Assembly: GCF_007752535.1 (NCBI RefSeq)
Contig: NZ_CP036426.1
Location: 5,394,001-5,458,000, forward strand
Source of the DNA: Tautonia plasticadhaerens
GTDB taxonomy: Bacteria > Planctomycetota > Planctomycetia > Isosphaerales > Isosphaeraceae
Reading direction: 5' to 3'
Length of the DNA stretch: 64,000 nucleotides
The translations under genes were made by a program, and so were the position numbers. Of the stretch, positions 1-64,000 are shown piece by piece. The notes under the pieces are model-generated. The model had not been told where the DNA came from and did not search any database. It saw only the letters and a program-made list of their open reading frames with translations. The first letter of the stretch is position 1; each line of letters begins with the position of its first letter.

Positions 1-785
1 ATGCCGATGCCGTACTCGTTGACGCTCGGGTGCTTGGCGTCCCGGCAGTGGGCGCCGGCCCGCTGGTCGGACCAGCGGCGGGTCACCTCGATCGTCCCGT
101 CGGGGCTGTCGGTGCCGTTGCCGATGACGAAGTGGTAGCTGCACCCGTCCAGTCCCGCCCGGTCCCGGTGCTGGCGGTCGATCTGGGCGTAGCCCCCGCT
201 GGGGGAGGCGCTATGATGCAGCACCACGTACCGCCAGGGCCGGTCGGCCTTGGGCGGCTGGACCAGGTCGATCGGGTCGTCGGCCATCGCCTGCACGCGG
301 GCCCGCAGTTCCGACCGGGAGCTGGCGAGCCGGGCGTTGGCGTCCCGGCTCGGGGCCTTCCGGCTCATCGGCGGGCCGACGTCGATCCGGGGCGGGTCGC
401 CGACGTCCGAGGGGAGCGGCTCCACCGCGCTCGGCGTCGGCTCGGGCAGGGGCTCCTCCTCCGGCAGCGGCGAGAGGTTCAACTCCGGCTCCCCCGCCGG
501 GGCGGGGCCGGCCGGCGGCGACACGTAGGTGCCGTAGGTGTCCTCGTACCCCGGGGCCGGGGACGACACGTCATAGTCGTAATCATAGGATCCCGGGTCA
601 GTCGGGATCACCGTGGCCGACGAGGGGCTGGGGTCGATCAGGACCGGCTCGGGGTCGACGAAGACCGGCCGCAGGGCCGATCGCCGGTGCTTGCAGCCGG
701 ACGTGCCGGCCATGACGACCATCAGGCCGACGACCATCAGCCGGGCCAGCGTCCTCGTCCGGGGGGTCTTCCATCGGGCGTCCAT
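1..785 (-). CDS. N-acetylmuramoyl-L-alanine amidase-like lipoprotein (3' end outside window)
   Basis: Probable secreted, lipid-anchored peptidoglycan amidase of the Amidase_2/PGRP family, which cleaves the amide bond between N-acetylmuramic acid and the stem peptide. Reading the minus strand from the ATG at 785 gives 261 codons to the window edge. Residues 1-31 form a lipoprotein signal with a hydrophobic stretch and a lipobox ending AGTSGC (Cys31). Residues 32-180 are Pro/Asp/Glu-rich and probably a disordered linker. The catalytic domain begins near residue 183: YVVLHHSASPSGG carries the zinc-ligand His pair (190/191), followed by YHFVIGNG and AGAHC (His246), all typical of the family. The final zinc ligand would lie outside the window. 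The family is clear; the role in cell-wall recycling or remodelling is inferred. Confidence 0.85.
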   Translation of the reverse strand, partial: MDARWKTPRTRTLARLMVVGLMVVMAGTSGCKHRRSALRPVFVDPEPVLIDPSPSSATVIPTDPGSYDYDYDVSSPAPGYEDTYGTYVSPPAGPAPAGEPELNLSPLPEEEPLPEPTPSAVEPLPSDVGDPPRIDVGPPMSRKAPSRDANARLASSRSELRARVQAMADDPIDLVQPPKADRPWRYVVLHHSASPSGGYAQIDRQHRDRAGLDGCSYHFVIGNGTDSPDGTIEVTRRWSDQRAGAHCRDAKHPSVNEYGIG

Positions 786-1223
786 GAGACGTCTCCACTC
801 GGGGCTCGATTCGTACCGCGATGCGGGGTCGGTGTGGGTCAAAGCAAGGGCGGTGCCGAGCGATCGGACCCCGGCGCGCCGGGATCCTCGGATTCGCCTC
901 AAGTCTACACCCCGATGGGACGAGTGGCCGGGCGAGGCGGGCCGATTTCCCGGAGAACGGCTCAAGTCCCCGCCCGGACCGGCCGGGGGCCCGTGTAAGT
1001 CCTGCAATTCGGCGGACGATCCGTCCGTCGCGACCCGCACGACCGCCCCAGCCGGTCCGGGCCGCCCCGGCCTCGCTGGCATCCGGGTGGGGGCGTCGGT
1101 ATGCTAATGGGTCCGACCCGCCCCCCCCGCCCCGACGACCGGCCCGTCCCGCACGACCCGCACGACCCGACCGGGGCCGACGTTTTCTTCCCGACCGTGT
1201 GATCGCCCAGGAGACCGAGGTCG
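786..1223. other. Intergenic region between divergent amidase and leuS genes
   Basis: This gap separates the minus-strand amidase from plus-strand leuS and must hold both promoters. No recognisable protein, RNA gene or T-box-like leader was seen. Open frames here are GC-driven. Confidence 0.6.
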
Positions 1224-4136
<2,913 letters not shown>

Positions 4137-4392
4137 GGCGCCTCGCGGCGAACGAGCGAGATCCGGCGTGATATTCCGCCATGTTTCCCTTGCCGGGTTG
4201 CCAATCCCGACGCGATGCCGGGACGAACAGAGACGTTCGTGCATTTTTGCAACATTGCATTGAGGTGCGGCGGCCTCGTCGTAGGATTCCCCATCGACGG
4301 AGGCCGGGTGCCCCGAGGCGGATCGGCCTGGGCACCTGGCGGCATCGGCCCGGCGAGACGGGCCAGGTCTGCAATCGATGGGAAGACGCTTG

Positions 4393-5358
4393 ATGACGCG
4401 CTCGCGACTGGCCCTGGTCACCGGCCTGGTCCTCTCGGCCGCCGGGATTTCGCCCCCCTCCCAGGCCCGGGCGGGGCTGCTCACCAGCTACAACCTGGTG
4501 ACGACGGGCGACATGGAGATGAACTCCCACGTCAACTACAACACGTTCGTCGGCGGCAACCTGACCGCGAATGGCGCCGTCTTCTCGGACCATTCCTTCT
4601 CGGGGACGACCGGCCTGACCGTGGTCGGCTCGATCTCGGGGAGCAACATCCAGGTCAACGGCGGCAAGGATCTGGTGGTGAGCAGCTTCGGCCAGGGGAG
4701 CGACCTGGTCCTGATGAACGGCGGGGACAAGGTTCTGGGTTCGGGCCTGCCCGCGCTGGCCTCGTCGATCGCGACGCAGATGGCCGACGCCTCGGCGGCG
4801 TTCAAGTCCCTCTCGGCGGGCGCCTCGAACACGGTTGTCCTGACGAACAACGGCCAGCTGACCTTCACCGTCGGCGAGATCGACACCCTGGGCCGGGCCG
4901 TCTTCAGCGTCGATGGGTCGATCTTCAGCAATAACGCCTACCAGAACGGCTACTCCATCGCCGGGAGTTATGCCGACGCCACGTCCATCATCCTCAACGT
5001 CTCCGGCACGACCATCCTTCACAATCACGGCCAGTTCAACGGCGAATGGAACACTCAGGGAGTCCTGGCCAAGACGCTCTGGAACTTCTCGGACGCCACG
5101 TCGATCGACCTGCACAAGAACTTCAGCGGGGCGATCCTGGCCCCCAGGGCCCACCTGACCAAGGGCAGCACGTCCACCGACGGCTCGATCTTCGTCAAGA
5201 GCCTGCTCAGCAAGGGGGAGACGCACTCCCCCTACTACTCGGGGTTCGATCCCACCTCGTCGATCCAGGCCGTCCCCGAGCCCTCGACGCTCGTCCTGGC
5301 CGGGATCGGCGCCCTCGGCTTCGGCGGCTACGCCCTTGCCCGACGCCGGAGGGGATGA
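4393..5358 (+). CDS. Choice-of-anchor A domain PEP-CTERM protein
   Basis: Secreted protein with a C-terminal PEP-CTERM sorting signal, expected to be exported and processed by an exosortase/archaeosortase-type system. The start at 4393 follows a GGAAG eight bases upstream and gives an N-terminal signal peptide; an in-frame ATG at 4378 is the alternative. The mature region begins with LTSYNLVTTGDMEMNSHVN and contains FVGGNLTANG and VNGGKDLVV, typical of the choice-of-anchor A (collagen-binding-like) domain found in planctomycete and myxobacterial exoproteins. The C-terminus has VPEPSTLVLAGIGALGFGG followed by ARRRRG, the expected Pro-Glu-Pro, transmembrane helix and Arg cluster. The ligand and function are unknown. 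An AT-richer leader at about 4170-4270 lies upstream. Confidence 0.85.
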   Translation: MTRSRLALVTGLVLSAAGISPPSQARAGLLTSYNLVTTGDMEMNSHVNYNTFVGGNLTANGAVFSDHSFSGTTGLTVVGSISGSNIQVNGGKDLVVSSFGQGSDLVLMNGGDKVLGSGLPALASSIATQMADASAAFKSLSAGASNTVVLTNNGQLTFTVGEIDTLGRAVFSVDGSIFSNNAYQNGYSIAGSYADATSIILNVSGTTILHNHGQFNGEWNTQGVLAKTLWNFSDATSIDLHKNFSGAILAPRAHLTKGSTSTDGSIFVKSLLSKGETHSPYYSGFDPTSSIQAVPEPSTLVLAGIGALGFGGYALARRRRG

Positions 5359-5387
5359 GCCCTCCCGGGCCGCCTCCCCCGGCCATC

Positions 5388-5417
5388 CCCCCCCGGACGG
5401 TCCGCCCGACGGGGGGG
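5388..5417. terminator. Possible hairpin between convergent genes
   Basis: A C-run (5388-5394) can pair with a G-run (5411-5417) across a 16-nt loop between the convergent PEP-CTERM and epimerase genes. There is no U-tract, so terminator function is only a guess. Confidence 0.25.
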
Positions 5418-6389
5418 TCAGCCGGCCGAGGCGCCCTCCCCCTCGGCCAGCACGTCCGAGAGGATCCGGCCCAGCCCCCGGGTCGGCTCGTAGCCGATCA
5501 GCCGGCGGATCTTGTCCAGGCACGGGACCCGGCGGACCATGTCCTCGAATCCGGACGTGTACGCCTCGTCATACGGGATGGTCCGGATGTCGCTCCGGCC
5601 GCCGGTCAGCGCGCGGACGCGCTCGGCCAGCTGCATGATCGAGACCTCCTCGCCGTTGCCGACGTTGAAGACCTCGCCCCGGGCGCCCGGGTGGTGGATC
5701 AGCCGGACCAGCGCATCGACCACGTCCAGCACGTGGGCGAAGCACCGCGTCTGGGTCCCGTCGCCGTAGACCGTGATCGGCTCGCCGGCCATCCCCTGCC
5801 TGACGAACCGGGGGACGACCATGCCGTACCGGCCGGTCTGCCTGGGGCCGACGGTGTTGAACAGCCGGGCCACCACCACCGGCAGCCTCGCCTCGTGCCA
5901 GTGGGCCAGGGCGAGGAACTCGTCGAGCATCTTCGCCCCGGCGTATGCCCAGCGCCGGGTGGTGGTCGGGCCGAGCACCACGTCGTCGTCTTCCCGGAAG
6001 GGGATGCGGTCGCTCTTGCCGTAGACCTCGCTGGTGGAGGTCAGCAGCATCGGCCGGCGATACCGGGCGCAGCAGCGGAGGATCGTGTCGGTGCCGTTGA
6101 CGATCGTCTCGATCGTCTTCACCGGCTCGTCCACCACCAGCCGCACGCCCACGGCGCTGGCCAGGTGGAAGACGGCCGAGCACTCCAGCACGCAGCGCTC
6201 GACCACGCCCGGGTCGGTGACGCTGGCCACCCGCAGCTCGAACCCCGGCCGCCCTTCCAGGGGGGCGACGTTGGAGAAGCGGCCGGTGCTCAGGTCGTCG
6301 AGCGCCAGCACCTCGTGGCCGTCGTCGAGCAGGCGCTCGCAGAGGTGGCTGCCGATGAACCCGGCGCCTCCGGTGACAAGGTATCGCAT
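5418..6389 (-). CDS. NAD-dependent nucleotide-sugar epimerase/dehydratase (extended SDR)
   Basis: Cytoplasmic extended short-chain dehydrogenase/reductase acting on a nucleotide sugar, probably for polysaccharide or glycan synthesis. The start [16 protein letters not shown] places the Rossmann GxxGxxG motif at residues 7-13; an in-frame start 19 codons upstream is unlikely because it would precede this motif with non-conserved residues. The catalytic set is visible: TSTSEVYG around residues 117-124 and Tyr149/Lys153 (YAGAK). FNTVGPRQ and the C-terminal [17 protein letters not shown] are typical of UDP-glucuronate decarboxylase or UDP-glucose 4-epimerase-like members. At 323 residues it is full length. 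The exact substrate cannot be told from sequence. The HNH gene upstream on the same strand is separated by about 110 bp, so co-transcription is possible. Confidence 0.9.
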
Positions 6390-6498
6390 CGCGTGCCGGG
6401 CATCCGAGGGGGGTGCGGAGTCGAGCGGATTTGACCCCCCCAGCATATCGCGCGAGGGCGGCCGGGGGGAGCGAGCACCCCCCCCGCACCCGTCCCGG

Positions 6499-7101
6499 TC
6501 ACTCCCCCTCGTCGAGGGCGACGTTCCAGTACGCCTCGCTGATGAACCGGGACCAGCTCTCGATCCGCATGGTGGAATAGGCGTACATGGGCTTCCACTC
6601 CGGCCGGACCGGCTTCTTGCGGAGCCTCATGTGCGCCTGCTCCGGGGTGCGGTTGGCCTTGCGGGAATTGCAGCCCACGCAGGCCAGCACGCAGTTCTCC
6701 CAGGTGGAGACGCCCCCCTGGGCCCGGGGCAGCACGTGGTCGATCGTCAGCTCCGAGGAGCCGGGCCGGTCGCCGCAGTACTGGCAGGTCGAGTGGTCGC
6801 GCTTGAAGATGTTGCGGCGGCTGAAGGTCACCGTCGACTCGCGGAAGCGGTCGTAATGGGTCAGGGTGACGACCTCCGGCACGCGCATCCGGAACGTGAC
6901 GGCCTGGATGAACGGCTCGTCGTCCCTGGGTTTCAGCCGGGCCCAGTCGGCCCAGTCGTAGAGTCGGAAATCGTCGGGGTCGACGACGCGGGCCGACTCG
7001 TTCCACAGCATCACCAGCGCCCTGGAGACCGAGGCCACGTTCACCGGCTGCCAGTTCCGGTTCAGGACCAGGGTCGGGCGGTCGAGGACAGCGGCGCTCA
7101 T
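6499..7101 (-). CDS. HNH endonuclease
   Basis: Small (200 aa) HNH-family nuclease of the widespread free-standing bacterial type. The HNH core is clear: Cys106-x2-Cys109 (CQYCG), Asp121-His122 in [13 protein letters not shown], and Cys141-x2-Cys144 ([13 protein letters not shown]). The N-terminal half ([20 protein letters not shown]) matches the region commonly fused to this nuclease in planctomycetes, cyanobacteria and actinobacteria. The ATG at 7101 follows a strong GGAGGAGG; a TTG three codons earlier is less likely. Such single-copy chromosomal HNH proteins are not restriction enzymes with a known partner, and no methyltransferase is adjacent. Biological role unknown. Confidence 0.9.
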
Positions 7102-7455
7102 CGCGGACAAGCCTCCTCCGACTCGGCGGGACCGGGTTCTTGCTCGGACGATGGACCTCGGTCGAGCCCGATCGGGCGGCTCGACGAACCCGAGGCCGGG
7201 CGGGCGGACGGACGCAGGCCGATCGACCCGGGTCGGGTCGCACCACTATTATGACACGAGGCCCGCTCCGCTCCGCAACTCCCTCCACGGCGACACCGCC
7301 CCCTCCCCGGCCGGTTCGCCCCCGTTCCCCCGCGATTCCCGAGGCCCCCGCCGCCCCCGCACCCCCGCCCCCGGCCGTGAAAAATTCATGAACGGGTGCC
7401 GCGGCCCCGAATCGACCCCCCCGACGCCGGACCCCCAGCCCCCCGAGCACCCGCC
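7102..7455. other. Divergent intergenic region between HNH gene and cinA
   Basis: Holds the ribosome-binding sequence of the HNH gene near its left edge and presumably two promoters. There is a short AT-rich patch around 7238-7256. No gene or RNA recognised. Confidence 0.55.
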
Positions 7456-8709
7456 ATGCGAGCCGAACTCCTGATCATCGGAAGCGAACTCACCAGCGGG
7501 GAGAAGCTGGACACCAACGGCCAGTGGCTCTGCACCCGGCTCGCCGAGTTGGGCGTCCCGGTCCGGTTCACGACCGTGATTGGGGATGACCTGGACGACA
7601 ACATCGACGCCTTCAAGGCCGCCTCGGGCCGCTCGGACCTGGTCGTCTCCAGCGGGGGCCTCGGGCCGACGCAGGACGACCTGACCCGGGACGCCCTGGC
7701 GAAGGCCGGGGGCGTCGGCATGGTGCAGGACGACGAGGCCTTGCGGATGATCGAGGCCCTCTTCGCCCGCCGAGATCGCCCCATGCCCGACCGCAACCGG
7801 ACCCAGGCGCTCATCCCCGAGGGGTCGGAAATCCTGCACAACCCCACCGGCACGGCCCCCGGCATCTGGATGCGGCTCGACCGGGCGTGGGTCGCCTGCC
7901 TGCCGGGCGTCCCCCGGGAGCTGAAGGCCATGTTCGACGCCGAACTCGCCCCCCGGCTCCGGGCCTCCGGCCTGGCCGGCCGGGTCGTCCTGGGCCGGAC
8001 GATCAACCTCTTCGGCCTCGGCGAGTCCGAGGCCGAGCAGCGGGCCCCCGACCTCACCGCCCGGGGCCGGATCCCCGAGGTCGGCATCACCGCCTCCGAC
8101 GCCACCATCAGCTTCCGGATCCGCGCCGAGGGGGCCGACGAGGCCGAGGCCCTCGCCCTCATCGGGCCGACCGCCGAGGCCATCTACGAGCGGTTCGGCG
8201 ACTTCGTCGTCGGCGAGGGGACCGACGACGTGGCCGAGGGGCTCGTCGCCGCGTTGAAGTCCACCGGCAAGACGATCGCCCTGGCGGAGTCCTGCACCGG
8301 CGGCCTGATCGCCCACCGGATCACCCGGGTCGACGGCGTCAGCCCCCACTTCCCCGGCGGCGTCGTTTCGTACGCGAATGGGGTCAAGTCAACGCTGCTG
8401 GACGTGCCCGCCGACCTGATCGCCTCGAAGGGGGCCGTCAGCCCCGAGGTGGCCGAGGCGATGGCCGAGGGGGCCCGCCGCCGCCTGGGTGCAGACCTCG
8501 GCCTCGCGGTCACCGGGGTCGCCGGCCCGGCCGGCGGCACCCCCGAGAAGCCCGTCGGCCTGGTCTACCTCGGCCTCGCCGACGCCTCCGGCACCCGGCA
8601 CCGCCGCCTCGCCCTCGGCCCCGAGCAGCCCCGGGCCGTCATCCAGTCCCGCGCCTCCAAGCACGCCATGAACTGGGCCCGCCTGGCGCTGCTGGGCAAG
8701 CTCCCTTGA
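7456..8709 (+). CDS. cinA: CinA family nicotinamide-nucleotide amidase
   Basis: Two-domain CinA protein; the C-terminal domain in this family deamidates nicotinamide mononucleotide to nicotinic acid mononucleotide (pyridine nucleotide salvage), and the N-terminal COG1058 domain is an ADP-ribose pyrophosphatase-type MoCF fold. The 417-residue product starts MRAELLIIGSELTSGEKLDTNG, the usual CinA start; a GTG 20 codons upstream is rejected because the family begins here. SSGGLGPTQDDLTRDA (about residues 67-82) is the MoCF signature, and ALAESCTGGLIAHRIT (about 275-290) with AVTGVAGPAGGTPEKPVG is the amidase active-site region. Cytoplasmic. No competence genes are adjacent; the neighbours give no operon link. 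Confidence 0.96.
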   Translation: MRAELLIIGSELTSGEKLDTNGQWLCTRLAELGVPVRFTTVIGDDLDDNIDAFKAASGRSDLVVSSGGLGPTQDDLTRDALAKAGGVGMVQDDEALRMIEALFARRDRPMPDRNRTQALIPEGSEILHNPTGTAPGIWMRLDRAWVACLPGVPRELKAMFDAELAPRLRASGLAGRVVLGRTINLFGLGESEAEQRAPDLTARGRIPEVGITASDATISFRIRAEGADEAEALALIGPTAEAIYERFGDFVVGEGTDDVAEGLVAALKSTGKTIALAESCTGGLIAHRITRVDGVSPHFPGGVVSYANGVKSTLLDVPADLIASKGAVSPEVAEAMAEGARRRLGADLGLAVTGVAGPAGGTPEKPVGLVYLGLADASGTRHRRLALGPEQPRAVIQSRASKHAMNWARLALLGKLP

Positions 8710-8858
8710 CCATTTCCCCATTTCAAGATCGGGATGGTCCCGCTGCGCGATTTCGTGTGACCAAAACCGCCGATCCACTCGATCATTTCGGTGTGAGGTT
8801 TGACTGCCGACCGCCGACCGACCCGGGCCGAACACCAGCGATCGAGGAGATCCCGAGC

Positions 8859-9974
8859 GTGGCCAGCACCCGACAGATCGAAGCCAATCGCCGCAACGCG
8901 GCGAAGTCCACCGGGCCGAGGACCGCCGAGGGCAAGGCCCGGGTCTCCCGGAACGCCCTGTCGCACGGCCTGGCCGGGCACGGGGTCGTGCTCACCGACG
9001 AGCAACTCGCCGCCGTCGAGGAACGCAAGCGGGACTGGTTCCCCGACTACCGGCCCGACTCCCCCGCCGAGCGCTGGCGGTTCGAACGCATCTGCATCGA
9101 GTCCGTCCGGCTCGACACCTGCCTGCACCGCGCCGTCGCCGCCCGGGACGAACTGGCCCGGCGCGCCTCCGAGGCCTGGGACGAGGACCGCGCCCTCGAC
9201 GCCGAACGCCTCGCCTCCCGGCTCCCGGGACGCCCCGAGTTGGTCCAGCCCGAGCTGCTCCAGTCCCGGCACGGAGTCCTCTGGCTGCTCGACCGCTGGG
9301 AGTGCCTCCGGGACGCCGTCGCCCGGCGACCGGCGCCGACCGACCGGGACTGGTCCCTCCTGCTCGACCTGCTGGGCGTGCCCGCCGACGACCGGGACGA
9401 CGCCCCCCGCCGGCTGATCGGCGAGGCCCCGGAGGCCGACGGCTTCGACGCGATCGCCGCCGAAGCGGTCGCCGACCTCCGACGCCGGCTCGACGCCTAC
9501 CTCGACGACCGGGACGACCGCGCCCGGGTCGACGCCGAGGCCGGGCTCGCGCCGGACGCCCCGGCCGTCGTGCTCCTGGACCGCTACGAGGACCGGATCC
9601 TCCGCCGCCTCCGCCAGGCCGAGGCCGACCTCCGCCGCCTCCAGGGTCGCCCTGCCTCCCCCGACCGCCCCCGCCTGGTGCCCGGGCCGTCCGGGGTCCA
9701 CGCCCCTCCCTCGCCCCCCGCGTCACCGGCCCGCCCGTCGTCGGCGCACTCAAACCCGGCCGATCGGCCGCCGCCGTCCCCCCCGACCGATCGGCCGCCG
9801 TCCCGCCCCGATCACGCCTCGACCCCGTCCCGGTCGTCCCCGGATGCTCGTCCCGATCGGCCCCGGGACCCGGCTTCCCCCGACCCATCCCCGAGGAATC
9901 GCCGGGAGCGGCGTGCCCTCCGGGCGATGGCCCGTCACCTCGGCCGGGGCGTCCGGGACGACGGCCCCTCCTGA
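8859..9974 (+). CDS. Planctomycete KSTGPRTAEGK-family hypothetical protein
   Basis: Function unknown. The GTG at 8859 follows GAGGAGA and begins the characteristic N-terminus: residues 5-32 contain NRRNAAKSTGPRTAEGK and RVSRNALSHGLAG, a block recurring in many uncharacterised, often multicopy proteins of planctomycetes and acidobacteria. The middle (about 45-280) is Arg/Glu/Asp-rich and probably helical, with WRFERICIESVRLDTCLHRAV and paired acidic/basic repeats. The last 100 residues are Pro/Ser/Arg-rich and look disordered, ending with a basic stretch. No signal peptide or membrane segment is seen, so it is probably cytoplasmic and might bind nucleic acid; that is only a suggestion from charge. 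It converges on the gene at 10036. Confidence 0.75.
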   Translation: MASTRQIEANRRNAAKSTGPRTAEGKARVSRNALSHGLAGHGVVLTDEQLAAVEERKRDWFPDYRPDSPAERWRFERICIESVRLDTCLHRAVAARDELARRASEAWDEDRALDAERLASRLPGRPELVQPELLQSRHGVLWLLDRWECLRDAVARRPAPTDRDWSLLLDLLGVPADDRDDAPRRLIGEAPEADGFDAIAAEAVADLRRRLDAYLDDRDDRARVDAEAGLAPDAPAVVLLDRYEDRILRRLRQAEADLRRLQGRPASPDRPRLVPGPSGVHAPPSPPASPARPSSAHSNPADRPPPSPPTDRPPSRPDHASTPSRSSPDARPDRPRDPASPDPSPRNRRERRALRAMARHLGRGVRDDGPS

Positions 9975-10035
9975 TCCGAGGTCCCGAGTCGCCCGGCCCC
10001 GCCCTCCCCGGAGGCACGAACAAAGCCAATTTCCC

Positions 10036-10848
10036 TCAGCCCTCGCCGCCCCCGACCCCGGTCGGTGCCGCCTCCCCGGCCCCGGACCAGACCGACGACG
10101 CCCCCGGGTGGTGCGCGCGGACCCACCGCGTCGCCTCGTCCAGCCGGGCGACCCGGTCGTCGTCCGCCCGGGCGTCGAGCGCCCGGACCAGGATCTCGGC
10201 GAGCCCGGCGTACGGCCCGTCGTCCCCGGCCTCGGATCGCAACGCCTTGTCGTGAATCGTGTTGTAGCGGTTCGATTCGGCCAGCGTGTAGCGGGCCCAG
10301 AGGGCGACGGCGGGGTCGGGGTGGTCGGCCAGTTCGCGCATCGGCCCCTGCTCGATCGCCGCCCCGGCCCCGGCGCCGTAGGCGAGCGGCCGGAGCAGGA
10401 GCAGCCGGAGCCAGTCGGGCCGGCCCTCGGCCCGGGAGACGGCCAGGGCATAGCCCCGGGGGTCGTCCTCGGCGGCCTCGGGGGGCAGCGACTCGGCCAC
10501 CAGGTATCGGGCCCGGTCGGGCAGGTCGGGGGCGAGGGCGATGTCGAGCCGCTGCCTGGGGGTGGCGTCGGGGTTGCCCGCCAGCCTCCGGGCGGCCTCC
10601 ACCCGATCGGCCTCGGGGCGGCCCGGGTCGTGCAGGATGTAGACGTCCCGCCAGACCTCCCTCAGCGACCAGGCGCCCCAGGCGAACCAGCCGATCATCC
10701 CCACCAGCAGGACCAGGCCGCCGACGGCCAGGTAGTAGAAGCCGCCGTATTTCTCCAGCCGGGACCGCTGCTCCCAGGGTTCCAACTGCACGATCGGCAG
10801 CTCGGGCAGCCCCGGGGTGCCCGGCGTCGATTTCGAGGGTTCCGCCAT
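10036..10848 (-). CDS. Single-pass membrane protein with TPR-like helical domain
   Basis: Hypothetical 270-residue protein. The start is at the ATG 10848 (MAEPSKSTPGTPGLPELP). A single transmembrane segment lies around residues 39-60 (YYLAVGGLVLLVGMIGWFAWG). The remainder is alpha-helical with Ala/Asp/Arg-rich periodicity and phrases such as LLLRPLAYGAG and AVALWARYTLAESNRYNTIHDKALRSEA that resemble tetratricopeptide-like repeats. It resembles planctomycete membrane proteins that carry a C-terminal soluble helical domain, but no named family could be assigned. It is transcribed divergently from the PDZ-hydrolase gene, 160 bp away. The Gly-rich tail (VGGGEG) is unremarkable. Confidence 0.7.
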   Translation of the reverse strand: MAEPSKSTPGTPGLPELPIVQLEPWEQRSRLEKYGGFYYLAVGGLVLLVGMIGWFAWGAWSLREVWRDVYILHDPGRPEADRVEAARRLAGNPDATPRQRLDIALAPDLPDRARYLVAESLPPEAAEDDPRGYALAVSRAEGRPDWLRLLLLRPLAYGAGAGAAIEQGPMRELADHPDPAVALWARYTLAESNRYNTIHDKALRSEAGDDGPYAGLAEILVRALDARADDDRVARLDEATRWVRAHHPGASSVWSGAGEAAPTGVGGGEG

Positions 10849-11008
10849 GAGCCTGACCTCCGTCCGTACGCTCGTCACCTCGACCCGGGACATTGTCCCC
10901 GAAGGGCGCGGCCCTTCCCAGGCCCCTGCCGTGCCCGATCCCCTTGTGCCCGATCCCGGCCGAGGCCGGCCGGGGGGCCGAACCTGGACCGTCCCGGAGA
11001 CCGCTCGC

Positions 11009-12391
11009 ATGAGATCGACCGTCCCGAATGGCCGCCCGAGCCGGCCCGCCGCCGCCCTGCTCGCCGCCCTCCTGGCCGCCTCCCCCCTGCCCTGGCGGCC
11101 CTCGATCGCCGACGAGGGCGGGACCCCCGGCGACGACCTCCGGCGTCGCGGATTCGTCGGCGCCGGGGTCGCCCCCGAGGAGGGAGACCGGGGGGTCCGG
11201 GTCACCCTGGTCGTCCCCGGCTCCCCCGCGGAGGCCGCCGGGCTGATCGAAGGGGACCTGATCGTCGGCGTCGACGACGAGCCCGTCACCGACCCGGCCT
11301 CGTTCGTCTCCCTGGTCGGCGCCCGGGGGGCGGGGGAGGAGGTCGCGCTCCGCTTCATCCGGGAGGGGGAGGAGCGGACCGAGCGCGTCACCTTCGGCGA
11401 GCGGCCCCGGGAGACCTCCGAGGCGGGCGAGGTGATCTACGGCTCGGTCGCCGCCGCCGCCGGCCGGCAGCGGACGATCGTCACGAAGCCCGAGGGGGAC
11501 GGCCCCTTCCCGGCCCTCTTCCTGATCCAGGGGCTCGGCTGCGTCTCGATCGAGAACCCGGCCGGCGGCCTGATCGGCTACAAGGAGGTGATCGACGCCT
11601 TCACCGAGGCCGGCTACGTCACCCTCCGGGTCGACAAGCCCGGATGCGGCGACTCCGAGGGCGGCCCCTGCGCCGACGTCGACTTCGACACCGAGCTGGA
11701 CGGCTACCGCCAGGGCCTGGCCGCCCTGAAGGCCATGCCCTTCGTCGACCCCGGCCGGGTCGTCCTCTTCGGCCACAGCATGGGGGGCGTGATGGGCCCG
11801 ATCCTCGCCGCCGAGGACCCCGTGGCCGGGGTCGCGGTCTACGGCACGGTGCTCAAGACCTGGTCCGAGTACCTGCTGGAGAACGTCCGACGCCAGTCCG
11901 CCCTCGGCGGGGCCGCGCCCGACGAGGTCGACGACACCCTCCGCGCCCACGCGAAGCTCTACGCCCGCCTCTTCGTCCTGGGCCAGGAGCCCGACGAGGC
12001 CCTGGCCGAGGACCCGAGCCTGGCCCCGGTGCTGGCCGACGTGGCCCCCGACGGCGAGCACCCCTACACCCGCAACGCCCGCTTCTTCCGCCAGCTCGAC
12101 GCCCGGAACCTGCCCGCCGCCTGGCTCGAGGCCGACGCCGACGCCCTGGCCATCTGGGGGGAGGCCGACTTCGTCTCCACCCGCGAGGACCACGAGCTGA
12201 TCGCCTCGCTCGTCGACGGCCGGTCCGAGGGCTCGGGCCGCTTCGTGCTGCTGGAGGGGACCGACCACGGCTTCTCCCGGGCCGACTCCTACCGGGACGC
12301 CATGGAGCGGGAGGGCCCCGGCGAGTTCAACCCCGAGCTGCTCCGGGTCCTGCTCGACTGGGCCGGCTCCGTCGTCGACCCCGCGGGGTGA
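11009..12391 (+). CDS. Secreted PDZ-domain alpha/beta hydrolase
   Basis: Predicted exported serine hydrolase of 460 residues. The ATG at 11009 gives a signal peptide (Arg-rich N-terminus, AAALLAALLAASPLPW, cleavage near IADEG). A PDZ domain covers about residues 45-130 (GAGVAPEEGDRGVRV, VPGSPAEAAGLIEGDLIVGV). The alpha/beta-hydrolase domain follows: YVTLRVDKPGCGDSEGG, the nucleophile elbow GHSMGG (about residues 255-260), and a C-terminal TDHGFS with the probable catalytic His. Together these resemble the BAAT/dienelactone-hydrolase side of the superfamily fused behind PDZ, a combination seen in planctomycetes and Bacteroidetes. Substrate unknown; peptides or esters are possible. It is followed 84 bp downstream by the metallo-beta-lactamase-fold gene on the same strand, possibly co-transcribed. 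Confidence 0.85.
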   Translation: MRSTVPNGRPSRPAAALLAALLAASPLPWRPSIADEGGTPGDDLRRRGFVGAGVAPEEGDRGVRVTLVVPGSPAEAAGLIEGDLIVGVDDEPVTDPASFVSLVGARGAGEEVALRFIREGEERTERVTFGERPRETSEAGEVIYGSVAAAAGRQRTIVTKPEGDGPFPALFLIQGLGCVSIENPAGGLIGYKEVIDAFTEAGYVTLRVDKPGCGDSEGGPCADVDFDTELDGYRQGLAALKAMPFVDPGRVVLFGHSMGGVMGPILAAEDPVAGVAVYGTVLKTWSEYLLENVRRQSALGGAAPDEVDDTLRAHAKLYARLFVLGQEPDEALAEDPSLAPVLADVAPDGEHPYTRNARFFRQLDARNLPAAWLEADADALAIWGEADFVSTREDHELIASLVDGRSEGSGRFVLLEGTDHGFSRADSYRDAMEREGPGEFNPELLRVLLDWAGSVVDPAG

Positions 12392-12474
12392 CCCCGGCCC
12401 CCGGGTCGGGTACGCTCCTCCGTTCGGAGGGGCGTCCCGCCCCCCGGCCATCATCCCGGATCGGGAGCCTTCCC

Positions 12475-13134
12475 ATGAGAATCACCTGGTACGGCCACGC
12501 CGCCTTCCTCGTCGAGGCCGACGGCAAGCGGATCATCCTCGACCCCTACACCTCGGCCGACGTCGGCTCCTACGCCCCCATCTCCGAGGGGGCCGACGTG
12601 GTTGCCGCCAGCCACGAGAACGCGAAGTATCACAGCGGCACCTCCGAGATCGTCCCCCCCTTCGAGACGGTGCTGGGCACCTCGATCCCCCCCGAGGGGG
12701 TCGAAGTCGCCGGGATTCGCATCCAGGCCATCCCCGCCTTCGAGACCCCCGAGAAGCGCGCCGGGGACGAGGTCTCGATCCTCGACTTCCGCCTCGAAGG
12801 CCTGCACGTCGCCTTCCTCGGCGACCTCGGCCACCCCCTCGGCACCCTGGAACTGGCCCTACTCGGCCGCCCCGACGTCCTGCTCGTCCCCGCCGGCGGC
12901 CCGCCGACGATCGACTACCCGCTGATCCCCCCGCTCATCGACGCCCTCTCCCCCTCGATCGTCATCCCGATGCACTACCTGACCCCCAAGATCAACCTGG
13001 AGATCCAGCCCGTCGAACGCTTCCTGGAGGCCTTGCCCGACTGGCCGGTCGAGCGGGTCGACGGCCCGAGCGTCACCGTCGACCGGGAGTCCCTCGAACC
13101 CCGACGGATCGTCGTGCTGGAGTCGGCCCGGTGA
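12475..13134 (+). CDS. Metallo-beta-lactamase-fold protein with altered metal motif (UlaG/UPF0173-like)
   Basis: 219-residue MBL-fold protein beginning MRITWYGHAAFLVEADGKRI, the usual UPF0173/UlaG-like opening (GHA.F.I with LDPY). The segment where the HxHxDH zinc motif should be reads SHENAKYH (about residues 44-51), so most canonical ligands are replaced. Later positions are better conserved: VAFLGDLGHPL (about 103-113) keeps the Asp/His pair and IPMHYLTPK holds the final His. It could use one metal, or be a non-enzymatic or divergent hydrolase. Cytoplasmic, with no signal peptide. It follows the PDZ hydrolase by 84 bp. Fold assignment is firm; activity is uncertain. Confidence 0.85.
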   Translation: MRITWYGHAAFLVEADGKRIILDPYTSADVGSYAPISEGADVVAASHENAKYHSGTSEIVPPFETVLGTSIPPEGVEVAGIRIQAIPAFETPEKRAGDEVSILDFRLEGLHVAFLGDLGHPLGTLELALLGRPDVLLVPAGGPPTIDYPLIPPLIDALSPSIVIPMHYLTPKINLEIQPVERFLEALPDWPVERVDGPSVTVDRESLEPRRIVVLESAR

Positions 13135-13155
13135 GCCGGGGATCTCACGCAGGGG

Positions 13156-13223
13156 CGCAAGGTCGCGGAGGAAGACGCGGGGAACCGCCCGGACTCTCGC
13201 TCCCTCCTCTCCGCGACCCTGCG
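13156..13223 (+). terminator. Hairpin downstream of the MBL-fold gene
   Basis: An inverted repeat pairs 13156-13170 with 13209-13223 (15 bp, one mismatch, 38-nt loop) about 20 bp after the MBL-fold stop codon, followed by an AT-rich stretch (AGATTATT). Suitable as a terminator, but the long loop could equally mark a dispersed intergenic repeat. Confidence 0.4.
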
Positions 13224-13333
13224 AGATTATTCCTCCCGTCCTTCTGCTCCCCGGCCCGATGTCGTAGGCTCCCCCCGAGGAGCCCGGCCGCAGCACCCCG
13301 AACGACCGATCGATCGCCCCCGGAACTCCTCCC

Positions 13334-14023
13334 ATGCCCGCCACCCCCGACCTGCTCGCGATCTTCGACCACGACGGCGTGCTCGTCGATTCGCTCGCCT
13401 TCCACCAGAGCGCCTGGGTCGACCTCGGCCGCCGCGCCGATCTGCCGATTACCGAGCAATTCGTGCTCGAAACCTTCGGCATGACCAACCCGGCCATCTT
13501 CCGACGCCTCGTCGGCGACGCCCTCGACGACGCCGAGGTCGCCCGCCTCGGCGCCCTGAAGGAGGAGTGCTATCGGGAAGTCGCCCGGGGCAAGGTCGTG
13601 CTCATGGACGGCGTCCACGCCCTGCTCGACGCCCTGACGGCCCGGGGCGTCGCCCTGGCCATCGGCACCAGCGGACCACGGGCGAACATGCGGCTCACCG
13701 TCGAGTCTTGCGGCCTCGACGGCCGCTTCGCCGCCATCGCCGCGCTGGAGGACATCACCCGATCGAAGCCGGATCCCGAAGTCTTCCTGCTCGCGGCCCG
13801 GCTCGCCGGGGTCGATCCCCGGGGCGCCGTCGTCTTCGAGGACGCGCCGATCGGCATCCAGGCCGCCAAGGCCGCCGGCATGTTCGCCGTCGGGGTCGCC
13901 TCGACCCGACCGGCCGAGGCCCTCCGGGAGGCCGGCGCCGACGAGGTGGTCGAATCCCTCGCCGACTACCCAGTCGACGCCCTGCTCGACCGCCTCCGAT
14001 CCCGATCGGGGGGCACGGCCTGA
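13334..14023 (+). CDS. HAD-superfamily phosphatase/beta-phosphoglucomutase-like protein
   Basis: Cytoplasmic haloacid-dehalogenase hydrolase of subfamily IA (229 aa). Motif I is IFDHDGVLVDS (Asp nucleophile near residue 12), motif II is IGTSGPR (about 112-118), the motif III lysine is in TRSKPDPEVFL (about 138-148), and motif IV is VVFEDAPIGIQAAKAAGM (about 164-181). The helical cap with TFGMTNPAIFRRLVGD resembles beta-phosphoglucomutase and phosphoglycolate phosphatase-like enzymes, so the substrate is probably a small sugar phosphate; it cannot be specified. It starts at the ATG 13334 after a short leader and converges on fur, with 19 bp between the stop codons. Confidence 0.88.
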   Translation: MPATPDLLAIFDHDGVLVDSLAFHQSAWVDLGRRADLPITEQFVLETFGMTNPAIFRRLVGDALDDAEVARLGALKEECYREVARGKVVLMDGVHALLDALTARGVALAIGTSGPRANMRLTVESCGLDGRFAAIAALEDITRSKPDPEVFLLAARLAGVDPRGAVVFEDAPIGIQAAKAAGMFAVGVASTRPAEALREAGADEVVESLADYPVDALLDRLRSRSGGTA

Positions 14024-14042
14024 GGGGTCCCGCGCGGATCGG

Positions 14043-14537
14043 TCAGATCTGGTCGAGCTTCCGCCGCCGGCCCCGGGCCTTCAGGCAGTCGGAGCATTGG
14101 CCCGTGATCACGAAGCGGTGGTTGTCGGGCCGGAAGCCGAACTCCTGGCCGATCAGCTCCCGGAGCTTGCGGATCTCCTCGTTGCGGAACTCGACGATCG
14201 CCCCGCACTGGGTGCAATGCATGTGGTCGTGCGAGGGATACCCGTAACTATGCTCATACGCCGATCGGTTGGTGAGCCTCAGCTCGCGGAGCAGGCCGGC
14301 GTCGACCATCAGCCGGAGGGTCCGGTAGACGGTGGACCGGCTGACCCGTCGGCCGGACTCCCGGAGGTCGGCCACCAGTTCGTCGGCGTCGAAGTGCTTG
14401 TGGGTGTTGAAGATGTGGTTGACGAGCACGCGGCGGGGCTCGGTCAGCTTCTCGCCCCGGATCTCGAGGTACTCGCGGAACTTCTCCTCGGGGCTGTCGG
14501 TGACCTGGAGCGGCGCGAGGTCTTGGGATGGGGTCAC
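14043..14537 (-). CDS. Fur family transcriptional regulator
   Basis: Metal-dependent repressor of the Fur/Zur/PerR family, 164 residues. The winged-helix reading helix is VSRSTVYRTLRLMVDAGLL (about residues 65-83). The metal sites are HDHMHC (103-108) with Cys108-x2-Cys111 and Cys148-x2-Cys151, the structural Zn(Cys)4 site, and HKHFDADEL (about 46-54) belongs to the regulatory site. The start MTPSQDLAPLQ fits, and no longer start is needed. Sequence alone does not decide between iron, zinc or peroxide sensing. A perfect 17-bp palindrome 70 bp upstream suggests autoregulation. It may control iron or zinc uptake genes elsewhere; none is adjacent. Confidence 0.93.
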   Translation of the reverse strand: MTPSQDLAPLQVTDSPEEKFREYLEIRGEKLTEPRRVLVNHIFNTHKHFDADELVADLRESGRRVSRSTVYRTLRLMVDAGLLRELRLTNRSAYEHSYGYPSHDHMHCTQCGAIVEFRNEEIRKLRELIGQEFGFRPDNHRFVITGQCSDCLKARGRRRKLDQI

Positions 14538-14606
14538 GAGACTCGGTCCTTCGGGGCGTCGACGGGCCTCAGGACGAGGCCGAGGGCGGTCGGCGACGGG
14601 TCGTTG

Positions 14607-14623
14607 TCGAGAATGATTCTCGA
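14607..14623. promoter_or_regulatory. Fur-box-like palindrome upstream of fur
   Basis: The 17-bp sequence TCGAGAATGATTCTCGA is an exact inverted repeat around G14615 and contains the GAGAATGATTCTC core related to Fur/Zur boxes. It lies 70 bp upstream of the fur start codon in an AT-richer patch, as expected for autoregulation, and in the divergent region shared with the sigma-factor gene at 14846. Identified by eye. Confidence 0.7.
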
Positions 14624-14845
14624 TTATAGCGCCTCGTCGCGGCCGGGGCCAGTGCGGATCCCCCGACCTTCGGCCGTCCCGTCGCCCGCTGGAGGGGGTC
14701 GATGGGATCGAGTAGAGTCGAGTCGAAGGGCCCCGTCGGACCGAGGCGGGGCGTCGATGGGTCGAGCCGCCCGCCGGGGGGTCGCCCCTCGGCCCTCCCG
14801 GGCCGGGGCACTCGGCGGCCTCCGACCTGGCCTGGGAGGGTCACC

Positions 14846-15418
14846 ATGTCGGCGATCCGGGAGGAGCCGATGCCGTCCCCCGAGCGGTTCCGACCCTATC
14901 TCGTCGCGCTGGCCAGGCTCCGCCTGGGGGCCGGGGGCCGGGGCAAGGTCGAGGCGTCGGACGTGGTGCAGCAGACGCTGCTGGAGGCCCACCGCTGCCG
15001 GGACCAGTTCCGGGGCCGGGGCGAGGCCGAGATGGCGGCCTGGCTCCGGAAGCTACTCGCGTGCAACCTCGTCGATGCGTTCCGGGCCCGGGGACGGGCA
15101 TGCCGTGACGACGGGAGGGAGCGGTCGCTGGAGGCGGAATTGGAGCGGTCGTCGGCCCGGCTGGCCGACTTCCTCGCCGCCGACCAGACCTCGCCGAGCG
15201 AGGCGGCCGGCCGGCTGGAGCAGGCCCTCCTCCTCGCCGACGCCCTGGGGCGGCTGCCGGAGGCGCAGCGGGCCGCCCTGGAGCTGCGATATGGCCGGGG
15301 GTTGGCGGTCCTGGAGATCGCCCGGGAGCTGGACCGCAGCCCCGCCGCCGTCGCCGGGCTCCTGAAGCGGGGCGTCCGGGAGCTTCGGGCCCTGCTGGGC
15401 GACCGGGAGGGGCCATGA
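14846..15418 (+). CDS. ECF-type RNA polymerase sigma factor
   Basis: 190-residue sigma-70 family factor of the planctomycete extracytoplasmic-function type. Region 2 is visible as VEASDVVQQTLLEAH and AWLRKLLACNLVDAFR, and region 4 as LPEAQRAALELRYGRGLAVLEIARELDRSPAAV with the HTH KRGVRELRALLG. The ATG at 14846 follows a GGGAGGG ribosome-binding site. Its stop overlaps the start of the Ser/Thr kinase gene (ATGA, 15415-15418), so the two are translationally coupled. Fusion or adjacency of ECF factors to Ser/Thr kinases is a recognised planctomycete arrangement in which the kinase probably controls the sigma factor by phosphorylation. No anti-sigma factor is present. Confidence 0.92.
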   Translation: MSAIREEPMPSPERFRPYLVALARLRLGAGGRGKVEASDVVQQTLLEAHRCRDQFRGRGEAEMAAWLRKLLACNLVDAFRARGRACRDDGRERSLEAELERSSARLADFLAADQTSPSEAAGRLEQALLLADALGRLPEAQRAALELRYGRGLAVLEIARELDRSPAAVAGLLKRGVRELRALLGDREGP

Positions 15419-17724
15419 GCACCGACCCCAGCGGAGAGCGATCCCTCGACCGCCGCGTCGACGAGGCCATCGCCGAGTACCTCGCCGCCGAGGACCTCGG
15501 CCTGTCGATCGACCGCGACGCGTACCTCGCGAGGCACCCGGACCTCGCCGACGAGCTCGGGGCGTTCCTCGACGACCACGACGGCATGGCCCGCCTCGCC
15601 CCCGGCCGATTCCCCGGAGCGGCCCCCGAGCGGACCATCGACCTGGGCGAGGCGTCCGGGCCGGGCGAAGCGGGCGAGGCTTCGCCCGCCCCCACGCCCG
15701 CCCGGTGCGGGGACTACGACCTGCTGGGGGAGGTCGCCCGGGGCGGCATGGGGGTGGTCTATCGGGCCTCCCACCGCGGCCTGAACAAGGTCGTGGCCCT
15801 GAAGATGATCCTCGACGGCCCGCTCGCCTCCGGCGACGGCATCCGCCGCTTCCGGGCCGAGGCCGAGGCCCTGGCGGTGCTGGACCACCCGCACATCGTC
15901 CCCGTCTTCGACGTCGGCCAGGCGGGTTCCCATCACTACTTCGTCATGAGATACATGCCCGGGGGCAGCCTGGCCGACCGCCTCGCCCGCGGCCCGGTCG
16001 AGCCCGAGGAGGCGGCCCGGCTGGCCCACACCATCGCCCGGGCGGTCCACCACGCCCACCGCCGGGGCATCCTCCACCGCGACCTGAAGCCCTCCAACAT
16101 CCTGCTCGATGCCGAGGGCCGGCCGAGCGTCAGCGACTTCGGCCTGGCCAAGCGGATCGGCGACCTCGACGAGCGGACCGCCACCGGCGCCATCGTCGGA
16201 TCCCCCTCGTACATGGCCCCCGAGCAGGCCGAGGGGAGCCGGTCGATCACCGTGGCCACCGATGTCTACGGCCTGGGGGCGATCCTCTTCGCCCTGCTCA
16301 CCGGCCGGCCGCCGTTCCGCTCCGAGTCGGTCCTGGAGACGATCCGGCAGGTCCGGGAGTGCGACCCCGAGCCCCCCGCGAGCCTGAACCGCCGGGTCGA
16401 CCGCGACCTGGAGACGATCTGCCTGCGATGCCTGGCCAAGGACCCCGACCGCCGCTACGAGTCGGCCGACGACCTGGCGGACGACCTGGGACGCTGGCTG
16501 CGAGGCGAGCCGATCCGGGCCCGCCGGGTGGGCCGGGCCGGCCGACTCGCCCTCTGGTGCCGCCGGCACCCGGCCGCCTCCTCGCTCGGGCTGCTGACGG
16601 CCGTCTCCCTGGTGGCGACGACCCTCGCGGCCCTTTCCCTGGCCCGGGCGAGGGAGGCGATGCTCGTCCGGGAGGTCGGCATGAGCAACCGATACGCCGC
16701 CCGGCACGTCGCCAGCACAATCCTCCGGGAACTGGAGCACCTGGGCCGCCCCGTCGCCGAGGCCGCCGGGGATCCGGAGCTGATCGGCCTGCTGACGCGG
16801 GACGACCGCGAGGGGCTCCAGCGGTACGTCGAGCGGAGGGAACGGGACCCCTTCGGCGCCTCGGACGGCCGGACGTCCCTGTCGGGGGAGTCCCCCTACG
16901 CCACCTGGTTCGTCCTCGACCGGTCCGGGGTGATCCGGGGCGAGTCCCCCCGGAGCCGGGACGTGGTCGGGCGCGACTTCGGCGGCCGGGACTACGTCCG
17001 GGGGGCGATCGAACATGCCGACCGGCCCGGCTCCTCCGCCGTCCACGTCTCCCTGATCTTCAAGTCCGAGAACGACGGGATGCCCAAGTTCGCCCTGGCC
17101 GCCCCGGTCCGACCCGGGCCCGGGGGGCCGCCGATCGGCGTGGTCGCGGCGACCGTCACCACCCGGGCGGAGCTGGAGGGCCTCCGCCTCGACGACCGCA
17201 GCAGGATCGCCGTGCTCGTCGGCCGGGTCGACCCGGAGCCTCCCCGGTCCGGGGCCGAGCCGTGGAGGCCGGGCGGCTCTCACGTGATCCTCCGGCACCC
17301 GGCGTATGCCGGCCGGGGCGTCGATGCCGTCCCGTTCCCGGGGGCCCTGATCTCGGGGCTCCCGGGCCGATCGCCGGGGGGATGCCCCGGTCGGGAGTTC
17401 CGCCTCCCCGGGCCCGAGCCGGAGGGGGACGACGCCTCGGCGATCGACGACGACTACGCCGACCCCCTCGGCCGGGTCGACCCGCGCTACCGGGGCCGGT
17501 GGATCGCCGGCCTGGCCCCGGTCGGCGGCACCGAGCTGGCGGTCGTCATCCAGCGCCGGTTCGACGAGGCGGTCGACCCGGACCGGGCGTTGACGATCGG
17601 CCTGTCGCTGGGGGTCGCGACGGCCCTGACCCTGGCGATCCTGCTCCTCGGGGCGGCCGCCGTCGTCCTGAGGGGCCGGAGGGCCCGGCCCGGCTCGGGG
17701 GGCCCGGGGGGGATCCTTGCATGA
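15415..17724 (+). CDS. Transmembrane Ser/Thr protein kinase with extracellular Cache-like sensor
   Basis: 769-residue Hanks-type kinase. The catalytic domain (about residues 100-360) shows the Gly loop GEVARGGMGVVYRAS, Lys in VALKMIL, the catalytic loop HRDLKPSN (about 220-227), DFGLAKR, and the activation segment GSPSYMAPEQ, so it should be active. A transmembrane helix around 390-412 (LLTAVSLVATTLAALSLA) is followed by about 310 extracytoplasmic residues with ATWFVLDRSGVIRGESP and VVGRDFGGRDYVRGAI, resembling a double-Cache sensor, then a second helix around 727-752. It overlaps the ECF sigma gene by four bases, so it is probably the signal-responsive partner of that sigma factor. The ligand is unknown. 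Confidence 0.92.
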   Translation: MSTDPSGERSLDRRVDEAIAEYLAAEDLGLSIDRDAYLARHPDLADELGAFLDDHDGMARLAPGRFPGAAPERTIDLGEASGPGEAGEASPAPTPARCGDYDLLGEVARGGMGVVYRASHRGLNKVVALKMILDGPLASGDGIRRFRAEAEALAVLDHPHIVPVFDVGQAGSHHYFVMRYMPGGSLADRLARGPVEPEEAARLAHTIARAVHHAHRRGILHRDLKPSNILLDAEGRPSVSDFGLAKRIGDLDERTATGAIVGSPSYMAPEQAEGSRSITVATDVYGLGAILFALLTGRPPFRSESVLETIRQVRECDPEPPASLNRRVDRDLETICLRCLAKDPDRRYESADDLADDLGRWLRGEPIRARRVGRAGRLALWCRRHPAASSLGLLTAVSLVATTLAALSLARAREAMLVREVGMSNRYAARHVASTILRELEHLGRPVAEAAGDPELIGLLTRDDREGLQRYVERRERDPFGASDGRTSLSGESPYATWFVLDRSGVIRGESPRSRDVVGRDFGGRDYVRGAIEHADRPGSSAVHVSLIFKSENDGMPKFALAAPVRPGPGGPPIGVVAATVTTRAELEGLRLDDRSRIAVLVGRVDPEPPRSGAEPWRPGGSHVILRHPAYAGRGVDAVPFPGALISGLPGRSPGGCPGREFRLPGPEPEGDDASAIDDDYADPLGRVDPRYRGRWIAGLAPVGGTELAVVIQRRFDEAVDPDRALTIGLSLGVATALTLAILLLGAAAVVLRGRRARPGSGGPGGILA

Positions 17725-17867
17725 CCCGGTCCCCTGGGATCACGGTCGGTTTTCCCGGATTTCGCGCCCCATCCCGGCCCCGATGTCGGCCGTAATCGAG
17801 GGGAGGTGCTGATGCCTCCCCGGCCGGGCACGGCCCGGCGGACCCGTGTGACCGGTGGGGAGCTGAC

Positions 17868-19421
17868 ATGAATACGGCACAATCCACGCTCTGGGGCCGG
17901 ATCGCCGCCTTCGAACTCGACGAACCCGGGGCCCCGCTGACCTTCACCCGTCGCCTCGCCCGGGAGAACGGCTGGGGTGAGGCGTACGCCCGTCGGGCGG
18001 TCGAGGAGTACCGCCGGTTCCTGTTCCTGGCGATGGCCTCGGGTCACCCGGTCACCCCGTCGGACCAGGTCGACCAGGCCTGGCACCTGCACCTGACCTA
18101 CACCCGGAGCTACTGGGACGACCTCTGCGGCGGCGTGCTCGGCCGCCCGCTGCACCACGGGCCGACCCGGGGAGGGGCCGAGGAGTCGGCCAAGTTCCAC
18201 GACTGGTACGGCCGGACCCTCGACTCCTACCGCCGGTTCTTCGGCGAGGAGCCCCCGGCCGACTTCTGGCCCCCGGCCGCCGACCGCTTCGGCCGGGACC
18301 TCCACTTCGCCCGGGTCAACCTGAGGGACCACTGGCTGCTGCCCCGGCCGTCGACGCTCCTCCGGGGGCTGGTCGGCCGACTGTCGGCCGTTCGGGAGGC
18401 GGTCGGGGCGAGGCCGGGGCCCGTCGCGGCCGTCGCCGCGATCGCCTTGATGCTGGCCGGCTGCGTGGCACCGGGGCTGCCGATGGGGGGGATGGGTGGC
18501 TTGGGGCTGGCGGACCGATCGGGTAGCGAATTCCTCAATCTCTTCGTCCCCCTCACCGTCGCCACGATCGTCTGCTCCTGGCTGCTCCGGCGGTGGGCCG
18601 CCTCCGGGGAGGGTGGGCCCTCGGATCCGGAGTTCGCCCTGGCGACCGACGCGTCGAAGGGCAAGGCGAAGCTCGACCCGTATGGCCTCATCCTCCTGGC
18701 CCGAGGCCCCGACCGGACGCCCCCGGTCCAGGCCGCCGTCGCCCGGCTGGTGGAGACCGGGGTCCTCTCCTACGACGAGGAACGGAAACAACTGATCACA
18801 ACCTGGTCCGACCGGGATCGGACGCTCCACCCGGTCGAGCAGGCCGCCCTGGGCGCGGTGAAGCGACGCGCCTCCTGGACGACCTGGAAGCTCGTCCAGG
18901 CCGCGAGCCGGTCGCCCGAGGTGGGGTCGGTCGAGGACCGGCTCCGGGACCAGGGCCTGCTCCAGTCGGCCTCCGAGGCCTTCCGGATCCGGGTCTTGCC
19001 GGTCCTGCCCCTAGTGGTCGTGCTCGTACTGGGGCTCTGGCGGATCGGCCTCGGGATCGAACGGGGTCGGCCGGTGGGCTTCCTGGTCCTCCTCTGCGGA
19101 CTGCTCTTCGTTGCGACGATCGTCCACCTCGTCGCCCGGCCGTGGCGGACCCGTAAGGGAGACGCCCTGGTCCGGTCGATGGACCACCTGCGGGAACGGA
19201 TCGTGAAGGATCCGCCCTCGCCGGCCTCCCCCGAGTTCCCCCTGGCCTTCGCCCTCATGGGAATGGCCGCCCTGCCGAAGGAGGGCACGCTCGGCGTGCT
19301 CGGGGCGGAGATCATCCCCCCGCCCTCGTCCGGCGGCAGCGGCTGCGGCGGCGATGGCGGGGGCGGAGGCGGCTGCGGGGGAGGCGGCTGCGGCGGCTGC
19401 GGCGGTGGCTGCGGCGGGTGA
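17868..19421 (+). CDS. TIGR04222-type membrane protein with Gly/Cys-rich C-terminus
   Basis: 517-residue protein resembling the TIGR04222 family, whose members end in a Gly- and Cys-rich tail. The N-terminus holds VDQAWHLHLTYTRSYW (about residues 65-80), the His-containing signature shared with glycine-rich-domain (GRDP-like) proteins. Hydrophobic segments appear around 183-200, 222-242, 378-398 and 402-424. The tail from about residue 487 alternates Gly runs with single Cys (GGCGGGGCGGCGGGCGG). Such tails may be targets for modification or secretion, but this is not established for this protein. The ATG at 17868 follows GGGGAG. Function unknown; msrB lies 137 bp downstream and may share a transcript. 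Confidence 0.85.
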   Translation: MNTAQSTLWGRIAAFELDEPGAPLTFTRRLARENGWGEAYARRAVEEYRRFLFLAMASGHPVTPSDQVDQAWHLHLTYTRSYWDDLCGGVLGRPLHHGPTRGGAEESAKFHDWYGRTLDSYRRFFGEEPPADFWPPAADRFGRDLHFARVNLRDHWLLPRPSTLLRGLVGRLSAVREAVGARPGPVAAVAAIALMLAGCVAPGLPMGGMGGLGLADRSGSEFLNLFVPLTVATIVCSWLLRRWAASGEGGPSDPEFALATDASKGKAKLDPYGLILLARGPDRTPPVQAAVARLVETGVLSYDEERKQLITTWSDRDRTLHPVEQAALGAVKRRASWTTWKLVQAASRSPEVGSVEDRLRDQGLLQSASEAFRIRVLPVLPLVVVLVLGLWRIGLGIERGRPVGFLVLLCGLLFVATIVHLVARPWRTRKGDALVRSMDHLRERIVKDPPSPASPEFPLAFALMGMAALPKEGTLGVLGAEIIPPPSSGGSGCGGDGGGGGGCGGGGCGGCGGGCGG

Positions 19422-19558
19422 CGGCCTGAACGCCTCCGGGTCGGACTCCGCGGGCGATTCCTGGTATCCTTGACCCCGATCCCACGACAATCGACGCATG
19501 CCCCCGGGACGGGCCCCGCCCGGCCCGACCCGGGGGACGAGGTCCGGAGGAGGTCGGC

Positions 19559-19963
19559 ATGGACGACAAGATCGAGAAGACCGACGCCGAATGGCGCGGC
19601 GAGTTGACCCCCGAACAGTACCGGATCCTCCGCCAGAAGGGGACCGAGCGGGCCTTCACGGGCATCTACTGGGACACCAAGGCCCCCGGCGTCTACCGAT
19701 GCGCCGGCTGCGGCCAGGAGCTGTTCACGTCCGACTCGAAGTTCGACTCCGGATGCGGCTGGCCGAGCTTCGACCGCCCCTTGTCCGAGTCGGGCGTCGA
19801 GGAGCACGAGGACGCCAGCCTGGGCATGCTCCGCACCGAGGTCACCTGCTCCCGGTGCGGCGGCCACCTCGGCCACGTCTTCCCCGACGGCCCGCCGACG
19901 ACCGGCCTGCGCTATTGCATCAACTCGGCCTCGCTCCGGCTCGACGAACGACCCCCCGGCTGA
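19559..19963 (+). CDS. msrB: Peptide-methionine (R)-S-oxide reductase
   Basis: Repairs the R-epimer of methionine sulfoxide in proteins, using thioredoxin as electron donor. The 134-residue protein has the SelR-domain set: zinc Cys pairs Cys48-x2-Cys51 and Cys97-x2-Cys100, the GWPSF motif (67-71), GHVFPDGP (105-112), and the catalytic Cys120 in RYCINSASL. Cys66 could be the resolving cysteine. No fused MsrA domain is present and msrA is not nearby. The ATG at 19560 follows GGAGG. No signal peptide, so probably cytoplasmic. The gene upstream is the Gly/Cys-rich membrane protein. Confidence 0.96.
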
Positions 19964-20065
19964 GGCCCCCCGGCGATAACCCCTGGCCCGCGACGGCCCG
20001 ATCGTTTATCACGATCCGGAGTCGGGGAGATCGCCGGTCATGGGCCAGGGTCGGAGAGCGTTTCG

Positions 20066-22207
20066 ATGCATCATGTTTTCGCGATTGCGCTTGTTGTATT
20101 TTCCGTGGCGTCGGGCGGGTCGGCGCGCGGGGAGCTCTCGGCCGGGGCCGCGGTGGTCGACGTGACGCCGGAGCAATTGCCCGTGCTGGTGAACGGGGGG
20201 ATGCTCGGCCGGGAGGCGGACACGGTCAAGACGCCGCTCAGCGCCCGGTCCCTGGTCCTGGACGACGGCGAGGACCGGCTCGCGATCGTCGTCGTCGACA
20301 GTTGCATGATGCCCCGGGCACTGCTCGACGAGGCGAAGGCCGCCGCCGCCGCCCAAACCGGCATCCCGGCCGATCGGATCCTGATCTCGGCCACGCACAC
20401 CCACAGCGCCCCGTCGAGCATGGCCTGCCTCGGCACCGAGGCCGACCCGTCCTACGTACCGTTCCTGCGCCGGAAGCTCGTCGAGGCCATCGCCGGGGCG
20501 GCGGGGAACCTGGAGCCGGCCAGGGTCGGCTGGGGGGTCGTCGATGCGGGCGAGTACACGGCGCTCCGCCGCTGGATCCGGAGGCCCGACCGCCTGGCCG
20601 ACGACCCCTTCGGCAACCCGACCCTCAGGGCCAACATGCACGCCGCCAGCAACTGGGATGACGTGACCGGCGAGTCCGGCCCCGAGGACCCGGACCTCTC
20701 CCTGATCGCCCTGCAATCGGCCGACGGCCGGCCGCTGGCCGTCCTGGCGAACTTCTCGATGCACTACTTCGGCGACCAGTCCCTCAGCGCCGATTACTTC
20801 GGCCTCTTCTGCGAGGGCCTGAAATCCAGGCTGGCCGGCGAGTCCGAGGCCGAGGGCGAGGGCCCGCCCTTCGTCGGCATCATGTCCCACGGTTGCAGCG
20901 GGGACATCTACCGGGTCGACTACGCGAAGCCGCCGGGGTCGCGGGGTGAAGACCTGACGATCCAGTCGTATGCCGATGCGCTCGTCGATCGCGCCGTCGG
21001 CGCCTACGAGTCGATCGAGTTCCGGGCCGACGCCGACCTGGAGATGGCCGAGGCGAGGGTCCCTCTCCGCTACCGCGTGCCGGACGCGCAGCGGCTGGAC
21101 TGGGCCCGTCGGGTCGTCGAGGCGATGGGCGATCGCCCACCGAAGGACACCACGGAGGTCTACGCCCGGGAGCAGCTCATCCTGCACGAGTGGCAGTCGA
21201 CCGAGGTCGTCGTCCAGGCGATCAAGATCGGCGAGCTCGCCATCGCGACCACGCCGACGGAGACCTACGCCCTGACCGGGCTGAAGATCAAGCTCCAGAG
21301 CCCCCTGGAGAAGACCATGGTGATTGAGCTGGCCAACGGCGGGGACGGCTACATCCCGCCCCCGGAGCAGCACCTGCTGGGCGGCTACAACACCTGGGCC
21401 GCGCGGTCGGCCGGGCTGGAGGTCCAGGCCGAGCCGAAGATCGTCGAGGCGGCCCTGGGCCTGCTGGAGGACGTCTCGGGGTGCGATCGGGCCGAGTACC
21501 GCCAGCCGGTCGGCCCGGCGTCGGAGGCGATCCGTTCCCTCCGCCCCGCCGCGTACTGGAGGCTCGATGAGTTCTCCGGCCCGAGGGCGATCGATCATGT
21601 GAACGATCATGACGCCTTCTATGAGCCGGGCGTCGCCTTCTTCCTGGAAGGGCCCCGGCCCGACGCGTTCAGCCCGGGGGGTCGGCCGAACCGCTCGGCC
21701 CACCTCGCGGGGGGGAGGATCGACGCCCGCATCCCGGGGCTCGGCGACCGCTACTCGGTCTCGCTCTGGTGCTGGAACGGCATGCCCGAGGGCGCCCGGG
21801 ACGTCTCCGGTTGGCTCTTCGCCCGGGGCCACGACCGGGACCGGGACGGCGGGAACGACCGGCTGGGGGTGGGGGGGACCGGCGAGGCCCAGGGCCGGTT
21901 GATCTTCAGTCCCGGCGGCCCCGCAGGGGGGGATCGGCCCCTCGTCGGCCGCACGGCGATCGAGCGATGGACGTGGCATCACGTGGTCCTCGTCCGGGAC
22001 GGCGATTCGGTCCGCATCCACCTCGACGGCGACCCCGAGCCGGAGATCGAGGCCCCGGCCGTCGCGGGATCCGCCCCGCGACTCGACCAGATCTTCCTCG
22101 GCGGCCGGTGCGACGGCGATTCGACCTGGGAGGGCCGGCTCGACGAGATCGCGGTCTTCGACCGGGTGCTCACGGTCGAGGAGATCGAGCGGCTCTCACC
22201 TCGTTGA
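20066..22207 (+). CDS. Neutral/alkaline non-lysosomal ceramidase-like protein fused to a LamG domain
   Basis: Exported 713-residue protein. A signal peptide (residues 1-22, MHHVFAIALVVFSVASGG) is followed by a domain related to neutral ceramidase: AAVVDVTPEQLPVLVNGGM, ISATHTHSAPSS (about 111-122) with the zinc/active-site His residues, and LANFSMHYFG. Many planctomycete members act on unknown substrates, so hydrolysis of ceramide is not assured. From about residue 490 a concanavalin-like LamG domain follows (LRPAAYWRLDE, YSVSLWCWNG, IHLDG, and IFLGGRCDGDSTWEGRLDEIAVFDRVL), suggesting carbohydrate or surface binding. The ATG at 20066 is preceded by GGAGAG. It converges on the giant surface-protein gene. 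Confidence 0.88.
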   Translation: MHHVFAIALVVFSVASGGSARGELSAGAAVVDVTPEQLPVLVNGGMLGREADTVKTPLSARSLVLDDGEDRLAIVVVDSCMMPRALLDEAKAAAAAQTGIPADRILISATHTHSAPSSMACLGTEADPSYVPFLRRKLVEAIAGAAGNLEPARVGWGVVDAGEYTALRRWIRRPDRLADDPFGNPTLRANMHAASNWDDVTGESGPEDPDLSLIALQSADGRPLAVLANFSMHYFGDQSLSADYFGLFCEGLKSRLAGESEAEGEGPPFVGIMSHGCSGDIYRVDYAKPPGSRGEDLTIQSYADALVDRAVGAYESIEFRADADLEMAEARVPLRYRVPDAQRLDWARRVVEAMGDRPPKDTTEVYAREQLILHEWQSTEVVVQAIKIGELAIATTPTETYALTGLKIKLQSPLEKTMVIELANGGDGYIPPPEQHLLGGYNTWAARSAGLEVQAEPKIVEAALGLLEDVSGCDRAEYRQPVGPASEAIRSLRPAAYWRLDEFSGPRAIDHVNDHDAFYEPGVAFFLEGPRPDAFSPGGRPNRSAHLAGGRIDARIPGLGDRYSVSLWCWNGMPEGARDVSGWLFARGHDRDRDGGNDRLGVGGTGEAQGRLIFSPGGPAGGDRPLVGRTAIERWTWHHVVLVRDGDSVRIHLDGDPEPEIEAPAVAGSAPRLDQIFLGGRCDGDSTWEGRLDEIAVFDRVLTVEEIERLSPR

Positions 22208-22393
22208 CGTGGCGGTCCTCGTACCCACGAAGGTCGAGCCGATCCGCCGCGCATAACTCGATCCCGACTTGATGGTCGCCCCCGTGGCCCGATGACGACG
22301 CACCTTCACGGGGCCCGGCCTTCACGCTCGTCCTGGAGCGGCCGATGCCGCCCGATCGGAGACCGGACGGCATCGACGTTCATCATCGTGGCC

Positions 22394-22419
22394 GCATCCT
22401 CATCCGTTCGGGAGGATGC
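22394..22419. terminator. Hairpin downstream of the giant surface-protein gene
   Basis: An 8-bp inverted repeat (GCATCCTC/GAGGATGC, 10-nt loop) lies about 19 bp beyond the stop of the giant minus-strand gene and 187 bp beyond the ceramidase stop. It is positioned for bidirectional termination but lacks a U-run. Confidence 0.35.
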
Positions 22420-22804
22420 GGGGGTGGGACGGCCGGGTCACCGGCCGTCGACGTCGAAGCGATCGAGGCCGGCGAGCACCTCGTCGATGGTGTCGCCGTC
22501 CATCCCCGTGCCTTCGGCCGTGTCGAGTCGGTCGTCGATCGAGGAGAGGACGGGCACGACCCGGGGCCCCCTCGGGCCGAAGGTTGTGGCCTCGACCGTG
22601 CCCCCGGCGAACGGCCGGATCCGCCACTCGCCGAGGATGCGGTCGAAGGAGGCGAGGTCGGCCCGGCCGTCGCCATCGTAGTCGCCGGCGGCGTCGACCG
22701 AGCCGGGGGCTCCGAGGTCGACCATCCCCGTCCCGCCCGACCCGCCCGAGCCGAGGACGAACCACTGGGCCGTGTTCGCGTCGAGGTCGCTGTTGGAGCG
22801 GAAG

Positions 22805-23128
22805 GTGGCGACGTCGGCGAGGCCGTCGCCGTCGTAGTCGGCGGGCACCGGCACGTCCATCCCGCCCGAGGCGCCGAAGAGGACCGAGTAGGCGGCCATG
22901 GGGTCGCTGGAGGGGAGGATGAACCACTCGGCCGCCCCCGGCGTCACGTCGCTGTCGGCGCGAAAAGTGGCGACGTCGGCGAGGCCGTCGCCGTCGTAGT
23001 CGGCGGGCACCGGCACGTCCATCCCGCCCGAGGCGCCGAAGAGGACCGAGTAGGCGGCCATGGGGTCGCTGGAAGGGAGGATGAACCACTCGGCCGCCCC
23101 CGGCGTCACGTCGCTGTCGGCGCGGAAG
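22805..23128 (-). repeat. Tandem 162-bp near-identical repeat in FG-GAP region
   Basis: Two consecutive 54-codon units (22805-22966 and 22967-23128) differ by only about three bases; a third, more diverged copy begins at 23129. Each encodes one FG-GAP-like blade with the DYDGDGLADVATFR calcium loop. The near identity implies recent duplication or gene conversion. Confidence 0.9.
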
Positions 23129-25417
23129 GTGGCGATGTCAGTGACGCCGTCGCCGTCGTAGTCGGCCGGTGCCGGCACGTCGACGAGGTTGGCGGCCCCG
23201 AAGGCGATCACCTGTCGGACGCCGTCGCCGGAGCGCTGGATCGTCCAGGTCGCCGCGTCGCCGCCGAAGTTCGGGCTGAAGACGGCCATGTCGGACCGCC
23301 CGTCGCCGTCGAAGTCGCCGACGACCGGGATATCCCCCTCGCCCCCCATCATGGCCGAGAGCGTCCCGCCCGAGGAGAGCAGGATGTCGAACCGGCCCGA
23401 TCCCAGCGCGGGCAGGTACTCGTAGAGGGCCAGGTCGGCGACCCCGTCGCCGTCGTAATCGCCGAGGACGACGCCCACGGCGAAGGGCAGGGACGCCGAG
23501 GTCGAGCCGAGGTAATCGGCGGTCTCGCCAAAGACGGCCCGGAGTTCGTTGCCCCCGAAGGGGAGGCCGTCGACGGTCAGCGTCGCCGTCCCGTCGACGA
23601 GCATGGCCGAGCCGAGCTCGGTCGAGCCGCTGAAGAAGGTGACGAGGCCGGTCGGGGTCCCGCTCCCGGGGGCGATCGGGGCCACCGAGGCGATGAGGGT
23701 CACCGGCTGGCCGACCACCGAGGAGCCGGCCGAGGTGGTCAGCGTCGCGACCGTCCCGGTCGCCCCGACCTCGATCGGGGAGTCGACCGGGGACCCGGAC
23801 GCGGCGAAGTTGGCGTCCCCGAGGTACCGGAAGGAGACGACGAAGCCGCCGGCGGCGTCGAAGGTCAGGCTGAAGGTCCCCCGGCCGTTGGCGTCGAGCA
23901 GCACCGCGTCCTCGGGGGTCCCGTTGATGAGGACCTCGACCAGCCCGCCCGGCGTCCCGGCACCGGGGGCGATGGCCGACGCATCGAGCATGTACGCGAT
24001 CGGCTGCCCGACCACCGGCGAGGCCGTGCCCCGCGTGACTGCGAGGGACACCCCGGCGTGATTGACCCCCTGGACCACCGGGCTCGAACTGCTGGTCCCG
24101 TATTCGGTCCCCCCCAGGTAGCTGGCCGTGATCGTCCGCCCGCCGACGTCGAGGCCGGAGGTCGAGAAGACGGCCACGCCCGAGCCGTCCAGCACGGCGG
24201 TCCCCAGGACGGTCGTGCCGTCGAGGAAGGCGACGGTGCCGGTCGGCACCGAGGCGCCGAAGGTCGCCGACACCGTCGCGATGAAGGTCACCGACTGGCC
24301 GAAGACGCTCGGGTTCGTCGCCGAAGCGATCGTGGAGACGGTGCCGATCCGGTCCACGACCTGGGACACCGGCGTCTCGTCGGTGCTCGGCAGGTAGGAG
24401 CCGTCCCCCAGGTAGGAGGCGGTGATCTGGTGCGTCCCGACCGCGAGGTTCGAGACGACCAGGGAGGCCAGGCCCGAGCCGTCGAGCGTCGCCGTGCCGA
24501 GGCTCGTCCCGCCGTCGAAGAACTCGACCATCCCCGTCGGCACGCCGACCGCGGCGCCGACGGTCGCGGTGAAGGTGACCGACTGCGAATAGGTCGAGGG
24601 ATTCGGCGCGGCGACCACGCTCGTCGTGGTGCTCGCCAGGATGACCTGCTGACCTCCGGCCAGCGTGCCGGTGCTCGACGAGTAATTGGAGTCGCCCGAA
24701 TACCCGATCGTGACGACGTAGGAGCCGACGGCCAGGCCGCCGATCGGGTCGAAGGTCGCCTGCCCGTCCACGAGCGAGACCGTCTGCCGGTCGATCCCGT
24801 CGATCGACAGCGTCGCGGTCCCGGTCGGGGTGCCCTCGGGCCCGGAGAAGGCGGCCGAGAAGACGATCGTCGAGCCGAAGACCGCCGGATTGCTGCTCGA
24901 GGCGACGAGCATCGAGGGCGAGATCAGCGCGGTCGCCACGACGTCATTCCCGTCCCCGCCGACGTAGCTGATGCTGAAGAGCACGCCGTCGACCGAGAGG
25001 GTGGCCCCCTCGGGGAGCCCGAGGAACGTCCCGGAGATCGCGCCGATCCCGGTATAATTGATGAGGGTGAACTGCTGGCCCCCGGTCGGGATGAACCCAT
25101 CAATGAACGACATCTCAAGGGAGGCGTCGTCGAGGTCCACCGACTCGGTCACCTGGAGCTGGTCGTACTGCGTGCCGACGGCCGCGCCTCCCAGCTCCAT
25201 CTCCAGGATCGAGCCGGCCTCGAAGACCACCGAGTGGGCGGTGAGGAGGCCCGCCGAGGCGCCCGGGGCCACCGTGCCGCCGGTCCGGACCCGCAGGGAG
25301 GGGACCAGGCCGGAACCCCCGAGGGTGGTCGAGTCCTGGACCCAGACCATCGAGCCGCTGGCGATCGAGCCGTCGACCAGCAGCGTACCCCCTTCGACGT
25401 CCGTCCCGTCGGTGTAG

Positions 25418-26260
25418 GTGTTCACGCCCGAGAGGGTCAACGTGCCGCTGCCGACCTTCGACAGCATGCCCACCCCGGTGATGCCGCCGGCGAAGGTGGT
25501 CGAGCTATTGTTCCCGCCGGTGGTCAGGGTGGCATTGGTCAGGACCGTGCCGGCCCCGGCCAGCGAGCCGATCGCCTCGGACGAGGCGAGATTCAGGGAG
25601 GCGCCCGAGGAGACGGACACGGCCGAGGTGTCGGCGATCGCCGCGCCGCCCGAGGCCAGCAGCGTCCCCGCGTTGATCGCCGTCGCGCCGGTGTAGGTGT
25701 TGGTCCCGGAGAGGGTCATCGTGCCGGCGCCGGCCTTGGTCAGCCCGCCCGTCCCGGCGATGCCGCCGGAGAAGGTGGTGGAGCTGCCGTCCCCCCCGGC
25801 GGTGAGGGTGTTGGCGTTGAGCGTGACCGAGCCGGCCCCGGCCAGCGAGCCGATCGCCTCGGACGAGGCGAGATTCAGGGAGGCGCCCGAGGCGACGGAC
25901 ACGGCCGAGGAGTCGGCGATCGCCGACCCGCCCGAGACCAGCAGCGTATTGCCCTGGATCGTCGTCGCCCCGGTGTAGGTGTTGGTCCCGCTGAGGGTGA
26001 AAGTCCCGAGCCCGCTCTTGGTCAGGCCGCCCGAGCCGGAGATTACGCCGCTGAAGGTCGTGCTGGTGTTGTTGTCGCCGGTGGTGAGGACGAAGGTGTC
26101 GAGGTCGACCGAGCCGGCCCCGGCCAGCGAGCCGATCGTCTCGGAGTCGAGCAGGCGGAGCGTCGCCCCGGACGCGACCGTCACGGCCGAGCCGTCGCTG
26201 ATCGCCAGGCCCCCCGAAAATGACAGCGTCCCCGCGACGACGAAGGAGCCGCCCGTGTAG
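25418..26260 (-). repeat. Three tandem 279-282 bp beta-strand-repeat units
   Basis: Units starting near 25418, 25697 and 25979 encode about 93 residues each, with SGxNTYTGAT, IADxSAVSVxSGASLNLAS and SEAIGSLAGAG-type phrases. They are strongly similar but not identical. These are protein repeats; they do not look like a mobile element or CRISPR. Confidence 0.8.
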
Positions 26261-29200
26261 GTGTTCGCGGCGGAGAGGTTCAGCGTGCCGCCGCCGGCCT
26301 TGTACAGGTCTCGGACCGCGATCAACTCCAGGATGATCCCGCTGATCCCGACCGAATGGCCGGACGAGACGAAGACCACGACGTTCAAGCCGGCGAGGGC
26401 GATCGAGTTGTCGATCGTCGTGGTGCCGGTCACGGTCAGGCTGGCGTCTTGATTCAGGGTGATCGTCCCGGCCGGCAGGGCATCGTCGTTGGCGGCCGAG
26501 AGCACCCCGCCGTCCACCACGATCCCGCCGGTCAGGCCCGCCTCGTTGCCGAGATTCGACAGGACCAGAGTCCCGCCGCCGGCCTTGGTCAGCAGGACCG
26601 AGCCGGCCAGGGCCCCGGTGAAGTTGAGCGTGCCACCGGCAGCCACTTCGAGAGACTGGGCCTCGGTCAACTCGGTGGCGAGGTCGAAGGACGAGGTCCC
26701 GGAGGAATAGGTCGTCTCGATCCCTGCGACGAGGTCGATCCCATTGCCGTAGATGTCGTAGCCGGCGCCGGCGATGGTGATCGAGTGGAAGACCGTGCCG
26801 CTGGCGAAGTCGTTGGTGCTCTCGGTCCGGACCGGGCTGGCCGCGAAGATGAGCCTGGAGCCGGCCGTCGGGGCGACGCCGCCGACCCAGTTCTCGCCGA
26901 TCGACCATTCCCGCCCGTCGTCGCTGGCCCCGCTCCAGACGAAGGAGACGTCCGTCACGGTCAGGACGACGTCGTTGCCGTCCCCACCCGCGTAGGTGAT
27001 CGTGAACTCGACGTTGCCCAACTCGAAGGTGGAGCCTTCGGCTAGGCCGTTGAACGTGCCGGTGATCGCGCCGAGGCTGTCTTTGTCGATGATCGTGAAC
27101 GTGTCGCCGATCGAAGGGGCGAAGCCGAGCGAGACGTTCAACGTCGAGCTGCCGAGGTCGACCGAGCCGGAAGCGACGAGCCGGTCGTACTGGGAGCCGA
27201 CGTCCGTCCCGTCGAGGTCGACGTTGTAATTCGACCCGCTCACGAACGTCACGTCGCCCGAACTGAGGATGTCCGGCGAATTGCCCGGGGCGAGCGTGCC
27301 GATGCTCGAGATCGAGACGGCCGGCAGCTCGCCGGTGCCGCCGACGGTGCCATCCACGAAGACCAGGTTGCTCGTGGCGACCGAGCCGTTGACCAGCAGG
27401 AGGCCGTCGCCGACGTTCACGTTCCCCGTGTGCGTGCTCGTCCCCGACAGGACCAGCGTGCCGGTGCCGTTCTTGTCGAAGTCCCTCGACCCGCTGATGG
27501 TCCCGGCAAGCGTCAGCGTGTTGCCGCTGCCGACGGCGAAGGACACGTTGTTGCCGCCGATGATGCTGATGTCGCCCGCGATGGTGTTGTCGCCGAAGAC
27601 GTTGACGATCTTCGACGAGTCCGGGGCCGTGAGGCCTTCCAGGACGATTATCTTCGTACCGGGGAGCGTGATGCCGCCGGAGAGGCCGAGCGAGGCGCCG
27701 CTATTCACATTCACGCTGGTCGAGGTCGTGGGATCGCCCAGGGCGTTGTCGTTGACGACCTCCAGGGTGCCGGACGACGCGGTCACATCGCCGTCGAACA
27801 GGTTGCTGCCGCCGAGGACGACCCGACCGGATGAGTGGCTGACCATGGAGAGGTCGAAGCTGTCGCCGCCGTCGTCGATCACGCCGTTGATCGTCAACGT
27901 TGCACTCACGGACGCACCGATCTGGGAGTCGCCGGCCATCGTGATGGCGCCGGTGAGCGTGGTATCACCTGAGAGGGTGCCCAGTGCTCCCGAGGTCGCG
28001 AGGCCGAGGCCGTCGATCGTGAAGTCTTCCGCGATGCTCAGGCCGCTGCCGCTGAAGAAGACCGAGGCACCGGCGGCGACGGTGGTGTCACCGTCCGTCG
28101 TGCCTAGCGCGGCGTCATTTTCGGCCTGAATCGCGCCGGCCGACACGCTGATGTCGCCACCAAAGGTATTACTGCCGGAGAGCTCCAGGATGCCCGTGCC
28201 GGCCTTGATGATGCCGCCGTTGGAGATGCTGCTCTGCAGGATCGTGCTGATCCGCAAGTCGATGAGTGTCTCGGCGTCGTCTGCGATCGTGAAGGTGTTC
28301 GAGGAGTTGTCGATTTCCAGGGCACCAAGCCCCTGGATGACCGACGTGACGTTGTTCGTCGTGGCGAAGGTGTTGACGCCAACGAAGGTAGACAGGATGC
28401 CCCCGGTGTCGATGTCGACCGTGGAGCCCTGGAGATTCAGATTGCTGATGTGCTGGACGTAGCTCCCGACGTCGAAGGTCGATCCTTCGTTGACCGTCAC
28501 GTCCGAGCCGACCCAGAACTGGTTGTTGCCGGCGACTTGCAACAAGGCGCCCGTCGTGTTGTCGCCGACGATCACCGACCCGTTCGAGGCGATCACGTCG
28601 TCCGGCTTCGCGAGCACCAGGGTGCCGGCGTTGATGGTGGTGCCGCCGTTGTACGAGTTCGCCGACGAGCCCGTGTACCGCAGCGTGCCGCTGCCGTCCT
28701 TGGTCACCCCGTAGAGGTCGCCGGGGTTGTCGAAGGAGATGACGTTCTCCATGACGAGCGTGCCGCCGTCGGCCACATCGATGGTGATGCTATCCGTCAT
28801 CCGGACGTCGAGGGTGATGGTCGACGTGCCCATGCCGTACGTGGCGGCGATCGTCCCGTCCAGGTCGATCACGTTCCCCGAGAGCGAGTAGCCGGCCCCC
28901 GCGATCGTGATGTTGGCGAAGTTCGTGTTGCCGGCGAAGTCGTTGGTGTTCGAGAGCCGGGCCGCTTGGTCGGCGAAGACGAGGCTGGAACCGGCGGTCG
29001 GCGCGACGTCATCCAGCCAGTTGGCGGCCGTGGTCCAGTTGCTGTCGCCGCCGCCGCCGTCCCAGGTGTAGGTGATGCTGGTCAGCGTCAGCACGACGTC
29101 ATTGTCATTCGAGCCACCGACATAGGTGATGGTGAATTCGTAGACGCCGTCCTGGAACGTCGTCCCCTCGGCCAGGCCGCCGAAGGTGCCCGTGACCGCG

Positions 29201-30338
29201 TCGGCGTCATCGTTGTTGATTATGATGAATTCATCACCGATCGTCGGCGTGAAGCCGAGTTCCACGACGAGGGTCGCGTTGCCGAGGCCCACCGTGCCGG
29301 TGACGTCGAGCTGGTCGTACTGGGTGCCGACGGTCGTCCCGTCCAGCTCGACCACGAAGGCCGAACCGCTCTCGAAGGCGACGTTGCCGGTGGAAAGGAT
29401 GCCCGGAGAGTTCCCCGGCGAGATCGTCCCCCCGGCGTTCACCGTGACCCCGGAGACCGTCCCGCTCCCGCCCAGCGTGGCGCCGCTGGCAACCGACACA
29501 TCGGCGATGCTGCCGTTGACGATCAGGGTCCCGGCGTTGAGGCTCGTCGAGTCGAGGTAGGTATTGGTCTCGTCCAGGATCAGGATCCCGGCCCCGTTCT
29601 TGTTCACGCCGTAGCCATTGCCGTTGTCATTAATGATTCCGGAAATCGTGAGCGACGAGGACGCGGAGACATCGAACGTCGCGTTCACCCCCAGGTCCAT
29701 CGGACCGCTCAGGGTGTTGTCCCCGCTCGAATTGGAGATCGCCGTGCTACTGGATGCGACGAACAGGTTGTTGGCGACCGTGATTCCGCCGGAGAGATCC
29801 AGCGTGCCCGTCGCCAGGATGTTCACTATGCCGATGCCCGCGCCGGCGTCGTTACTGATGGCCAGCACGCCGGCGTTGATGTTCGTCCCGCCGCTGTAGG
29901 TGTTCGCTCCCGACAGAGCTAGCGTGCCGGCGCCGTCCTTGAGGATGTTGTTGCCCGAGGAGACGACCGCCGAGATCTCGAGATCCACCCCGCTGGCGGT
30001 GGTGCCGTCGGCCACGGTGAGGAAATTATTCGGGCCGCCGAACGAGAGGTTCCCGCTGATGCTCGCCGTGGTCGACGACGCGTTCGAGGTGATGAAACCG
30101 CCCGAGTCGATCGTCAGGATGTTGCTGCCCGTCGTCACCGCGCCGCCGGTGAAGGACAGCCCGAAGATCGTCTCATTGGCATTATTCAACTCCAGTACGG
30201 CCGGGGCCGTGAGCGACACGGCGGAGGCGTCGGGGATCGCCGCGCCGTTCCTCAGCACCAGGGTGCCGTCGTTGATGACGGTGGCCCCGCCGTAGGCGTT
30301 CGTCCCCGAGAGGACGAGCGTGCCGCCCCCGGCCTTCG

Positions 30339-30821
30339 TCAGATCGACACCCCCCCCCCGAAGATGGAATCGTCCGCGATGAGCTCGCCGCCGGTAGCGA
30401 CGTCGAAGGTCTGCGTGCTCTGGAGGTTGATGAAGGCGTCGATGGTGGACGTGCCGGCGGTGTACGTCGTCGTGATCGAGCCGTCGAGGTCGATCTCGTT
30501 CCCACCAAGGCTGTAGCCCGAGGCATTGATGGTAATGCTGGCGAAGTTCGTGTTGCCGGCGAAGTCGTTGGTGTTCGTGAGCTGGGCCGCGCCGGTGGGG
30601 AAAACCAGCTCGTCATTCTCGACGGGCGCGGTGTCGTCCACCCAGTTCGCGGCGGTCGTCCAGAGCGCATCGCCGCCGCCGCCGTCCCAGATCCGGGTCG
30701 CCAGCAGCCGCCGATGTTCGAGCAATTCCATGTCCAGGTTCACGCGTCGCCGTCGCGCCCGCTCGCGGGTATCCGTCTTCGAGACCGACCGACCGTTTCG
30801 CGAACCGGGACGCTCAAACAT
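30339..30821 (-). CDS. N-terminal segment of the giant surface protein, out of frame with the rest
   Basis: 160-codon ORF starting MFERPGSRNGRSVSKTD. A basic region is followed by the planctomycete extracellular motif MELLEHRRLLA (about residues 31-41), which matches the Planc_extracel N-terminal signature of many exported planctomycete giants. Directly after it comes IWDGGGGDALWTTAANW, the module opener that recurs at about 29075 in the main segment. The frame runs through ten G (coding strand) and stops a few codons later at TGA (30339). One extra G, or two fewer, would fuse it to the main ORF. It is therefore the natural start of the gene and not a separate protein. Confidence 0.75.
   Translation of the reverse strand: MFERPGSRNGRSVSKTDTRERARRRRVNLDMELLEHRRLLATRIWDGGGGDALWTTAANWVDDTAPVENDELVFPTGAAQLTNTNDFAGNTNFASITINASGYSLGGNEIDLDGSITTTYTAGTSTIDAFINLQSTQTFDVATGGELIADDSIFGGGVSI
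30350..30359. repeat. Ten-base C homopolymer at the frame break
   Basis: C10 on the plus strand (G10 on the coding strand) lies exactly where the giant gene changes frame. It may be a genuine slippage site for on/off variation or a base-calling length error. Confidence 0.85.
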
Positions 30822-31805
30822 CGGGAGTGCTCCTCAGCGAATTGAATTCGAGATCTTCTCGATCGGTCCCGACCCGCGATGCGCCTCGTGTCACATCGAA
30901 CGGACCGGTCCTCGAGGCGGGTTCCGTCGCGGATCGCCGGCTCCCCCATATCGCAGGCGCGATCCGGGGTTCCGCGTCCCCCCGCATCAGGGGGAGGCGA
31001 GTTCGGGCGGCCCGGGCGATCGCCGTGCCGTCGGCGGACTCAAGGCACGTCGGATGGGGAGGCTGGACGCTCGGAGGTGGGGGTCGATCGGGACGATCGG
31101 GCGGGGATGTCCCGGTCGAGTCGACGATCATGGCAACGGCCGGATCGGCGATCGGAGAGCCCGCCGCCACGGCCTCGTCACCGGCAAGGCGCCCCCACCG
31201 GGGCCTTGCGGGCCCCTCGTACCCGGGGGTTGACTCGACCCGGCCCGGGCGTCGCACGGGGTCGATCCCCTTGGGTGCCTCTCGAAGCACGGAATCGAGT
31301 CCGCCTCGATTCCCGATCGCTTCGACATTTTTAACCCCTGACCCGGGACCCCGATCGCCATCGAGCGACCGCGGACGGCGGGCACGTCCGGATCGGAGCC
31401 CGGGGATCGGAATGGCATGGTGTTTCCATCGAGTCGGGTCCGATGCGACGGCGCATCGGTCGCAACTCCTGGACTCTAGGACATGAGCCGCGGATCCGGG
31501 ATTCCGATTCGCAATATTAAGCCAAGGCTCATCCCATCATGGGATGTCGAGTTCGTTCACAATCATCGGTTCGCGGGACGGGCCCTGCATCGCCCACCCC
31601 CATCTCCGCGAAGAACCGCGACGCGTCCGAGCCGCCGGCACCGGCCGGGCCGCGGTCTTCCGGCCCGGTGGTCGCGGGACGGATCCGCCCCTTTTGGGAC
31701 GCGGCTACTTCGCGAGCGAGTTGTCCCAGCGAAGCCCGGACGATCCGGATTCCATCCGCCCCGTGGGGGCGATGCCCCGGACCCCGCCGCCGTCACTTCG
31801 TCGGA
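30822..31805. other. Long intergenic region upstream of the giant gene
   Basis: About 980 bp without a supportable gene. It contains the presumed promoter of the giant surface-protein gene and a short palindrome CATCCCATCATGGGATG at 31531-31547. The open frames here do not resemble known proteins. Confidence 0.55.
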
Positions 31806-32363
31806 TCAGGCTCCTCCCCCCGGCTCGGGCGGCACGCCCGACGGCTGTCGGAAGTCGTAGCCCTCGCCGAGTTGCATCCGGGTCATGTGCAAGATCTCTT
31901 GGGCGTGCCCGTGCAGGTGGGTCAACGACTGAATCACGACGCCGAGCACCGACTTCTCGGCCTCCCCCGCGAGGAGCTGAAAGCGGCAGGTCCGCCCCAG
32001 CCGATCGGGAGTCAGTGTCGCCAGGATTTCGTCGGCCCGGCCGGCGGCCTCCTCGAAGCGGCGGAGCAGCTCTTCCTTCGGGATCGGCCCCCGCTCGGTG
32101 AACTCGCCGAAGCGGTCCCGGTCGTCGGGCCCGCCGCCGATGACCGAGCCGAACCGCTGGCGGAGGTTGCCGGCCAGGTGCAGCAGCAGGTTGCCGACGC
32201 TGTTCACCCCCTCGCGGGGCCGCCACCAGACCTGCTCGGCGTCGAGCTGGCCGACGCCGTGCCGGATCAGGGCGACGGCCGCCTCCAGGCTCGCGCGGGC
32301 CTCGGCCACGAAATCTTCCGCCACGGCCACCCGATCGCCGGTCGCCCCCGTCGCCTCTCCCAT
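31806..32363 (-). CDS. DinB-like (DUF1572-type) protein
   Basis: 185-residue four-helix-bundle protein of the DinB/YfiT superfamily, often metal-binding and of unknown function. The start MGEATGATGDRVAVAEDF was chosen because helix 1 (VAEDFVAEARASLEAAVAL) follows directly. VWWRPREGVNSVGNLLLHLAGNLRQ (about residues 45-69) contains the DinB-type helix 2 His, and SVLGVVIQSLTHLHGHAQEILHMTRMQL (about 138-165) holds the HxxxH pair. These spaced His residues are the usual metal triad. Cytoplasmic. Upstream spacing suggests its own promoter. It may act in thiol or detoxification chemistry, but nothing here shows which. Confidence 0.85.
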   Translation of the reverse strand: MGEATGATGDRVAVAEDFVAEARASLEAAVALIRHGVGQLDAEQVWWRPREGVNSVGNLLLHLAGNLRQRFGSVIGGGPDDRDRFGEFTERGPIPKEELLRRFEEAAGRADEILATLTPDRLGRTCRFQLLAGEAEKSVLGVVIQSLTHLHGHAQEILHMTRMQLGEGYDFRQPSGVPPEPGGGA

Positions 32364-32667
32364 GACTCGACTCCTCGCTGGAACCGATCGATCCGCCTCG
32401 CCTCGCCTCGCCATGATGGCGATTCTCCCGAGGCGGATTCACCAGGTCAAACCCCCGATACCCAGGGCACGATCCACGTCCCACGGGGCGACTCCCGGGC
32501 CGGGGGGAGGTCCGCCACCCGCCGCTGTCCGACATGAGCGGCCCCGCCCGCTCGAGGGCCAAATCGCTTGATGTCGGGATCATCTCGAATGTGCCCGTCG
32601 GACGCGCGACCTCCCGCCGTCCCGGGCCCGTCCGGGTCGACGCGGTGAGAGTGAGGGGACCGAGGGG
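32364..32667. other. Gap between the DinB-like gene and the hybrid kinase gene
   Basis: 304 bp. It holds the presumed promoter of the DinB-like gene and the 3' flank of the kinase gene. No gene or RNA recognised. Confidence 0.5.
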
Positions 32668-35600
32668 TCATCCGTCGGGCGAAGTCGGCCGGGGAACGAT
32701 GTTGCGGAGGAGTTCGACCAGGTGGTCGGGGTCCACCGGCTTGACGAGGTGGTGGTCGAACCCGGCCTCCCTCGACCGCCGCCGGTCGGCCTCCTGGCCC
32801 CAGCCGGTCAGGGCCACCAGCGGAGTCCGCTCGAACTCGGGGAGGCCCCGCAGCCGCCGGGCGACCTCGTGGCCGTCCATGCCCGGCAGGCCGATGTCGA
32901 GCAGGACGACCTCGGGGCGGAATCGCGCGGCGACCTCCAGGGCCGAGGGGCCGTCGTGGGCGACCTCGACCTCCTGGCCGTGGATCCTGGCCAGCACCCG
33001 GGCCATGACGACGGCGGCGTCCACGTTGTCGTCCACGATGAGGATCCGGCGGCGGGGCAAGGGCCCCTCGTCGTCATCATTCCGCCCCCCCTTCGGCCGG
33101 GCCGGCTCGGGCGTCGCGCCCGGCGAGACGGGCAGGCGGACGAGGAACTCGCTCCCCCGCCCGGGCCCCTCGCTGTTCGCCGAGATCGAGCCGCCGTGCA
33201 GCTCGACCAGGGTCCGGACCAGGCCGAGGCCGATCCCCAGCCCGCCCTGGGAGTGATCCCGGTGTTCGCCGAGCTGGACGAACATCTGGAAGAGACGGGG
33301 CAGCATCGCCGGCTCGATGCCGATCCCCGTATCCTTCACCCGGACGAGGACCTGACTGCCCTCGGCCTCCGCCGTGAGGTCGATCCGCCCGCCGGGGCCG
33401 GTATACTTGGCGGCGTTGTTCAGCAGGTTCCAGAAGACCTGCTCCAGCCTTGTGGGGTCGGCCTCCAGCCGGATCGGCCCCCCGGGGAGCGAGACGCTCA
33501 GGCGATGGCCGCGGTCGTCGAGCTGGGGACGGGCCGTCTCGACGGCCTGCCGCACGACCGTGTTTAGATCCACCACCTCCCTGTGCAGCTCCAGCCGGCC
33601 CTTGCTGATGCGGGCCACGTCCATCAGGTCGTCGATCAGCCGGGCGAGGTGGACGACCTGCCGCTCCGCCATCGCCCGCACCCGCTCGTGGCCGCCGTCG
33701 TCCGGCTCCCTCATCAGGTGCAGGGCGGTGCGGATCGGGGCCAATGGGTTGCGGAGCTCGTGCGCCAGGGTCGCCAGGAAGTCGTCCTTGCGACGGTCGG
33801 CGTCCCGCAGCTGCTCCTCGAACCGCCTCCGCTCGGTCACGTCCGAATTGACGGCGACGGCCCCGGCGATCTTCCCGTTGAGGAGGACCGGCGCGGCGGC
33901 CACCCGGACGTGGACGTCCTCGTCGCGATCGACCCGCCGGATCACCACCTCCTCGATCACCGTCTCGCCCCGCAGCGCCCGGGCGAACTGCAACTCCTCC
34001 GGCTTCAGGGGCTCCCCGCTCCCCGGCCATCGGACGGAGATCTCGCCCATCAGGTCGGCGATGCCGCGTCGCAGGTCGGCCGGGGACGTGAACCCGAGCA
34101 TCTCGAGCGCGTTTGCGTTGCACTTGGTCATCCCCTCCGCCGTGCCGACGTAGACCGCATCGGGGATGCTGTCGATGACCGCGTCGAGTTCGGCGGCCCG
34201 CCGCTCGGCGACCTCCTCGGCGCGCATGCGATCGGTGATGTCGTCGTGGACCAGGACCACCTCCCGGACCCGGCCGGCGGGGTCCTTCAGGGGGTAGGCG
34301 ACGGCGGCGACCCAGCGGCGGGGGTCGCCGTGGCGGGTCCGGCCGGGGATCGTCTCGTTCGGGTCGTACTCGATCGCCGGGATCCGGGCCGGCTGCCCGT
34401 CGAAGGCCCGGCGGATGAGCGGCAGGACGCCCTTCGCCTCCAGTTGGGCGTCGGCCAGGACGTTGTAATCGGCGATCCGGTCGAGCGTGAGGCCCCACAA
34501 GTCCTCCCAGGCCCGGTTGACCGCGAGGGTCCGACCGTCGGGGTCGAGGACCTGGACGCTGAAGGGGGCCTGCTCCATCAGGCCGCGGAACCGGCCCTCG
34601 CTCTCCAGCAGTGCCGCCTCGGCCCGCCTCCGCTCGGTGACGTCCTCGACGACCGCCACCACCCGCTCGGGGCGCTCGCCGCCGTCCCGGATGAGCGAGA
34701 CGGCCGCCCGGCACCAGACCGTCGTCCCGTCCTTGCGGACGTAGCGTTTCTCGATGGTGTAGCTCGACGGGCCCTCGGCGACCCGCCCGAACCGCTCCAG
34801 GTTCGCCGGCGGGTCGTCGGGATGGGTGATGTCGTGGAAGCGCAGGCCGATCAGCTCCTCGGCCCCGTAGCCGACGATCGCGCAGTAGCGGTCGTTGGCC
34901 CGGAGGAAGCGGCCGGCGAGGTCCACCTCGGCGATGCCGACCGTCGCCTGGTCGTAGACCGCCCGGTATTGCGCCTCGCTGGCCCGAAGCCGCTCCTCGG
35001 CGAGTTTCCGCCCGGTGATGTCCATGCCGACGCCGATCATGCGGGACGGGCGGCCGCCGCCGTCGTCGTAAACCTTGCCATTGCCGGACATCCAGCCGAC
35101 CGAGCCGTCGGGCCGGAGGACGCGGAACTCGACCTCGTAGCCCGACCGCCCCTCGATCGAGGCGGCGACCGCCGCCTCGACCCGCCCCCGGTCCTCGGGA
35201 TGGATCAGGAGGCGGAAGCCCTCCATCGTGCCATCGAAGCCGCCTGAGGGCAGGCCGTGGATCTCCGGCAGGTTGTCCGACCACTCGACCCGGCCGGTGC
35301 CGATGTCCCAGTCCCACGTCCCCATGCGGCCGGCCTCCAGCGCCAGCCGCAGCCGCTCCTCGCCCCGCCGCAGCGCCTCCTCGGACCGGCGGCGGTCGTC
35401 GATGTCGGTCGCCGTCCCGAAACGCCGGGTCACCCGGCCGTCCTCGTCCCGCGCCGGGGCCGAGCGGACGAGGTGCCAGCGGTAGGCCCCGTCGGCCCGT
35501 CGCAGCCGGACCTCGGCATCGAAGAGCTCTCCCTCGCCGACGGCGCTGGCCCGCATGGCGTCGAGCCGGGCCTGGTCGTCGGGGTGCACGGCCTCCCGCC

Positions 35601-36504
35601 AGCCGTCTCGGGCCAGGGACGCCTCGGGCGTCATCCCGGTGTACTCGAACCAGCGGCCGTTGAACGAGTCCACCGCCCCGGCGGCGGTCGCCGTCCAGAC
35701 GATCTGCGGCATCGAGTCGGCCAGCTGCCGGAGCTGCCCCTCGCGCTCCCGCAACGCCGCCTCGGCCGCCTTCCGGCCGGTGACGTCCTCCTGGACGCAG
35801 ACGCGGTATCGACGGCCGTCCCGGGTGATTTCGGTGATCCGGGCGAAGGCCCAGAAGGGGGTCCCGTCCTTGCGGCGGCTCCGCCACTCGCCGGACCACG
35901 AGCCCTCGGCCTTCAACCGCTCGATGGCCCCGGCGACGAACCGGGCGCCCTCCTCGGGCGGGCCGTCGTTGCGGGATCCCAGGTGCCGGCCGACCAGCTC
36001 CCCGGGGCCGTAGCCGAAGAGGCGGTCCTCGGCCGGGTTTGTGTAGACGATGGTGCCATCCTCGTCGGCGATGCTGACCCCCTCGGTCATGCTCTCCAGG
36101 ACGAGGGCCTGCAAGGCCAGGTGCCCCTCGGCCCGCCGTCGCCCCTCGGCCTCTCGCTCCAGCCGCAGGCGGACGGCACGGAAGGCCCGCCCGATCCGGA
36201 TGGCCCCCACGCCGAGGACGAGGTAGAGCCCCACCCTGGTCAGCAGGGCCCCTTCGGGGAGCGCCCCCATCCCCGAATGACTGAGGGAGAGCGTCAGGCC
36301 CAACAGGCCGCCGGAGGCCAGGGCCAGCACCGCGGGGCCGGTGCCGCAGAGCCAGGCGGCCAGGGCGACGGCGACGACGTAGATGCCGAACGGATATTGG
36401 GCACCCAGGGCGGGCCGGAGGGCCAGGCGCGCCACCGTGGCCAGGAGCACGGCGAGGATCGCCCCGCCGTATCGGGCGAGGGTCGGGCGGGAGGGCTGAC
36501 TCAT
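32668..36504 (-). CDS. Hybrid sensor histidine kinase/response regulator with multiple PAS domains
   Basis: 1,278-residue membrane-bound hybrid kinase. The start MSQPSRPTLARYGG (36504) gives an N-terminal DUF4118-like region with several helices (LALRPALGAQYPFGIYVVAV, WLCGTGPAVLALASGGLLGL). Six PAS/PAC units follow, roughly at residues 120-235, 255-370, 375-500, 503-625, 630-755 and 765-895, each opening with a QYRAVYDQA/RGLMEQAP-type phrase. The HisKA H-box HELRNPLAPI is near residue 913, the HATPase region has VFWNLLNNAAKYTGPGG and GGLGIGLGL, and the REC domain has the phospho-acceptor in VVLLDIGLPGMDG (about residue 1199) and the Lys in HHLVKPV. The input is unknown. It could signal through a separate phosphotransfer protein, which is not adjacent. 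Confidence 0.93.
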   Translation of the reverse strand: MSQPSRPTLARYGGAILAVLLATVARLALRPALGAQYPFGIYVVAVALAAWLCGTGPAVLALASGGLLGLTLSLSHSGMGALPEGALLTRVGLYLVLGVGAIRIGRAFRAVRLRLEREAEGRRRAEGHLALQALVLESMTEGVSIADEDGTIVYTNPAEDRLFGYGPGELVGRHLGSRNDGPPEEGARFVAGAIERLKAEGSWSGEWRSRRKDGTPFWAFARITEITRDGRRYRVCVQEDVTGRKAAEAALREREGQLRQLADSMPQIVWTATAAGAVDSFNGRWFEYTGMTPEASLARDGWREAVHPDDQARLDAMRASAVGEGELFDAEVRLRRADGAYRWHLVRSAPARDEDGRVTRRFGTATDIDDRRRSEEALRRGEERLRLALEAGRMGTWDWDIGTGRVEWSDNLPEIHGLPSGGFDGTMEGFRLLIHPEDRGRVEAAVAASIEGRSGYEVEFRVLRPDGSVGWMSGNGKVYDDGGGRPSRMIGVGMDITGRKLAEERLRASEAQYRAVYDQATVGIAEVDLAGRFLRANDRYCAIVGYGAEELIGLRFHDITHPDDPPANLERFGRVAEGPSSYTIEKRYVRKDGTTVWCRAAVSLIRDGGERPERVVAVVEDVTERRRAEAALLESEGRFRGLMEQAPFSVQVLDPDGRTLAVNRAWEDLWGLTLDRIADYNVLADAQLEAKGVLPLIRRAFDGQPARIPAIEYDPNETIPGRTRHGDPRRWVAAVAYPLKDPAGRVREVVLVHDDITDRMRAEEVAERRAAELDAVIDSIPDAVYVGTAEGMTKCNANALEMLGFTSPADLRRGIADLMGEISVRWPGSGEPLKPEELQFARALRGETVIEEVVIRRVDRDEDVHVRVAAAPVLLNGKIAGAVAVNSDVTERRRFEEQLRDADRRKDDFLATLAHELRNPLAPIRTALHLMREPDDGGHERVRAMAERQVVHLARLIDDLMDVARISKGRLELHREVVDLNTVVRQAVETARPQLDDRGHRLSVSLPGGPIRLEADPTRLEQVFWNLLNNAAKYTGPGGRIDLTAEAEGSQVLVRVKDTGIGIEPAMLPRLFQMFVQLGEHRDHSQGGLGIGLGLVRTLVELHGGSISANSEGPGRGSEFLVRLPVSPGATPEPARPKGGRNDDDEGPLPRRRILIVDDNVDAAVVMARVLARIHGQEVEVAHDGPSALEVAARFRPEVVLLDIGLPGMDGHEVARRLRGLPEFERTPLVALTGWGQEADRRRSREAGFDHHLVKPVDPDHLVELLRNIVPRPTSPDG

Positions 36505-37197
36505 GGTCGGACCGTTCGGCTCTCGACTCGGCAACGATCCCCCGACTCCCGGCCGTCGGCACCGTCGGGTCGGGGCGGCACCCTACTCTATCAGATCGGA
36601 TCGGCAGCCTCTCCGCCCGACGGACCGATCGGCGGGCTACGGGCCGCCGAGGGAGGACCGCCGACGCCCCGATCGACGACGAGGCCATCGCCCGGTGCCG
36701 GGTTCCTCCCGTCATTCCGATCGCAGCGATGATCGCCCGCACCGCGATCGGGCGATCCCGCCGCCCACATCCCTGCCGCCGAGGCCTGCCCCGGTCGGCG
36801 GCGGGCACGGCCGGTGCAGAGCCCCCGATCCTCAGGGCCGACTCCGGGCCTCGTCCGCCCCAACGGACCTCGACCGACCGGCCGGCTCTTCGTCTCGCGG
36901 GTACCACATTCTGCGTCCAGGCGGCAGGGGCAGCGGACGAAGGCATCCCAGACACCCCGTGAGGTCCGACCGCCCTGCACTCGGGGTCGACCTCACGACC
37001 GCCATTCGGCCCGGATCGGGCGCAGTCGCCGTGACCATCGCAGGCCGCAGGCCGGTAGGATCGACCCCGGGCGATTCCCGCGTGACTCGTTGTCGCGTCC
37101 CAATTGCGCCCGATTCCATCGGGGAACGGTCGACCGCCCGGAGGGTGACGGACCTCCCTCGACCGCGGGCGGGACCGAATGTCCGGAGATCGAGGAC
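36505..37197. other. Intergenic region between kinase and acetyltransferase genes
   Basis: About 690 bp separating divergent genes. No recognisable product; local open frames are GC-driven. Presumably contains both promoters. Confidence 0.55.
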
Positions 37198-37824
37198 ATG
37201 GACCGATCAGGGGACGAGCCGAGGGCGATCACAACCGAGGCCATGATGCCCGACGACTGGGAGGCCGTCCGGGCGATCTACCTGGAGGGCATCGCCACCC
37301 GCGCCGCCACGTTCGAGACGGACGCCCCCGACTGGGAGGCCTGGGACCGGGGCCGTCGGGGAGACTGTCGCCTCGTCGCCCGCTCCGGGGGTCGAGTCGT
37401 CGGGTGGGCGGCCCTGAGCCCCGTCTCCTCCCGACTGGCTTACGCCGGGGTGGCCGAGGTCAGCCTCTACGTGGCGGCCTCGGCCAGGGGCCGGGGGATC
37501 GGCACGACGCTGTTACGGGCACTCATCGAGGCGTCGGAACGGGCCGGGATCTGGACGCTGCAAGGGACGATCTTCCCCGAGAATGTCGCCAGCCTGGCCC
37601 TGGTCGGGCGGAGCGAGTTCCGCGAGGTCGGCCGCCGGGAGCGGATCGGATGTCTGGACGGCATCTGGCGGGACACGATCCTCGTGGAGCGTCGGAGCCG
37701 GGCGATCGGGGCCGAGTTCATCGATCCGGGCCCGGCCGAAGGCGACCCGGGGCGGTCGATGGTCCGGTGCCCCGGTACGTTCCCGGGGAGCCGCCCCAAT
37801 CCCCCGGACGACCCCTCAGGATGA
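37198..37824 (+). CDS. GNAT-family N-acetyltransferase (phosphinothricin acetyltransferase-like)
   Basis: 208-residue GNAT enzyme, close to the Pat/MddA group that N-acetylates phosphinothricin or methionine analogues. The opening AITTEAMMPDDWEAVRAIYLEGI is the family's first strand/helix. TFETDAPDWEAWD (about residues 38-50) is characteristic of this subfamily, VGWAALSPVSSR follows, and the acetyl-CoA motif ARGRGIGTTLLRALIE lies at about 96-111. The C-terminal half has GTIFPENVASLALVGRSEFREVG. About 35 extra residues follow the domain. The ATG at 37198 was chosen because it is the nearest start to the conserved N-terminus. Cytoplasmic. It lies just outside the island boundary. Confidence 0.88.
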   Translation: MDRSGDEPRAITTEAMMPDDWEAVRAIYLEGIATRAATFETDAPDWEAWDRGRRGDCRLVARSGGRVVGWAALSPVSSRLAYAGVAEVSLYVAASARGRGIGTTLLRALIEASERAGIWTLQGTIFPENVASLALVGRSEFREVGRRERIGCLDGIWRDTILVERRSRAIGAEFIDPGPAEGDPGRSMVRCPGTFPGSRPNPPDDPSG

Positions 37825-38018
37825 GTCCACGGGCGTCCCGTGTAGGCCGGCCTTGCCCGACTTATGGCCGTCGCCTCATAACCACGACATGCCGGCGGAT
37901 GCTGCCGAGATCCGTCGCCGCGTCACTCTCAGACCGAGAGGCCGAGGGCATCTCGCCGATCACGGCCGCGTACCACATGGCCCCGCCGCATCTTCTTGCA
38001 CGTCACACACTTGAAGAA

Positions 38019-38068
38019 TACACCCGGCAGGACTCGAACCTGCAACCCTCAGTTCCGATGACTGATGC
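38019..38068 (-). repeat. 3' tRNA-Arg fragment (att-like repeat)
   Basis: Matches the last 50 nt of the tRNA-Arg at 54137-54210, with one change (the base equivalent to U33 is A). Lacking the 5' acceptor strand and D arm, it cannot be a working tRNA. Confidence 0.9.
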
Positions 38069-38085
38069 ACGATTCATGAAACCAG

Positions 38086-38247
38086 CATGATAGCAATAAT
38101 TTAGATGGTCCCGCCCTTGGCGATGCCCACTATTTGCCCACCACTACCAATTTACCCCCCGACCTCGCTGAAGTCGTCGACGCCTGGCCGACACTGCCCG
38201 AAGTGGTCAAGGCTGCCATCCTAGCGATGGTCCGGGCGTCCCGGTGA
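38086..38247 (+). pseudogene. C-terminal remnant of a probable integrase
   Basis: In-frame residues up to the stop at 38245-38247 end PDLAEVVDAWPTLPEVVK and AAILAMVRASR. The same phrase appears at the other island edge, where it reads PDLSELIDAWPTLSEAIR and AGILAM. Such tails are known to me from the C-termini of planctomycete phage-type integrases. The upstream part of the gene is missing. Assignment is by similarity of these short tails and the att context only. Confidence 0.5.
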
Positions 38248-38367
38248 AGGGTCACTTCAACGAACCCGATCTTGAAAGGGGATGGCGGTTCCCAAGCTTG
38301 ACCACACATGCTATCTTGCTTGCAAGATTGACTCCCAATTCGAACTTAGCAGGCAGAGGTACTGTTC

Positions 38368-38709
38368 ATGAAGAACGAACGCCCTGGTGAGCCCTCCACG
38401 ACAAAATTCATCGCGAAGGTTGTCGGTCTTGCATGCGTCTCCGGGCTTCTCAGCCTGACAGTACTCCGCCTGGCATTCAACTCGGAGCAGGAGCCGCAGA
38501 TCGAACCCAAGAAAACGGTTGAGCCTGTGACGGCGTCCTTGTTGGATCATCGGATTGCCCCGGCAGATAATGCGCCAAAACAGGCTATTGCCCCAGTCGA
38601 CCAAGACTCGCTCGTGGACCTGGCAGAGGCCAAGCAGGTCGATGTGGTAGCCGATGCTGTAGCGGTGGCCGAAGTCAAGGAGGAACCCACTGATGATCCA
38701 AACCCTTAG
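38368..38709 (+). CDS. Small membrane-anchored hypothetical protein
   Basis: 113 residues: MKNERPGEPSTTKF followed by one hydrophobic segment (about 15-36, IAKVVGLACVSGLLSLTVLR) and an acidic soluble tail (EAKQVDVVADAVAVAEVKEE). It is preceded by AGAGG at a suitable distance. Codon use is less GC-rich than the chromosome, consistent with island DNA. The next ORF starts inside its last codons (ATG at 38693), suggesting translational coupling. No family recognised. Confidence 0.55.
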   Translation: MKNERPGEPSTTKFIAKVVGLACVSGLLSLTVLRLAFNSEQEPQIEPKKTVEPVTASLLDHRIAPADNAPKQAIAPVDQDSLVDLAEAKQVDVVADAVAVAEVKEEPTDDPNP

Positions 38710-38790
38710 GGCAAAGGATGCGTTCAGCCCGTATCGCTTGGCGGACTCTGCGGGGGGAAGCGCGTCGACGGACGGGTGTATCGCCCTGAA
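38693..38790 (+). pseudogene. 5' fragment of an ORF cut by the IS3-family element
   Basis: Reads MIQTLRAKDAFSPYRLADSA and continues open to the left end of the IS at 38791, where the native sequence stops. It overlaps the preceding gene by 17 bp. The original product is unknown; it is not clearly the missing 5' part of the Calx-beta gene to the right of the IS. Confidence 0.4.
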
Positions 38791-38816
38791 TTCTCTGGAC
38801 GGGGACTTGAGGCTAC

Positions 38817-39682
38817 TCACGCCGCTGTCGGGACGCCACCGTTCCGGTCCCGTCGGACCTGGCTCGGCGGCCTGTGGCCGTGGCGACCGATCTGCCATCG
38901 CTCGTCGTACGTCCGCTCGAACTCGCCCAACGCCTCGACCAACTCGGCCACCGTGGCGAACGTCCGGACCCAGAGCAGCTGCCCCTTGGGCGTGCGGATG
39001 AACCGCTCGGCACAGCCGTCCCCCCCCGGCTCCCGCACGAAGCCCGGCGCGCTGGCCATCCCCAGCAAGGCCGGCTCCCGCCGGAAGTCGTCGCCGAGGT
39101 AGTTGCTCCCGTGGTCGTGGCGGGTGGTCAGCCCACGGGCGACCCCGGCCCCGAAGCCGCCGAAGTGCTCCCGCACCCCCTGCCGCAGCGGCCCCAACGC
39201 CTCGAACCGGTCGCCCCGCTTGGCGGCGTGCAGGCCGACGCACTCGCACGTGCGGTGGTCCACCGCCACGAAGACGTGCACCGCGCCCTCGCCGGTGGTG
39301 ACGGTGGTCGTCCTGTCGGTGCCCCACAGCGCGTCCGGCTCCTCGGCCGTGATCGTGCCGTCGTGGGCCTTCGGGCCGCGGGCGTGGCCGCCCCGGCCGG
39401 GGTCCGGAGGTGGTGCCCCCGCATCAGCCGCCGCACCCGCCCGGACGCCGTGCGGATGCCCTGAGGCCGCAGGCGGGCCCAGGCCTTGCGGTAGCCCTCG
39501 CCGGTGAACGGGCTCTCGGCCGGCACCCGGCGGATGTGGACCACCAGCCCCTCGTCGGTGGCCGCCCCGGCCGGCCCCCGCTTCCCGGGGGCCGGCCGCT
39601 GCTCCGGCGGGACGGCCTCCCGGGCCTTGAGGTCGTCGGCCGTCGCGCGGGCCAGGCCGAAGATGCGGCAGGCCCGCTGCAT
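38817..39682 (-). pseudogene. IS3-family transposase OrfB (DDE integrase core), frameshifted
   Basis: The N-terminal part (39682 to about 39400) contains SPFTGEGYRKAWARLRPQGI, the HTH_21/IS3 OrfB signature. The rest continues in another frame: VFVAVDHRTCECVGLHAAKR, DHGSNYLGDDFRRE and DGCAERFIRTPKGQLLWVRT, which include the second Asp and the Glu of the DDE triad. The first Asp is expected in GTDRT, just before the VFVAVDH phrase. The shift is near 39385-39400. The intact family enzyme would cut and join the IS ends. Confidence 0.8.
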
Positions 39683-39720
39683 GCCGTACCGCTTGCCGGT
39701 CGAGGGGGAGGCGGACCGGC

Positions 39721-40059
39721 TCAGGTGCTCCGCCTCCCCGACGCGAAAGGGCGGCCGCCCTCCAGGTGCCGGCACCTCATGCCGAGCGGCTGGCGATCCA
39801 TCGTCAGCTGGCCGCCCTCGGCCTGGAGCCGGGCGATCAGCTGGTCCCGGTCGTCGGCCGGCCGGCCCTCGAGGGCCGCCGTGCCGCCGTCGAGGAAGCC
39901 GTCCCGCCAGGAGGAGAGGGTGGCGGCGGTGACGCCCAGCTCCCGGGAGAGGGTGTCGAGGTCCTCGCCCCGGAGCAGGCGGACGACGGCCTCGGCCTTC
40001 CGCCTGGCGGAGAACCGGCCCCGATCTTGGGAGTCGGTCTGGGTGCGGTGCTTGGTCAT
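39721..40059 (-). CDS. IS3-family OrfA (HTH protein)
   Basis: 112 residues: MTKHRTQTDSQDRGRFSARRKAEAVVRLLRGEDLDTLSRELGV with a LSRELGVTAATLSSWRDGFL helix-turn-helix (about residues 37-56) typical of IS3 OrfA, followed by an extended C-terminal part. In IS3 elements, OrfA is joined to OrfB by programmed -1 frameshifting; whether the join site survives here could not be judged. It lies just inside the right end of the IS. Confidence 0.75.
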   Translation of the reverse strand: MTKHRTQTDSQDRGRFSARRKAEAVVRLLRGEDLDTLSRELGVTAATLSSWRDGFLDGGTAALEGRPADDRDQLIARLQAEGGQLTMDRQPLGMRCRHLEGGRPFASGRRST

Positions 40060-40108
40060 CTCGGGCACTCCTTCCTGGGCCATCATGCCCATGAGAGTGT
40101 CCAGAGAA

Positions 40109-41194
40109 AATCTCAGGCGATGGACCAGCAACAGTGCGGGGAGCTTCATCGATCGCGTCGGCCCCTCCTCGCTGGCATCATTCACGGTCAGCCTCGACTC
40201 CGCCAACGCCTCGCCCATCACCCTCAACTACATCACCGCCGACGGGACGGCCGTGGCCGGCAGCGACTTCTCCGCGGCCTCCGGCACGCTGACCTTCGCC
40301 CCCGGCGTGACGACCCAAACGATCTTGGTCCCGATCCTCGACGATACCGCCGTCGAGCCGGACGAGACGTTCGCCGTCATCCTGTCGAATCCGGTGGTCG
40401 CGACCATCGTCGACGAGCAGGGCCTGGGCTCGATCGCCGACGATGATGCGACCTCGATCCAGGTGGCCGTGATCTCCCCGGACTTCGTGTCGAAGGGCTC
40501 GTCGGTCGACGTGACGATCACGGGGGCCGGGTTCGTCGCCGGGGCGTCCGTCACCTTCGAGAACGGCCCAGGGCCTGCCCCCTCGGCCTCGAACGTCGTG
40601 GGCGTGGATTCCACGACGATCACGGCCACGATCGCCGCCCCCAATGGCGGCCCGAAACGTGACCGGGTCTGGGACGTGCGTGTCACCAACCCGGACGGCT
40701 CCTCCGCCATGCTGGCCCGGGGATTCACGGTGACCGCCGGCAGGAACTTGATGGCCGCCTCGACCGCGGGTCCTGGCACCGACGCCGAGCCGTTCTACCG
40801 CTGGCAGCTCCGCTTCGCCCTCCGCTCCACCCGCGCCTCCTGGCGCGACGCCGGTGCCGACCTCGGACGCCTCGGCCCGCTCCACATCCGCGTCGCCGAC
40901 CTGCCCGGCACCACCCTCGGCCGGGCCGACGGCACCACCATCACCCTCGATCGCGACGCCGCCGGTCACGGCTGGTTCTTCGACTTCACGCCGGGCGATG
41001 CCTCCGACGTGTCGGAGGGTCGCATGGACCTGCTCACGGCCATCGCCCACGAGCTCGGCCACGCCCTGGGCCATGACCACGACCACGAGGACGACGTCAT
41101 GGGCGAGGTCCTCGACCCCGGCGTCCGTCGCCTGCCGGACCGGGACTCGCTCGTCCCGCGTCCCGGCCGGGTCGACCGATTCTCCTCCCGCTGA
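40109..41194 (+). pseudogene. Calx-beta/IPT-like protein with C-terminal metzincin-type metalloprotease, 5'-truncated
   Basis: The reading frame enters directly from the IS end with no start codon, so the 5' part is missing. A Calx-beta domain (ASFTVSLDSANASPITLNY, YITADGTAVAGSDFSAASG, LSNPVVATIVDEQGLGSI) lacks only its first strand. An IPT/TIG-like domain follows (VAVISPDFVSKGSSVDVTI, VTNPDGSS). The C-terminal matrixin-like module has HELGHALGHDH, the metzincin HExxHxxGxxH zinc motif, followed by a DDVM Met-turn. The original protein was probably secreted. What remains is 361 codons. Confidence 0.8.
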
Positions 41195-41267
41195 TCCCGA
41201 CCCCGGACCACCGACCCGGGACGACAACGAACGTCCGTGATCGTTCGATGTCCCTGGCGTCTGCAAG

Positions 41268-41306
41268 GCCGACGAGCCGTCCCCTCCCGTCGGCGGGCTC
41301 GTCGGC
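41268..41306. terminator. Hairpin after the metzincin gene
   Basis: 11-bp perfect stem (41268-41278 with 41296-41306) with a 17-nt loop, about 75 bp after the stop codon. GC-rich and without a U-tract. Possible terminator. Confidence 0.35.
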
Positions 41307-41436
41307 CCGACGCCCGTCCTCCGGTCGGGCCTAGCCCTCCGGGGGACGACATGCTGATCCACCGATCGCCCCCCGGAGTCGCCGGGGATGCGCCCTCCGA
41401 CCGCCCTCGGCCCCCCGACCGTAGGAGACCCTTGTG

Positions 41437-41850
41437 ATGCTCTCGAAGCTCTTTGCCGAGGAACTGATCGCCCGGTCGATGTCCCGGCTGGCCACTCATC
41501 TCGGCGGCGGACTCCTGGGCCTCGCATCCCTGGGCTGGATCGCCACTCACTGCGGCCCGCCGACCGGCCGGGCGGTCATCCACGTCGCCGAGGCCGACGT
41601 CGAACTCACCGTGGGCGCGAGCTCCTACCGGATCGAGGAGCTCCGCCCCGCCCCGATCATCTGCGAGTTGCCCTCCGGCGTGCACGAGCTGGTGCTGCTC
41701 CGTGAGGGCCGCGTCCTCCGTCGCGAGTCGTTCTCCCTGCGCGGCGGGGAGAGTGTCGTGCTGACGGCGTGGGATCCGGTGCGTCTGAGCGGGGGGACGG
41801 AGACGGGAGCGGACCGGGCTCGGGACCTGGCGGCCCCACCCGCCCAATGA
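41437..41850 (+). CDS. Small membrane protein with PEGA-like beta domain
   Basis: 137 residues. The ATG at 41437 (a GTG lies directly upstream) begins MLSKLFAEELIARSMSRLATHLGGG, followed by a hydrophobic helix (LLGLASLGWIATHCG, about 27-41). The rest is beta-rich: RAVIHVAEADVELTVGASSY and ICELPSGVHELVLLREGRVL resemble a PEGA-type repeat, a small surface-exposed domain. It probably has one membrane anchor and an outer beta domain. Located just after the truncated metzincin gene. Function unknown. Confidence 0.6.
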   Translation: MLSKLFAEELIARSMSRLATHLGGGLLGLASLGWIATHCGPPTGRAVIHVAEADVELTVGASSYRIEELRPAPIICELPSGVHELVLLREGRVLRRESFSLRGGESVVLTAWDPVRLSGGTETGADRARDLAAPPAQ

Positions 41851-42178
41851 TCGGCTGCTCCGCTTGCTCAGATGCGTGATTGGGGGCAGGATACGCACCG
41901 ATGAACCGCCTCTCGCCACCGAGCGTCGGTGCCTGGCAGTTACCTGCCATGAGACCAGATTCCCGTCCAGAGATCCCAAAGGCGGTACACGCCCAGGTTT
42001 GCATCCGATCTGGAGCGACCAGCGGCGATCGTCAGGAACACGACCAGGGCGGCGGAGCTCATGGAAGAGCGTCGTCGGCCCTCGACGCCACGACAGCATC
42101 CCGGAGGATGGTCCCGTTCGGAAGCCTGAGACCGCACCGGCGGCCACCTAATCTTATTAGTAGATATTACGATATTGT
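41851..42178. other. Gap with AT-rich end
   Basis: No gene recognised. The last 45 bp before the lipoprotein stop (42130-42178) are unusually AT-rich for this genome (ATCTTATTAGTAGATATTAC), which may mark a foreign junction or terminator. Confidence 0.5.
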
Positions 42179-42676
42179 CTAGAATTCTTCAAGGTCGAAT
42201 GTGAACGAGTTCGACCGTTCCTCGACGGTGGCCGTCAGGCCCGACGTATCGGCGAGGGAGTACTTGGAGGGGACGAGCGACTTGCCCTTCTGGGTCGCCA
42301 TGGCGATCTCGTGCTGCCGGCCGCCGCCGCCCTGCTCCATGATGGTCTTCTCCACGGCGGTGTTGTCGACATTCAAGGCGGAGATGGTCACCTTGTAGTC
42401 TCCCGGGAGGGCCCCATCCCCGGGCGTGAGTGTCGTGAGGCGGAAGATGCCGTCCTGGATGGTGCCGGTGGCAGGGCGGCCGTTCTCCAGGTCTGTCGGG
42501 ATGAAATCGATGCGCCCCTTCTCGAGCGGCGCTCCCTTGAAGGTGACCTTTCCGGTGACGGAGTAGCGCTTGCCGATCCCGGTGTCGTCGCCGCATCCGA
42601 GGACGACGATTAGGGCTGCGCCGGCGAAGAGGGCAGAGGCGTTCCCCCAGGCCGTGGGAATTTGTCGCGTGCTCAT
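42179..42676 (-). CDS. Carboxypeptidase-regulatory-like planctomycete lipoprotein
   Basis: 165-residue lipoprotein: MSTRQIPTAWGNASALFAGA, then a hydrophobic run and the lipobox VVLGC. The mature part (YSVTGKVTFKGAPLEKGRID, FIPTD, RLTTLTPGDGALPGDYKVTI) matches the small 'carboxypeptidase regulatory-like/transthyretin-like' lipoproteins very common in planctomycetes. It usually sits next to DUF1559 genes, as here (DUF1559 gene 161 bp upstream on the same strand). Probably exported and membrane-anchored; function unknown. Confidence 0.85.
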   Translation of the reverse strand: MSTRQIPTAWGNASALFAGAALIVVLGCGDDTGIGKRYSVTGKVTFKGAPLEKGRIDFIPTDLENGRPATGTIQDGIFRLTTLTPGDGALPGDYKVTISALNVDNTAVEKTIMEQGGGGRQHEIAMATQKGKSLVPSKYSLADTSGLTATVEERSNSFTFDLEEF

Positions 42677-42837
42677 GGGGACTCCGTGGATGGTCGGACC
42701 GAGTTGGGAGGGGGTCGCCACCTCCCCGGCCCGGGGGCGCCCGCAGCAGCGGGTCCCCCGGGCGAAGGGACGAGGCGTGGGGCCTCCTCCCCGGGGAAGC
42801 CCCTAGGGGAGGAGGCCGGCGTGGCTCACGGGCGCAA

Positions 42838-43974
42838 TCAATACTGGTCGGCGCTGACGACCTCGCCGCCGTTGCGGCTGCCCAGGGCGTTGTAGGTCAC
42901 GTGATTGATGCTCTCCTTGAGGAACCGGACCGAGCCGTCGGCGAAGAGGAAATTCGCCCCGCCGGGATGGCGGCTCACGAAGCCTTTGGCCGAGGCGGCA
43001 TAGCGGCAGCCGAGCGGGGTGCTGGCCCCCTGCCAAGCGCCGTTGCAGGCGGGGTCGGAGGCCGGGACGGAATTGGCGTCCCAGCCGAGGGGGACGGTCG
43101 TGCCCGAGGCGCAGCCGGTGGAGGTCCAGAAGTTGTTGTTGGCGTCGGCGGCGGGTAGGACCTCGCCGACGAAGATGGTGTTGCTGGTGCCGTCGCGCAC
43201 GCTGGCGATTGTGGCGATCTGCATCGTCGAGTAGTCGCCGAAGCCGCGGAGCCTGCCGGCGTTCAGGGTGAACCCGCCGGGCAGTCCGCGGTGGGTGCCC
43301 CAGTAGCCGTGGTGGCCGATGCGGGGAGTGCCGGGCGGGAGGGTGGTGACGGTGGGGGGAGTCTCCCAGGGGAGACCCCCCATGAGCGAGCCGCCGGCGT
43401 AGTTGTCGCCCCAGCTGATGGCGTAGTTGGTGATCGGGACGACCTGAAGGACCTGGCCGGTGAAGGGGTTGAGCGGCGGGTCCCACGCCGGGGACTGGCC
43501 GTCGGGGTTGGGATAGCCGCCGGAGAAGGTGCCGGCCCAAGGCCGGGTCCCGTTGTCGTTGTCGCCGTCGGAGGGGCAGATGAAGGACGACGGCACGGCG
43601 AGGTAGGCCGTGAAGGCCTGGCCCCGGTCGAGGGCGCCGACGCCCATGTTGATGTTCATCGCCGCGTAGGCATTATTCCCCTCGATCTGGGGGAGGATCA
43701 GCACGGTCCAGGGCATGAAGTTGGTGCTCCAGCCATCGCCGTTGCTGCGAGAAATGGCGCCGGGCGGGAAGCAGCCCTGGGTGTCGAGGTAGTTGTGCGA
43801 CGCCAGGCCGATCTGCTTCATATTGTTGGTGCACTGGGCGCGGCGCGCCGCCTCGCGTGCGGCCTGGACGGCGGGCAGCAGCAGGGCGATCAGGACGCCG
43901 ATGATGGCGATCACCACCAGCAACTCGATCAGCGTGAAGCCGCGTCGCGGCATTTTGAATCGATCGCGAGCCAT
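42838..43974 (-). CDS. DUF1559 (prepilin-like) protein
   Basis: 378 residues. Starts MARDRFKMPRRGFTLIELL with the type IV prepilin-like leader RRGFTLIELLVVIAIIGVLI; cleavage is expected after Gly (GF). NNMKQIGLASHNYLDTQGCFPP (from about residue 48) and ANFLFADGSVRFLKESI near the C-terminus are the two hallmark DUF1559 blocks. Dozens of such proteins occur in planctomycetes; they are thought to be secreted or pseudopilin-like, but their function is unproven. The next gene on the same strand, 161 bp downstream, is the lipoprotein. The IS at 44.35 kb lies 375 bp upstream and may affect its promoter. Confidence 0.92.
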   Translation of the reverse strand: MARDRFKMPRRGFTLIELLVVIAIIGVLIALLLPAVQAAREAARRAQCTNNMKQIGLASHNYLDTQGCFPPGAISRSNGDGWSTNFMPWTVLILPQIEGNNAYAAMNINMGVGALDRGQAFTAYLAVPSSFICPSDGDNDNGTRPWAGTFSGGYPNPDGQSPAWDPPLNPFTGQVLQVVPITNYAISWGDNYAGGSLMGGLPWETPPTVTTLPPGTPRIGHHGYWGTHRGLPGGFTLNAGRLRGFGDYSTMQIATIASVRDGTSNTIFVGEVLPAADANNNFWTSTGCASGTTVPLGWDANSVPASDPACNGAWQGASTPLGCRYAASAKGFVSRHPGGANFLFADGSVRFLKESINHVTYNALGSRNGGEVVSADQY

Positions 43975-44349
43975 GGAATCGACTCCCCCCGCGGGGACGC
44001 GGGGAATTCCGGAAAGGAAGGACGGGAGTGTTACGGGATTCCGCTCGATCCGGCCGGGAGATGAGGCCCGGCCTGCGGCCCGTACGTCGGAGGACGAGGA
44101 AGGCCCTCCGATGGTCGCGCCGCCGTGAAGGGATAGGGTCAACCGAGCTCCAGGCCCAGCGCAATTGAACGAGCCGCCGCGACCGTGCGGGGGCAAATCC
44201 GGTGGTCTCCGGATCGATCGGGTGGTACGACCGTCGCCGGGTCCATTGGCGTCTACTCCTCGAGGCACATCCCTCGTCCCCCGACCGCCATCGTGCTGAC
44301 CAAGGGATGATTAGATCACCACCTCCCGGTGCGTACAATAAAAAAATCT
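43975..44349. other. Upstream region of DUF1559 gene, ending at the IS
   Basis: About 375 bp between the DUF1559 start and the IS left end, including an AT-rich run (about 44308-44347). It presumably holds the promoter. No gene recognised. Confidence 0.5.
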
Positions 44350-45731
44350 CTGACTCTACCGGATTGCAGGTCTGGGACTTCTGAAGCCCATCAGCGAGGT
44401 GGACGCCATGAGGTTGTGGAGCCAATGCTCATGGTACCGCTTGCCGTTGAGCCGATGCGCCGGCCTGTCGTAGGGTCAAGGGCGGTTACTCCGCCGGGCA
44501 TAGGGGCGGAAGTTCTGCAGCAACTCCCAGCCCCGCAGCCGCAACTCCGACGAGCCCTGATGGCCGTGAAGCCCTCGGCCCGCGTACGTCAGCCCCACAG
44601 CCGGTTCATCGGCCGGTCCACCGCGTTGCTCGTCCGATGGCACCCCGGATCGTCATCGGCCATGGCGTAGGCTTCCATCTTGCCCCACAGCTTCTCCAGC
44701 ATCTCGCACACCGCGGCGGTCCAGGCCTGCGTGCCGCACCACTGACGAAGCTCGCCCATCAGGCGGCGGAACTCCTCCGCGGTCGCGGCCCGGTAGACGT
44801 CCCAGACCCGGCGGTGCAGCTCTCGGGCCTTGCGGCAGCGGTCGCGGACCTTCAGGAACCCGTGCAGGAAGCAGAGCACCACCGCGATGGCGGGGAAGAG
44901 CGCCAGGAACGCGTTGCGCGTCGCCGCCCAGCCGTCGGTGTTGACCGTAGCGGGGGTATACTCCGGATCGACGTCCCGCGCCTCGTCGGCGAAGACGCCG
45001 TAGGCCTCTCGGAGGTGGACGTCATCGGCCGCGGCCGTCAACGCCACGCCAAGGAGGCAGCCGCCGCCGACGGTGGTCGCCACGTAGCCCTTGCGGCCGG
45101 CCCAGTCGGCGTGATGCTCGTCGGCGGCCAGATGCTGGGGCAACCGGGCCGGGTCGCGGACGGTGGCCCCCACCGAGCTGCTCCGCCCCAGCCGCTCGAC
45201 GACGCGATGCCAGTACATGTCGCCGTGGCCATAGCCGGCCGTCAGCAGCCAGGCCGGGACGCCATGAGCGGCCAGGAGCAAGGGACAGGCCAGCTCCTCG
45301 ACGTTGCCGATCATGTAGCCGGCGACGAGGCTGGGGCGGAGCCAGTAGGAGGCGCCATCGGCCGTGACGACCTTCCGCAGCTTGATGCCGGGGAGCTTGC
45401 GCGACGGGCGGCCGAATCCGTGCAGGCGATAGCCGCGGTCGAAGCCCGGCGGGAACAGCTCCGGGGCCGATTGGACCCATTGCGCGACGGCGATCCGCGT
45501 GCGTTCGGCGTCGTGCCAGGTCTCGTCGTATTGCTGGCGAGTCATGGGGATGACGATCTGTTCGGCCCCGCGTGGCGGTTGCGGCACGGGGGCGTCTCGC
45601 TCACGATTGAGCCGCCGGGTCTCCGGTCGAGCGTCCATCTTCGCATCCTCTTCTATAGCAAGAAGGAGGATGACGGAGATGCCGCCGGCCGTATACCCGG
45701 CACTGCAAGACCTGCAATCCGGTAGAGTCAG
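44350..45731 (-). mobile_element. Insertion sequence with 24-bp terminal inverted repeats and 7-bp target duplication
   Basis: The left TIR 44350-44373 is the exact inverted complement of 45708-45731 (24 bp, starting CTGACTCTACC). It is flanked by the 7-bp direct repeat AAAATCT (44343-44349 and 45732-45738), showing a real transposition event. It carries one DDE transposase gene whose original stop would fall in the left TIR. The gene is damaged, so the copy is probably inactive alone. The family could not be named; the transposase is MULE/IS256-like in its CxxH motif. Confidence 0.8.
44356..45638 (-). pseudogene. DDE transposase with CxxH motif, frameshifted
   Basis: The start MDARPETRRLNRERDAPVP (ATG 45638) follows GGAGG-like sequence. 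The ORF runs to a TGA at 44589, caused by a lost base in a G run near 44600. Downstream homology continues in another frame (YAGRGLHGHQGSSELRLRGW), is interrupted again by TGA at 44476-44478, and ends PRPAIR at a TAG inside the left TIR. ADEHHADWAGRKGYVATT has the first candidate Asp and NTDGWAATRNAF the second. VLCFLHGFLKVRDRC has the CxxH signature, and a Glu follows. The enzyme would have been about 427 residues. Confidence 0.75.
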
Positions 45732-45988
45732 AAAATCTCTGCCGTCAGGGGGTGTATGCGTGACAGAATGCATGGCGGCCGAAATCCGGCTGGGCGGGGC
45801 GATGGGAGCCGTTCCGTCGACCGCGATCGGAGGGATGCGGCCCAATTGATCGCAGGTCTCCGCCATAGCGGCGGGCGTCCCTCCCAGCCTCCGCCGCCCC
45901 GGCTCCCCGCCGCCTCGTGGCGAGAGGGTCGGACGCCCCCAGGAGCGGAGACGCGAGCGGTACGGGGCGGCCCCCGGGGGGCGACCCA

Positions 45989-47302
45989 TCACGGCCGGGG
46001 CGGATCGGGTTCGGTGCCGGACCGGGCGAGGAAGCGGTAGAAATTGCCCAGGTCGGCCTGCCCGCGACGATCGAAATAGTCGGCTAGGAGCCGGCACGTC
46101 GGGGCGTGGTCGGGGCGATCCCGGGCGGTCTGCTCGGCCCAGCGGAGCCCTTCCTCCTCGTGGCCGTTGGCCATCATCCAGGACGCCACCTCGAAGCGGA
46201 CCTGGGGGTCGAGCGGCGATCGGACCAGGCGGTCGCGCAGCTCCTTGATCCGGTCCTGATCGGCCCGGAGGCGGTCGGCGAGCACGCGATCCCGGGCGGC
46301 CTGATCGGGTCGCCCCAATCGGTCGAGGACCAGCCCCCGGCGATAGAGCAGCTCGAAGTCCTGCGGGCAGCGGCGGATCGCCTCGTCGAGCGACGCAAGG
46401 GCCCCCTCGAGGTCGCCCCGGCGCAGGGCGACGGCGGCCAGCTCGGCGAGGACCTGGGGGTCGTCCGGGTCGAGCCCGGCCGCCTTGCGGAGGTGGTCGG
46501 CCGCCTCGTCGTCATCCCCCTGCTCGGCGGCGATCAGCCCGAGGCCGAGCAGGGCGGCCGGCGACTCGGGGTGACGCCGGAGATAGGCCTCGTATACCTC
46601 CCTGGCCTCGGCGAGGCGGTGATCCGACCGCAAGGCATCGGCCAGGCCCAGCCTCGCCTCTTCCAGGCCCGGGTCGCGAGCGAGGGCCTCCCGGTAGCGG
46701 TCGATGATGACCTGCGGGCTGGCCAGGGAGCGGCGGTCGACCTCGACCTGCCAGAGATGGGGGGTGGGGTCGTCCGGCGCCTCCCGGGCCCAGCGCGAGA
46801 GCACAGGGGTGGCGGCCTCGATCCGGTAGGAGTTCAGGTAGATCCGGGCCAGCTCCCGTGCGACCTCCGGATTGGGGCCCGTCGAGGCGTCCATCGCCTG
46901 GCGCAGGAGCGGTTCGGCGGCGGCAGCCTGACCCGATCGGGCGAGGGCGATCCCCTCGATCTGCCGGGTCGGCCCGTCGGGGTAGCCCAGGGACCGGGCC
47001 CGGGAGATGGCCCGGAGTGCCTCCCCCGCGTCGGCCCGACCGAGGTCGACCCGGGCCTTCAGGAACCAGGCCTCGGCGTCGCCCGGGCGGGCGCGGAGCC
47101 AGCGATCGATCCGGGTCGTCGCGTCGTCGAGGCGTCCGGCCGCGAGGGCGGCCCGGGCGGCCCTCGCCTCCATGAAGGCCGGGAGGCCGAGGCACAGCCA
47201 GCCGACCGCCGAGAGGAGGGAGATCAGGGCCAGTGCCCCGGCCGCGTGCCGCCATCCCGGGGCCCTAGGGCCGGCCGGGCGGTTCGGAGGACGTTCGCTC
47301 AT
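45989..47302 (-). CDS. Tetratricopeptide-repeat protein, membrane-anchored
   Basis: 437 residues. The start MSERPPNRPAGPRAPGWR was chosen at 47302. A transmembrane helix at about 22-44 (LALISLLSAVGWLCLGLPAF) is followed by a long TPR array: RAALAAGRLDDATTRIDRWL, LGLGLIAAEQGDDDEAADHL, AAVALRRGDLEGALASLDEA and similar 34-residue units to near the C-terminus. It probably acts as a periplasmic or cytoplasmic scaffold for a protein complex. Upstream, the LRR lipoprotein gene is divergent with about 235 bp between. Function unknown; TPR content is clear. Confidence 0.85.
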   Translation of the reverse strand: MSERPPNRPAGPRAPGWRHAAGALALISLLSAVGWLCLGLPAFMEARAARAALAAGRLDDATTRIDRWLRARPGDAEAWFLKARVDLGRADAGEALRAISRARSLGYPDGPTRQIEGIALARSGQAAAAEPLLRQAMDASTGPNPEVARELARIYLNSYRIEAATPVLSRWAREAPDDPTPHLWQVEVDRRSLASPQVIIDRYREALARDPGLEEARLGLADALRSDHRLAEAREVYEAYLRRHPESPAALLGLGLIAAEQGDDDEAADHLRKAAGLDPDDPQVLAELAAVALRRGDLEGALASLDEAIRRCPQDFELLYRRGLVLDRLGRPDQAARDRVLADRLRADQDRIKELRDRLVRSPLDPQVRFEVASWMMANGHEEEGLRWAEQTARDRPDHAPTCRLLADYFDRRGQADLGNFYRFLARSGTEPDPPRP

Positions 47303-47538
47303 GAGTTCCACCGGGGTTCGCCCACAGGAGGCCGGTCGGCCCGACCGGACCCCCTTCCTCCAGGTTGACACAGGACCCCCGCCGACGCCACGGGCTTTCC
47401 TCGATCGTGGCCCGATCGCCTCGGGCGATCCCCTGGCCCGGGCACCGGCGGGTGATATGCTGGATCCCCTCGGGATCGTCGGGCCGCCCTCGCGGTCGAT
47501 CCGCATCCATGAGCAGGACACGATAACGGGGATCCGTG

Positions 47539-48447
47539 ATGGGTATTCCGGGGTTCGCGAGGCTCGCCCTGATCGCCGCGATCGCCGCCGGGTGCTCGGG
47601 GTCGGGCTCGGGGTCCGAGCCGGTGGGCCTGGACAGGCTCCGGAGCAGGCCGGAACGGCCCGGGGATGCGACGGGGCGGGGCGATCCGGGCTCGGCCGCC
47701 CGGGACGACGTCCGGCGGCACGGGGGAATCCTCGAATACGACCTGGGCCGCCCCGGTCGGCCCGTCATCGGGGTCAAGTTCGGCGCCGCCTTCGGCTCGA
47801 AGGGGGAGATCACCGATGTGAGCCTGGCCCGGCTGCCGGAGCTGACCGAGGTCCGGTCGCTCCTGGTCCACGACTCGAAGGTCACCGACGAGGGCCTCCG
47901 GCCGCTCGAAACCTTGCCCCACCTCGACACTCTCGGCCTGGTCCGGGCCCCGATCACCGACGCGGGCCTCCGGTCCCTGGAGATGCTGACCGGGCTCCGG
48001 TCGCTGGACCTGACCGGGACGGCGATCACCGACGCCGGCCTCGCCCGCCTGCGCGGCCTGACGAACCTGGAGACGCTCCGCCTCAGCGGCACCCGGATCA
48101 CCGGCGCCGGGCTGGCATCGCTCGAGGGGATGACCGGGCTCCAGGACCTGCTCCTCGAGGGGACCGGGGTGGATGACGAGTCCCTCGCCTCACTGAACGG
48201 CTTGACCTCGCTGGCGAACCTGAACCTCGGCGGGACCCGGGTGACCGACGAGGGACTGGAGCACCTTCTCGGGCTGACTTCGATCCGGACCCTGGGCCTC
48301 GGCAATACCTCAATCACCGATGCCGGGCTGGGCCGGCTGGCCGGGCTGCCCGACCTGCAATTCCTCTCCCTCGGCGGTACCCGGCTGACCTCCCCGGGCG
48401 TCGACCGGTTCCATGAGGAACGGCCCGACGTGCGCCTCGCGCGCTGA
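47539..48447 (+). CDS. Leucine-rich-repeat lipoprotein
   Basis: 302 residues. The ATG at 47539 (a GTG precedes it at 47536) begins MGIPGFARLALIAAIAAGC, a lipoprotein signal with AAGC lipobox. After a low-complexity Ser/Gly/Arg linker, about eight LRR units follow (LPELTEVRSLLVHDSKVTDE, LTGLRSLDLTGTAITDAGLA, LTNLETLRLSGTRITGAGLA, LTSIRTLGLGNTSITDAGLG), each of about 24 residues, of the bacterial TDxGL type common in planctomycetes. It is probably exported and surface-exposed, binding proteins. It converges with the sugar dehydrogenase gene, 24 bp from stop to stop. Partner unknown. Confidence 0.88.
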   Translation: MGIPGFARLALIAAIAAGCSGSGSGSEPVGLDRLRSRPERPGDATGRGDPGSAARDDVRRHGGILEYDLGRPGRPVIGVKFGAAFGSKGEITDVSLARLPELTEVRSLLVHDSKVTDEGLRPLETLPHLDTLGLVRAPITDAGLRSLEMLTGLRSLDLTGTAITDAGLARLRGLTNLETLRLSGTRITGAGLASLEGMTGLQDLLLEGTGVDDESLASLNGLTSLANLNLGGTRVTDEGLEHLLGLTSIRTLGLGNTSITDAGLGRLAGLPDLQFLSLGGTRLTSPGVDRFHEERPDVRLAR

Positions 48448-48471
48448 GGTCCGAGGTCGGCCTCCGGACGA

Positions 48472-51423
48472 TCATCGGAGCGACGATAGGTATTCGAGGA
48501 GATCCGCCGCCTCCTGGGCGGTGAGGCCCCGGAGCAGGAGCTCAGGCATCAGCGAGTCCGGCTGGGTGCGGATCTCCTCGACCTCCGAGGAGTCGATCCG
48601 GATCTCCTGGCCCTGGGCGTCCCGGAGGACGACCCCCGCCCCGTCGTCGGCGATGAGCAGGCCGGAGTGGATGCCGCCGGATTTCGTGGCGACGAGGTAG
48701 AGGGCGTAGTTCGGCTCGATGACGAGCGATGGCTCGATGATCTGCCGGAGCAGCTCGGCACGCGGATACTTCTCGCCGATCCGGCCCAGGTCGGGCCCGA
48801 TCTCGACGCCGATCCCGCCGAGGCGGTGGCAGCTCTTGCAGTTGACGGCCGACTCGGCGGCGAAGATCGCCCGGCCGCGATCGGCGTCCCCCTGCAGGGC
48901 GAGGATCTCGCCGGGGTCGATCCGCTCGCCGAGCCGTCGGACGCGATCGGCCTCGGGGACGAATCGCTCGAACAGGTCGCGCACCTCGGGGGCCGGGTGT
49001 GACCGGGTGGCCTCGAGGATCTCGAGTCGGACCGCCTCGGGAACCGTCCCGAGATCGATCGCCCTGGTCAGGGCGATCGCCCCGCTCGTCGAGGAGATCA
49101 GGCGGCGGATCGCCTCGGCCCGGGATGGCTCGGCCGACCCCGATGCGTCGAGGAGCGGCTCGACCAGGGCGGCGAGCCCGGCATGTTCGGCCTGGTCGTC
49201 GGCACCCGGCAACTGCGCGATCCACCGATAGATCAGGTCGAGTGCCTCCTCGTCGACCATCCGGGAGCCGATCCGGGGCATCCTCGCCCCGCCGAGGGAC
49301 GCGATCCGGTAATAGAGGACCGACCGCCCCGGCTCCCCCGGGGCGACGATCCTCGCGTCGGAGATGCCGAAAGTCCCCTGCACCGGCGAACCGCCGACGA
49401 GCCTGGTGTCCTCGAGCGATCGGCCGCGATCGAGCTCGATGAAGGAGTTGCCGCCACCGTCGGCGACGTGGCAGATGGAGCAATTGACGTGGAGATAGGT
49501 CCGGGCGCGGTCGTCGAGGTCCGCATGCTCGTCGTAGGGGTCGACGAACCGGGGGAGCGAGCCCGGATCGCTCGCGAGCGGGGCCTTGAAGATGCCGATG
49601 TGATCGAGGGCCCGGAGCTGATTGTCAGCGACCCCGCCGTAGTCGTGCTGCCGGTTCAACTGCGACGTCTTCAGGCCGAGGACGAACCCAGCCGCCCGGG
49701 AGTGGCAGAACATGCACTCCTCGCGGGCGGGGACGCGCCAGGTTTGCTGTCGGATGCCGCCGGGGGCGGCCGGGTCGGCGACGGAGAGGAGACGCTCCGC
49801 CCCATCCCTGCCGACGAGCGTCGCCTCGGACCGGGCATCGTCCCAGAGGTAGGAGTAGCCCATCCAGTGATCATCCTGCTTGAGGAGGATGCGCGTCTCG
49901 ATCGGTGTCCGGGAACTCGGCTCGCCCGCCTCCAGATCGAGGGAGAGCGTCTGGACGGCGACCATGCCGTCGGGATAGCCCCAGGAGTCGGCGTCGGAGA
50001 TCTGGGCGTCATCGGGCAGGGCAAGCAGGCGATCCGCGAGGGCGCCGTCGGCCCACTGCGGGGCGTTCACCGAGTAGGGGATCACCCCGGGCGCCGGCTC
50101 CTGGTCGGGGACGGAGGCGAACAGGCCGGTCTCGCCGAGGGTCCGGGGGAAGGTGGCGGACGCGGTGCCGGGGGACGATCGGCGCAGGGCGTGGATGAAG
50201 CCGGTGGTGTTATCGACCGCCAGGATCTCGCCGTCCCTCGTGACGGCGAAGCTGGCGATGAAGACGGCCGTGTCGGCCAACTCGTCGTGCCAGGTGACGT
50301 GCCGGCCTTCGTCGCGGAGGCCCCAGATCTTGCCGTACTGATAGTCGCCGTAGATGTAGGCCCCGCGCAACTCGGGGAAGCGGTCCCCGTGGTACACGTA
50401 CCCGCCGGTGATGGAGCGGCACTCGGCGTGGTGGTGCTCGACGACCGGGGGGAGGATCGGGCCGGGCCCGGCCCTTTTGTGCGGATGGAAGGGATGGCTC
50501 CCCTCCTGGACGCTCCAGCCGTAATTGCCGCCTTTGCGGACCTCCCAGATCATCTCCCAGAGATCCTGGCCGACGTCGCCGACCCAGAGCCGGCCGGTTT
50601 CGGGGTCGAAGCTCATCCTCCAGGGGTTGCGGAAGCCGAAGGCCCAGATCTCGGGCCGGGCGCCGGGATGTTCGACGAACGGGTTGTCGTGGGGGATCGC
50701 GTAGTTGCGGCCGGGGTCCGGGCGATCGACGTCGATCCTCATGATGACCGAGAGGAGGTCGTCTACGCCCTGCCCTGTGTCGTCCACGTCGGAGCCGCCC
50801 GACCCGTCGCCCGTGCCGATGTAGAGGTAGCCGTCGGGGCCGAAGATCGCCTCGCCGCCGTTGTGGCCGCCGGCCGGCCACTCGATGATGACCTGCTCCG
50901 AGTCGCGGAGGACCGTCCCCGAGCCGTCCGGATCAACCCGGAAGCGCGAGACGCGGCTCATCGCCGATTCGGCCGAGCCGTCCATGGGGGTCGGGCTGAA
51001 GATGAAGATTTCGCCGTTCTCCTCGTAGGCCGGGTGGTAGGAGAAGGCGTAGATCGTCCGCTCGGCACTGAGATCGAGGACGAGGTCGGGCTCCCGGACG
51101 TCGGGGTCGTCGATGGAGAGGCTGAAGACCTTTCCGCGGTTCTCGGCCACCCACAGCCGGTTGGCCCCCGGCTCCTGGGCGATGCAGACCGGCCCCTGGA
51201 AGGCGATGTGGGGGAAGACCCGATCGAGCCGGAAGGGAGGCGGCGGCTCGGGGGAGCCGACGAGCCTCGATGTCGTCCACGGGACGCGTCGCTCGACCCC
51301 GAACGGCCGGTCAGGTGGCGACTCCTCGTCGCCCCGGGGGACGAACCCGACCGCGAGCGCCAAACCCGGCAGGAGCCAGATCTCCAGGAATCGATCGCGA
51401 TGGCGCATGCGGGCGTCCCTCAT
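48472..51423 (-). CDS. PQQ-type sugar dehydrogenase fused to multi-heme c-type cytochrome
   Basis: 983-residue exported redox protein. The start MRDARMRHRDRFLEIW (ATG 51423; ATG 51408 is an alternative) leads into a hydrophobic segment. Residues about 60-440 form a glucose/sorbosone dehydrogenase beta-propeller (GGHNGGEAIFGPDGYLYIG, GFRNPWRMSFDPETG, GNYGWSVQEG). The middle resembles the SO2930-type cytochrome family, with CMFCH (about 569) and CSICH (about 648). The C-terminal part has CKSCH (about 858) and a TIGR02603-like heme-binding block. Three CxxCH motifs imply covalent hemes for electron transfer from sugar oxidation to the respiratory chain; the cofactor and substrate are inferred. 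Confidence 0.9.
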   Translation of the reverse strand: MRDARMRHRDRFLEIWLLPGLALAVGFVPRGDEESPPDRPFGVERRVPWTTSRLVGSPEPPPPFRLDRVFPHIAFQGPVCIAQEPGANRLWVAENRGKVFSLSIDDPDVREPDLVLDLSAERTIYAFSYHPAYEENGEIFIFSPTPMDGSAESAMSRVSRFRVDPDGSGTVLRDSEQVIIEWPAGGHNGGEAIFGPDGYLYIGTGDGSGGSDVDDTGQGVDDLLSVIMRIDVDRPDPGRNYAIPHDNPFVEHPGARPEIWAFGFRNPWRMSFDPETGRLWVGDVGQDLWEMIWEVRKGGNYGWSVQEGSHPFHPHKRAGPGPILPPVVEHHHAECRSITGGYVYHGDRFPELRGAYIYGDYQYGKIWGLRDEGRHVTWHDELADTAVFIASFAVTRDGEILAVDNTTGFIHALRRSSPGTASATFPRTLGETGLFASVPDQEPAPGVIPYSVNAPQWADGALADRLLALPDDAQISDADSWGYPDGMVAVQTLSLDLEAGEPSSRTPIETRILLKQDDHWMGYSYLWDDARSEATLVGRDGAERLLSVADPAAPGGIRQQTWRVPAREECMFCHSRAAGFVLGLKTSQLNRQHDYGGVADNQLRALDHIGIFKAPLASDPGSLPRFVDPYDEHADLDDRARTYLHVNCSICHVADGGGNSFIELDRGRSLEDTRLVGGSPVQGTFGISDARIVAPGEPGRSVLYYRIASLGGARMPRIGSRMVDEEALDLIYRWIAQLPGADDQAEHAGLAALVEPLLDASGSAEPSRAEAIRRLISSTSGAIALTRAIDLGTVPEAVRLEILEATRSHPAPEVRDLFERFVPEADRVRRLGERIDPGEILALQGDADRGRAIFAAESAVNCKSCHRLGGIGVEIGPDLGRIGEKYPRAELLRQIIEPSLVIEPNYALYLVATKSGGIHSGLLIADDGAGVVLRDAQGQEIRIDSSEVEEIRTQPDSLMPELLLRGLTAQEAADLLEYLSSLR

Positions 51424-52751
51424 GGGTTCGGGACCATCCTGAGAGTCAGAAGATCGTCGTCACGGGCGATCCCCGGGTGATCCGGACCGGGCGGCCGGTC
51501 GGAACCGGGACGGTGGCCTCGTGCGGCAAGCCGAAGGCGTGGAGGATGGTCCGGCCGGAGATCCGCCTCCGGGAAATCGCCCGCGTGGCCGTCGAAGCAG
51601 TATTGTCGCAGGGGCCCCGACACGGCCTCCTGGTCTGTGCCGCCTCAGACGAAGCCCTGTCCGGGCCATGCGTATCGTCCGCCTCGAGTTCGGAAAGGCG
51701 AGGTCTCGCAACGACCGTCACGACAGAGAGAATCCCCTGCGTGCCAGGATCCATGCCCGAGCCGAGGCAGCATCCATGACGGGCCACCTCCGTAATGACG
51801 ATGGTCGGAGCGACTCGCCCGCGAACCACTGTCATGGTCGCAGATCCGCCGGCGTTCGTCGAAATCGGCTTCACGAATCCCGAAATTGGGAGGGTGCCCG
51901 TGGTGCTCGTCCGACCCGCGAGCCCCCGGCGGCGTGATCCGCTCGGCTCCCCCCGGCCACGGCCCCATCCCCACCGACCGTCGATGGTCGGGTCGGCGGG
52001 AGGCCAAGGCGGGGGCGTCATCGTGCTACGCAAGTCCAAAGATAATAACGGTTAATGGCGGCCGCAACCTGCGACTCATGAGGCCAGCGATGTGCCTGCC
52101 TCCTGGCGATGGCTTGCTGACCTCGTGGGAGTACGAGCCCGGCCGTCCCATAAATTATCCTGGATTTTCCGGATGGGCCTTGACTTCGACAAACAGATAG
52201 CCGGCGGCGTCATCTGGGGCAGGACGTCCCCGATTCGTGGATCTCGGGACGGCCGGAGGGCGGTCCGGTCGTGGGGCCGGCCGGGGTCGTGCCGGGCCCA
52301 TGCGCATAAAGCGGCTTGCCGGACTGGACGACGGGCTGCGTCACCTGGGGCAGAGGACTCAAATCTGAAGAAACGGTCATTGCAGGCCGTGGACCCGCTC
52401 CCCCGGTGATCATAACGCCCGGCCCTCCAGAGAGGGCGACACAAACCCCGTCGGCTCGGGGCGTACTCGTCCGGATCGGTTTCGGCACCGATACCCCCTG
52501 TTCTTTCCGCTGCTCTCAGCGAAACGCGACGCCAGAACCACCCCCCGAAGTCGGCCCCCTTCGGGCCCCCCGTTCTAGCACCGGCGCCCACCAGTTCCTT
52601 TCCCGTTCTGTGGAATGGCTGGCGCCGAAACCCCGACGCCCCCGGTCCTGGCACCCTCCATTCCGTTCTCCCTCGGTTTCAGGCGGGATGGCGGCGTAAG
52701 ATCCACCCGGCGTCGGAACTGCTCCCTGAAGGTCGGGGCGATCTCCCGACC
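51424..52751. other. 1.3-kb stretch without a supportable gene
   Basis: Between the dehydrogenase start and the HTH cluster. No frame gives recognisable residues, and base composition is more mixed than in neighbouring genes. It probably contains the dehydrogenase promoter and degraded island DNA. Confidence 0.6.
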
Positions 52752-52997
52752 TCAGTCGGCCCGCCGCTCTGCCGTCGCGACCGCCTCGGCCAGCCCGACA
52801 TAGCGGGGGTCGCCGGCTCGACCCGCCTTGATCCAGCATTGCGAGGTCCGCTTCCTGGTGCCGGACACCTCCACCGCCTGGTCCCGGGACAGGCCCTCGA
52901 CAATCCCCCAGGACAGGGCGACCAGCCGACCCGGCGTGTCGAGGCTCGGTCGGCCGCCCTGATCGCCCGACAGGTTTCCCTTATTATGGTGTGGCAA
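52752..52997 (-). CDS. Small helix-turn-helix protein (third of a tandem cluster)
   Basis: 81 residues if read from the TTG at 52997, which overlaps the end of the previous ORF by 14 bp; no ATG is available. The sequence GRPSLDTPGRLVALSWGIVE followed by GLSRDQAVEVSGTRKRTSQC and WIKAGRAGDPRYVGLAEAV has the layout of the terminase-small-subunit-like HTH proteins: a helical opening, an HTH, then a WLxxGRxxDP phrase. Function unknown. Unusual start, so confidence is limited. Confidence 0.5.
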   Translation of the reverse strand: MPHHNKGNLSGDQGGRPSLDTPGRLVALSWGIVEGLSRDQAVEVSGTRKRTSQCWIKAGRAGDPRYVGLAEAVATAERRAD

Positions 52998-53412
52998 CGG
53001 TGCGGAAATTCTCGGCCTTGAGCCGCTCGATCGTCCGGCGGTAGGCCTCCCACTTCCCCCGCGCCGCCAGCCACGCCAGGCGACGGCTCCAGAACCCGAG
53101 CAGCCCGAGCCGTTCCTTCCAGTACTCCTCCCGAGCCCGCTTGAACCGCGTCCATCGCTCCTTCGACTCGGCCTCGTAGCGATCCCAGGACGCCCGGAGC
53201 CGCTCCCGGCGACGCAGCGCCGCCACCCGATCGACCCGCTCGGCCCAGGCCGCGAAGGTCGGCTCTCCTTCCCGGCCTCGTCGGAGCCAGTCCTGGAGAG
53301 TCCGTCGGCCGATGCCGACTGCGTCGGTCGCCTCGCTCCGGGACCGCCCTCCGGCAAGGAGGCGGAGGAACTCCTCGCCGACCTCTGGGCTGAACTTGGT
53401 GGGTCGTGGCAT
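52984..53412 (-). CDS. Helix-turn-helix protein, terminase small subunit-like (second of the cluster)
   Basis: 142 residues starting MPRPTKFSPEVGEEFLRLLA at the ATG 53412. GGRSRSEATDAVGIGRRTLQDWLRRGREGEP (about residues 21-51) is the HTH, with the WLRRGR phrase shared by its two neighbours; the remainder is long and basic (LRASWDRYEAESKERWTRFK, YRRTIERLKAENFRTVA). Such proteins are annotated as phage small-terminase or transposon accessory DNA-binding proteins; no large terminase is nearby, so the role is open. It lies inside the island beside the tRNA end. Confidence 0.6.
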   Translation of the reverse strand: MPRPTKFSPEVGEEFLRLLAGGRSRSEATDAVGIGRRTLQDWLRRGREGEPTFAAWAERVDRVAALRRRERLRASWDRYEAESKERWTRFKRAREEYWKERLGLLGFWSRRLAWLAARGKWEAYRRTIERLKAENFRTVATP

Positions 53413-53443
53413 GGATCGGGCTCACCGGCGAGGGGAGGAGGAG

Positions 53444-53875
53444 TCACCGTCGCGGCTCGTCGAGCAGGGCGAGGCGACCGCAGTAAGCCTCGAGCTCCGC
53501 GTCGGTCATCTGCGAGAGGGGCTTCGGTGGCGACGGGTCCGGCGCCCGGTCCTTCCTCCGCCATCGGGCCGGGAACCGGCGCTCCAGGAGCCAGGCGCTG
53601 GCCTGCCAGGAGCCGGGGATGCCCTCGGACCCGGCGCGGCGGATCGAGTCCAACGCCGCGATCTCGGCCGAGGCGACCGCGGCCCGATAGTCCCGTCGGA
53701 AGGCCCGATAGGGGGCGTCGTGCTCGTCCCTCGAGCGTCCCCGTACCAGCCATCGTCGAAGGGTGCTCCGGCTGATCCCGGCGGCCCGGCAGGCGGGCCC
53801 GGGGAAGCTCCCCGCCCGGAGGGCTTCGAGGAGGGCTCGGATGGTCTCGGGGTCAGGCGCGCTTGAGCGGCTTAC
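53444..53875 (-). pseudogene. Helix-turn-helix protein, first of the cluster, no start codon seen
   Basis: The frame from about 53875 reads PDPETIRALLEALRAGSFPG, PACRAAGISRSTLRRWLVRG, AFRRDYRAAVASAEIAALDS, WQASAWLLERRFPARWRRKD and ends LLDEPRR. That is the terminase-small-subunit-like HTH layout. No ATG, GTG or TTG precedes the HTH in frame; a TTG at 53653 is internal. The integrase-tail stop codon at 53872 overlaps its beginning, suggesting either a truncated gene or readthrough/frameshift from the upstream ORF. Confidence 0.5.
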
Positions 53876-53982
53876 CGGTCCCTCCGTCCGCCCGAGGAGG
53901 CCCCGGCCATCGCCAGGATGCCGGCCCGGATCGCCTCGGACAGCGTCGGCCAGGCGTCTATGAGTTCGCTCAGATCGGGTCC
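53872..53982 (-). pseudogene. C-terminal remnant of a probable integrase at the right island edge
   Basis: The last 36 residues read PDLSELIDAWPTLSEAIRAG then ILAMAGASSGGRRDR and stop at 53872. They align closely with the remnant at 38 kb. Upstream residues in the same frame run into the tRNA gene and are not protein. It lies about 150 bp from the tRNA-Arg 3' end, the usual place for an integrase gene. No catalytic domain remains. Confidence 0.5.
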
Positions 53983-54136
53983 GGCCCCGTCGTCAGCGGT
54001 AGCACTGGCGGTAGCAGTCAGGAGACGGGCGGGGGCAACTCGTGGCGGCTCCCGGCGAGATTCGCGGCCGGAAGATTCGGCATCAGGTTGACGCAAGCCC
54101 TTGTGAGAGTCGGGCTTTGGAGGGACGTGGCGGAAG

Positions 54137-54210
54137 TACACCCGGCAGGACTCGAACCTGCAACCCTCAGTTCCGAAGACTGATGCTCTATCCAATTGAG
54201 CTACGGGTGC
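54137..54210 (-). tRNA. tRNA-Arg (anticodon UCG)
   Basis: 74-nt cloverleaf read on the minus strand: acceptor GCACCCG with a matching 3' strand (final pair G-U), D arm GCTC...GAGC, anticodon stem TCAGT/ACTGA with loop CTTCGGA (anticodon TCG, reads CGA), variable loop GGGTT, T arm GCAGG/CCTGC with loop TTCGAGT, discriminator A. CCA is not encoded. Its 3' half is duplicated at 38019-38068, so it is the probable attachment site of the island. Confidence 0.93.
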
Positions 54211-54565
54211 GTCTCGGGGCGATTCGGCCGTCGGAGCGGATCGGCAGTCGGGAGAATCCTCGCGACCGGGTCGGTGCGGGCCGGGAAGTCGGCGAGGATT
54301 GATCGGTGAGGGCCGATTCTCAATGGAGGAGCAACAATCCTATCCGATCCGGGGTGCGAAATCCAGGCCGGATCCGGCCGGGGCGAGGGGTCGCCCGGCG
54401 GGGGGTCGGCCGGGCCTGCGGGCCGGGGCGGGACCGAGGAGGGCGGATCGATCAGGGGAAAGGACAGGAATGGATCGCATCGGGGGTCCCGTTCTGATAG
54501 CCTTGAACCATTGTGGGAGAATCCCGGGACGCGATCCGAGGTCGAGCGATTCGAGGGGATCGTCG
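54211..54565. other. Gap between tRNA-Arg and the PSD1 gene
   Basis: About 355 bp that should hold the tRNA promoter and the promoter of the PSD1 gene. Nothing else recognised. Confidence 0.55.
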
Positions 54566-57109
54566 ATGACAAAGGCCCTCCGCCGCAGCCTGGCCGCGAG
54601 CCTCGCACCGTTGATGACCCTCGGGATGGCCCCGGGGTTCGTCCTCGCGGGGCCCTCGCCGGTCGAGGAGGCGCAACATCGGGAGGCGATGGCCCTGTTC
54701 GAGTCCCGGGTCCGCCCGGTCCTGGTCGAGCGGTGCCAGCGGTGCCACGGCGAGGAACGGCAGAAGGGGGATCTGAGGCTGGACTCCCGCGCGGCCATGC
54801 TCGCCGGGGGGGGCTTCGGGCCGGCCGTCGTGCCGGGGAGCACGGCGGAGAGCCTGATCGTCGAGGCAGTCCGCTACGAGGGGCTCGAGATGCCCCCCGA
54901 GGGCCCGCTGGCGGAGGAGGAGGTCGAGGCGATCGCCCGATGGGTCGAGCTAGGGGCCCCCTGGCCGGGGCAGGAGCATGCCGAGGTTGTCCGCGACGAG
55001 CCGGGCTCGTTCTCCCGGGACGATCGGGAGTACTGGGCCTTCCAGCCGGTGGGGAGGTTCGAGCCGCCGGCCGTCGAGGACGGGGGATGGTCCCGGAACC
55101 CGATCGACCGCTTCGTCTCCGATCGCCTGGGCCGGGCCGGACTCCGGCCGGCCCCGGAAGCCGACAAGCGGACGTTGATCCGACGGGCGACGTTCGACCT
55201 GCACGGCCTGCCGCCGACCCCCGAGGAGGTAGACGCCTTCCTCGCAGACGAGTCTCCCGAGGCGTTCGATCGACTCGTCGACCGGCTGCTCGAATCGCCC
55301 CGATACGGCGAACGCTGGGGCAGGCACTGGCTGGACCTGGTGCGGTTCGCCGAGTCCAACGGCTACCGGGCCGACGAGTTCCGCCCGTTCGCCTGGCGGT
55401 ATCGGGATTACGTCATCGACGCCCTGAACCGGGACCTGCCCTATGACGAGTTCGTCCGCCAGCAAATCGCCGGGGATGAGCTGTACCCCGAGCGGCCGAT
55501 CGGGCGGGTGGCCACCGGCTACCTGAGGCTCTGGGTCTACGAGTCGAACCAGCGGGACGTCCAGGGGCAGTGGGACGGCATCCTCGACGACATCACCGAC
55601 GTGACGGCCGACGCCTTCCTCGGTCTCGGCATGGGCTGCGCGAAGTGCCACGACCACAAATATGACCCGATCCTCCAGCGCGACTACTACCGGCTCCGCT
55701 CGTACTTCGCCGCCGTCATCCCCCTGGACGACGCCACCGTCCGCCCCCCCGCGCCGGGGACCGGCGCGGCCGAGCGTCGGGCCTCCTGGGAGGCCCTGAC
55801 CGCCGACCTCCGGGCCGAGATCGGCGAGATCGAGCGGCGATACCGGGAGCAGGCCGAGCGGGACGCGGTCACGAAGTTCCAGCCCGAGATGCAGACGCTG
55901 CTCGCCGCCCGAGAGGCCTCGGCGGGCGACCTGTCACCACGGGAGACCCAGCTCGCCACGCTCGCCTTCCGGCAGGTGGCGATGGAGTACGACAAGGTCC
56001 CCTCGAAGCTCGAGGACGAGAAGCTGCGCTGGGAGCGGCTCGTCGCCGAACTGGGGCGATTCGACGCGATCCGGCCCGACGATCCGGACGTCGAGGCGAT
56101 CGGCGACGTCTCGGCCGAGGCCCCGCCGACGGTCATCCCGGGGGACCGCGGCGCCGAGGAGATCGAGCCGGGCATCCTGTCCATCCTCGACCCCGCGCCC
56201 GACGCCATCAACCCGCCCCGGGGGTGGCCGTCCTCGACCGGACGGCGGACGGCGCTGGCTGCCTGGCTGACCGACACGTCGAACCCACTCGTTCCCCGGG
56301 TGATGGTCAATCGCCTCTGGCAGGGGCATTTCGGCCGGGGAATCGTGCCCACGACCAGCGACTTCGGCCGGCTGGGGGAGGCCCCCTCCCACCCCGAGCT
56401 GCTCGACTGGCTGGCGACGACGCTGATCGAGGAGGGCTGGAGCCTCAAGTCGATCCACCGCCTGATGATGACCTCGGCGACCTACCGCCAGGCGTCCTCC
56501 CGGGAGGACCTCACCGCCTGCAAGGCGATCGACCCGGACAACGCCCTGCTCTGGATGATGCCATCCCACCGGCTCGAGGCCGAGCCGATCTGGGACGCCA
56601 TGCTCGCCGTCAGCGGCGAGCTGGACCCGGAAATGGGGGGGCCGAGCGTCACGCCCGAGGCGCCCCGGCGGGCCGTCTACACCCGGTTCCTCCGCAACAC
56701 GAAGGACCCGCTGCTGGGCGCCTTCGACGTGGCCGACGGCTACCTCAGCACCGCTCAGCGGAACGTGACCACGGCGCCCACCCAATCGCTGTTGATGATC
56801 AACGGCTCCTGGACGCTGGACCGGGCCAGGGCCTTCACCGACCGGCTGTTCGAGGACGCCACGCTCGACGCCGAGGCCCGGGTCGGCCTGGCCTTCCGCC
56901 TCGCCTTCGCCCGCCCTCCCGCCCGGGAGGAAGTGACGGCCGCCCTCGCCTTCGTCGGCGGCCGGGATGCCGGCGATCGCCTCGCCGCCGCCCCGCCTTG
57001 CGGCGACGAGGTGGGGGTTGGCACGGGCCTACCGGAGGCCGAGCGGACGGCCTGGGTGGACTTCTGTCACGTCCTGCTCAACGCGAGCGAGTTCCTGTAC
57101 GTCGACTGA
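54566..57109 (+). CDS. PSCyt1/DUF1549/DUF1553 protein (planctomycete cytochrome-type)
   Basis: 847 residues. The start at 54566 (GAGGGGATCGTCG upstream) gives a signal peptide MTKALRRSLAASLAPLMTLG. A cytochrome c motif CQRCH (about residue 56) with GEERQKGDLRLDSRAAML forms the PSCyt1 domain. DUF1549 (about 175-400) shows FDLHGLPPTPEEVDAF and LLESPRYGERWGRHWLD. GLGMGCAKCHDHKYDPI is the second heme-like CxxCH. DUF1553 (about 560-800) has ALAAWLTDTSNPLVPRVMVN and LWQGHFGRGIV. Partnership with the adjacent DUF1501 gene, 42 bp downstream, is the standard planctomycete arrangement. Secreted redox or enzymatic role is likely but unproven. Confidence 0.95.
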   Translation: MTKALRRSLAASLAPLMTLGMAPGFVLAGPSPVEEAQHREAMALFESRVRPVLVERCQRCHGEERQKGDLRLDSRAAMLAGGGFGPAVVPGSTAESLIVEAVRYEGLEMPPEGPLAEEEVEAIARWVELGAPWPGQEHAEVVRDEPGSFSRDDREYWAFQPVGRFEPPAVEDGGWSRNPIDRFVSDRLGRAGLRPAPEADKRTLIRRATFDLHGLPPTPEEVDAFLADESPEAFDRLVDRLLESPRYGERWGRHWLDLVRFAESNGYRADEFRPFAWRYRDYVIDALNRDLPYDEFVRQQIAGDELYPERPIGRVATGYLRLWVYESNQRDVQGQWDGILDDITDVTADAFLGLGMGCAKCHDHKYDPILQRDYYRLRSYFAAVIPLDDATVRPPAPGTGAAERRASWEALTADLRAEIGEIERRYREQAERDAVTKFQPEMQTLLAAREASAGDLSPRETQLATLAFRQVAMEYDKVPSKLEDEKLRWERLVAELGRFDAIRPDDPDVEAIGDVSAEAPPTVIPGDRGAEEIEPGILSILDPAPDAINPPRGWPSSTGRRTALAAWLTDTSNPLVPRVMVNRLWQGHFGRGIVPTTSDFGRLGEAPSHPELLDWLATTLIEEGWSLKSIHRLMMTSATYRQASSREDLTACKAIDPDNALLWMMPSHRLEAEPIWDAMLAVSGELDPEMGGPSVTPEAPRRAVYTRFLRNTKDPLLGAFDVADGYLSTAQRNVTTAPTQSLLMINGSWTLDRARAFTDRLFEDATLDAEARVGLAFRLAFARPPAREEVTAALAFVGGRDAGDRLAAAPPCGDEVGVGTGLPEAERTAWVDFCHVLLNASEFLYVD

Positions 57110-57151
57110 CGGGACGGGGACCCGGACCCATCGAACCCGAGAGGACGGCCG

Positions 57152-58606
<1,455 letters not shown>

Positions 58607-58655
58607 GGCGTCCCCCGCCGATCCGCGAGACGCCCGCACCCCCTCGAACGAGAAC

Positions 58656-58691
58656 GCCCCGGGACCAGGTCGGATGGCCTGGCCCCGGGGC
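58656..58691. terminator. Bidirectional terminator hairpin
   Basis: A 14-bp stem with one mismatch (58656-58669 with 58678-58691) and an 8-nt loop lies between the convergent DUF1501 and coiled-coil genes. Very GC-rich. It is the best terminator candidate in the window by position and stem strength, though it has no U-tract. Confidence 0.5.
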
Positions 58692-58724
58692 GGGGGAGTC
58701 GCTCGCGAGTACCGGGAGGGCCGG

Positions 58725-60320
58725 TCAGAAGGGGGAGCCGGAGGGCTGGGACTGCTCGGCTTCCTGTCGGCTCTGCTCGAACTCGTCGGAGCCGGGGGCG
58801 GGGGCCCTCATGCCGCCGGGGTTGAGCAGGCTCTCGATCGCCTTGGCGTCGGCGGCCTCGACGGTGCCGGGGATCGTCATGCCGAAGGAGTAGCCGAGCG
58901 AGGCGAGCAGCCGCTCGACCGGCAGGGGCCGGATGCCGTAGCGCCGGGCCTGCTCGATGACCTCGGTCCGACGCTGGGCGAACTCCTGCTCGGCCAGGGT
59001 CATCTGCTGGACGGCCCGGGCGTTGGAGGGGGTGCGGAGCGGGTCGCGCTCGTCGATGATGTAGTAGCTGATCCGGGCGTTCAGCTCACCCTGCTCCTGG
59101 CCGGCGCCGGGCTCGGGGATGTCGTAGTCGACCACGCCCCCGGCGGCGTTGATGAGGCGCTTCAGGTCGTCGCGGTCGTCGACGCCGTCGCGGTTCATGT
59201 CGATCTTGCCGATCAGGGCGAACCGCTGGGGCTCGTTGGGGCTCCAGGCGGCGGAGTAGGCCTGGTCGCCGGACCGGATGGGGTTGGTCTTGTTGAACTC
59301 CTCCTCGATGGAGGCGACGCTGTCGCGCTCGTTGACCTGGAGCAGCTTGATCCGGGCCTTGGGCTTGTCGGTCGGCAGGCCGGGGGCGTCGGCGTCGAAG
59401 ACGGCGAGGATCATCTGGGGGCGGGCGCCCATGCTCCGGGTGACGTTGAGCCGGACGCGACGGGCGGAGTAGTCGACGGAGGTGACGTAGCCGTCGGCCT
59501 GGTCGAGCACCACCTCATCCTTCTCGGCCCTCGTCCGGAAGTCGTTGAGGCTGGCCAGCATCTCGGTGAGCCGGTTCTCGTACTCGTTCTTCTGGGAGTT
59601 GAGCTGGTTGCTCAGCGAGTCGTACTCGGCCCTCAGCTGGGCGAGCTGGGTGGTGAGGGTGTCGACCTGGGTGCGTTGCTGGTCGAAGATGTCCTCATAC
59701 TTGGTGTGCTCGCCCGACAGGTCGGCCTGGGCCTGCTGGGCGGCCTGCTGCTGCGTGGTCAGCTCGGCCTGGTTGACGTTGTTGGTGTTCTCCAGCTCCC
59801 GGCGGACCCGGACGAGGTCGGAGGCCAGTGCGGTGGAGAGGCGGGCCTGGTTGGCGGTCATGGCCGAGAGGGTGGCCAGCGACCCCTTGAGGGTGGGGTT
59901 CTGGGTCGACTCGTCGGTGAAGGTCCCGATCAGCCCGGTCAGGTTCTCCCGGTAGCGGGCGACCTCGGGGCCGGTGGCGCCGGCCTGCTGGGCCTCGGAG
60001 ATCGTCTGGTTGGCCTGGGTGAGCTCGTTGGTCAGCGATTCGAGCAGCGCCTGCTGGTCGGCGTCGATCTGCTGCTGGATCTGGTTGGCGTCGCTGAGGT
60101 TGGAATAGCCCGCCCGGTCGCGGAGGGTCAGCAGGTTGGTGTTGGCCTGGCTGGCCTTCTGGTTGGCCTGGCTGGCCTCGCCCCGGGCGGCTTCGAGCTG
60201 CTCGGACGCCTTGCTGTACTCCGAATACATGAAGTACGACGTCACGGCCAGGATCACGGTCAGCGAGACGAAGATCGCCACGGCGATCTTCAGTCCCTGC
60301 GAGTCGTTGGCAGATGCCAT
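58725..60320 (-). CDS. Membrane-anchored coiled-coil protein with EF-hand-like loop
   Basis: 531 residues. The ATG at 60320 gives MASANDSQGLKIAVAIFVSL, with a transmembrane helix (about 10-33). A long coiled coil follows (about 34-270), rich in Gln/Ala/Asn (EQLEAARGEASQANQKASQA, ELTTQQQAAQQAQADLSGEH, LSNQLNSQKNEYENRLTEML). The C-terminal globular part has VTSVDYSARRVRLNVTRSMG, and DMNRDGVDDRDDL is a dockerin- or EF-hand-like calcium-binding loop. Related proteins are common in planctomycetes but have no known function; a role in envelope organisation is a guess. No signal cleavage is evident. Confidence 0.75.
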   Translation of the reverse strand: MASANDSQGLKIAVAIFVSLTVILAVTSYFMYSEYSKASEQLEAARGEASQANQKASQANTNLLTLRDRAGYSNLSDANQIQQQIDADQQALLESLTNELTQANQTISEAQQAGATGPEVARYRENLTGLIGTFTDESTQNPTLKGSLATLSAMTANQARLSTALASDLVRVRRELENTNNVNQAELTTQQQAAQQAQADLSGEHTKYEDIFDQQRTQVDTLTTQLAQLRAEYDSLSNQLNSQKNEYENRLTEMLASLNDFRTRAEKDEVVLDQADGYVTSVDYSARRVRLNVTRSMGARPQMILAVFDADAPGLPTDKPKARIKLLQVNERDSVASIEEEFNKTNPIRSGDQAYSAAWSPNEPQRFALIGKIDMNRDGVDDRDDLKRLINAAGGVVDYDIPEPGAGQEQGELNARISYYIIDERDPLRTPSNARAVQQMTLAEQEFAQRRTEVIEQARRYGIRPLPVERLLASLGYSFGMTIPGTVEAADAKAIESLLNPGGMRAPAPGSDEFEQSRQEAEQSQPSGSPF

Positions 60321-60736
60321 GGATGAAATCTCCCGCCGGCCGGGCCGGATCCTCGGAGGTGGCCGGTCCAGGCTGTCCGCTGGTGCTGGGGAATCGTCCG
60401 GATTTCGACTTGGGGTGCGGCGATCCCGGGGGTGGTGGGGCCGGATCGCGAGCAGAGGGGAGCGTCCGAAAGAGCAATCTCTCGCTAATTTTAGGGGCAA
60501 TTCCGGGCCCGGTCAAACCGACCGGGACGACCGGACGGCCGCCGGCCGTCGTGACCGGCAGGGTCGACACAGCCCGATGCCGACGGGCCGGCCCTCGGGG
60601 GTTGGACGCCCCGCATCGGCCGATCGTTCCCCGGGGCCCGGGCGATCGGGGCAGGTCCCTTGACGGTCGAGACTCGGTCGGCCGACAATCCGGGGGACGC
60701 CCGATCGAGACCACCCGCCCCGATGGAACCCGGCCG
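60321..60736. other. Divergent intergenic region
   Basis: About 415 bp between the coiled-coil gene and the M28 peptidase gene. It holds both promoters. Nothing else recognised. Confidence 0.5.
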
Positions 60737-62641
60737 ATGCACCCGCCCCGCCGACTGCCGACCCGGGCCCCTGCCCTCGCGTTCGCCCTGGCCCTCACGG
60801 CCACCTCGCCCGCCCTCCCGGCCGAGGGGCCGGCCGCGGAGCCCGCCCTCGCCCGGCTCCAGGCCGACGTCGCCTTCCTCGCCGACGACGCCCAGGGGGG
60901 CCGGGCCCTCGGGTCGAGCGGCATCGAACGATCGGCCGACTACATCGCGCAGGTGTTCGAGGGCCTCGACCTGGGCACCGCCCCTGGGCTCGACGGCTAC
61001 TTCCAGCCGTTCGAGATCACCGGGTCGCCGAAGCTCGGCAGCGGACAGGATCTCGGCGTCGAGGTCGACGCCGAGGGCGGTGAGGCGATCGACGGCCAGC
61101 TCCGGCGCGATTTCATGCCCCTCTCCATCGGCGGCGGCGGCGACGCCGAAGATCTGCCGATCGCCTTCGCCGGGTACGGGATCACCACCGACGAGGACGC
61201 CGAATTCTCCTATGACGATTACGACGGGCTGGACGTCGAGGGCAAGGCCGTCATCGTCCTCCGACGCGCCCCGAAATACGACGTGCCGGGCAGCCCCTTC
61301 GCCGCCGACGGCCCCCGGCCCCCCGACGCCGCCACCTTCGAGCACAAGGCCGTCAACGCCTTCCGGCACGGGGCGAGGCTGGTGCTGCTGGTCAACGACT
61401 CGGGCAGCGCCGAGGAGCAGGACGAGCTGCTGCAGTTCACCTCGGCGGGCACCGAGCGGTACACGACCGTCCCCTTCGTCATGGCCAAGCGGGCCTTCGT
61501 CGACTCGATCCTGGGGGCGGCCGGGGCGCCGACGCTCGACGAGCTGGAGGAGCGGATCGCCGGCGGGGAGGAGCTGTCGCCGTCGAGCCTGGCGCTGGAA
61601 GGCGTCACGCTCGACGCCCGGATCCGGGTCGAGCAGCCGAAGATCACGGCGAAGAACGTGATCGGGGTGCTGGAGGGCTCCGGGCCCCTGGCCGACGAGA
61701 CGGTCGTCATCGGCGCCCACTACGACCACCTCGGCAGCGGCGGCATGGGCTCGCTCGCCCCGTTCTCCCGGGAGATCCACAACGGGGCCGACGACAACGC
61801 CTCGGGGACGGCGATGATGCTGGAGCTGGCCCGACGGCTCGCCTCCAGGCCCGACCCCCTGCCCCGCCGGGTGGTCTTCATGGCCTACTCGGCCGAGGAG
61901 CGGGGGCTGCTCGGCTCGCGGTATTACGTCGAGGAGCAGCCGCTCTACCCGATCGATCAGACGGCGTTCATGTTCAACTTCGACATGGTCGGCCGCCTGA
62001 ACGAGGAGCGGACGCTGACCGTCTTCGGCGTCGACAGCACGCCGGGGTTCCGGGAGCTGGTGACCGCCGCCGGCCCCTCGTACGACCTGTCGATCCGGCC
62101 CAATGCCCAGGTCGCGGGCAACAGCGACCACGCCTCCTTCCACGAGAAGGGCGTCCCGGTCGCCTTCCTCTTCACCGGCACCCACCGCGACTATCACCGG
62201 CCGAGCGACGACGTGGAGAAGGTGAACTTCGAGGGGATGGCCCGGATCGCCGACTTCGCCGAGGTCCTGCTGCTCGACGTGGCCCGGCGGCCCCAGCGGC
62301 CGGCATTTGTGGCCGGCGACGAGCCCGAGCCCCAGCCGAGGGTGGCCGGATCCTCGGCCTCGCTGGGGACGATCCCCGACTACGACGACAGCGTCGAGGG
62401 CGTCCGCCTCAACGGCGTCCGGGAGGGCAGCGCCGCCGAGAAGGCGGGCCTCAAGGGGGGCGACGTGATCGTCGGCTTCGGCGGCGCGCCGGTCGGCACG
62501 ATCTACGACTTCATGGAAGGGCTGACCACCTCCAAGCCTGGCGACACGGTCGCGATCGAAGTCAGGCGTGGCGAGGAGACGCTGACGCTCGAAGCCGTCC
62601 TCGACGCCGCCGCCCCTCGGGACGGGCACAGCGAGGACTGA
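60737..62641 (+). CDS. M28-family metallopeptidase with PDZ domain
   Basis: Exported zinc aminopeptidase-like protein of 634 residues. The ATG at 60737 gives a signal peptide (MHPPRRLPTRAPALAFALAL, cleavage near PALPA). A PA-type insertion lies around 130-270. The M28 zinc ligands are seen: GAHYDHLG (about 325), GADDNASG (about 350), AEERGLLGS with the catalytic Glu (about 385), FDMVGR (about 414) and HRDYHRPSDD (about 481-490). A PDZ domain at about 535-628 (GVREGSAAEKAGLKGGDVIV) completes it; M28 plus PDZ is common in planctomycetes. It probably degrades extracytoplasmic peptides. Transcribed alone or with the following lipoprotein gene, 109 bp away. Confidence 0.93.
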   Translation: MHPPRRLPTRAPALAFALALTATSPALPAEGPAAEPALARLQADVAFLADDAQGGRALGSSGIERSADYIAQVFEGLDLGTAPGLDGYFQPFEITGSPKLGSGQDLGVEVDAEGGEAIDGQLRRDFMPLSIGGGGDAEDLPIAFAGYGITTDEDAEFSYDDYDGLDVEGKAVIVLRRAPKYDVPGSPFAADGPRPPDAATFEHKAVNAFRHGARLVLLVNDSGSAEEQDELLQFTSAGTERYTTVPFVMAKRAFVDSILGAAGAPTLDELEERIAGGEELSPSSLALEGVTLDARIRVEQPKITAKNVIGVLEGSGPLADETVVIGAHYDHLGSGGMGSLAPFSREIHNGADDNASGTAMMLELARRLASRPDPLPRRVVFMAYSAEERGLLGSRYYVEEQPLYPIDQTAFMFNFDMVGRLNEERTLTVFGVDSTPGFRELVTAAGPSYDLSIRPNAQVAGNSDHASFHEKGVPVAFLFTGTHRDYHRPSDDVEKVNFEGMARIADFAEVLLLDVARRPQRPAFVAGDEPEPQPRVAGSSASLGTIPDYDDSVEGVRLNGVREGSAAEKAGLKGGDVIVGFGGAPVGTIYDFMEGLTTSKPGDTVAIEVRRGEETLTLEAVLDAAAPRDGHSED

Positions 62642-62749
62642 GCCGCCTCGCCCCCACGAATCCCGGCACCGATCCCCCACGTGGAGGGGCCCTCCCGCCC
62701 CCTCGACGGGGACCCCCGAAGCTCGACGAACGCATCGGATTTTCCGCAC

Positions 62750-63838
62750 GTGACCCGATCTGGAGCCCGAACCCTGATCTCGGCGATCGCCTCGGGCATC
62801 CTGGCCGGCCCGGGGTGCTCCGACGATCGGGCGCTGGTCGTCGCCACGACCTGGGATCGGCCGACCTGCCGGGCCGTCCGGTCCCGGCTCCTGGCCGAGG
62901 GCGAGGCGTTCTCCTCGCCGGTCCGGTGGCTCCGGCTCGACCCCTGGGACGACCCGGGCCGGGTGATCGGCCCCGGGTCGGGCGTCGACGTCCTGCTCGG
63001 CTGGCACGGGCCGACGCTCAGGTCGCTCGATCGCCGGGGCCTGCTCGCCGATCCCGGGGACGGGTGGGTGTGGGCGCCCCGGGTCGAGGGCGACGGGGAT
63101 GCGGGCCCCGGCGAGGACCGGCCCGGGATCCCCTTCGCGTCCGCCGACCCTCGGATCGACCCGGGGGCGGGGTGGTCGGCCTCGGAGGTCCTGGGGCGGG
63201 GGGACTGGGCCCGGGGCTATGCACTCCTTCTCGGACGCGGGGCGGCACGGCCGGATCCGCAACCGGGGATCGAGGCCGGGGGTTGGGCCGCCCTCCCCGC
63301 CGGGTCGGACCACCCGGACGCCCCCCGGTTCCTGGCGGCCGTGGCTGCCTTGGCCGGGGGGCCGGGACCGGGCCCGTCGCCGGTCGAGGCGATCGAGCCG
63401 GGCCTGGTTGTCCTGCAGGCGGAGCTGATCGGCGCGACGGTCATCGACGCGGCCCCGGAATTGAGGGACGCCTGGGATGCGGTCGGGCGGTCGCCCGACC
63501 CGGGGGCGCTCCGGGCCGAGCTGGTCGAGCCGCCGCCATGGCCCCCGGCCTCGATCCAGGCGCTCCGATCGGATCCGACGCGTCGTTCATTGCTGGGGAC
63601 CCTCGCCGGGGCGCTGGTCGACGACGAAGAGGCGAGGGGCTGGCTGCTCGACTCCTGGGGACGCCCGGCGAGGCCGATCGATCGCGCCACCCTGATCGAG
63701 CTGGCCAGGGTCGCCGACGGCCGGATGCTCGACGAGGCGCAGTTCCTCCCCTGGCTCCGGGCCGAGTGGACGGCCTGGGCCCGCCAGCGTTACGCGAGGG
63801 TCGTCCGGCCCGGGCCGTCGGGTGGGGGTGAGTCGTGA
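62750..63838 (+). CDS. Lipoprotein, probable substrate-binding component of an ABC transporter
   Basis: 362 residues from GTG 62750, chosen because it begins a lipoprotein signal (VTRSGARTLISAIASGILAG, lipobox GPGC, Cys23); an in-frame ATG at 62681 would bury it. The mature part starts LVVATTWDRPTCRAVRSRLL, in the style of extracellular solute-binding proteins, but Walker or ligand residues are not obvious and the sequence is very Gly/Asp/Arg-rich. Its stop overlaps the start of the ABC ATPase (TGATG), so translational coupling makes a binding-protein role likely. The substrate is unknown, and the family assignment is tentative. Confidence 0.6.
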   Translation: MTRSGARTLISAIASGILAGPGCSDDRALVVATTWDRPTCRAVRSRLLAEGEAFSSPVRWLRLDPWDDPGRVIGPGSGVDVLLGWHGPTLRSLDRRGLLADPGDGWVWAPRVEGDGDAGPGEDRPGIPFASADPRIDPGAGWSASEVLGRGDWARGYALLLGRGAARPDPQPGIEAGGWAALPAGSDHPDAPRFLAAVAALAGGPGPGPSPVEAIEPGLVVLQAELIGATVIDAAPELRDAWDAVGRSPDPGALRAELVEPPPWPPASIQALRSDPTRRSLLGTLAGALVDDEEARGWLLDSWGRPARPIDRATLIELARVADGRMLDEAQFLPWLRAEWTAWARQRYARVVRPGPSGGGES

Positions 63839-64000
63839 TGAGCCGGCTCCTCTGCGAAGGGCTGGTGAAGCGGTACGACCGGGTCGCCGCGGTGGACGAG
63901 GTGAGCCTCGACGCCCGGGGGGGCGAGTGGCTCGCCGTGCTCGGCCCTCCCGGCGCGGGCAAGTCGACCCTCGCCCGGCTGATCGTCGGCCTGGAGTCGC
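63838..64000 (+). CDS. ABC transporter ATP-binding protein (3' end outside window)
   Basis: First 54 codons of an ABC ATPase. MSRLLCEGLVKRYDRVAAVD carries the A-loop Tyr, and GPPGAGKST (about 36-44) is Walker A. The signature motif and Walker B lie outside the window. It starts by one-base overlap with the preceding lipoprotein gene, so it probably energises a transporter using that protein. The variant Walker A (PPGAGKST) is normal. Confidence 0.93.
   Translation, partial: MSRLLCEGLVKRYDRVAAVDEVSLDARGGEWLAVLGPPGAGKSTLARLIVGLES

Follow-up and report, generated by a model that had tools for sequence, protein, structure and literature searches.

The two reading frames into which the reference assembly of Tautonia plasticadhaerens divides a giant beta-strand-repeat protein are most likely a single intact gene for a secreted or surface protein, and the break between them a one-base under-call of a G run in the assembly. 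We place the probability of this reading at about 0.7. A true run of eleven G would have been read as ten, with loss of the frame, and an assembly that under-calls some of its long C/G runs would provide one cause for all of the breaks described here. The arithmetic of the frame and the continuity of the protein were observed directly, as were comparable breaks in unrelated genes, one of them essential, at other long C/G runs.

Results

The broken gene lies on the reverse strand of the window, the 64,000-nucleotide stretch of DNA analysed here, and its run of G appears as C on the forward strand (Table 1). The original prediction held that a planctomycete-type N-terminal piece and a long remainder join at a run of ten C, and that lengths of 8 or 11 would restore the frame. 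The run is indeed exactly ten C, followed by a remainder of 2,636 codons, and either length yields a single open reading frame of about 2,794 amino acids. As assembled, the upstream frame proceeds from the ATG through 153 codons, adds FGGGVSI and ends at a TGA. When run lengths of 5 to 14 were tried, 5, 8, 11 and 14 gave an open frame of 2,792-2,795 codons to position 22438, and 6, 7, 9, 10, 12 and 13 gave an early stop.

A start of its own for the downstream frame was considered and rejected. No ATG, GTG or TTG precedes the GTG at 30258, so that the first start codon comes 92 bases past the run, and the leader is absent. The first module, joined over the run, aligns along its full length with internal modules of the protein that have no break (38% over 429 columns), and the protein also aligns to relatives across the junction. 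This continuous alignment indicates that the two halves are one gene, broken at one place, in agreement with the earlier suggestion that both sides belong to one protein family. The downstream frame stays open throughout with normal GC3, and no further lesion was found in the remaining 7.9 kb. Decay of this frame had been named in advance as an outcome adverse to the prediction and was not seen; its undecayed state speaks against an old pseudogene.

Table 1. Positions of the broken surface-protein gene, its parts, and other genes out of frame at C/G runs. Entries with a strand are window coordinates; the others are locus or chromosome coordinates.
Feature	Position	Strand	Remark
Whole gene, giant beta-strand-repeat surface protein	22438..30821	-	ATG 30821, stop 22438; ~2,794 aa at 8 or 11 G
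N-terminal piece as assembled	30339..30821	-	160 aa, ending FGGGVSI*
LEHRRLLA, LEPR-XLL-like planctomycete N-terminal motif	30699..30722	-	regular expression; no curated model match
G10 homopolymer, frame change -1	30350..30359	-	exactly ten C on + strand
Premature TGA, upstream frame	30339..30341	-	eleven bases past run
Downstream reading frame without leader	22438..30349	-	2,636 codons after run
Best of five Big_3_5 Ig-like domains	24355..24615	-	
Best of six FG-GAP repeats, near C-terminus	23260..23328	-	
dTMP kinase gene	L257:1493-2112; run at chromosome ~2800237-2800248		out of frame at C10 as assembled
Biosynthetic acetolactate synthase large subunit (TIGR00118)	L216 / G000:C1:1406876-1408593		split at C12; run at chromosome 1407427-1407438
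NUDIX gene	L225:1501-1511		out of frame; G/C runs of 9-11 in this and the next three
DUF1214 gene	L210:1501-1511		out of frame
bpX3 gene	L263:2702-2712		out of frame
Glycosyltransferase gene	L249:333-341		out of frame

The surface character proposed for the protein is supported by its domains. The downstream part contains 11 PATR/autotransporter-type repeats (PF12951 / TIGR02601; 11 stretches above cut-off, 147.9 and 199.5 bits), five Ig-like domains and six FG-GAP repeats. In this combination, and as a long protein of secreted type, it resembles known PATR proteins. It differs from them in that its leader is LEPR-XLL-like and in that its Pfam matches include no C-terminal outer-membrane barrel family, which sets it apart from a classical type V autotransporter. 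The motif LEHRRLLA agrees with the planctomycete N-terminus that had been proposed, and a regular expression found LEPR-XLL-like starts in nine further ORFs within the 2.5 Mb sampled. The gene is unmatched in three congeners and is, judging by sequence comparison, accessory. The best relative belongs to a different genus within the family; it has no break and shares 61% identity in the best-aligned stretch. The scan for relatives covered genome contigs other than those of the window's own genome; a homopolymer at the junction was seen in none of the relatives, all of them distant (at best 61% identical).

We then consider how common such runs are. The genome of strain ElP comprises 9,395,224 bp, with five plasmids of 0.28, 0.14, 0.12, 0.09 and 0.09 Mb (PMC7716859). 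C/G runs of exactly ten number 94 in 9.4 Mb, or about 0.64 per 64 kb, with 18 longer ones, and those of ten mostly lie in frame within ordinary genes. A ten-base run as such is therefore ordinary and not above chance; what is unusual about the run in the surface gene is its out-of-frame position. In a 1.96-Mb sample, runs of nine, ten and eleven numbered 85, 21 and 2, against a first-order Markov expectation of about 148, 53 and 19. The longer the run, the greater the shortfall (a ratio of about 0.4 for ten bases and about 0.1 for eleven), whether because long runs are selected against or because they are under-called.

Frame breaks at runs were counted in about 2 Mb of 20-kb tiles, together with the surroundings of most runs at least ten bases long. 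Each run was classified by a codon-usage test on 150 bases to either side; only runs flanked on either side by coding sequence enter the counts, the classification takes in 63 of the 94 ten-base runs, and the counts do not single out which individual run is wrong. At runs of seven and eight, 435 were in frame and ten changed frame, the latter at ordinary gene junctions or at a transposase-like pair. The members of that pair meet in different frames at a G7 (L115:2900-2906), which could be the programmed frameshift of an insertion sequence.

Longer runs put a larger share of the sampled genes out of frame: about 1/66 at nine bases (65 in frame, with a glycosyltransferase broken), about 2/30 at ten (28 in frame, with the surface gene and dTMP kinase broken) and about 4/11 at eleven or twelve (7 in frame, with acetolactate synthase, NUDIX, DUF1214 and bpX3 proteins broken). 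Breaks at eleven or more compared with nine to ten gave a Fisher p of about 0.001, dTMP kinase not yet being counted. Six of seven breaks, a small sample, shift the frame the same way, as though the run were one base too short or two too long; this is the direction of a deletion error. When the edge cases at ten-base runs were read singly, all except dTMP kinase proved to lie at the correctly framed start or end of a gene, or outside coding sequence.

dTMP kinase is an essential enzyme. Its gene is identified by TIGR00041 (151 bits against a cut-off of 83), and the 2.5 Mb sampled contain no second copy. The one usual start codon of the gene stands just ahead of the run, and 8 or 11 bases restore the frame, the same lengths as in the surface gene. 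For acetolactate synthase, orthologues in three congeners are unbroken and 92-94% identical, and paralogues within the T. plasticadhaerens genome reach at most 37% identity. A real genome in which both of these genes are broken is improbable.

Discussion

The original prediction left the choice between a slippage switch and an error, and it is the error that our results favour. The same assembly that splits the surface gene also cuts dTMP kinase and acetolactate synthase at similar runs, and for this reason a miscount is preferred to an on/off switch. We infer that this break and those in the other genes are consensus errors and not real mutations. Frame breaks that depend on run length and fall in genes of any function, essential ones included, are what homopolymer error in an assembly would produce. 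The ElP genome was presumably sequenced by PacBio. Long-read assemblies most often err by deletion within homopolymers (PMC12007338), and the breaks described here share with those errors their short indels, mainly deletions, that split genes irrespective of function; they differ in being deduced from the finished sequence alone and in occurring at longer runs than in that study. Another planctomycete genome, assembled from PacBio reads and corrected with Illumina, was rated QV60 (PMC5177795), and a survey of frame transitions attributes frameshifts that stand alone, outside clusters, to sequencing error or indel mutation (PMC3711429). Against an under-call stands the observation that the majority of ten-base runs within genes keep the frame, which implies that the assembly is usually right there.

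A genuine frameshift, or real variation in length, is less likely than an under-call by the assembly. Should the run truly be ten G, the surface protein would have been lost in the sequenced culture too recently for the remaining frame to decay. We regard this as unlikely, although such a loss is plausible under laboratory culture, G runs are mutable and the gene, unmatched in congeners, seems accessory: there is no second lesion in 7.9 kb, and dTMP kinase and acetolactate synthase, neither of which a cell is likely to lose, carry the same kind of break. Less probable still is slipped-strand phase variation, by which replication would shift the run and turn the protein on (8, 11) or off (9, 10), in the manner of the poly-G contingency genes of Neisseria, Campylobacter and Helicobacter. 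The likeness to such phase-variable surface genes (PMC3711429) is real in that a mononucleotide tract of ten lies towards the 5' end of a large gene for a surface protein and sets the frame by its length. Here, however, the tract is neither enriched nor conserved, and equivalent tracts break housekeeping genes. In-frame runs of ten occur in ordinary genes, the nine further LEPR-XLL-like ORFs sampled have no run over nine and none near the N-terminus, no relative (at best 61% identical) keeps the tract, and MutS and MutL are present in the genome. With a tract that is unenriched, unconserved and not specific to surface genes, and with mismatch repair genes present, the phase variation proposed for this adhesin-like gene is unsupported, and no report of phase variation in planctomycetes was found in the titles and abstracts of the papers searched.

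It could also be imagined that the ten-G run is productive, with -1 frameshifting or transcriptional slippage yielding some full-length protein. G GGG GGG permits perfect -1 re-pairing and the TGA follows four codons on, but the RNA beyond the run shows no unusual degree of structure (z -1.4), the slippery tract is unconserved among relatives and slippage would need to rescue unrelated genes too; we consider this very improbable. As a programmed -1 frameshift gene the locus was likewise rejected, its slippery G run being accompanied by neither a supported stimulatory structure nor conservation of the site. Least probable of all is that the runs are real and that the bacterium tolerates G/C runs out of frame in many of its genes, even essential ones, through slippage in replication, transcription or translation, with length tuning expression genome-wide. 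Were the runs real, this would be a striking case of gene expression dependent on slippage.

If under-calling by the assembly is instead the cause, as we favour, several genes of the T. plasticadhaerens reference genome, including dTMP kinase and acetolactate synthase, are probably wrongly split at long C/G runs, and a false claim of planctomycete phase variation is averted. As to the surroundings of the surface gene, a large hybrid histidine kinase with several PAS domains and a receiver domain lies upstream (window 32668-36534, reverse strand), and the convergent neighbour (window 20066-22207, forward strand) combines a ceramidase-like N-terminal part with a laminin-G-like C-terminal domain.

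Follow-up and report, generated by a model that had tools for sequence, protein, structure and literature searches.

Three consecutive ORFs (A, B and C) lie on the minus strand of the window, the whole 64-kb stretch of Tautonia plasticadhaerens DNA analysed here, behind an integrase-tail peptide and beside a tRNA-Arg(TCG) gene. The features referred to below are:

54136..54210, minus strand: tRNA-Arg(TCG), the attachment target; nt 25–74 (54186–54137) correspond to the att repeat
53998..54016, minus strand: arm-type pair TGCTACC-N5-TGCTACC (53998–54004 and 54010–54016)
53872..54012, minus strand: integrase C-terminal tail peptide (ending in DLSELIDAWPTLSEAIRAGILAMAGASSGGRRDR and a stop), left behind by the split of the integrase gene
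53444..53875, minus strand: ORF A, TerS-like; coding from 53875 to 53447, stop at 53444–53446; start codon lost
52984..53412, minus strand: ORF B, TerS-like HTH, intact; ATG start
52752..52997, minus strand: ORF C, TerS-like HTH, degenerate and shortened in the window; TTG start at 52997
52336..52751, minus strand: conserved non-coding unit end with GGYGCC..AACC-type inverted repeats
52336..54066, minus strand: repeated unit (tail, A, B, C and the non-coding end), one of four genomic copies
38123..38241, plus strand: second, inward-facing tail of the antisense class (tail from 38143), with an arm-type pair
38123–38131 and 38134–38142, plus strand: arm-type pair ATGCCCACT/TTGCCCACC before the second tail
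38019..38068, minus strand: att repeat of 50 bp, 98% identical to tRNA-Arg nt 25–74

All three ORFs have an HTH and a phrase of the W-L-x-x-G-R type (RRWLVRGR in A, QDWLRRGR in B and QCWIKAGR in C), as described in the first-pass annotation of the window. Its account of the starts also agrees with the coordinates: the head of ORF A is without ATG, GTG or TTG, and ORF C has a TTG start and overlaps ORF B by 14 bp (52984–52997).

A repeated unit in the genome

The unit is a dispersed repeat with four copies in the 9.4-Mb genome, located at C1:5446.3–5448.1 kb (the window), 3273.7–3275.4, 224.6–226.2 and 2868.7–2871.8 kb, the other three being found at 86–91% DNA identity. All four copies contain the tail, A, B, C and the conserved non-coding end, and they agree up to one common right edge. 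The non-coding end (52336–52751) may be a packaging or regulatory site. Two fragments with only the right end are found at C1:3199.9 and 2911.1 kb (L104 near 6879–7049 and L105 near 7143–7224) and are probably further decayed elements. The 2868-kb copy is split by a transposase-bearing insertion of ∼1.5 kb in the start of ORF C (L010:7714–9230).

The copies differ in how well they have been preserved. Where the window reads GTAAGCC at the head of A, the other three read ATGAGCC, and this start overlaps the TGA stop of the tail (ATGA). ORF C has an ATG at the position of the window's TTG in the 224-kb copy and a later ATG in the two others; the window copy has neither ATG, its HTH is changed and its stop comes early. 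Because of these losses in A and C we read the window copy as a decaying remnant of an element, from which the integrase core is also missing: there was no match to a PF00589 integrase core in the window, and none to the split-type cores described below in its first 56 kb. Across the four copies dN/dS is 0.33–0.71 for A, 0.38–0.81 for B and 0.48–0.91 for C, so that A and B look constrained (mostly 0.33–0.5) and C less so. The ORFs are thus more than chance open frames, since the unit recurs three times elsewhere in the genome, dN/dS is below 1 and one common TerS profile covers them all.

Several readings of the unit's ends were rejected. A transposon with its own ends does not fit a left side that varies by tRNA class, and the sharp right end is unexplained. 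We discarded a tRNA-derived att site there, as the T-loop-like letters do not track tRNA identity, and the paired elements give no support to the right end as an integrase gene start (an MTVxSxL.. reading).

The triplet, for which the first-pass annotation proposed a survey of other planctomycete genomes, was found in this genome only. An A-family gene does stand beside such a tail in four further genomes, within elements of G042 and G006 and, in degenerate form, of G002 and G003.

Similarity of A, B and C to terminase small subunits

ORF A matches phrog_4102 (terminase small subunit) with E = 4e-27 and ORF B with E = 5e-9. A single TerS profile, built from 40 IMG/VR relatives of A and our own four rows, matches all three window ORFs (A, E = 1e-41; B, 2e-10; C, 0.004) as well as C of the other three copies (E = 5e-6 to 1e-9). 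A carries the SWQASAW..ER signature of the TerS alignment; in B and C the profile match falls largely on the HTH. For the AlphaFold model of A (pLDDT 87), the five best PDB matches in Foldseek are all Sf6 gp1 TerS, with weak E-values (0.09–0.14) and a probability of 1.00; a sequence search of the PDB gave no match. Sequence and fold place A within a known TerS family, and B and C over the HTH only. The likeness to terminase small subunits proposed in the first-pass annotation is therefore borne out by phrog_4102, by the TerS profile and by the Foldseek ranking.

The gene neighborhoods of the relatives of A point in the same direction. Scanning IMG/VR gave 88 relatives, of which 80 were kept as loci, and a large ORF lies just downstream of the A relative in 36 of 37 viral loci. 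After removal of two near-duplicates, a scan of the remaining 34 downstream ORFs assigned 23 to a single TerL family, and the families named were all terminases. A scan of genome contigs with A returned no relatives. Within the planctomycete loci searched, the TerS profile matches 17 ORFs at E < 1e-3. Fourteen are directly downstream of a tail on the same strand, and the remaining three (L103, L107 and L108, loci fetched because of A) are in prophage-like TerS–TerL–portal rows as read by eye. The absence of a large terminase from the window, also claimed earlier, agrees with the lack of any match to PF03237 (one TerL family) in the whole genome.

A, B and C also match transposase or excisionase models weakly (E 0.001–0.07), which, together with the operon position behind the integrase and the largely HTH-bound profile matches of B and C, would suit regulators or excision factors (RDF/Xis or a transposase-derived HTH) that control the element and take no part in packaging. 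We consider this unlikely given the phrog_4102 match and signature of A, the first rank of Sf6 TerS in Foldseek and the TerL genes that adjoin relatives of A. From the earlier suggestion of accessory DNA-binding factors for excision or packaging we therefore keep the TerS likeness and the mobile element at a tRNA attachment site, whereas a direct role in excision found no support.

Tails and catalytic cores of a putative split integrase

A profile of the four tails gave matches at E ≤ 0.01 in 36 of 59 genomes. The weakest of the matches read were false; those at E 0.0024–0.0063 in G014, G050 and G038 were set aside as dihydrolipoamide dehydrogenases. The good matches are short ORFs beside a tRNA or tRNA fragment and come in two arrangements. 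In the sense class the tail follows a sense tRNA, with an ATQNAT-like stretch ahead of the tail. In the antisense class it follows an antisense tRNA fragment that is read as GGxRTPDxRIM, with an AHHLPT-like stretch. The amino acids of the tails are conserved, with dN < dS in 890 of 900 pairs (47 distinct tails) and differences of 0.33/0.23/0.54 at codon positions 1/2/3.

Matches to the corresponding core family at E ≤ 1e-30 are found in 122 of the 198 genomes of the class. Tail and core share an ORF at none of 30 core loci across the class; 25 of the 30 core ORFs run towards a downstream antisense tRNA, which in 24 cases lies 111–249 bp after the core. The core of the G003:C15 element matches PF00589 only, and the catalytic motif and Tyr remain in the core. 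Viral contigs scanned with the cores gave no relatives.

Two integrase cores in the T. plasticadhaerens genome end against tRNA-Ser(GCT) and tRNA-Ser(TGA), and repeats of these tRNAs stand before the tails of the 224-kb and 2868-kb copies, respectively. The tail with A-B-C at C1:224.5 kb pairs with the core at 250.5 kb through a 57-bp identical tRNA-Ser(GCT) repeat, and that at 2868.6 kb pairs with the core at 2903.9 kb through a 60-bp tRNA-Ser(TGA) repeat with 58 identical positions. Reading downstream from 12 tail regions gave a core and an att repeat in seven; the core is absent downstream in the other five (the window, the tRNA-Met copy and three others). The overlap of ORF A with the integrase tail is present as first annotated. 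We do not regard it as incidental, the tail being the C-terminal part of an integrase gene that integration separates from its catalytic core.

In the window, nt 25–74 of tRNA-Arg recur at 38019–38068, and the att repeats therefore bound a 16.1-kb island (38019–54136). It has an inward-facing tail at each end, of the antisense class on the left and the sense class on the right, with no core between them, and contains genes for GSDH/cytochrome, LRR, TPR, DUF1559 and other proteins. In our reading, two elements inserted at one tRNA, and the island is what is left of them. A congener (G001) has the same tRNA-Arg with a syntenic upstream flank, followed by a sense-class tail 85% identical to that of the window and no A-B-C. 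A tRNA-Ala(CGC) called at 43821–43908 is probably false, being reported by ARAGORN only, inside a DUF1559 gene, and not found by Rfam. At one further locus (L086, G017:C536), the ARAGORN calls on the two sides of a single att repeat disagree (tRNA-Pro towards the tail, tRNA-His towards the core), which may reflect a chimeric tRNA produced by att exchange.

Gene content of the elements

The paired copies belong to two complete split-integrase elements, E9 (27 kb) and E10 (37 kb), with the TerS triplet at the tail end. Bounded by core, tail and tRNA repeats, they have the integrase and att sites of a PICI-like satellite; the window copy has no core. Primase or helicase genes adjoin the core and primase PHROGs are found in both; E9 has an AAA_25 helicase and an XRE gene beside the core. 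The 20–30 kb between the ends hold mostly host-like or IS genes. A PHROG scan of 28 E9/E10 proteins (part of the E10 genes) found no head, tail or TerL family. A terS without TerL or capsid matches among the 28 proteins, a replication module and a small regulator make up the gene set of a phage satellite as far as the definition of PICIs in PMC6092414 goes. The elements are likely to work like satellites; membership of the PICIs cannot be claimed from sequence.

Elements in other genomes differ in content. In the smallest complete one (7.4 kb, at tRNA-Cys in G003) the integrase is accompanied by an HTH_17 protein, a CHC2/Toprim primase and DUF3987. Behind the tail of the G042 element lie restriction genes, an A relative and two DUF5681 genes, one of them under the curated cut-off; no TerL was seen among the 14 called genes of this element, which include TerS/DUF5681 and type I restriction. 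Most tail-bearing elements have no TerS-like gene beside the tail. The cargo of two split-integrase elements (L081 in G042:C2, and L139) includes Ser/Thr kinases and type I restriction genes.

The units might instead be the terS ends of ordinary tailed prophages that have lost their TerL, capsid and tail genes. In favour of this, A relatives in true prophages of the family (L103, L107 and L108) precede TerL- and portal-sized ORFs (by eye), and the tail of L074 is followed by a small ORF and then a TerL-like ORF. Decay of this kind would nevertheless have had to leave A and B complete in E9 and E10, spare their replication genes and an integrase core that looks intact, and remove every structural protein from the 28 scanned; the G042 element likewise retains its genes with no TerL seen. 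We hold the prophage origin to be improbable. The genome also has two prophages with portal and TerL-like genes (L246, C1:2392–2411.9 kb; L247, C1:3485–3504.9 kb), which differ in GC3 and one of which has a TerS matching the A profile (E = 1.4e-7).

A probable attachment site within the integrase gene

The arm-type pair at 53998–54016 contains the only two TGCTACC in the window. TGCTACC is found at 12-bp steps on both sides of the att core in four of five sense-class elements, and TTGCCCACC-like repeats at 11-bp steps (single copies in some) on both sides in 9 of 17 antisense-class elements; the other eight have no such arm pair on both sides. TTGCCCACC occurs once in the window, before the second tail at 38143. 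The TGCTACC-N5-TGCTACC pair is present in 23 of 300 loci, and those that can be placed are sense-class tail or core sites. Because of their spacing and symmetry, these direct repeats, one helical turn apart and within coding sequence, may be integrase arm sites.

Tails and cores were also joined in silico. The pairs were picked by eye, non-exhaustively, from two listings, with tail and core on the same contig and strand and the tail first. In a first version, three crossover points were tried for each of 26 rows, and 21 rows were in frame at the best one. In the strict version each pair is joined at the longest exact repeat, and three rows are dropped: G023_b (core shared with G023_a), G050_d (no repeat) and G013_b, whose tail is directly behind the core so that its "repeat" is the same DNA. 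The remaining 23 pairs are from Isosphaeraceae and relatives and are 5–72 kb apart. With one third expected, 22 are in frame, and 20 are open through the tail. In 20 pairs the exact att repeat, in most cases derived from a tRNA, is 25 bp or longer; of these, 19 are in frame and 17 open (binomial P 1.2e-8). The open joined ORFs are 515–615 aa long. As for the joins that are not open, the frame of G023_a differs at the exact block and is restored at the end of a longer gapped match, and stops occur at aa 440 in G006:C272 and at aa 271, in the core, in G042:C1. The open frame crosses the tRNA-derived core in two opposite tRNA orientations. The joins thus place the putative recombination site within the integrase ORF, as in a self-splitting integrase.

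Long open frames are common at high GC and lone tails occur at many tRNAs, yet a tail that is an independent small gene merely beside att, joined in frame as a by-product of GC-rich sequence, is very hard to reconcile with the excess of in-frame joins, the conserved amino acids of the tails and a frame that continues through the tRNA-derived core in both orientations.

Discussion

We propose, with a probability of roughly 0.72, that A, B and C form the TerS module of a phage-satellite-like integrative element that has its attP within the 3′ part of the gene for its own integrase, and that what is left in the window is a dead remnant of one such element. The circular element would have one ORF of core, att and tail (about 520–615 aa), followed through the ATGA overlap by the TerS genes A, B and C. 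Integration into a tRNA gene would cut this ORF. The catalytic core would stay at one end of the element by one att copy, and the short tail would come to lie with A-B-C at the opposite end, which in the sense class is immediately behind the tRNA. Most likely the TerS genes would mark the element's DNA for the TerL and capsid of a helper phage, as terS does in SaPIs. The proposal is based on sequence, namely the four copies, the TerS homology, the att repeats, the in-frame joins and two triplet-bearing pairs without TerL or capsid matches. From these we infer the circle, packaging, use of a helper and any effect of the split on integrase activity. The circular form can only be inferred, as no unsplit core-and-tail gene was seen in genomes or viral contigs.

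More generally, there is probably a widespread planctomycete element family whose whole attP, with arm-type repeats on either side of a tRNA-derived core, falls within the integrase coding sequence, and integration therefore removes a conserved C-terminal tail; some of its members would be phage satellites with tandem TerS genes translationally coupled to the tail. Since the catalytic domain remains whole and only the tail is lost, the resident enzyme may be altered and not dead.

The closest parallel is with the SSV-type (suicidal) archaeal integrases, for which a 2021 review describes an attP within an integrase gene that is split by integration into a tRNA gene; there, self-disrupting integrases are called exclusively archaeal (PMC8371274). 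The planctomycete genes likewise have attP inside the integrase gene and are cut in two at a tRNA. In contrast, they are bacterial with a PF00589 core, and the C-terminal tail comes off a whole catalytic domain, whereas the SSV-type split separates the N-terminal part from the catalytic part. Of the marks of the SSV type, the Phage_integr_3 domain is not matched by the G003:C15 core, and the N-terminal part is not split off.

With the PICIs (SaPIs and those of Gram-negatives), going by what PMC6092414 gives as their traits, the elements share an integrase at a specific att, small HTH regulators, a primase/helicase, cargo such as defence genes and a terS without TerL or capsid. They differ in that att is inside the integrase gene and the integrase tail is directly followed by three TerS-like genes, in their planctomycete hosts and in a much larger cargo, and are known here from sequence. 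Similarly, the HTH, long helix, SWQASAW..ER signature and adjoining TerL of viral relatives are those of phrog_4102 and Sf6 gp1-like TerS, but the planctomycete elements have no TerL and carry the gene in three diverged copies. Our literature search, with thin coverage of subscription papers and preprints, found no bacterial self-splitting integrase, and no described phage satellites of Planctomycetota.

If the proposal is true, Bacteria would have their first family of self-splitting integrases. The split would be a switch between integrating and resident forms of the integrase, and in the sense class it would place the operon of tail and TerS genes under the tRNA promoter. With its paired ends present in many genomes, a bacterial family of this kind would make the purpose of the split testable in bacteria. 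It would also account for the orphan ORFs ending in ..AWPxLPExxRAGILAMVRA beside planctomycete tRNA genes, offer a base-exact way of delimiting islands at these genes, and point to TerS-carrying phage satellites in Planctomycetota.
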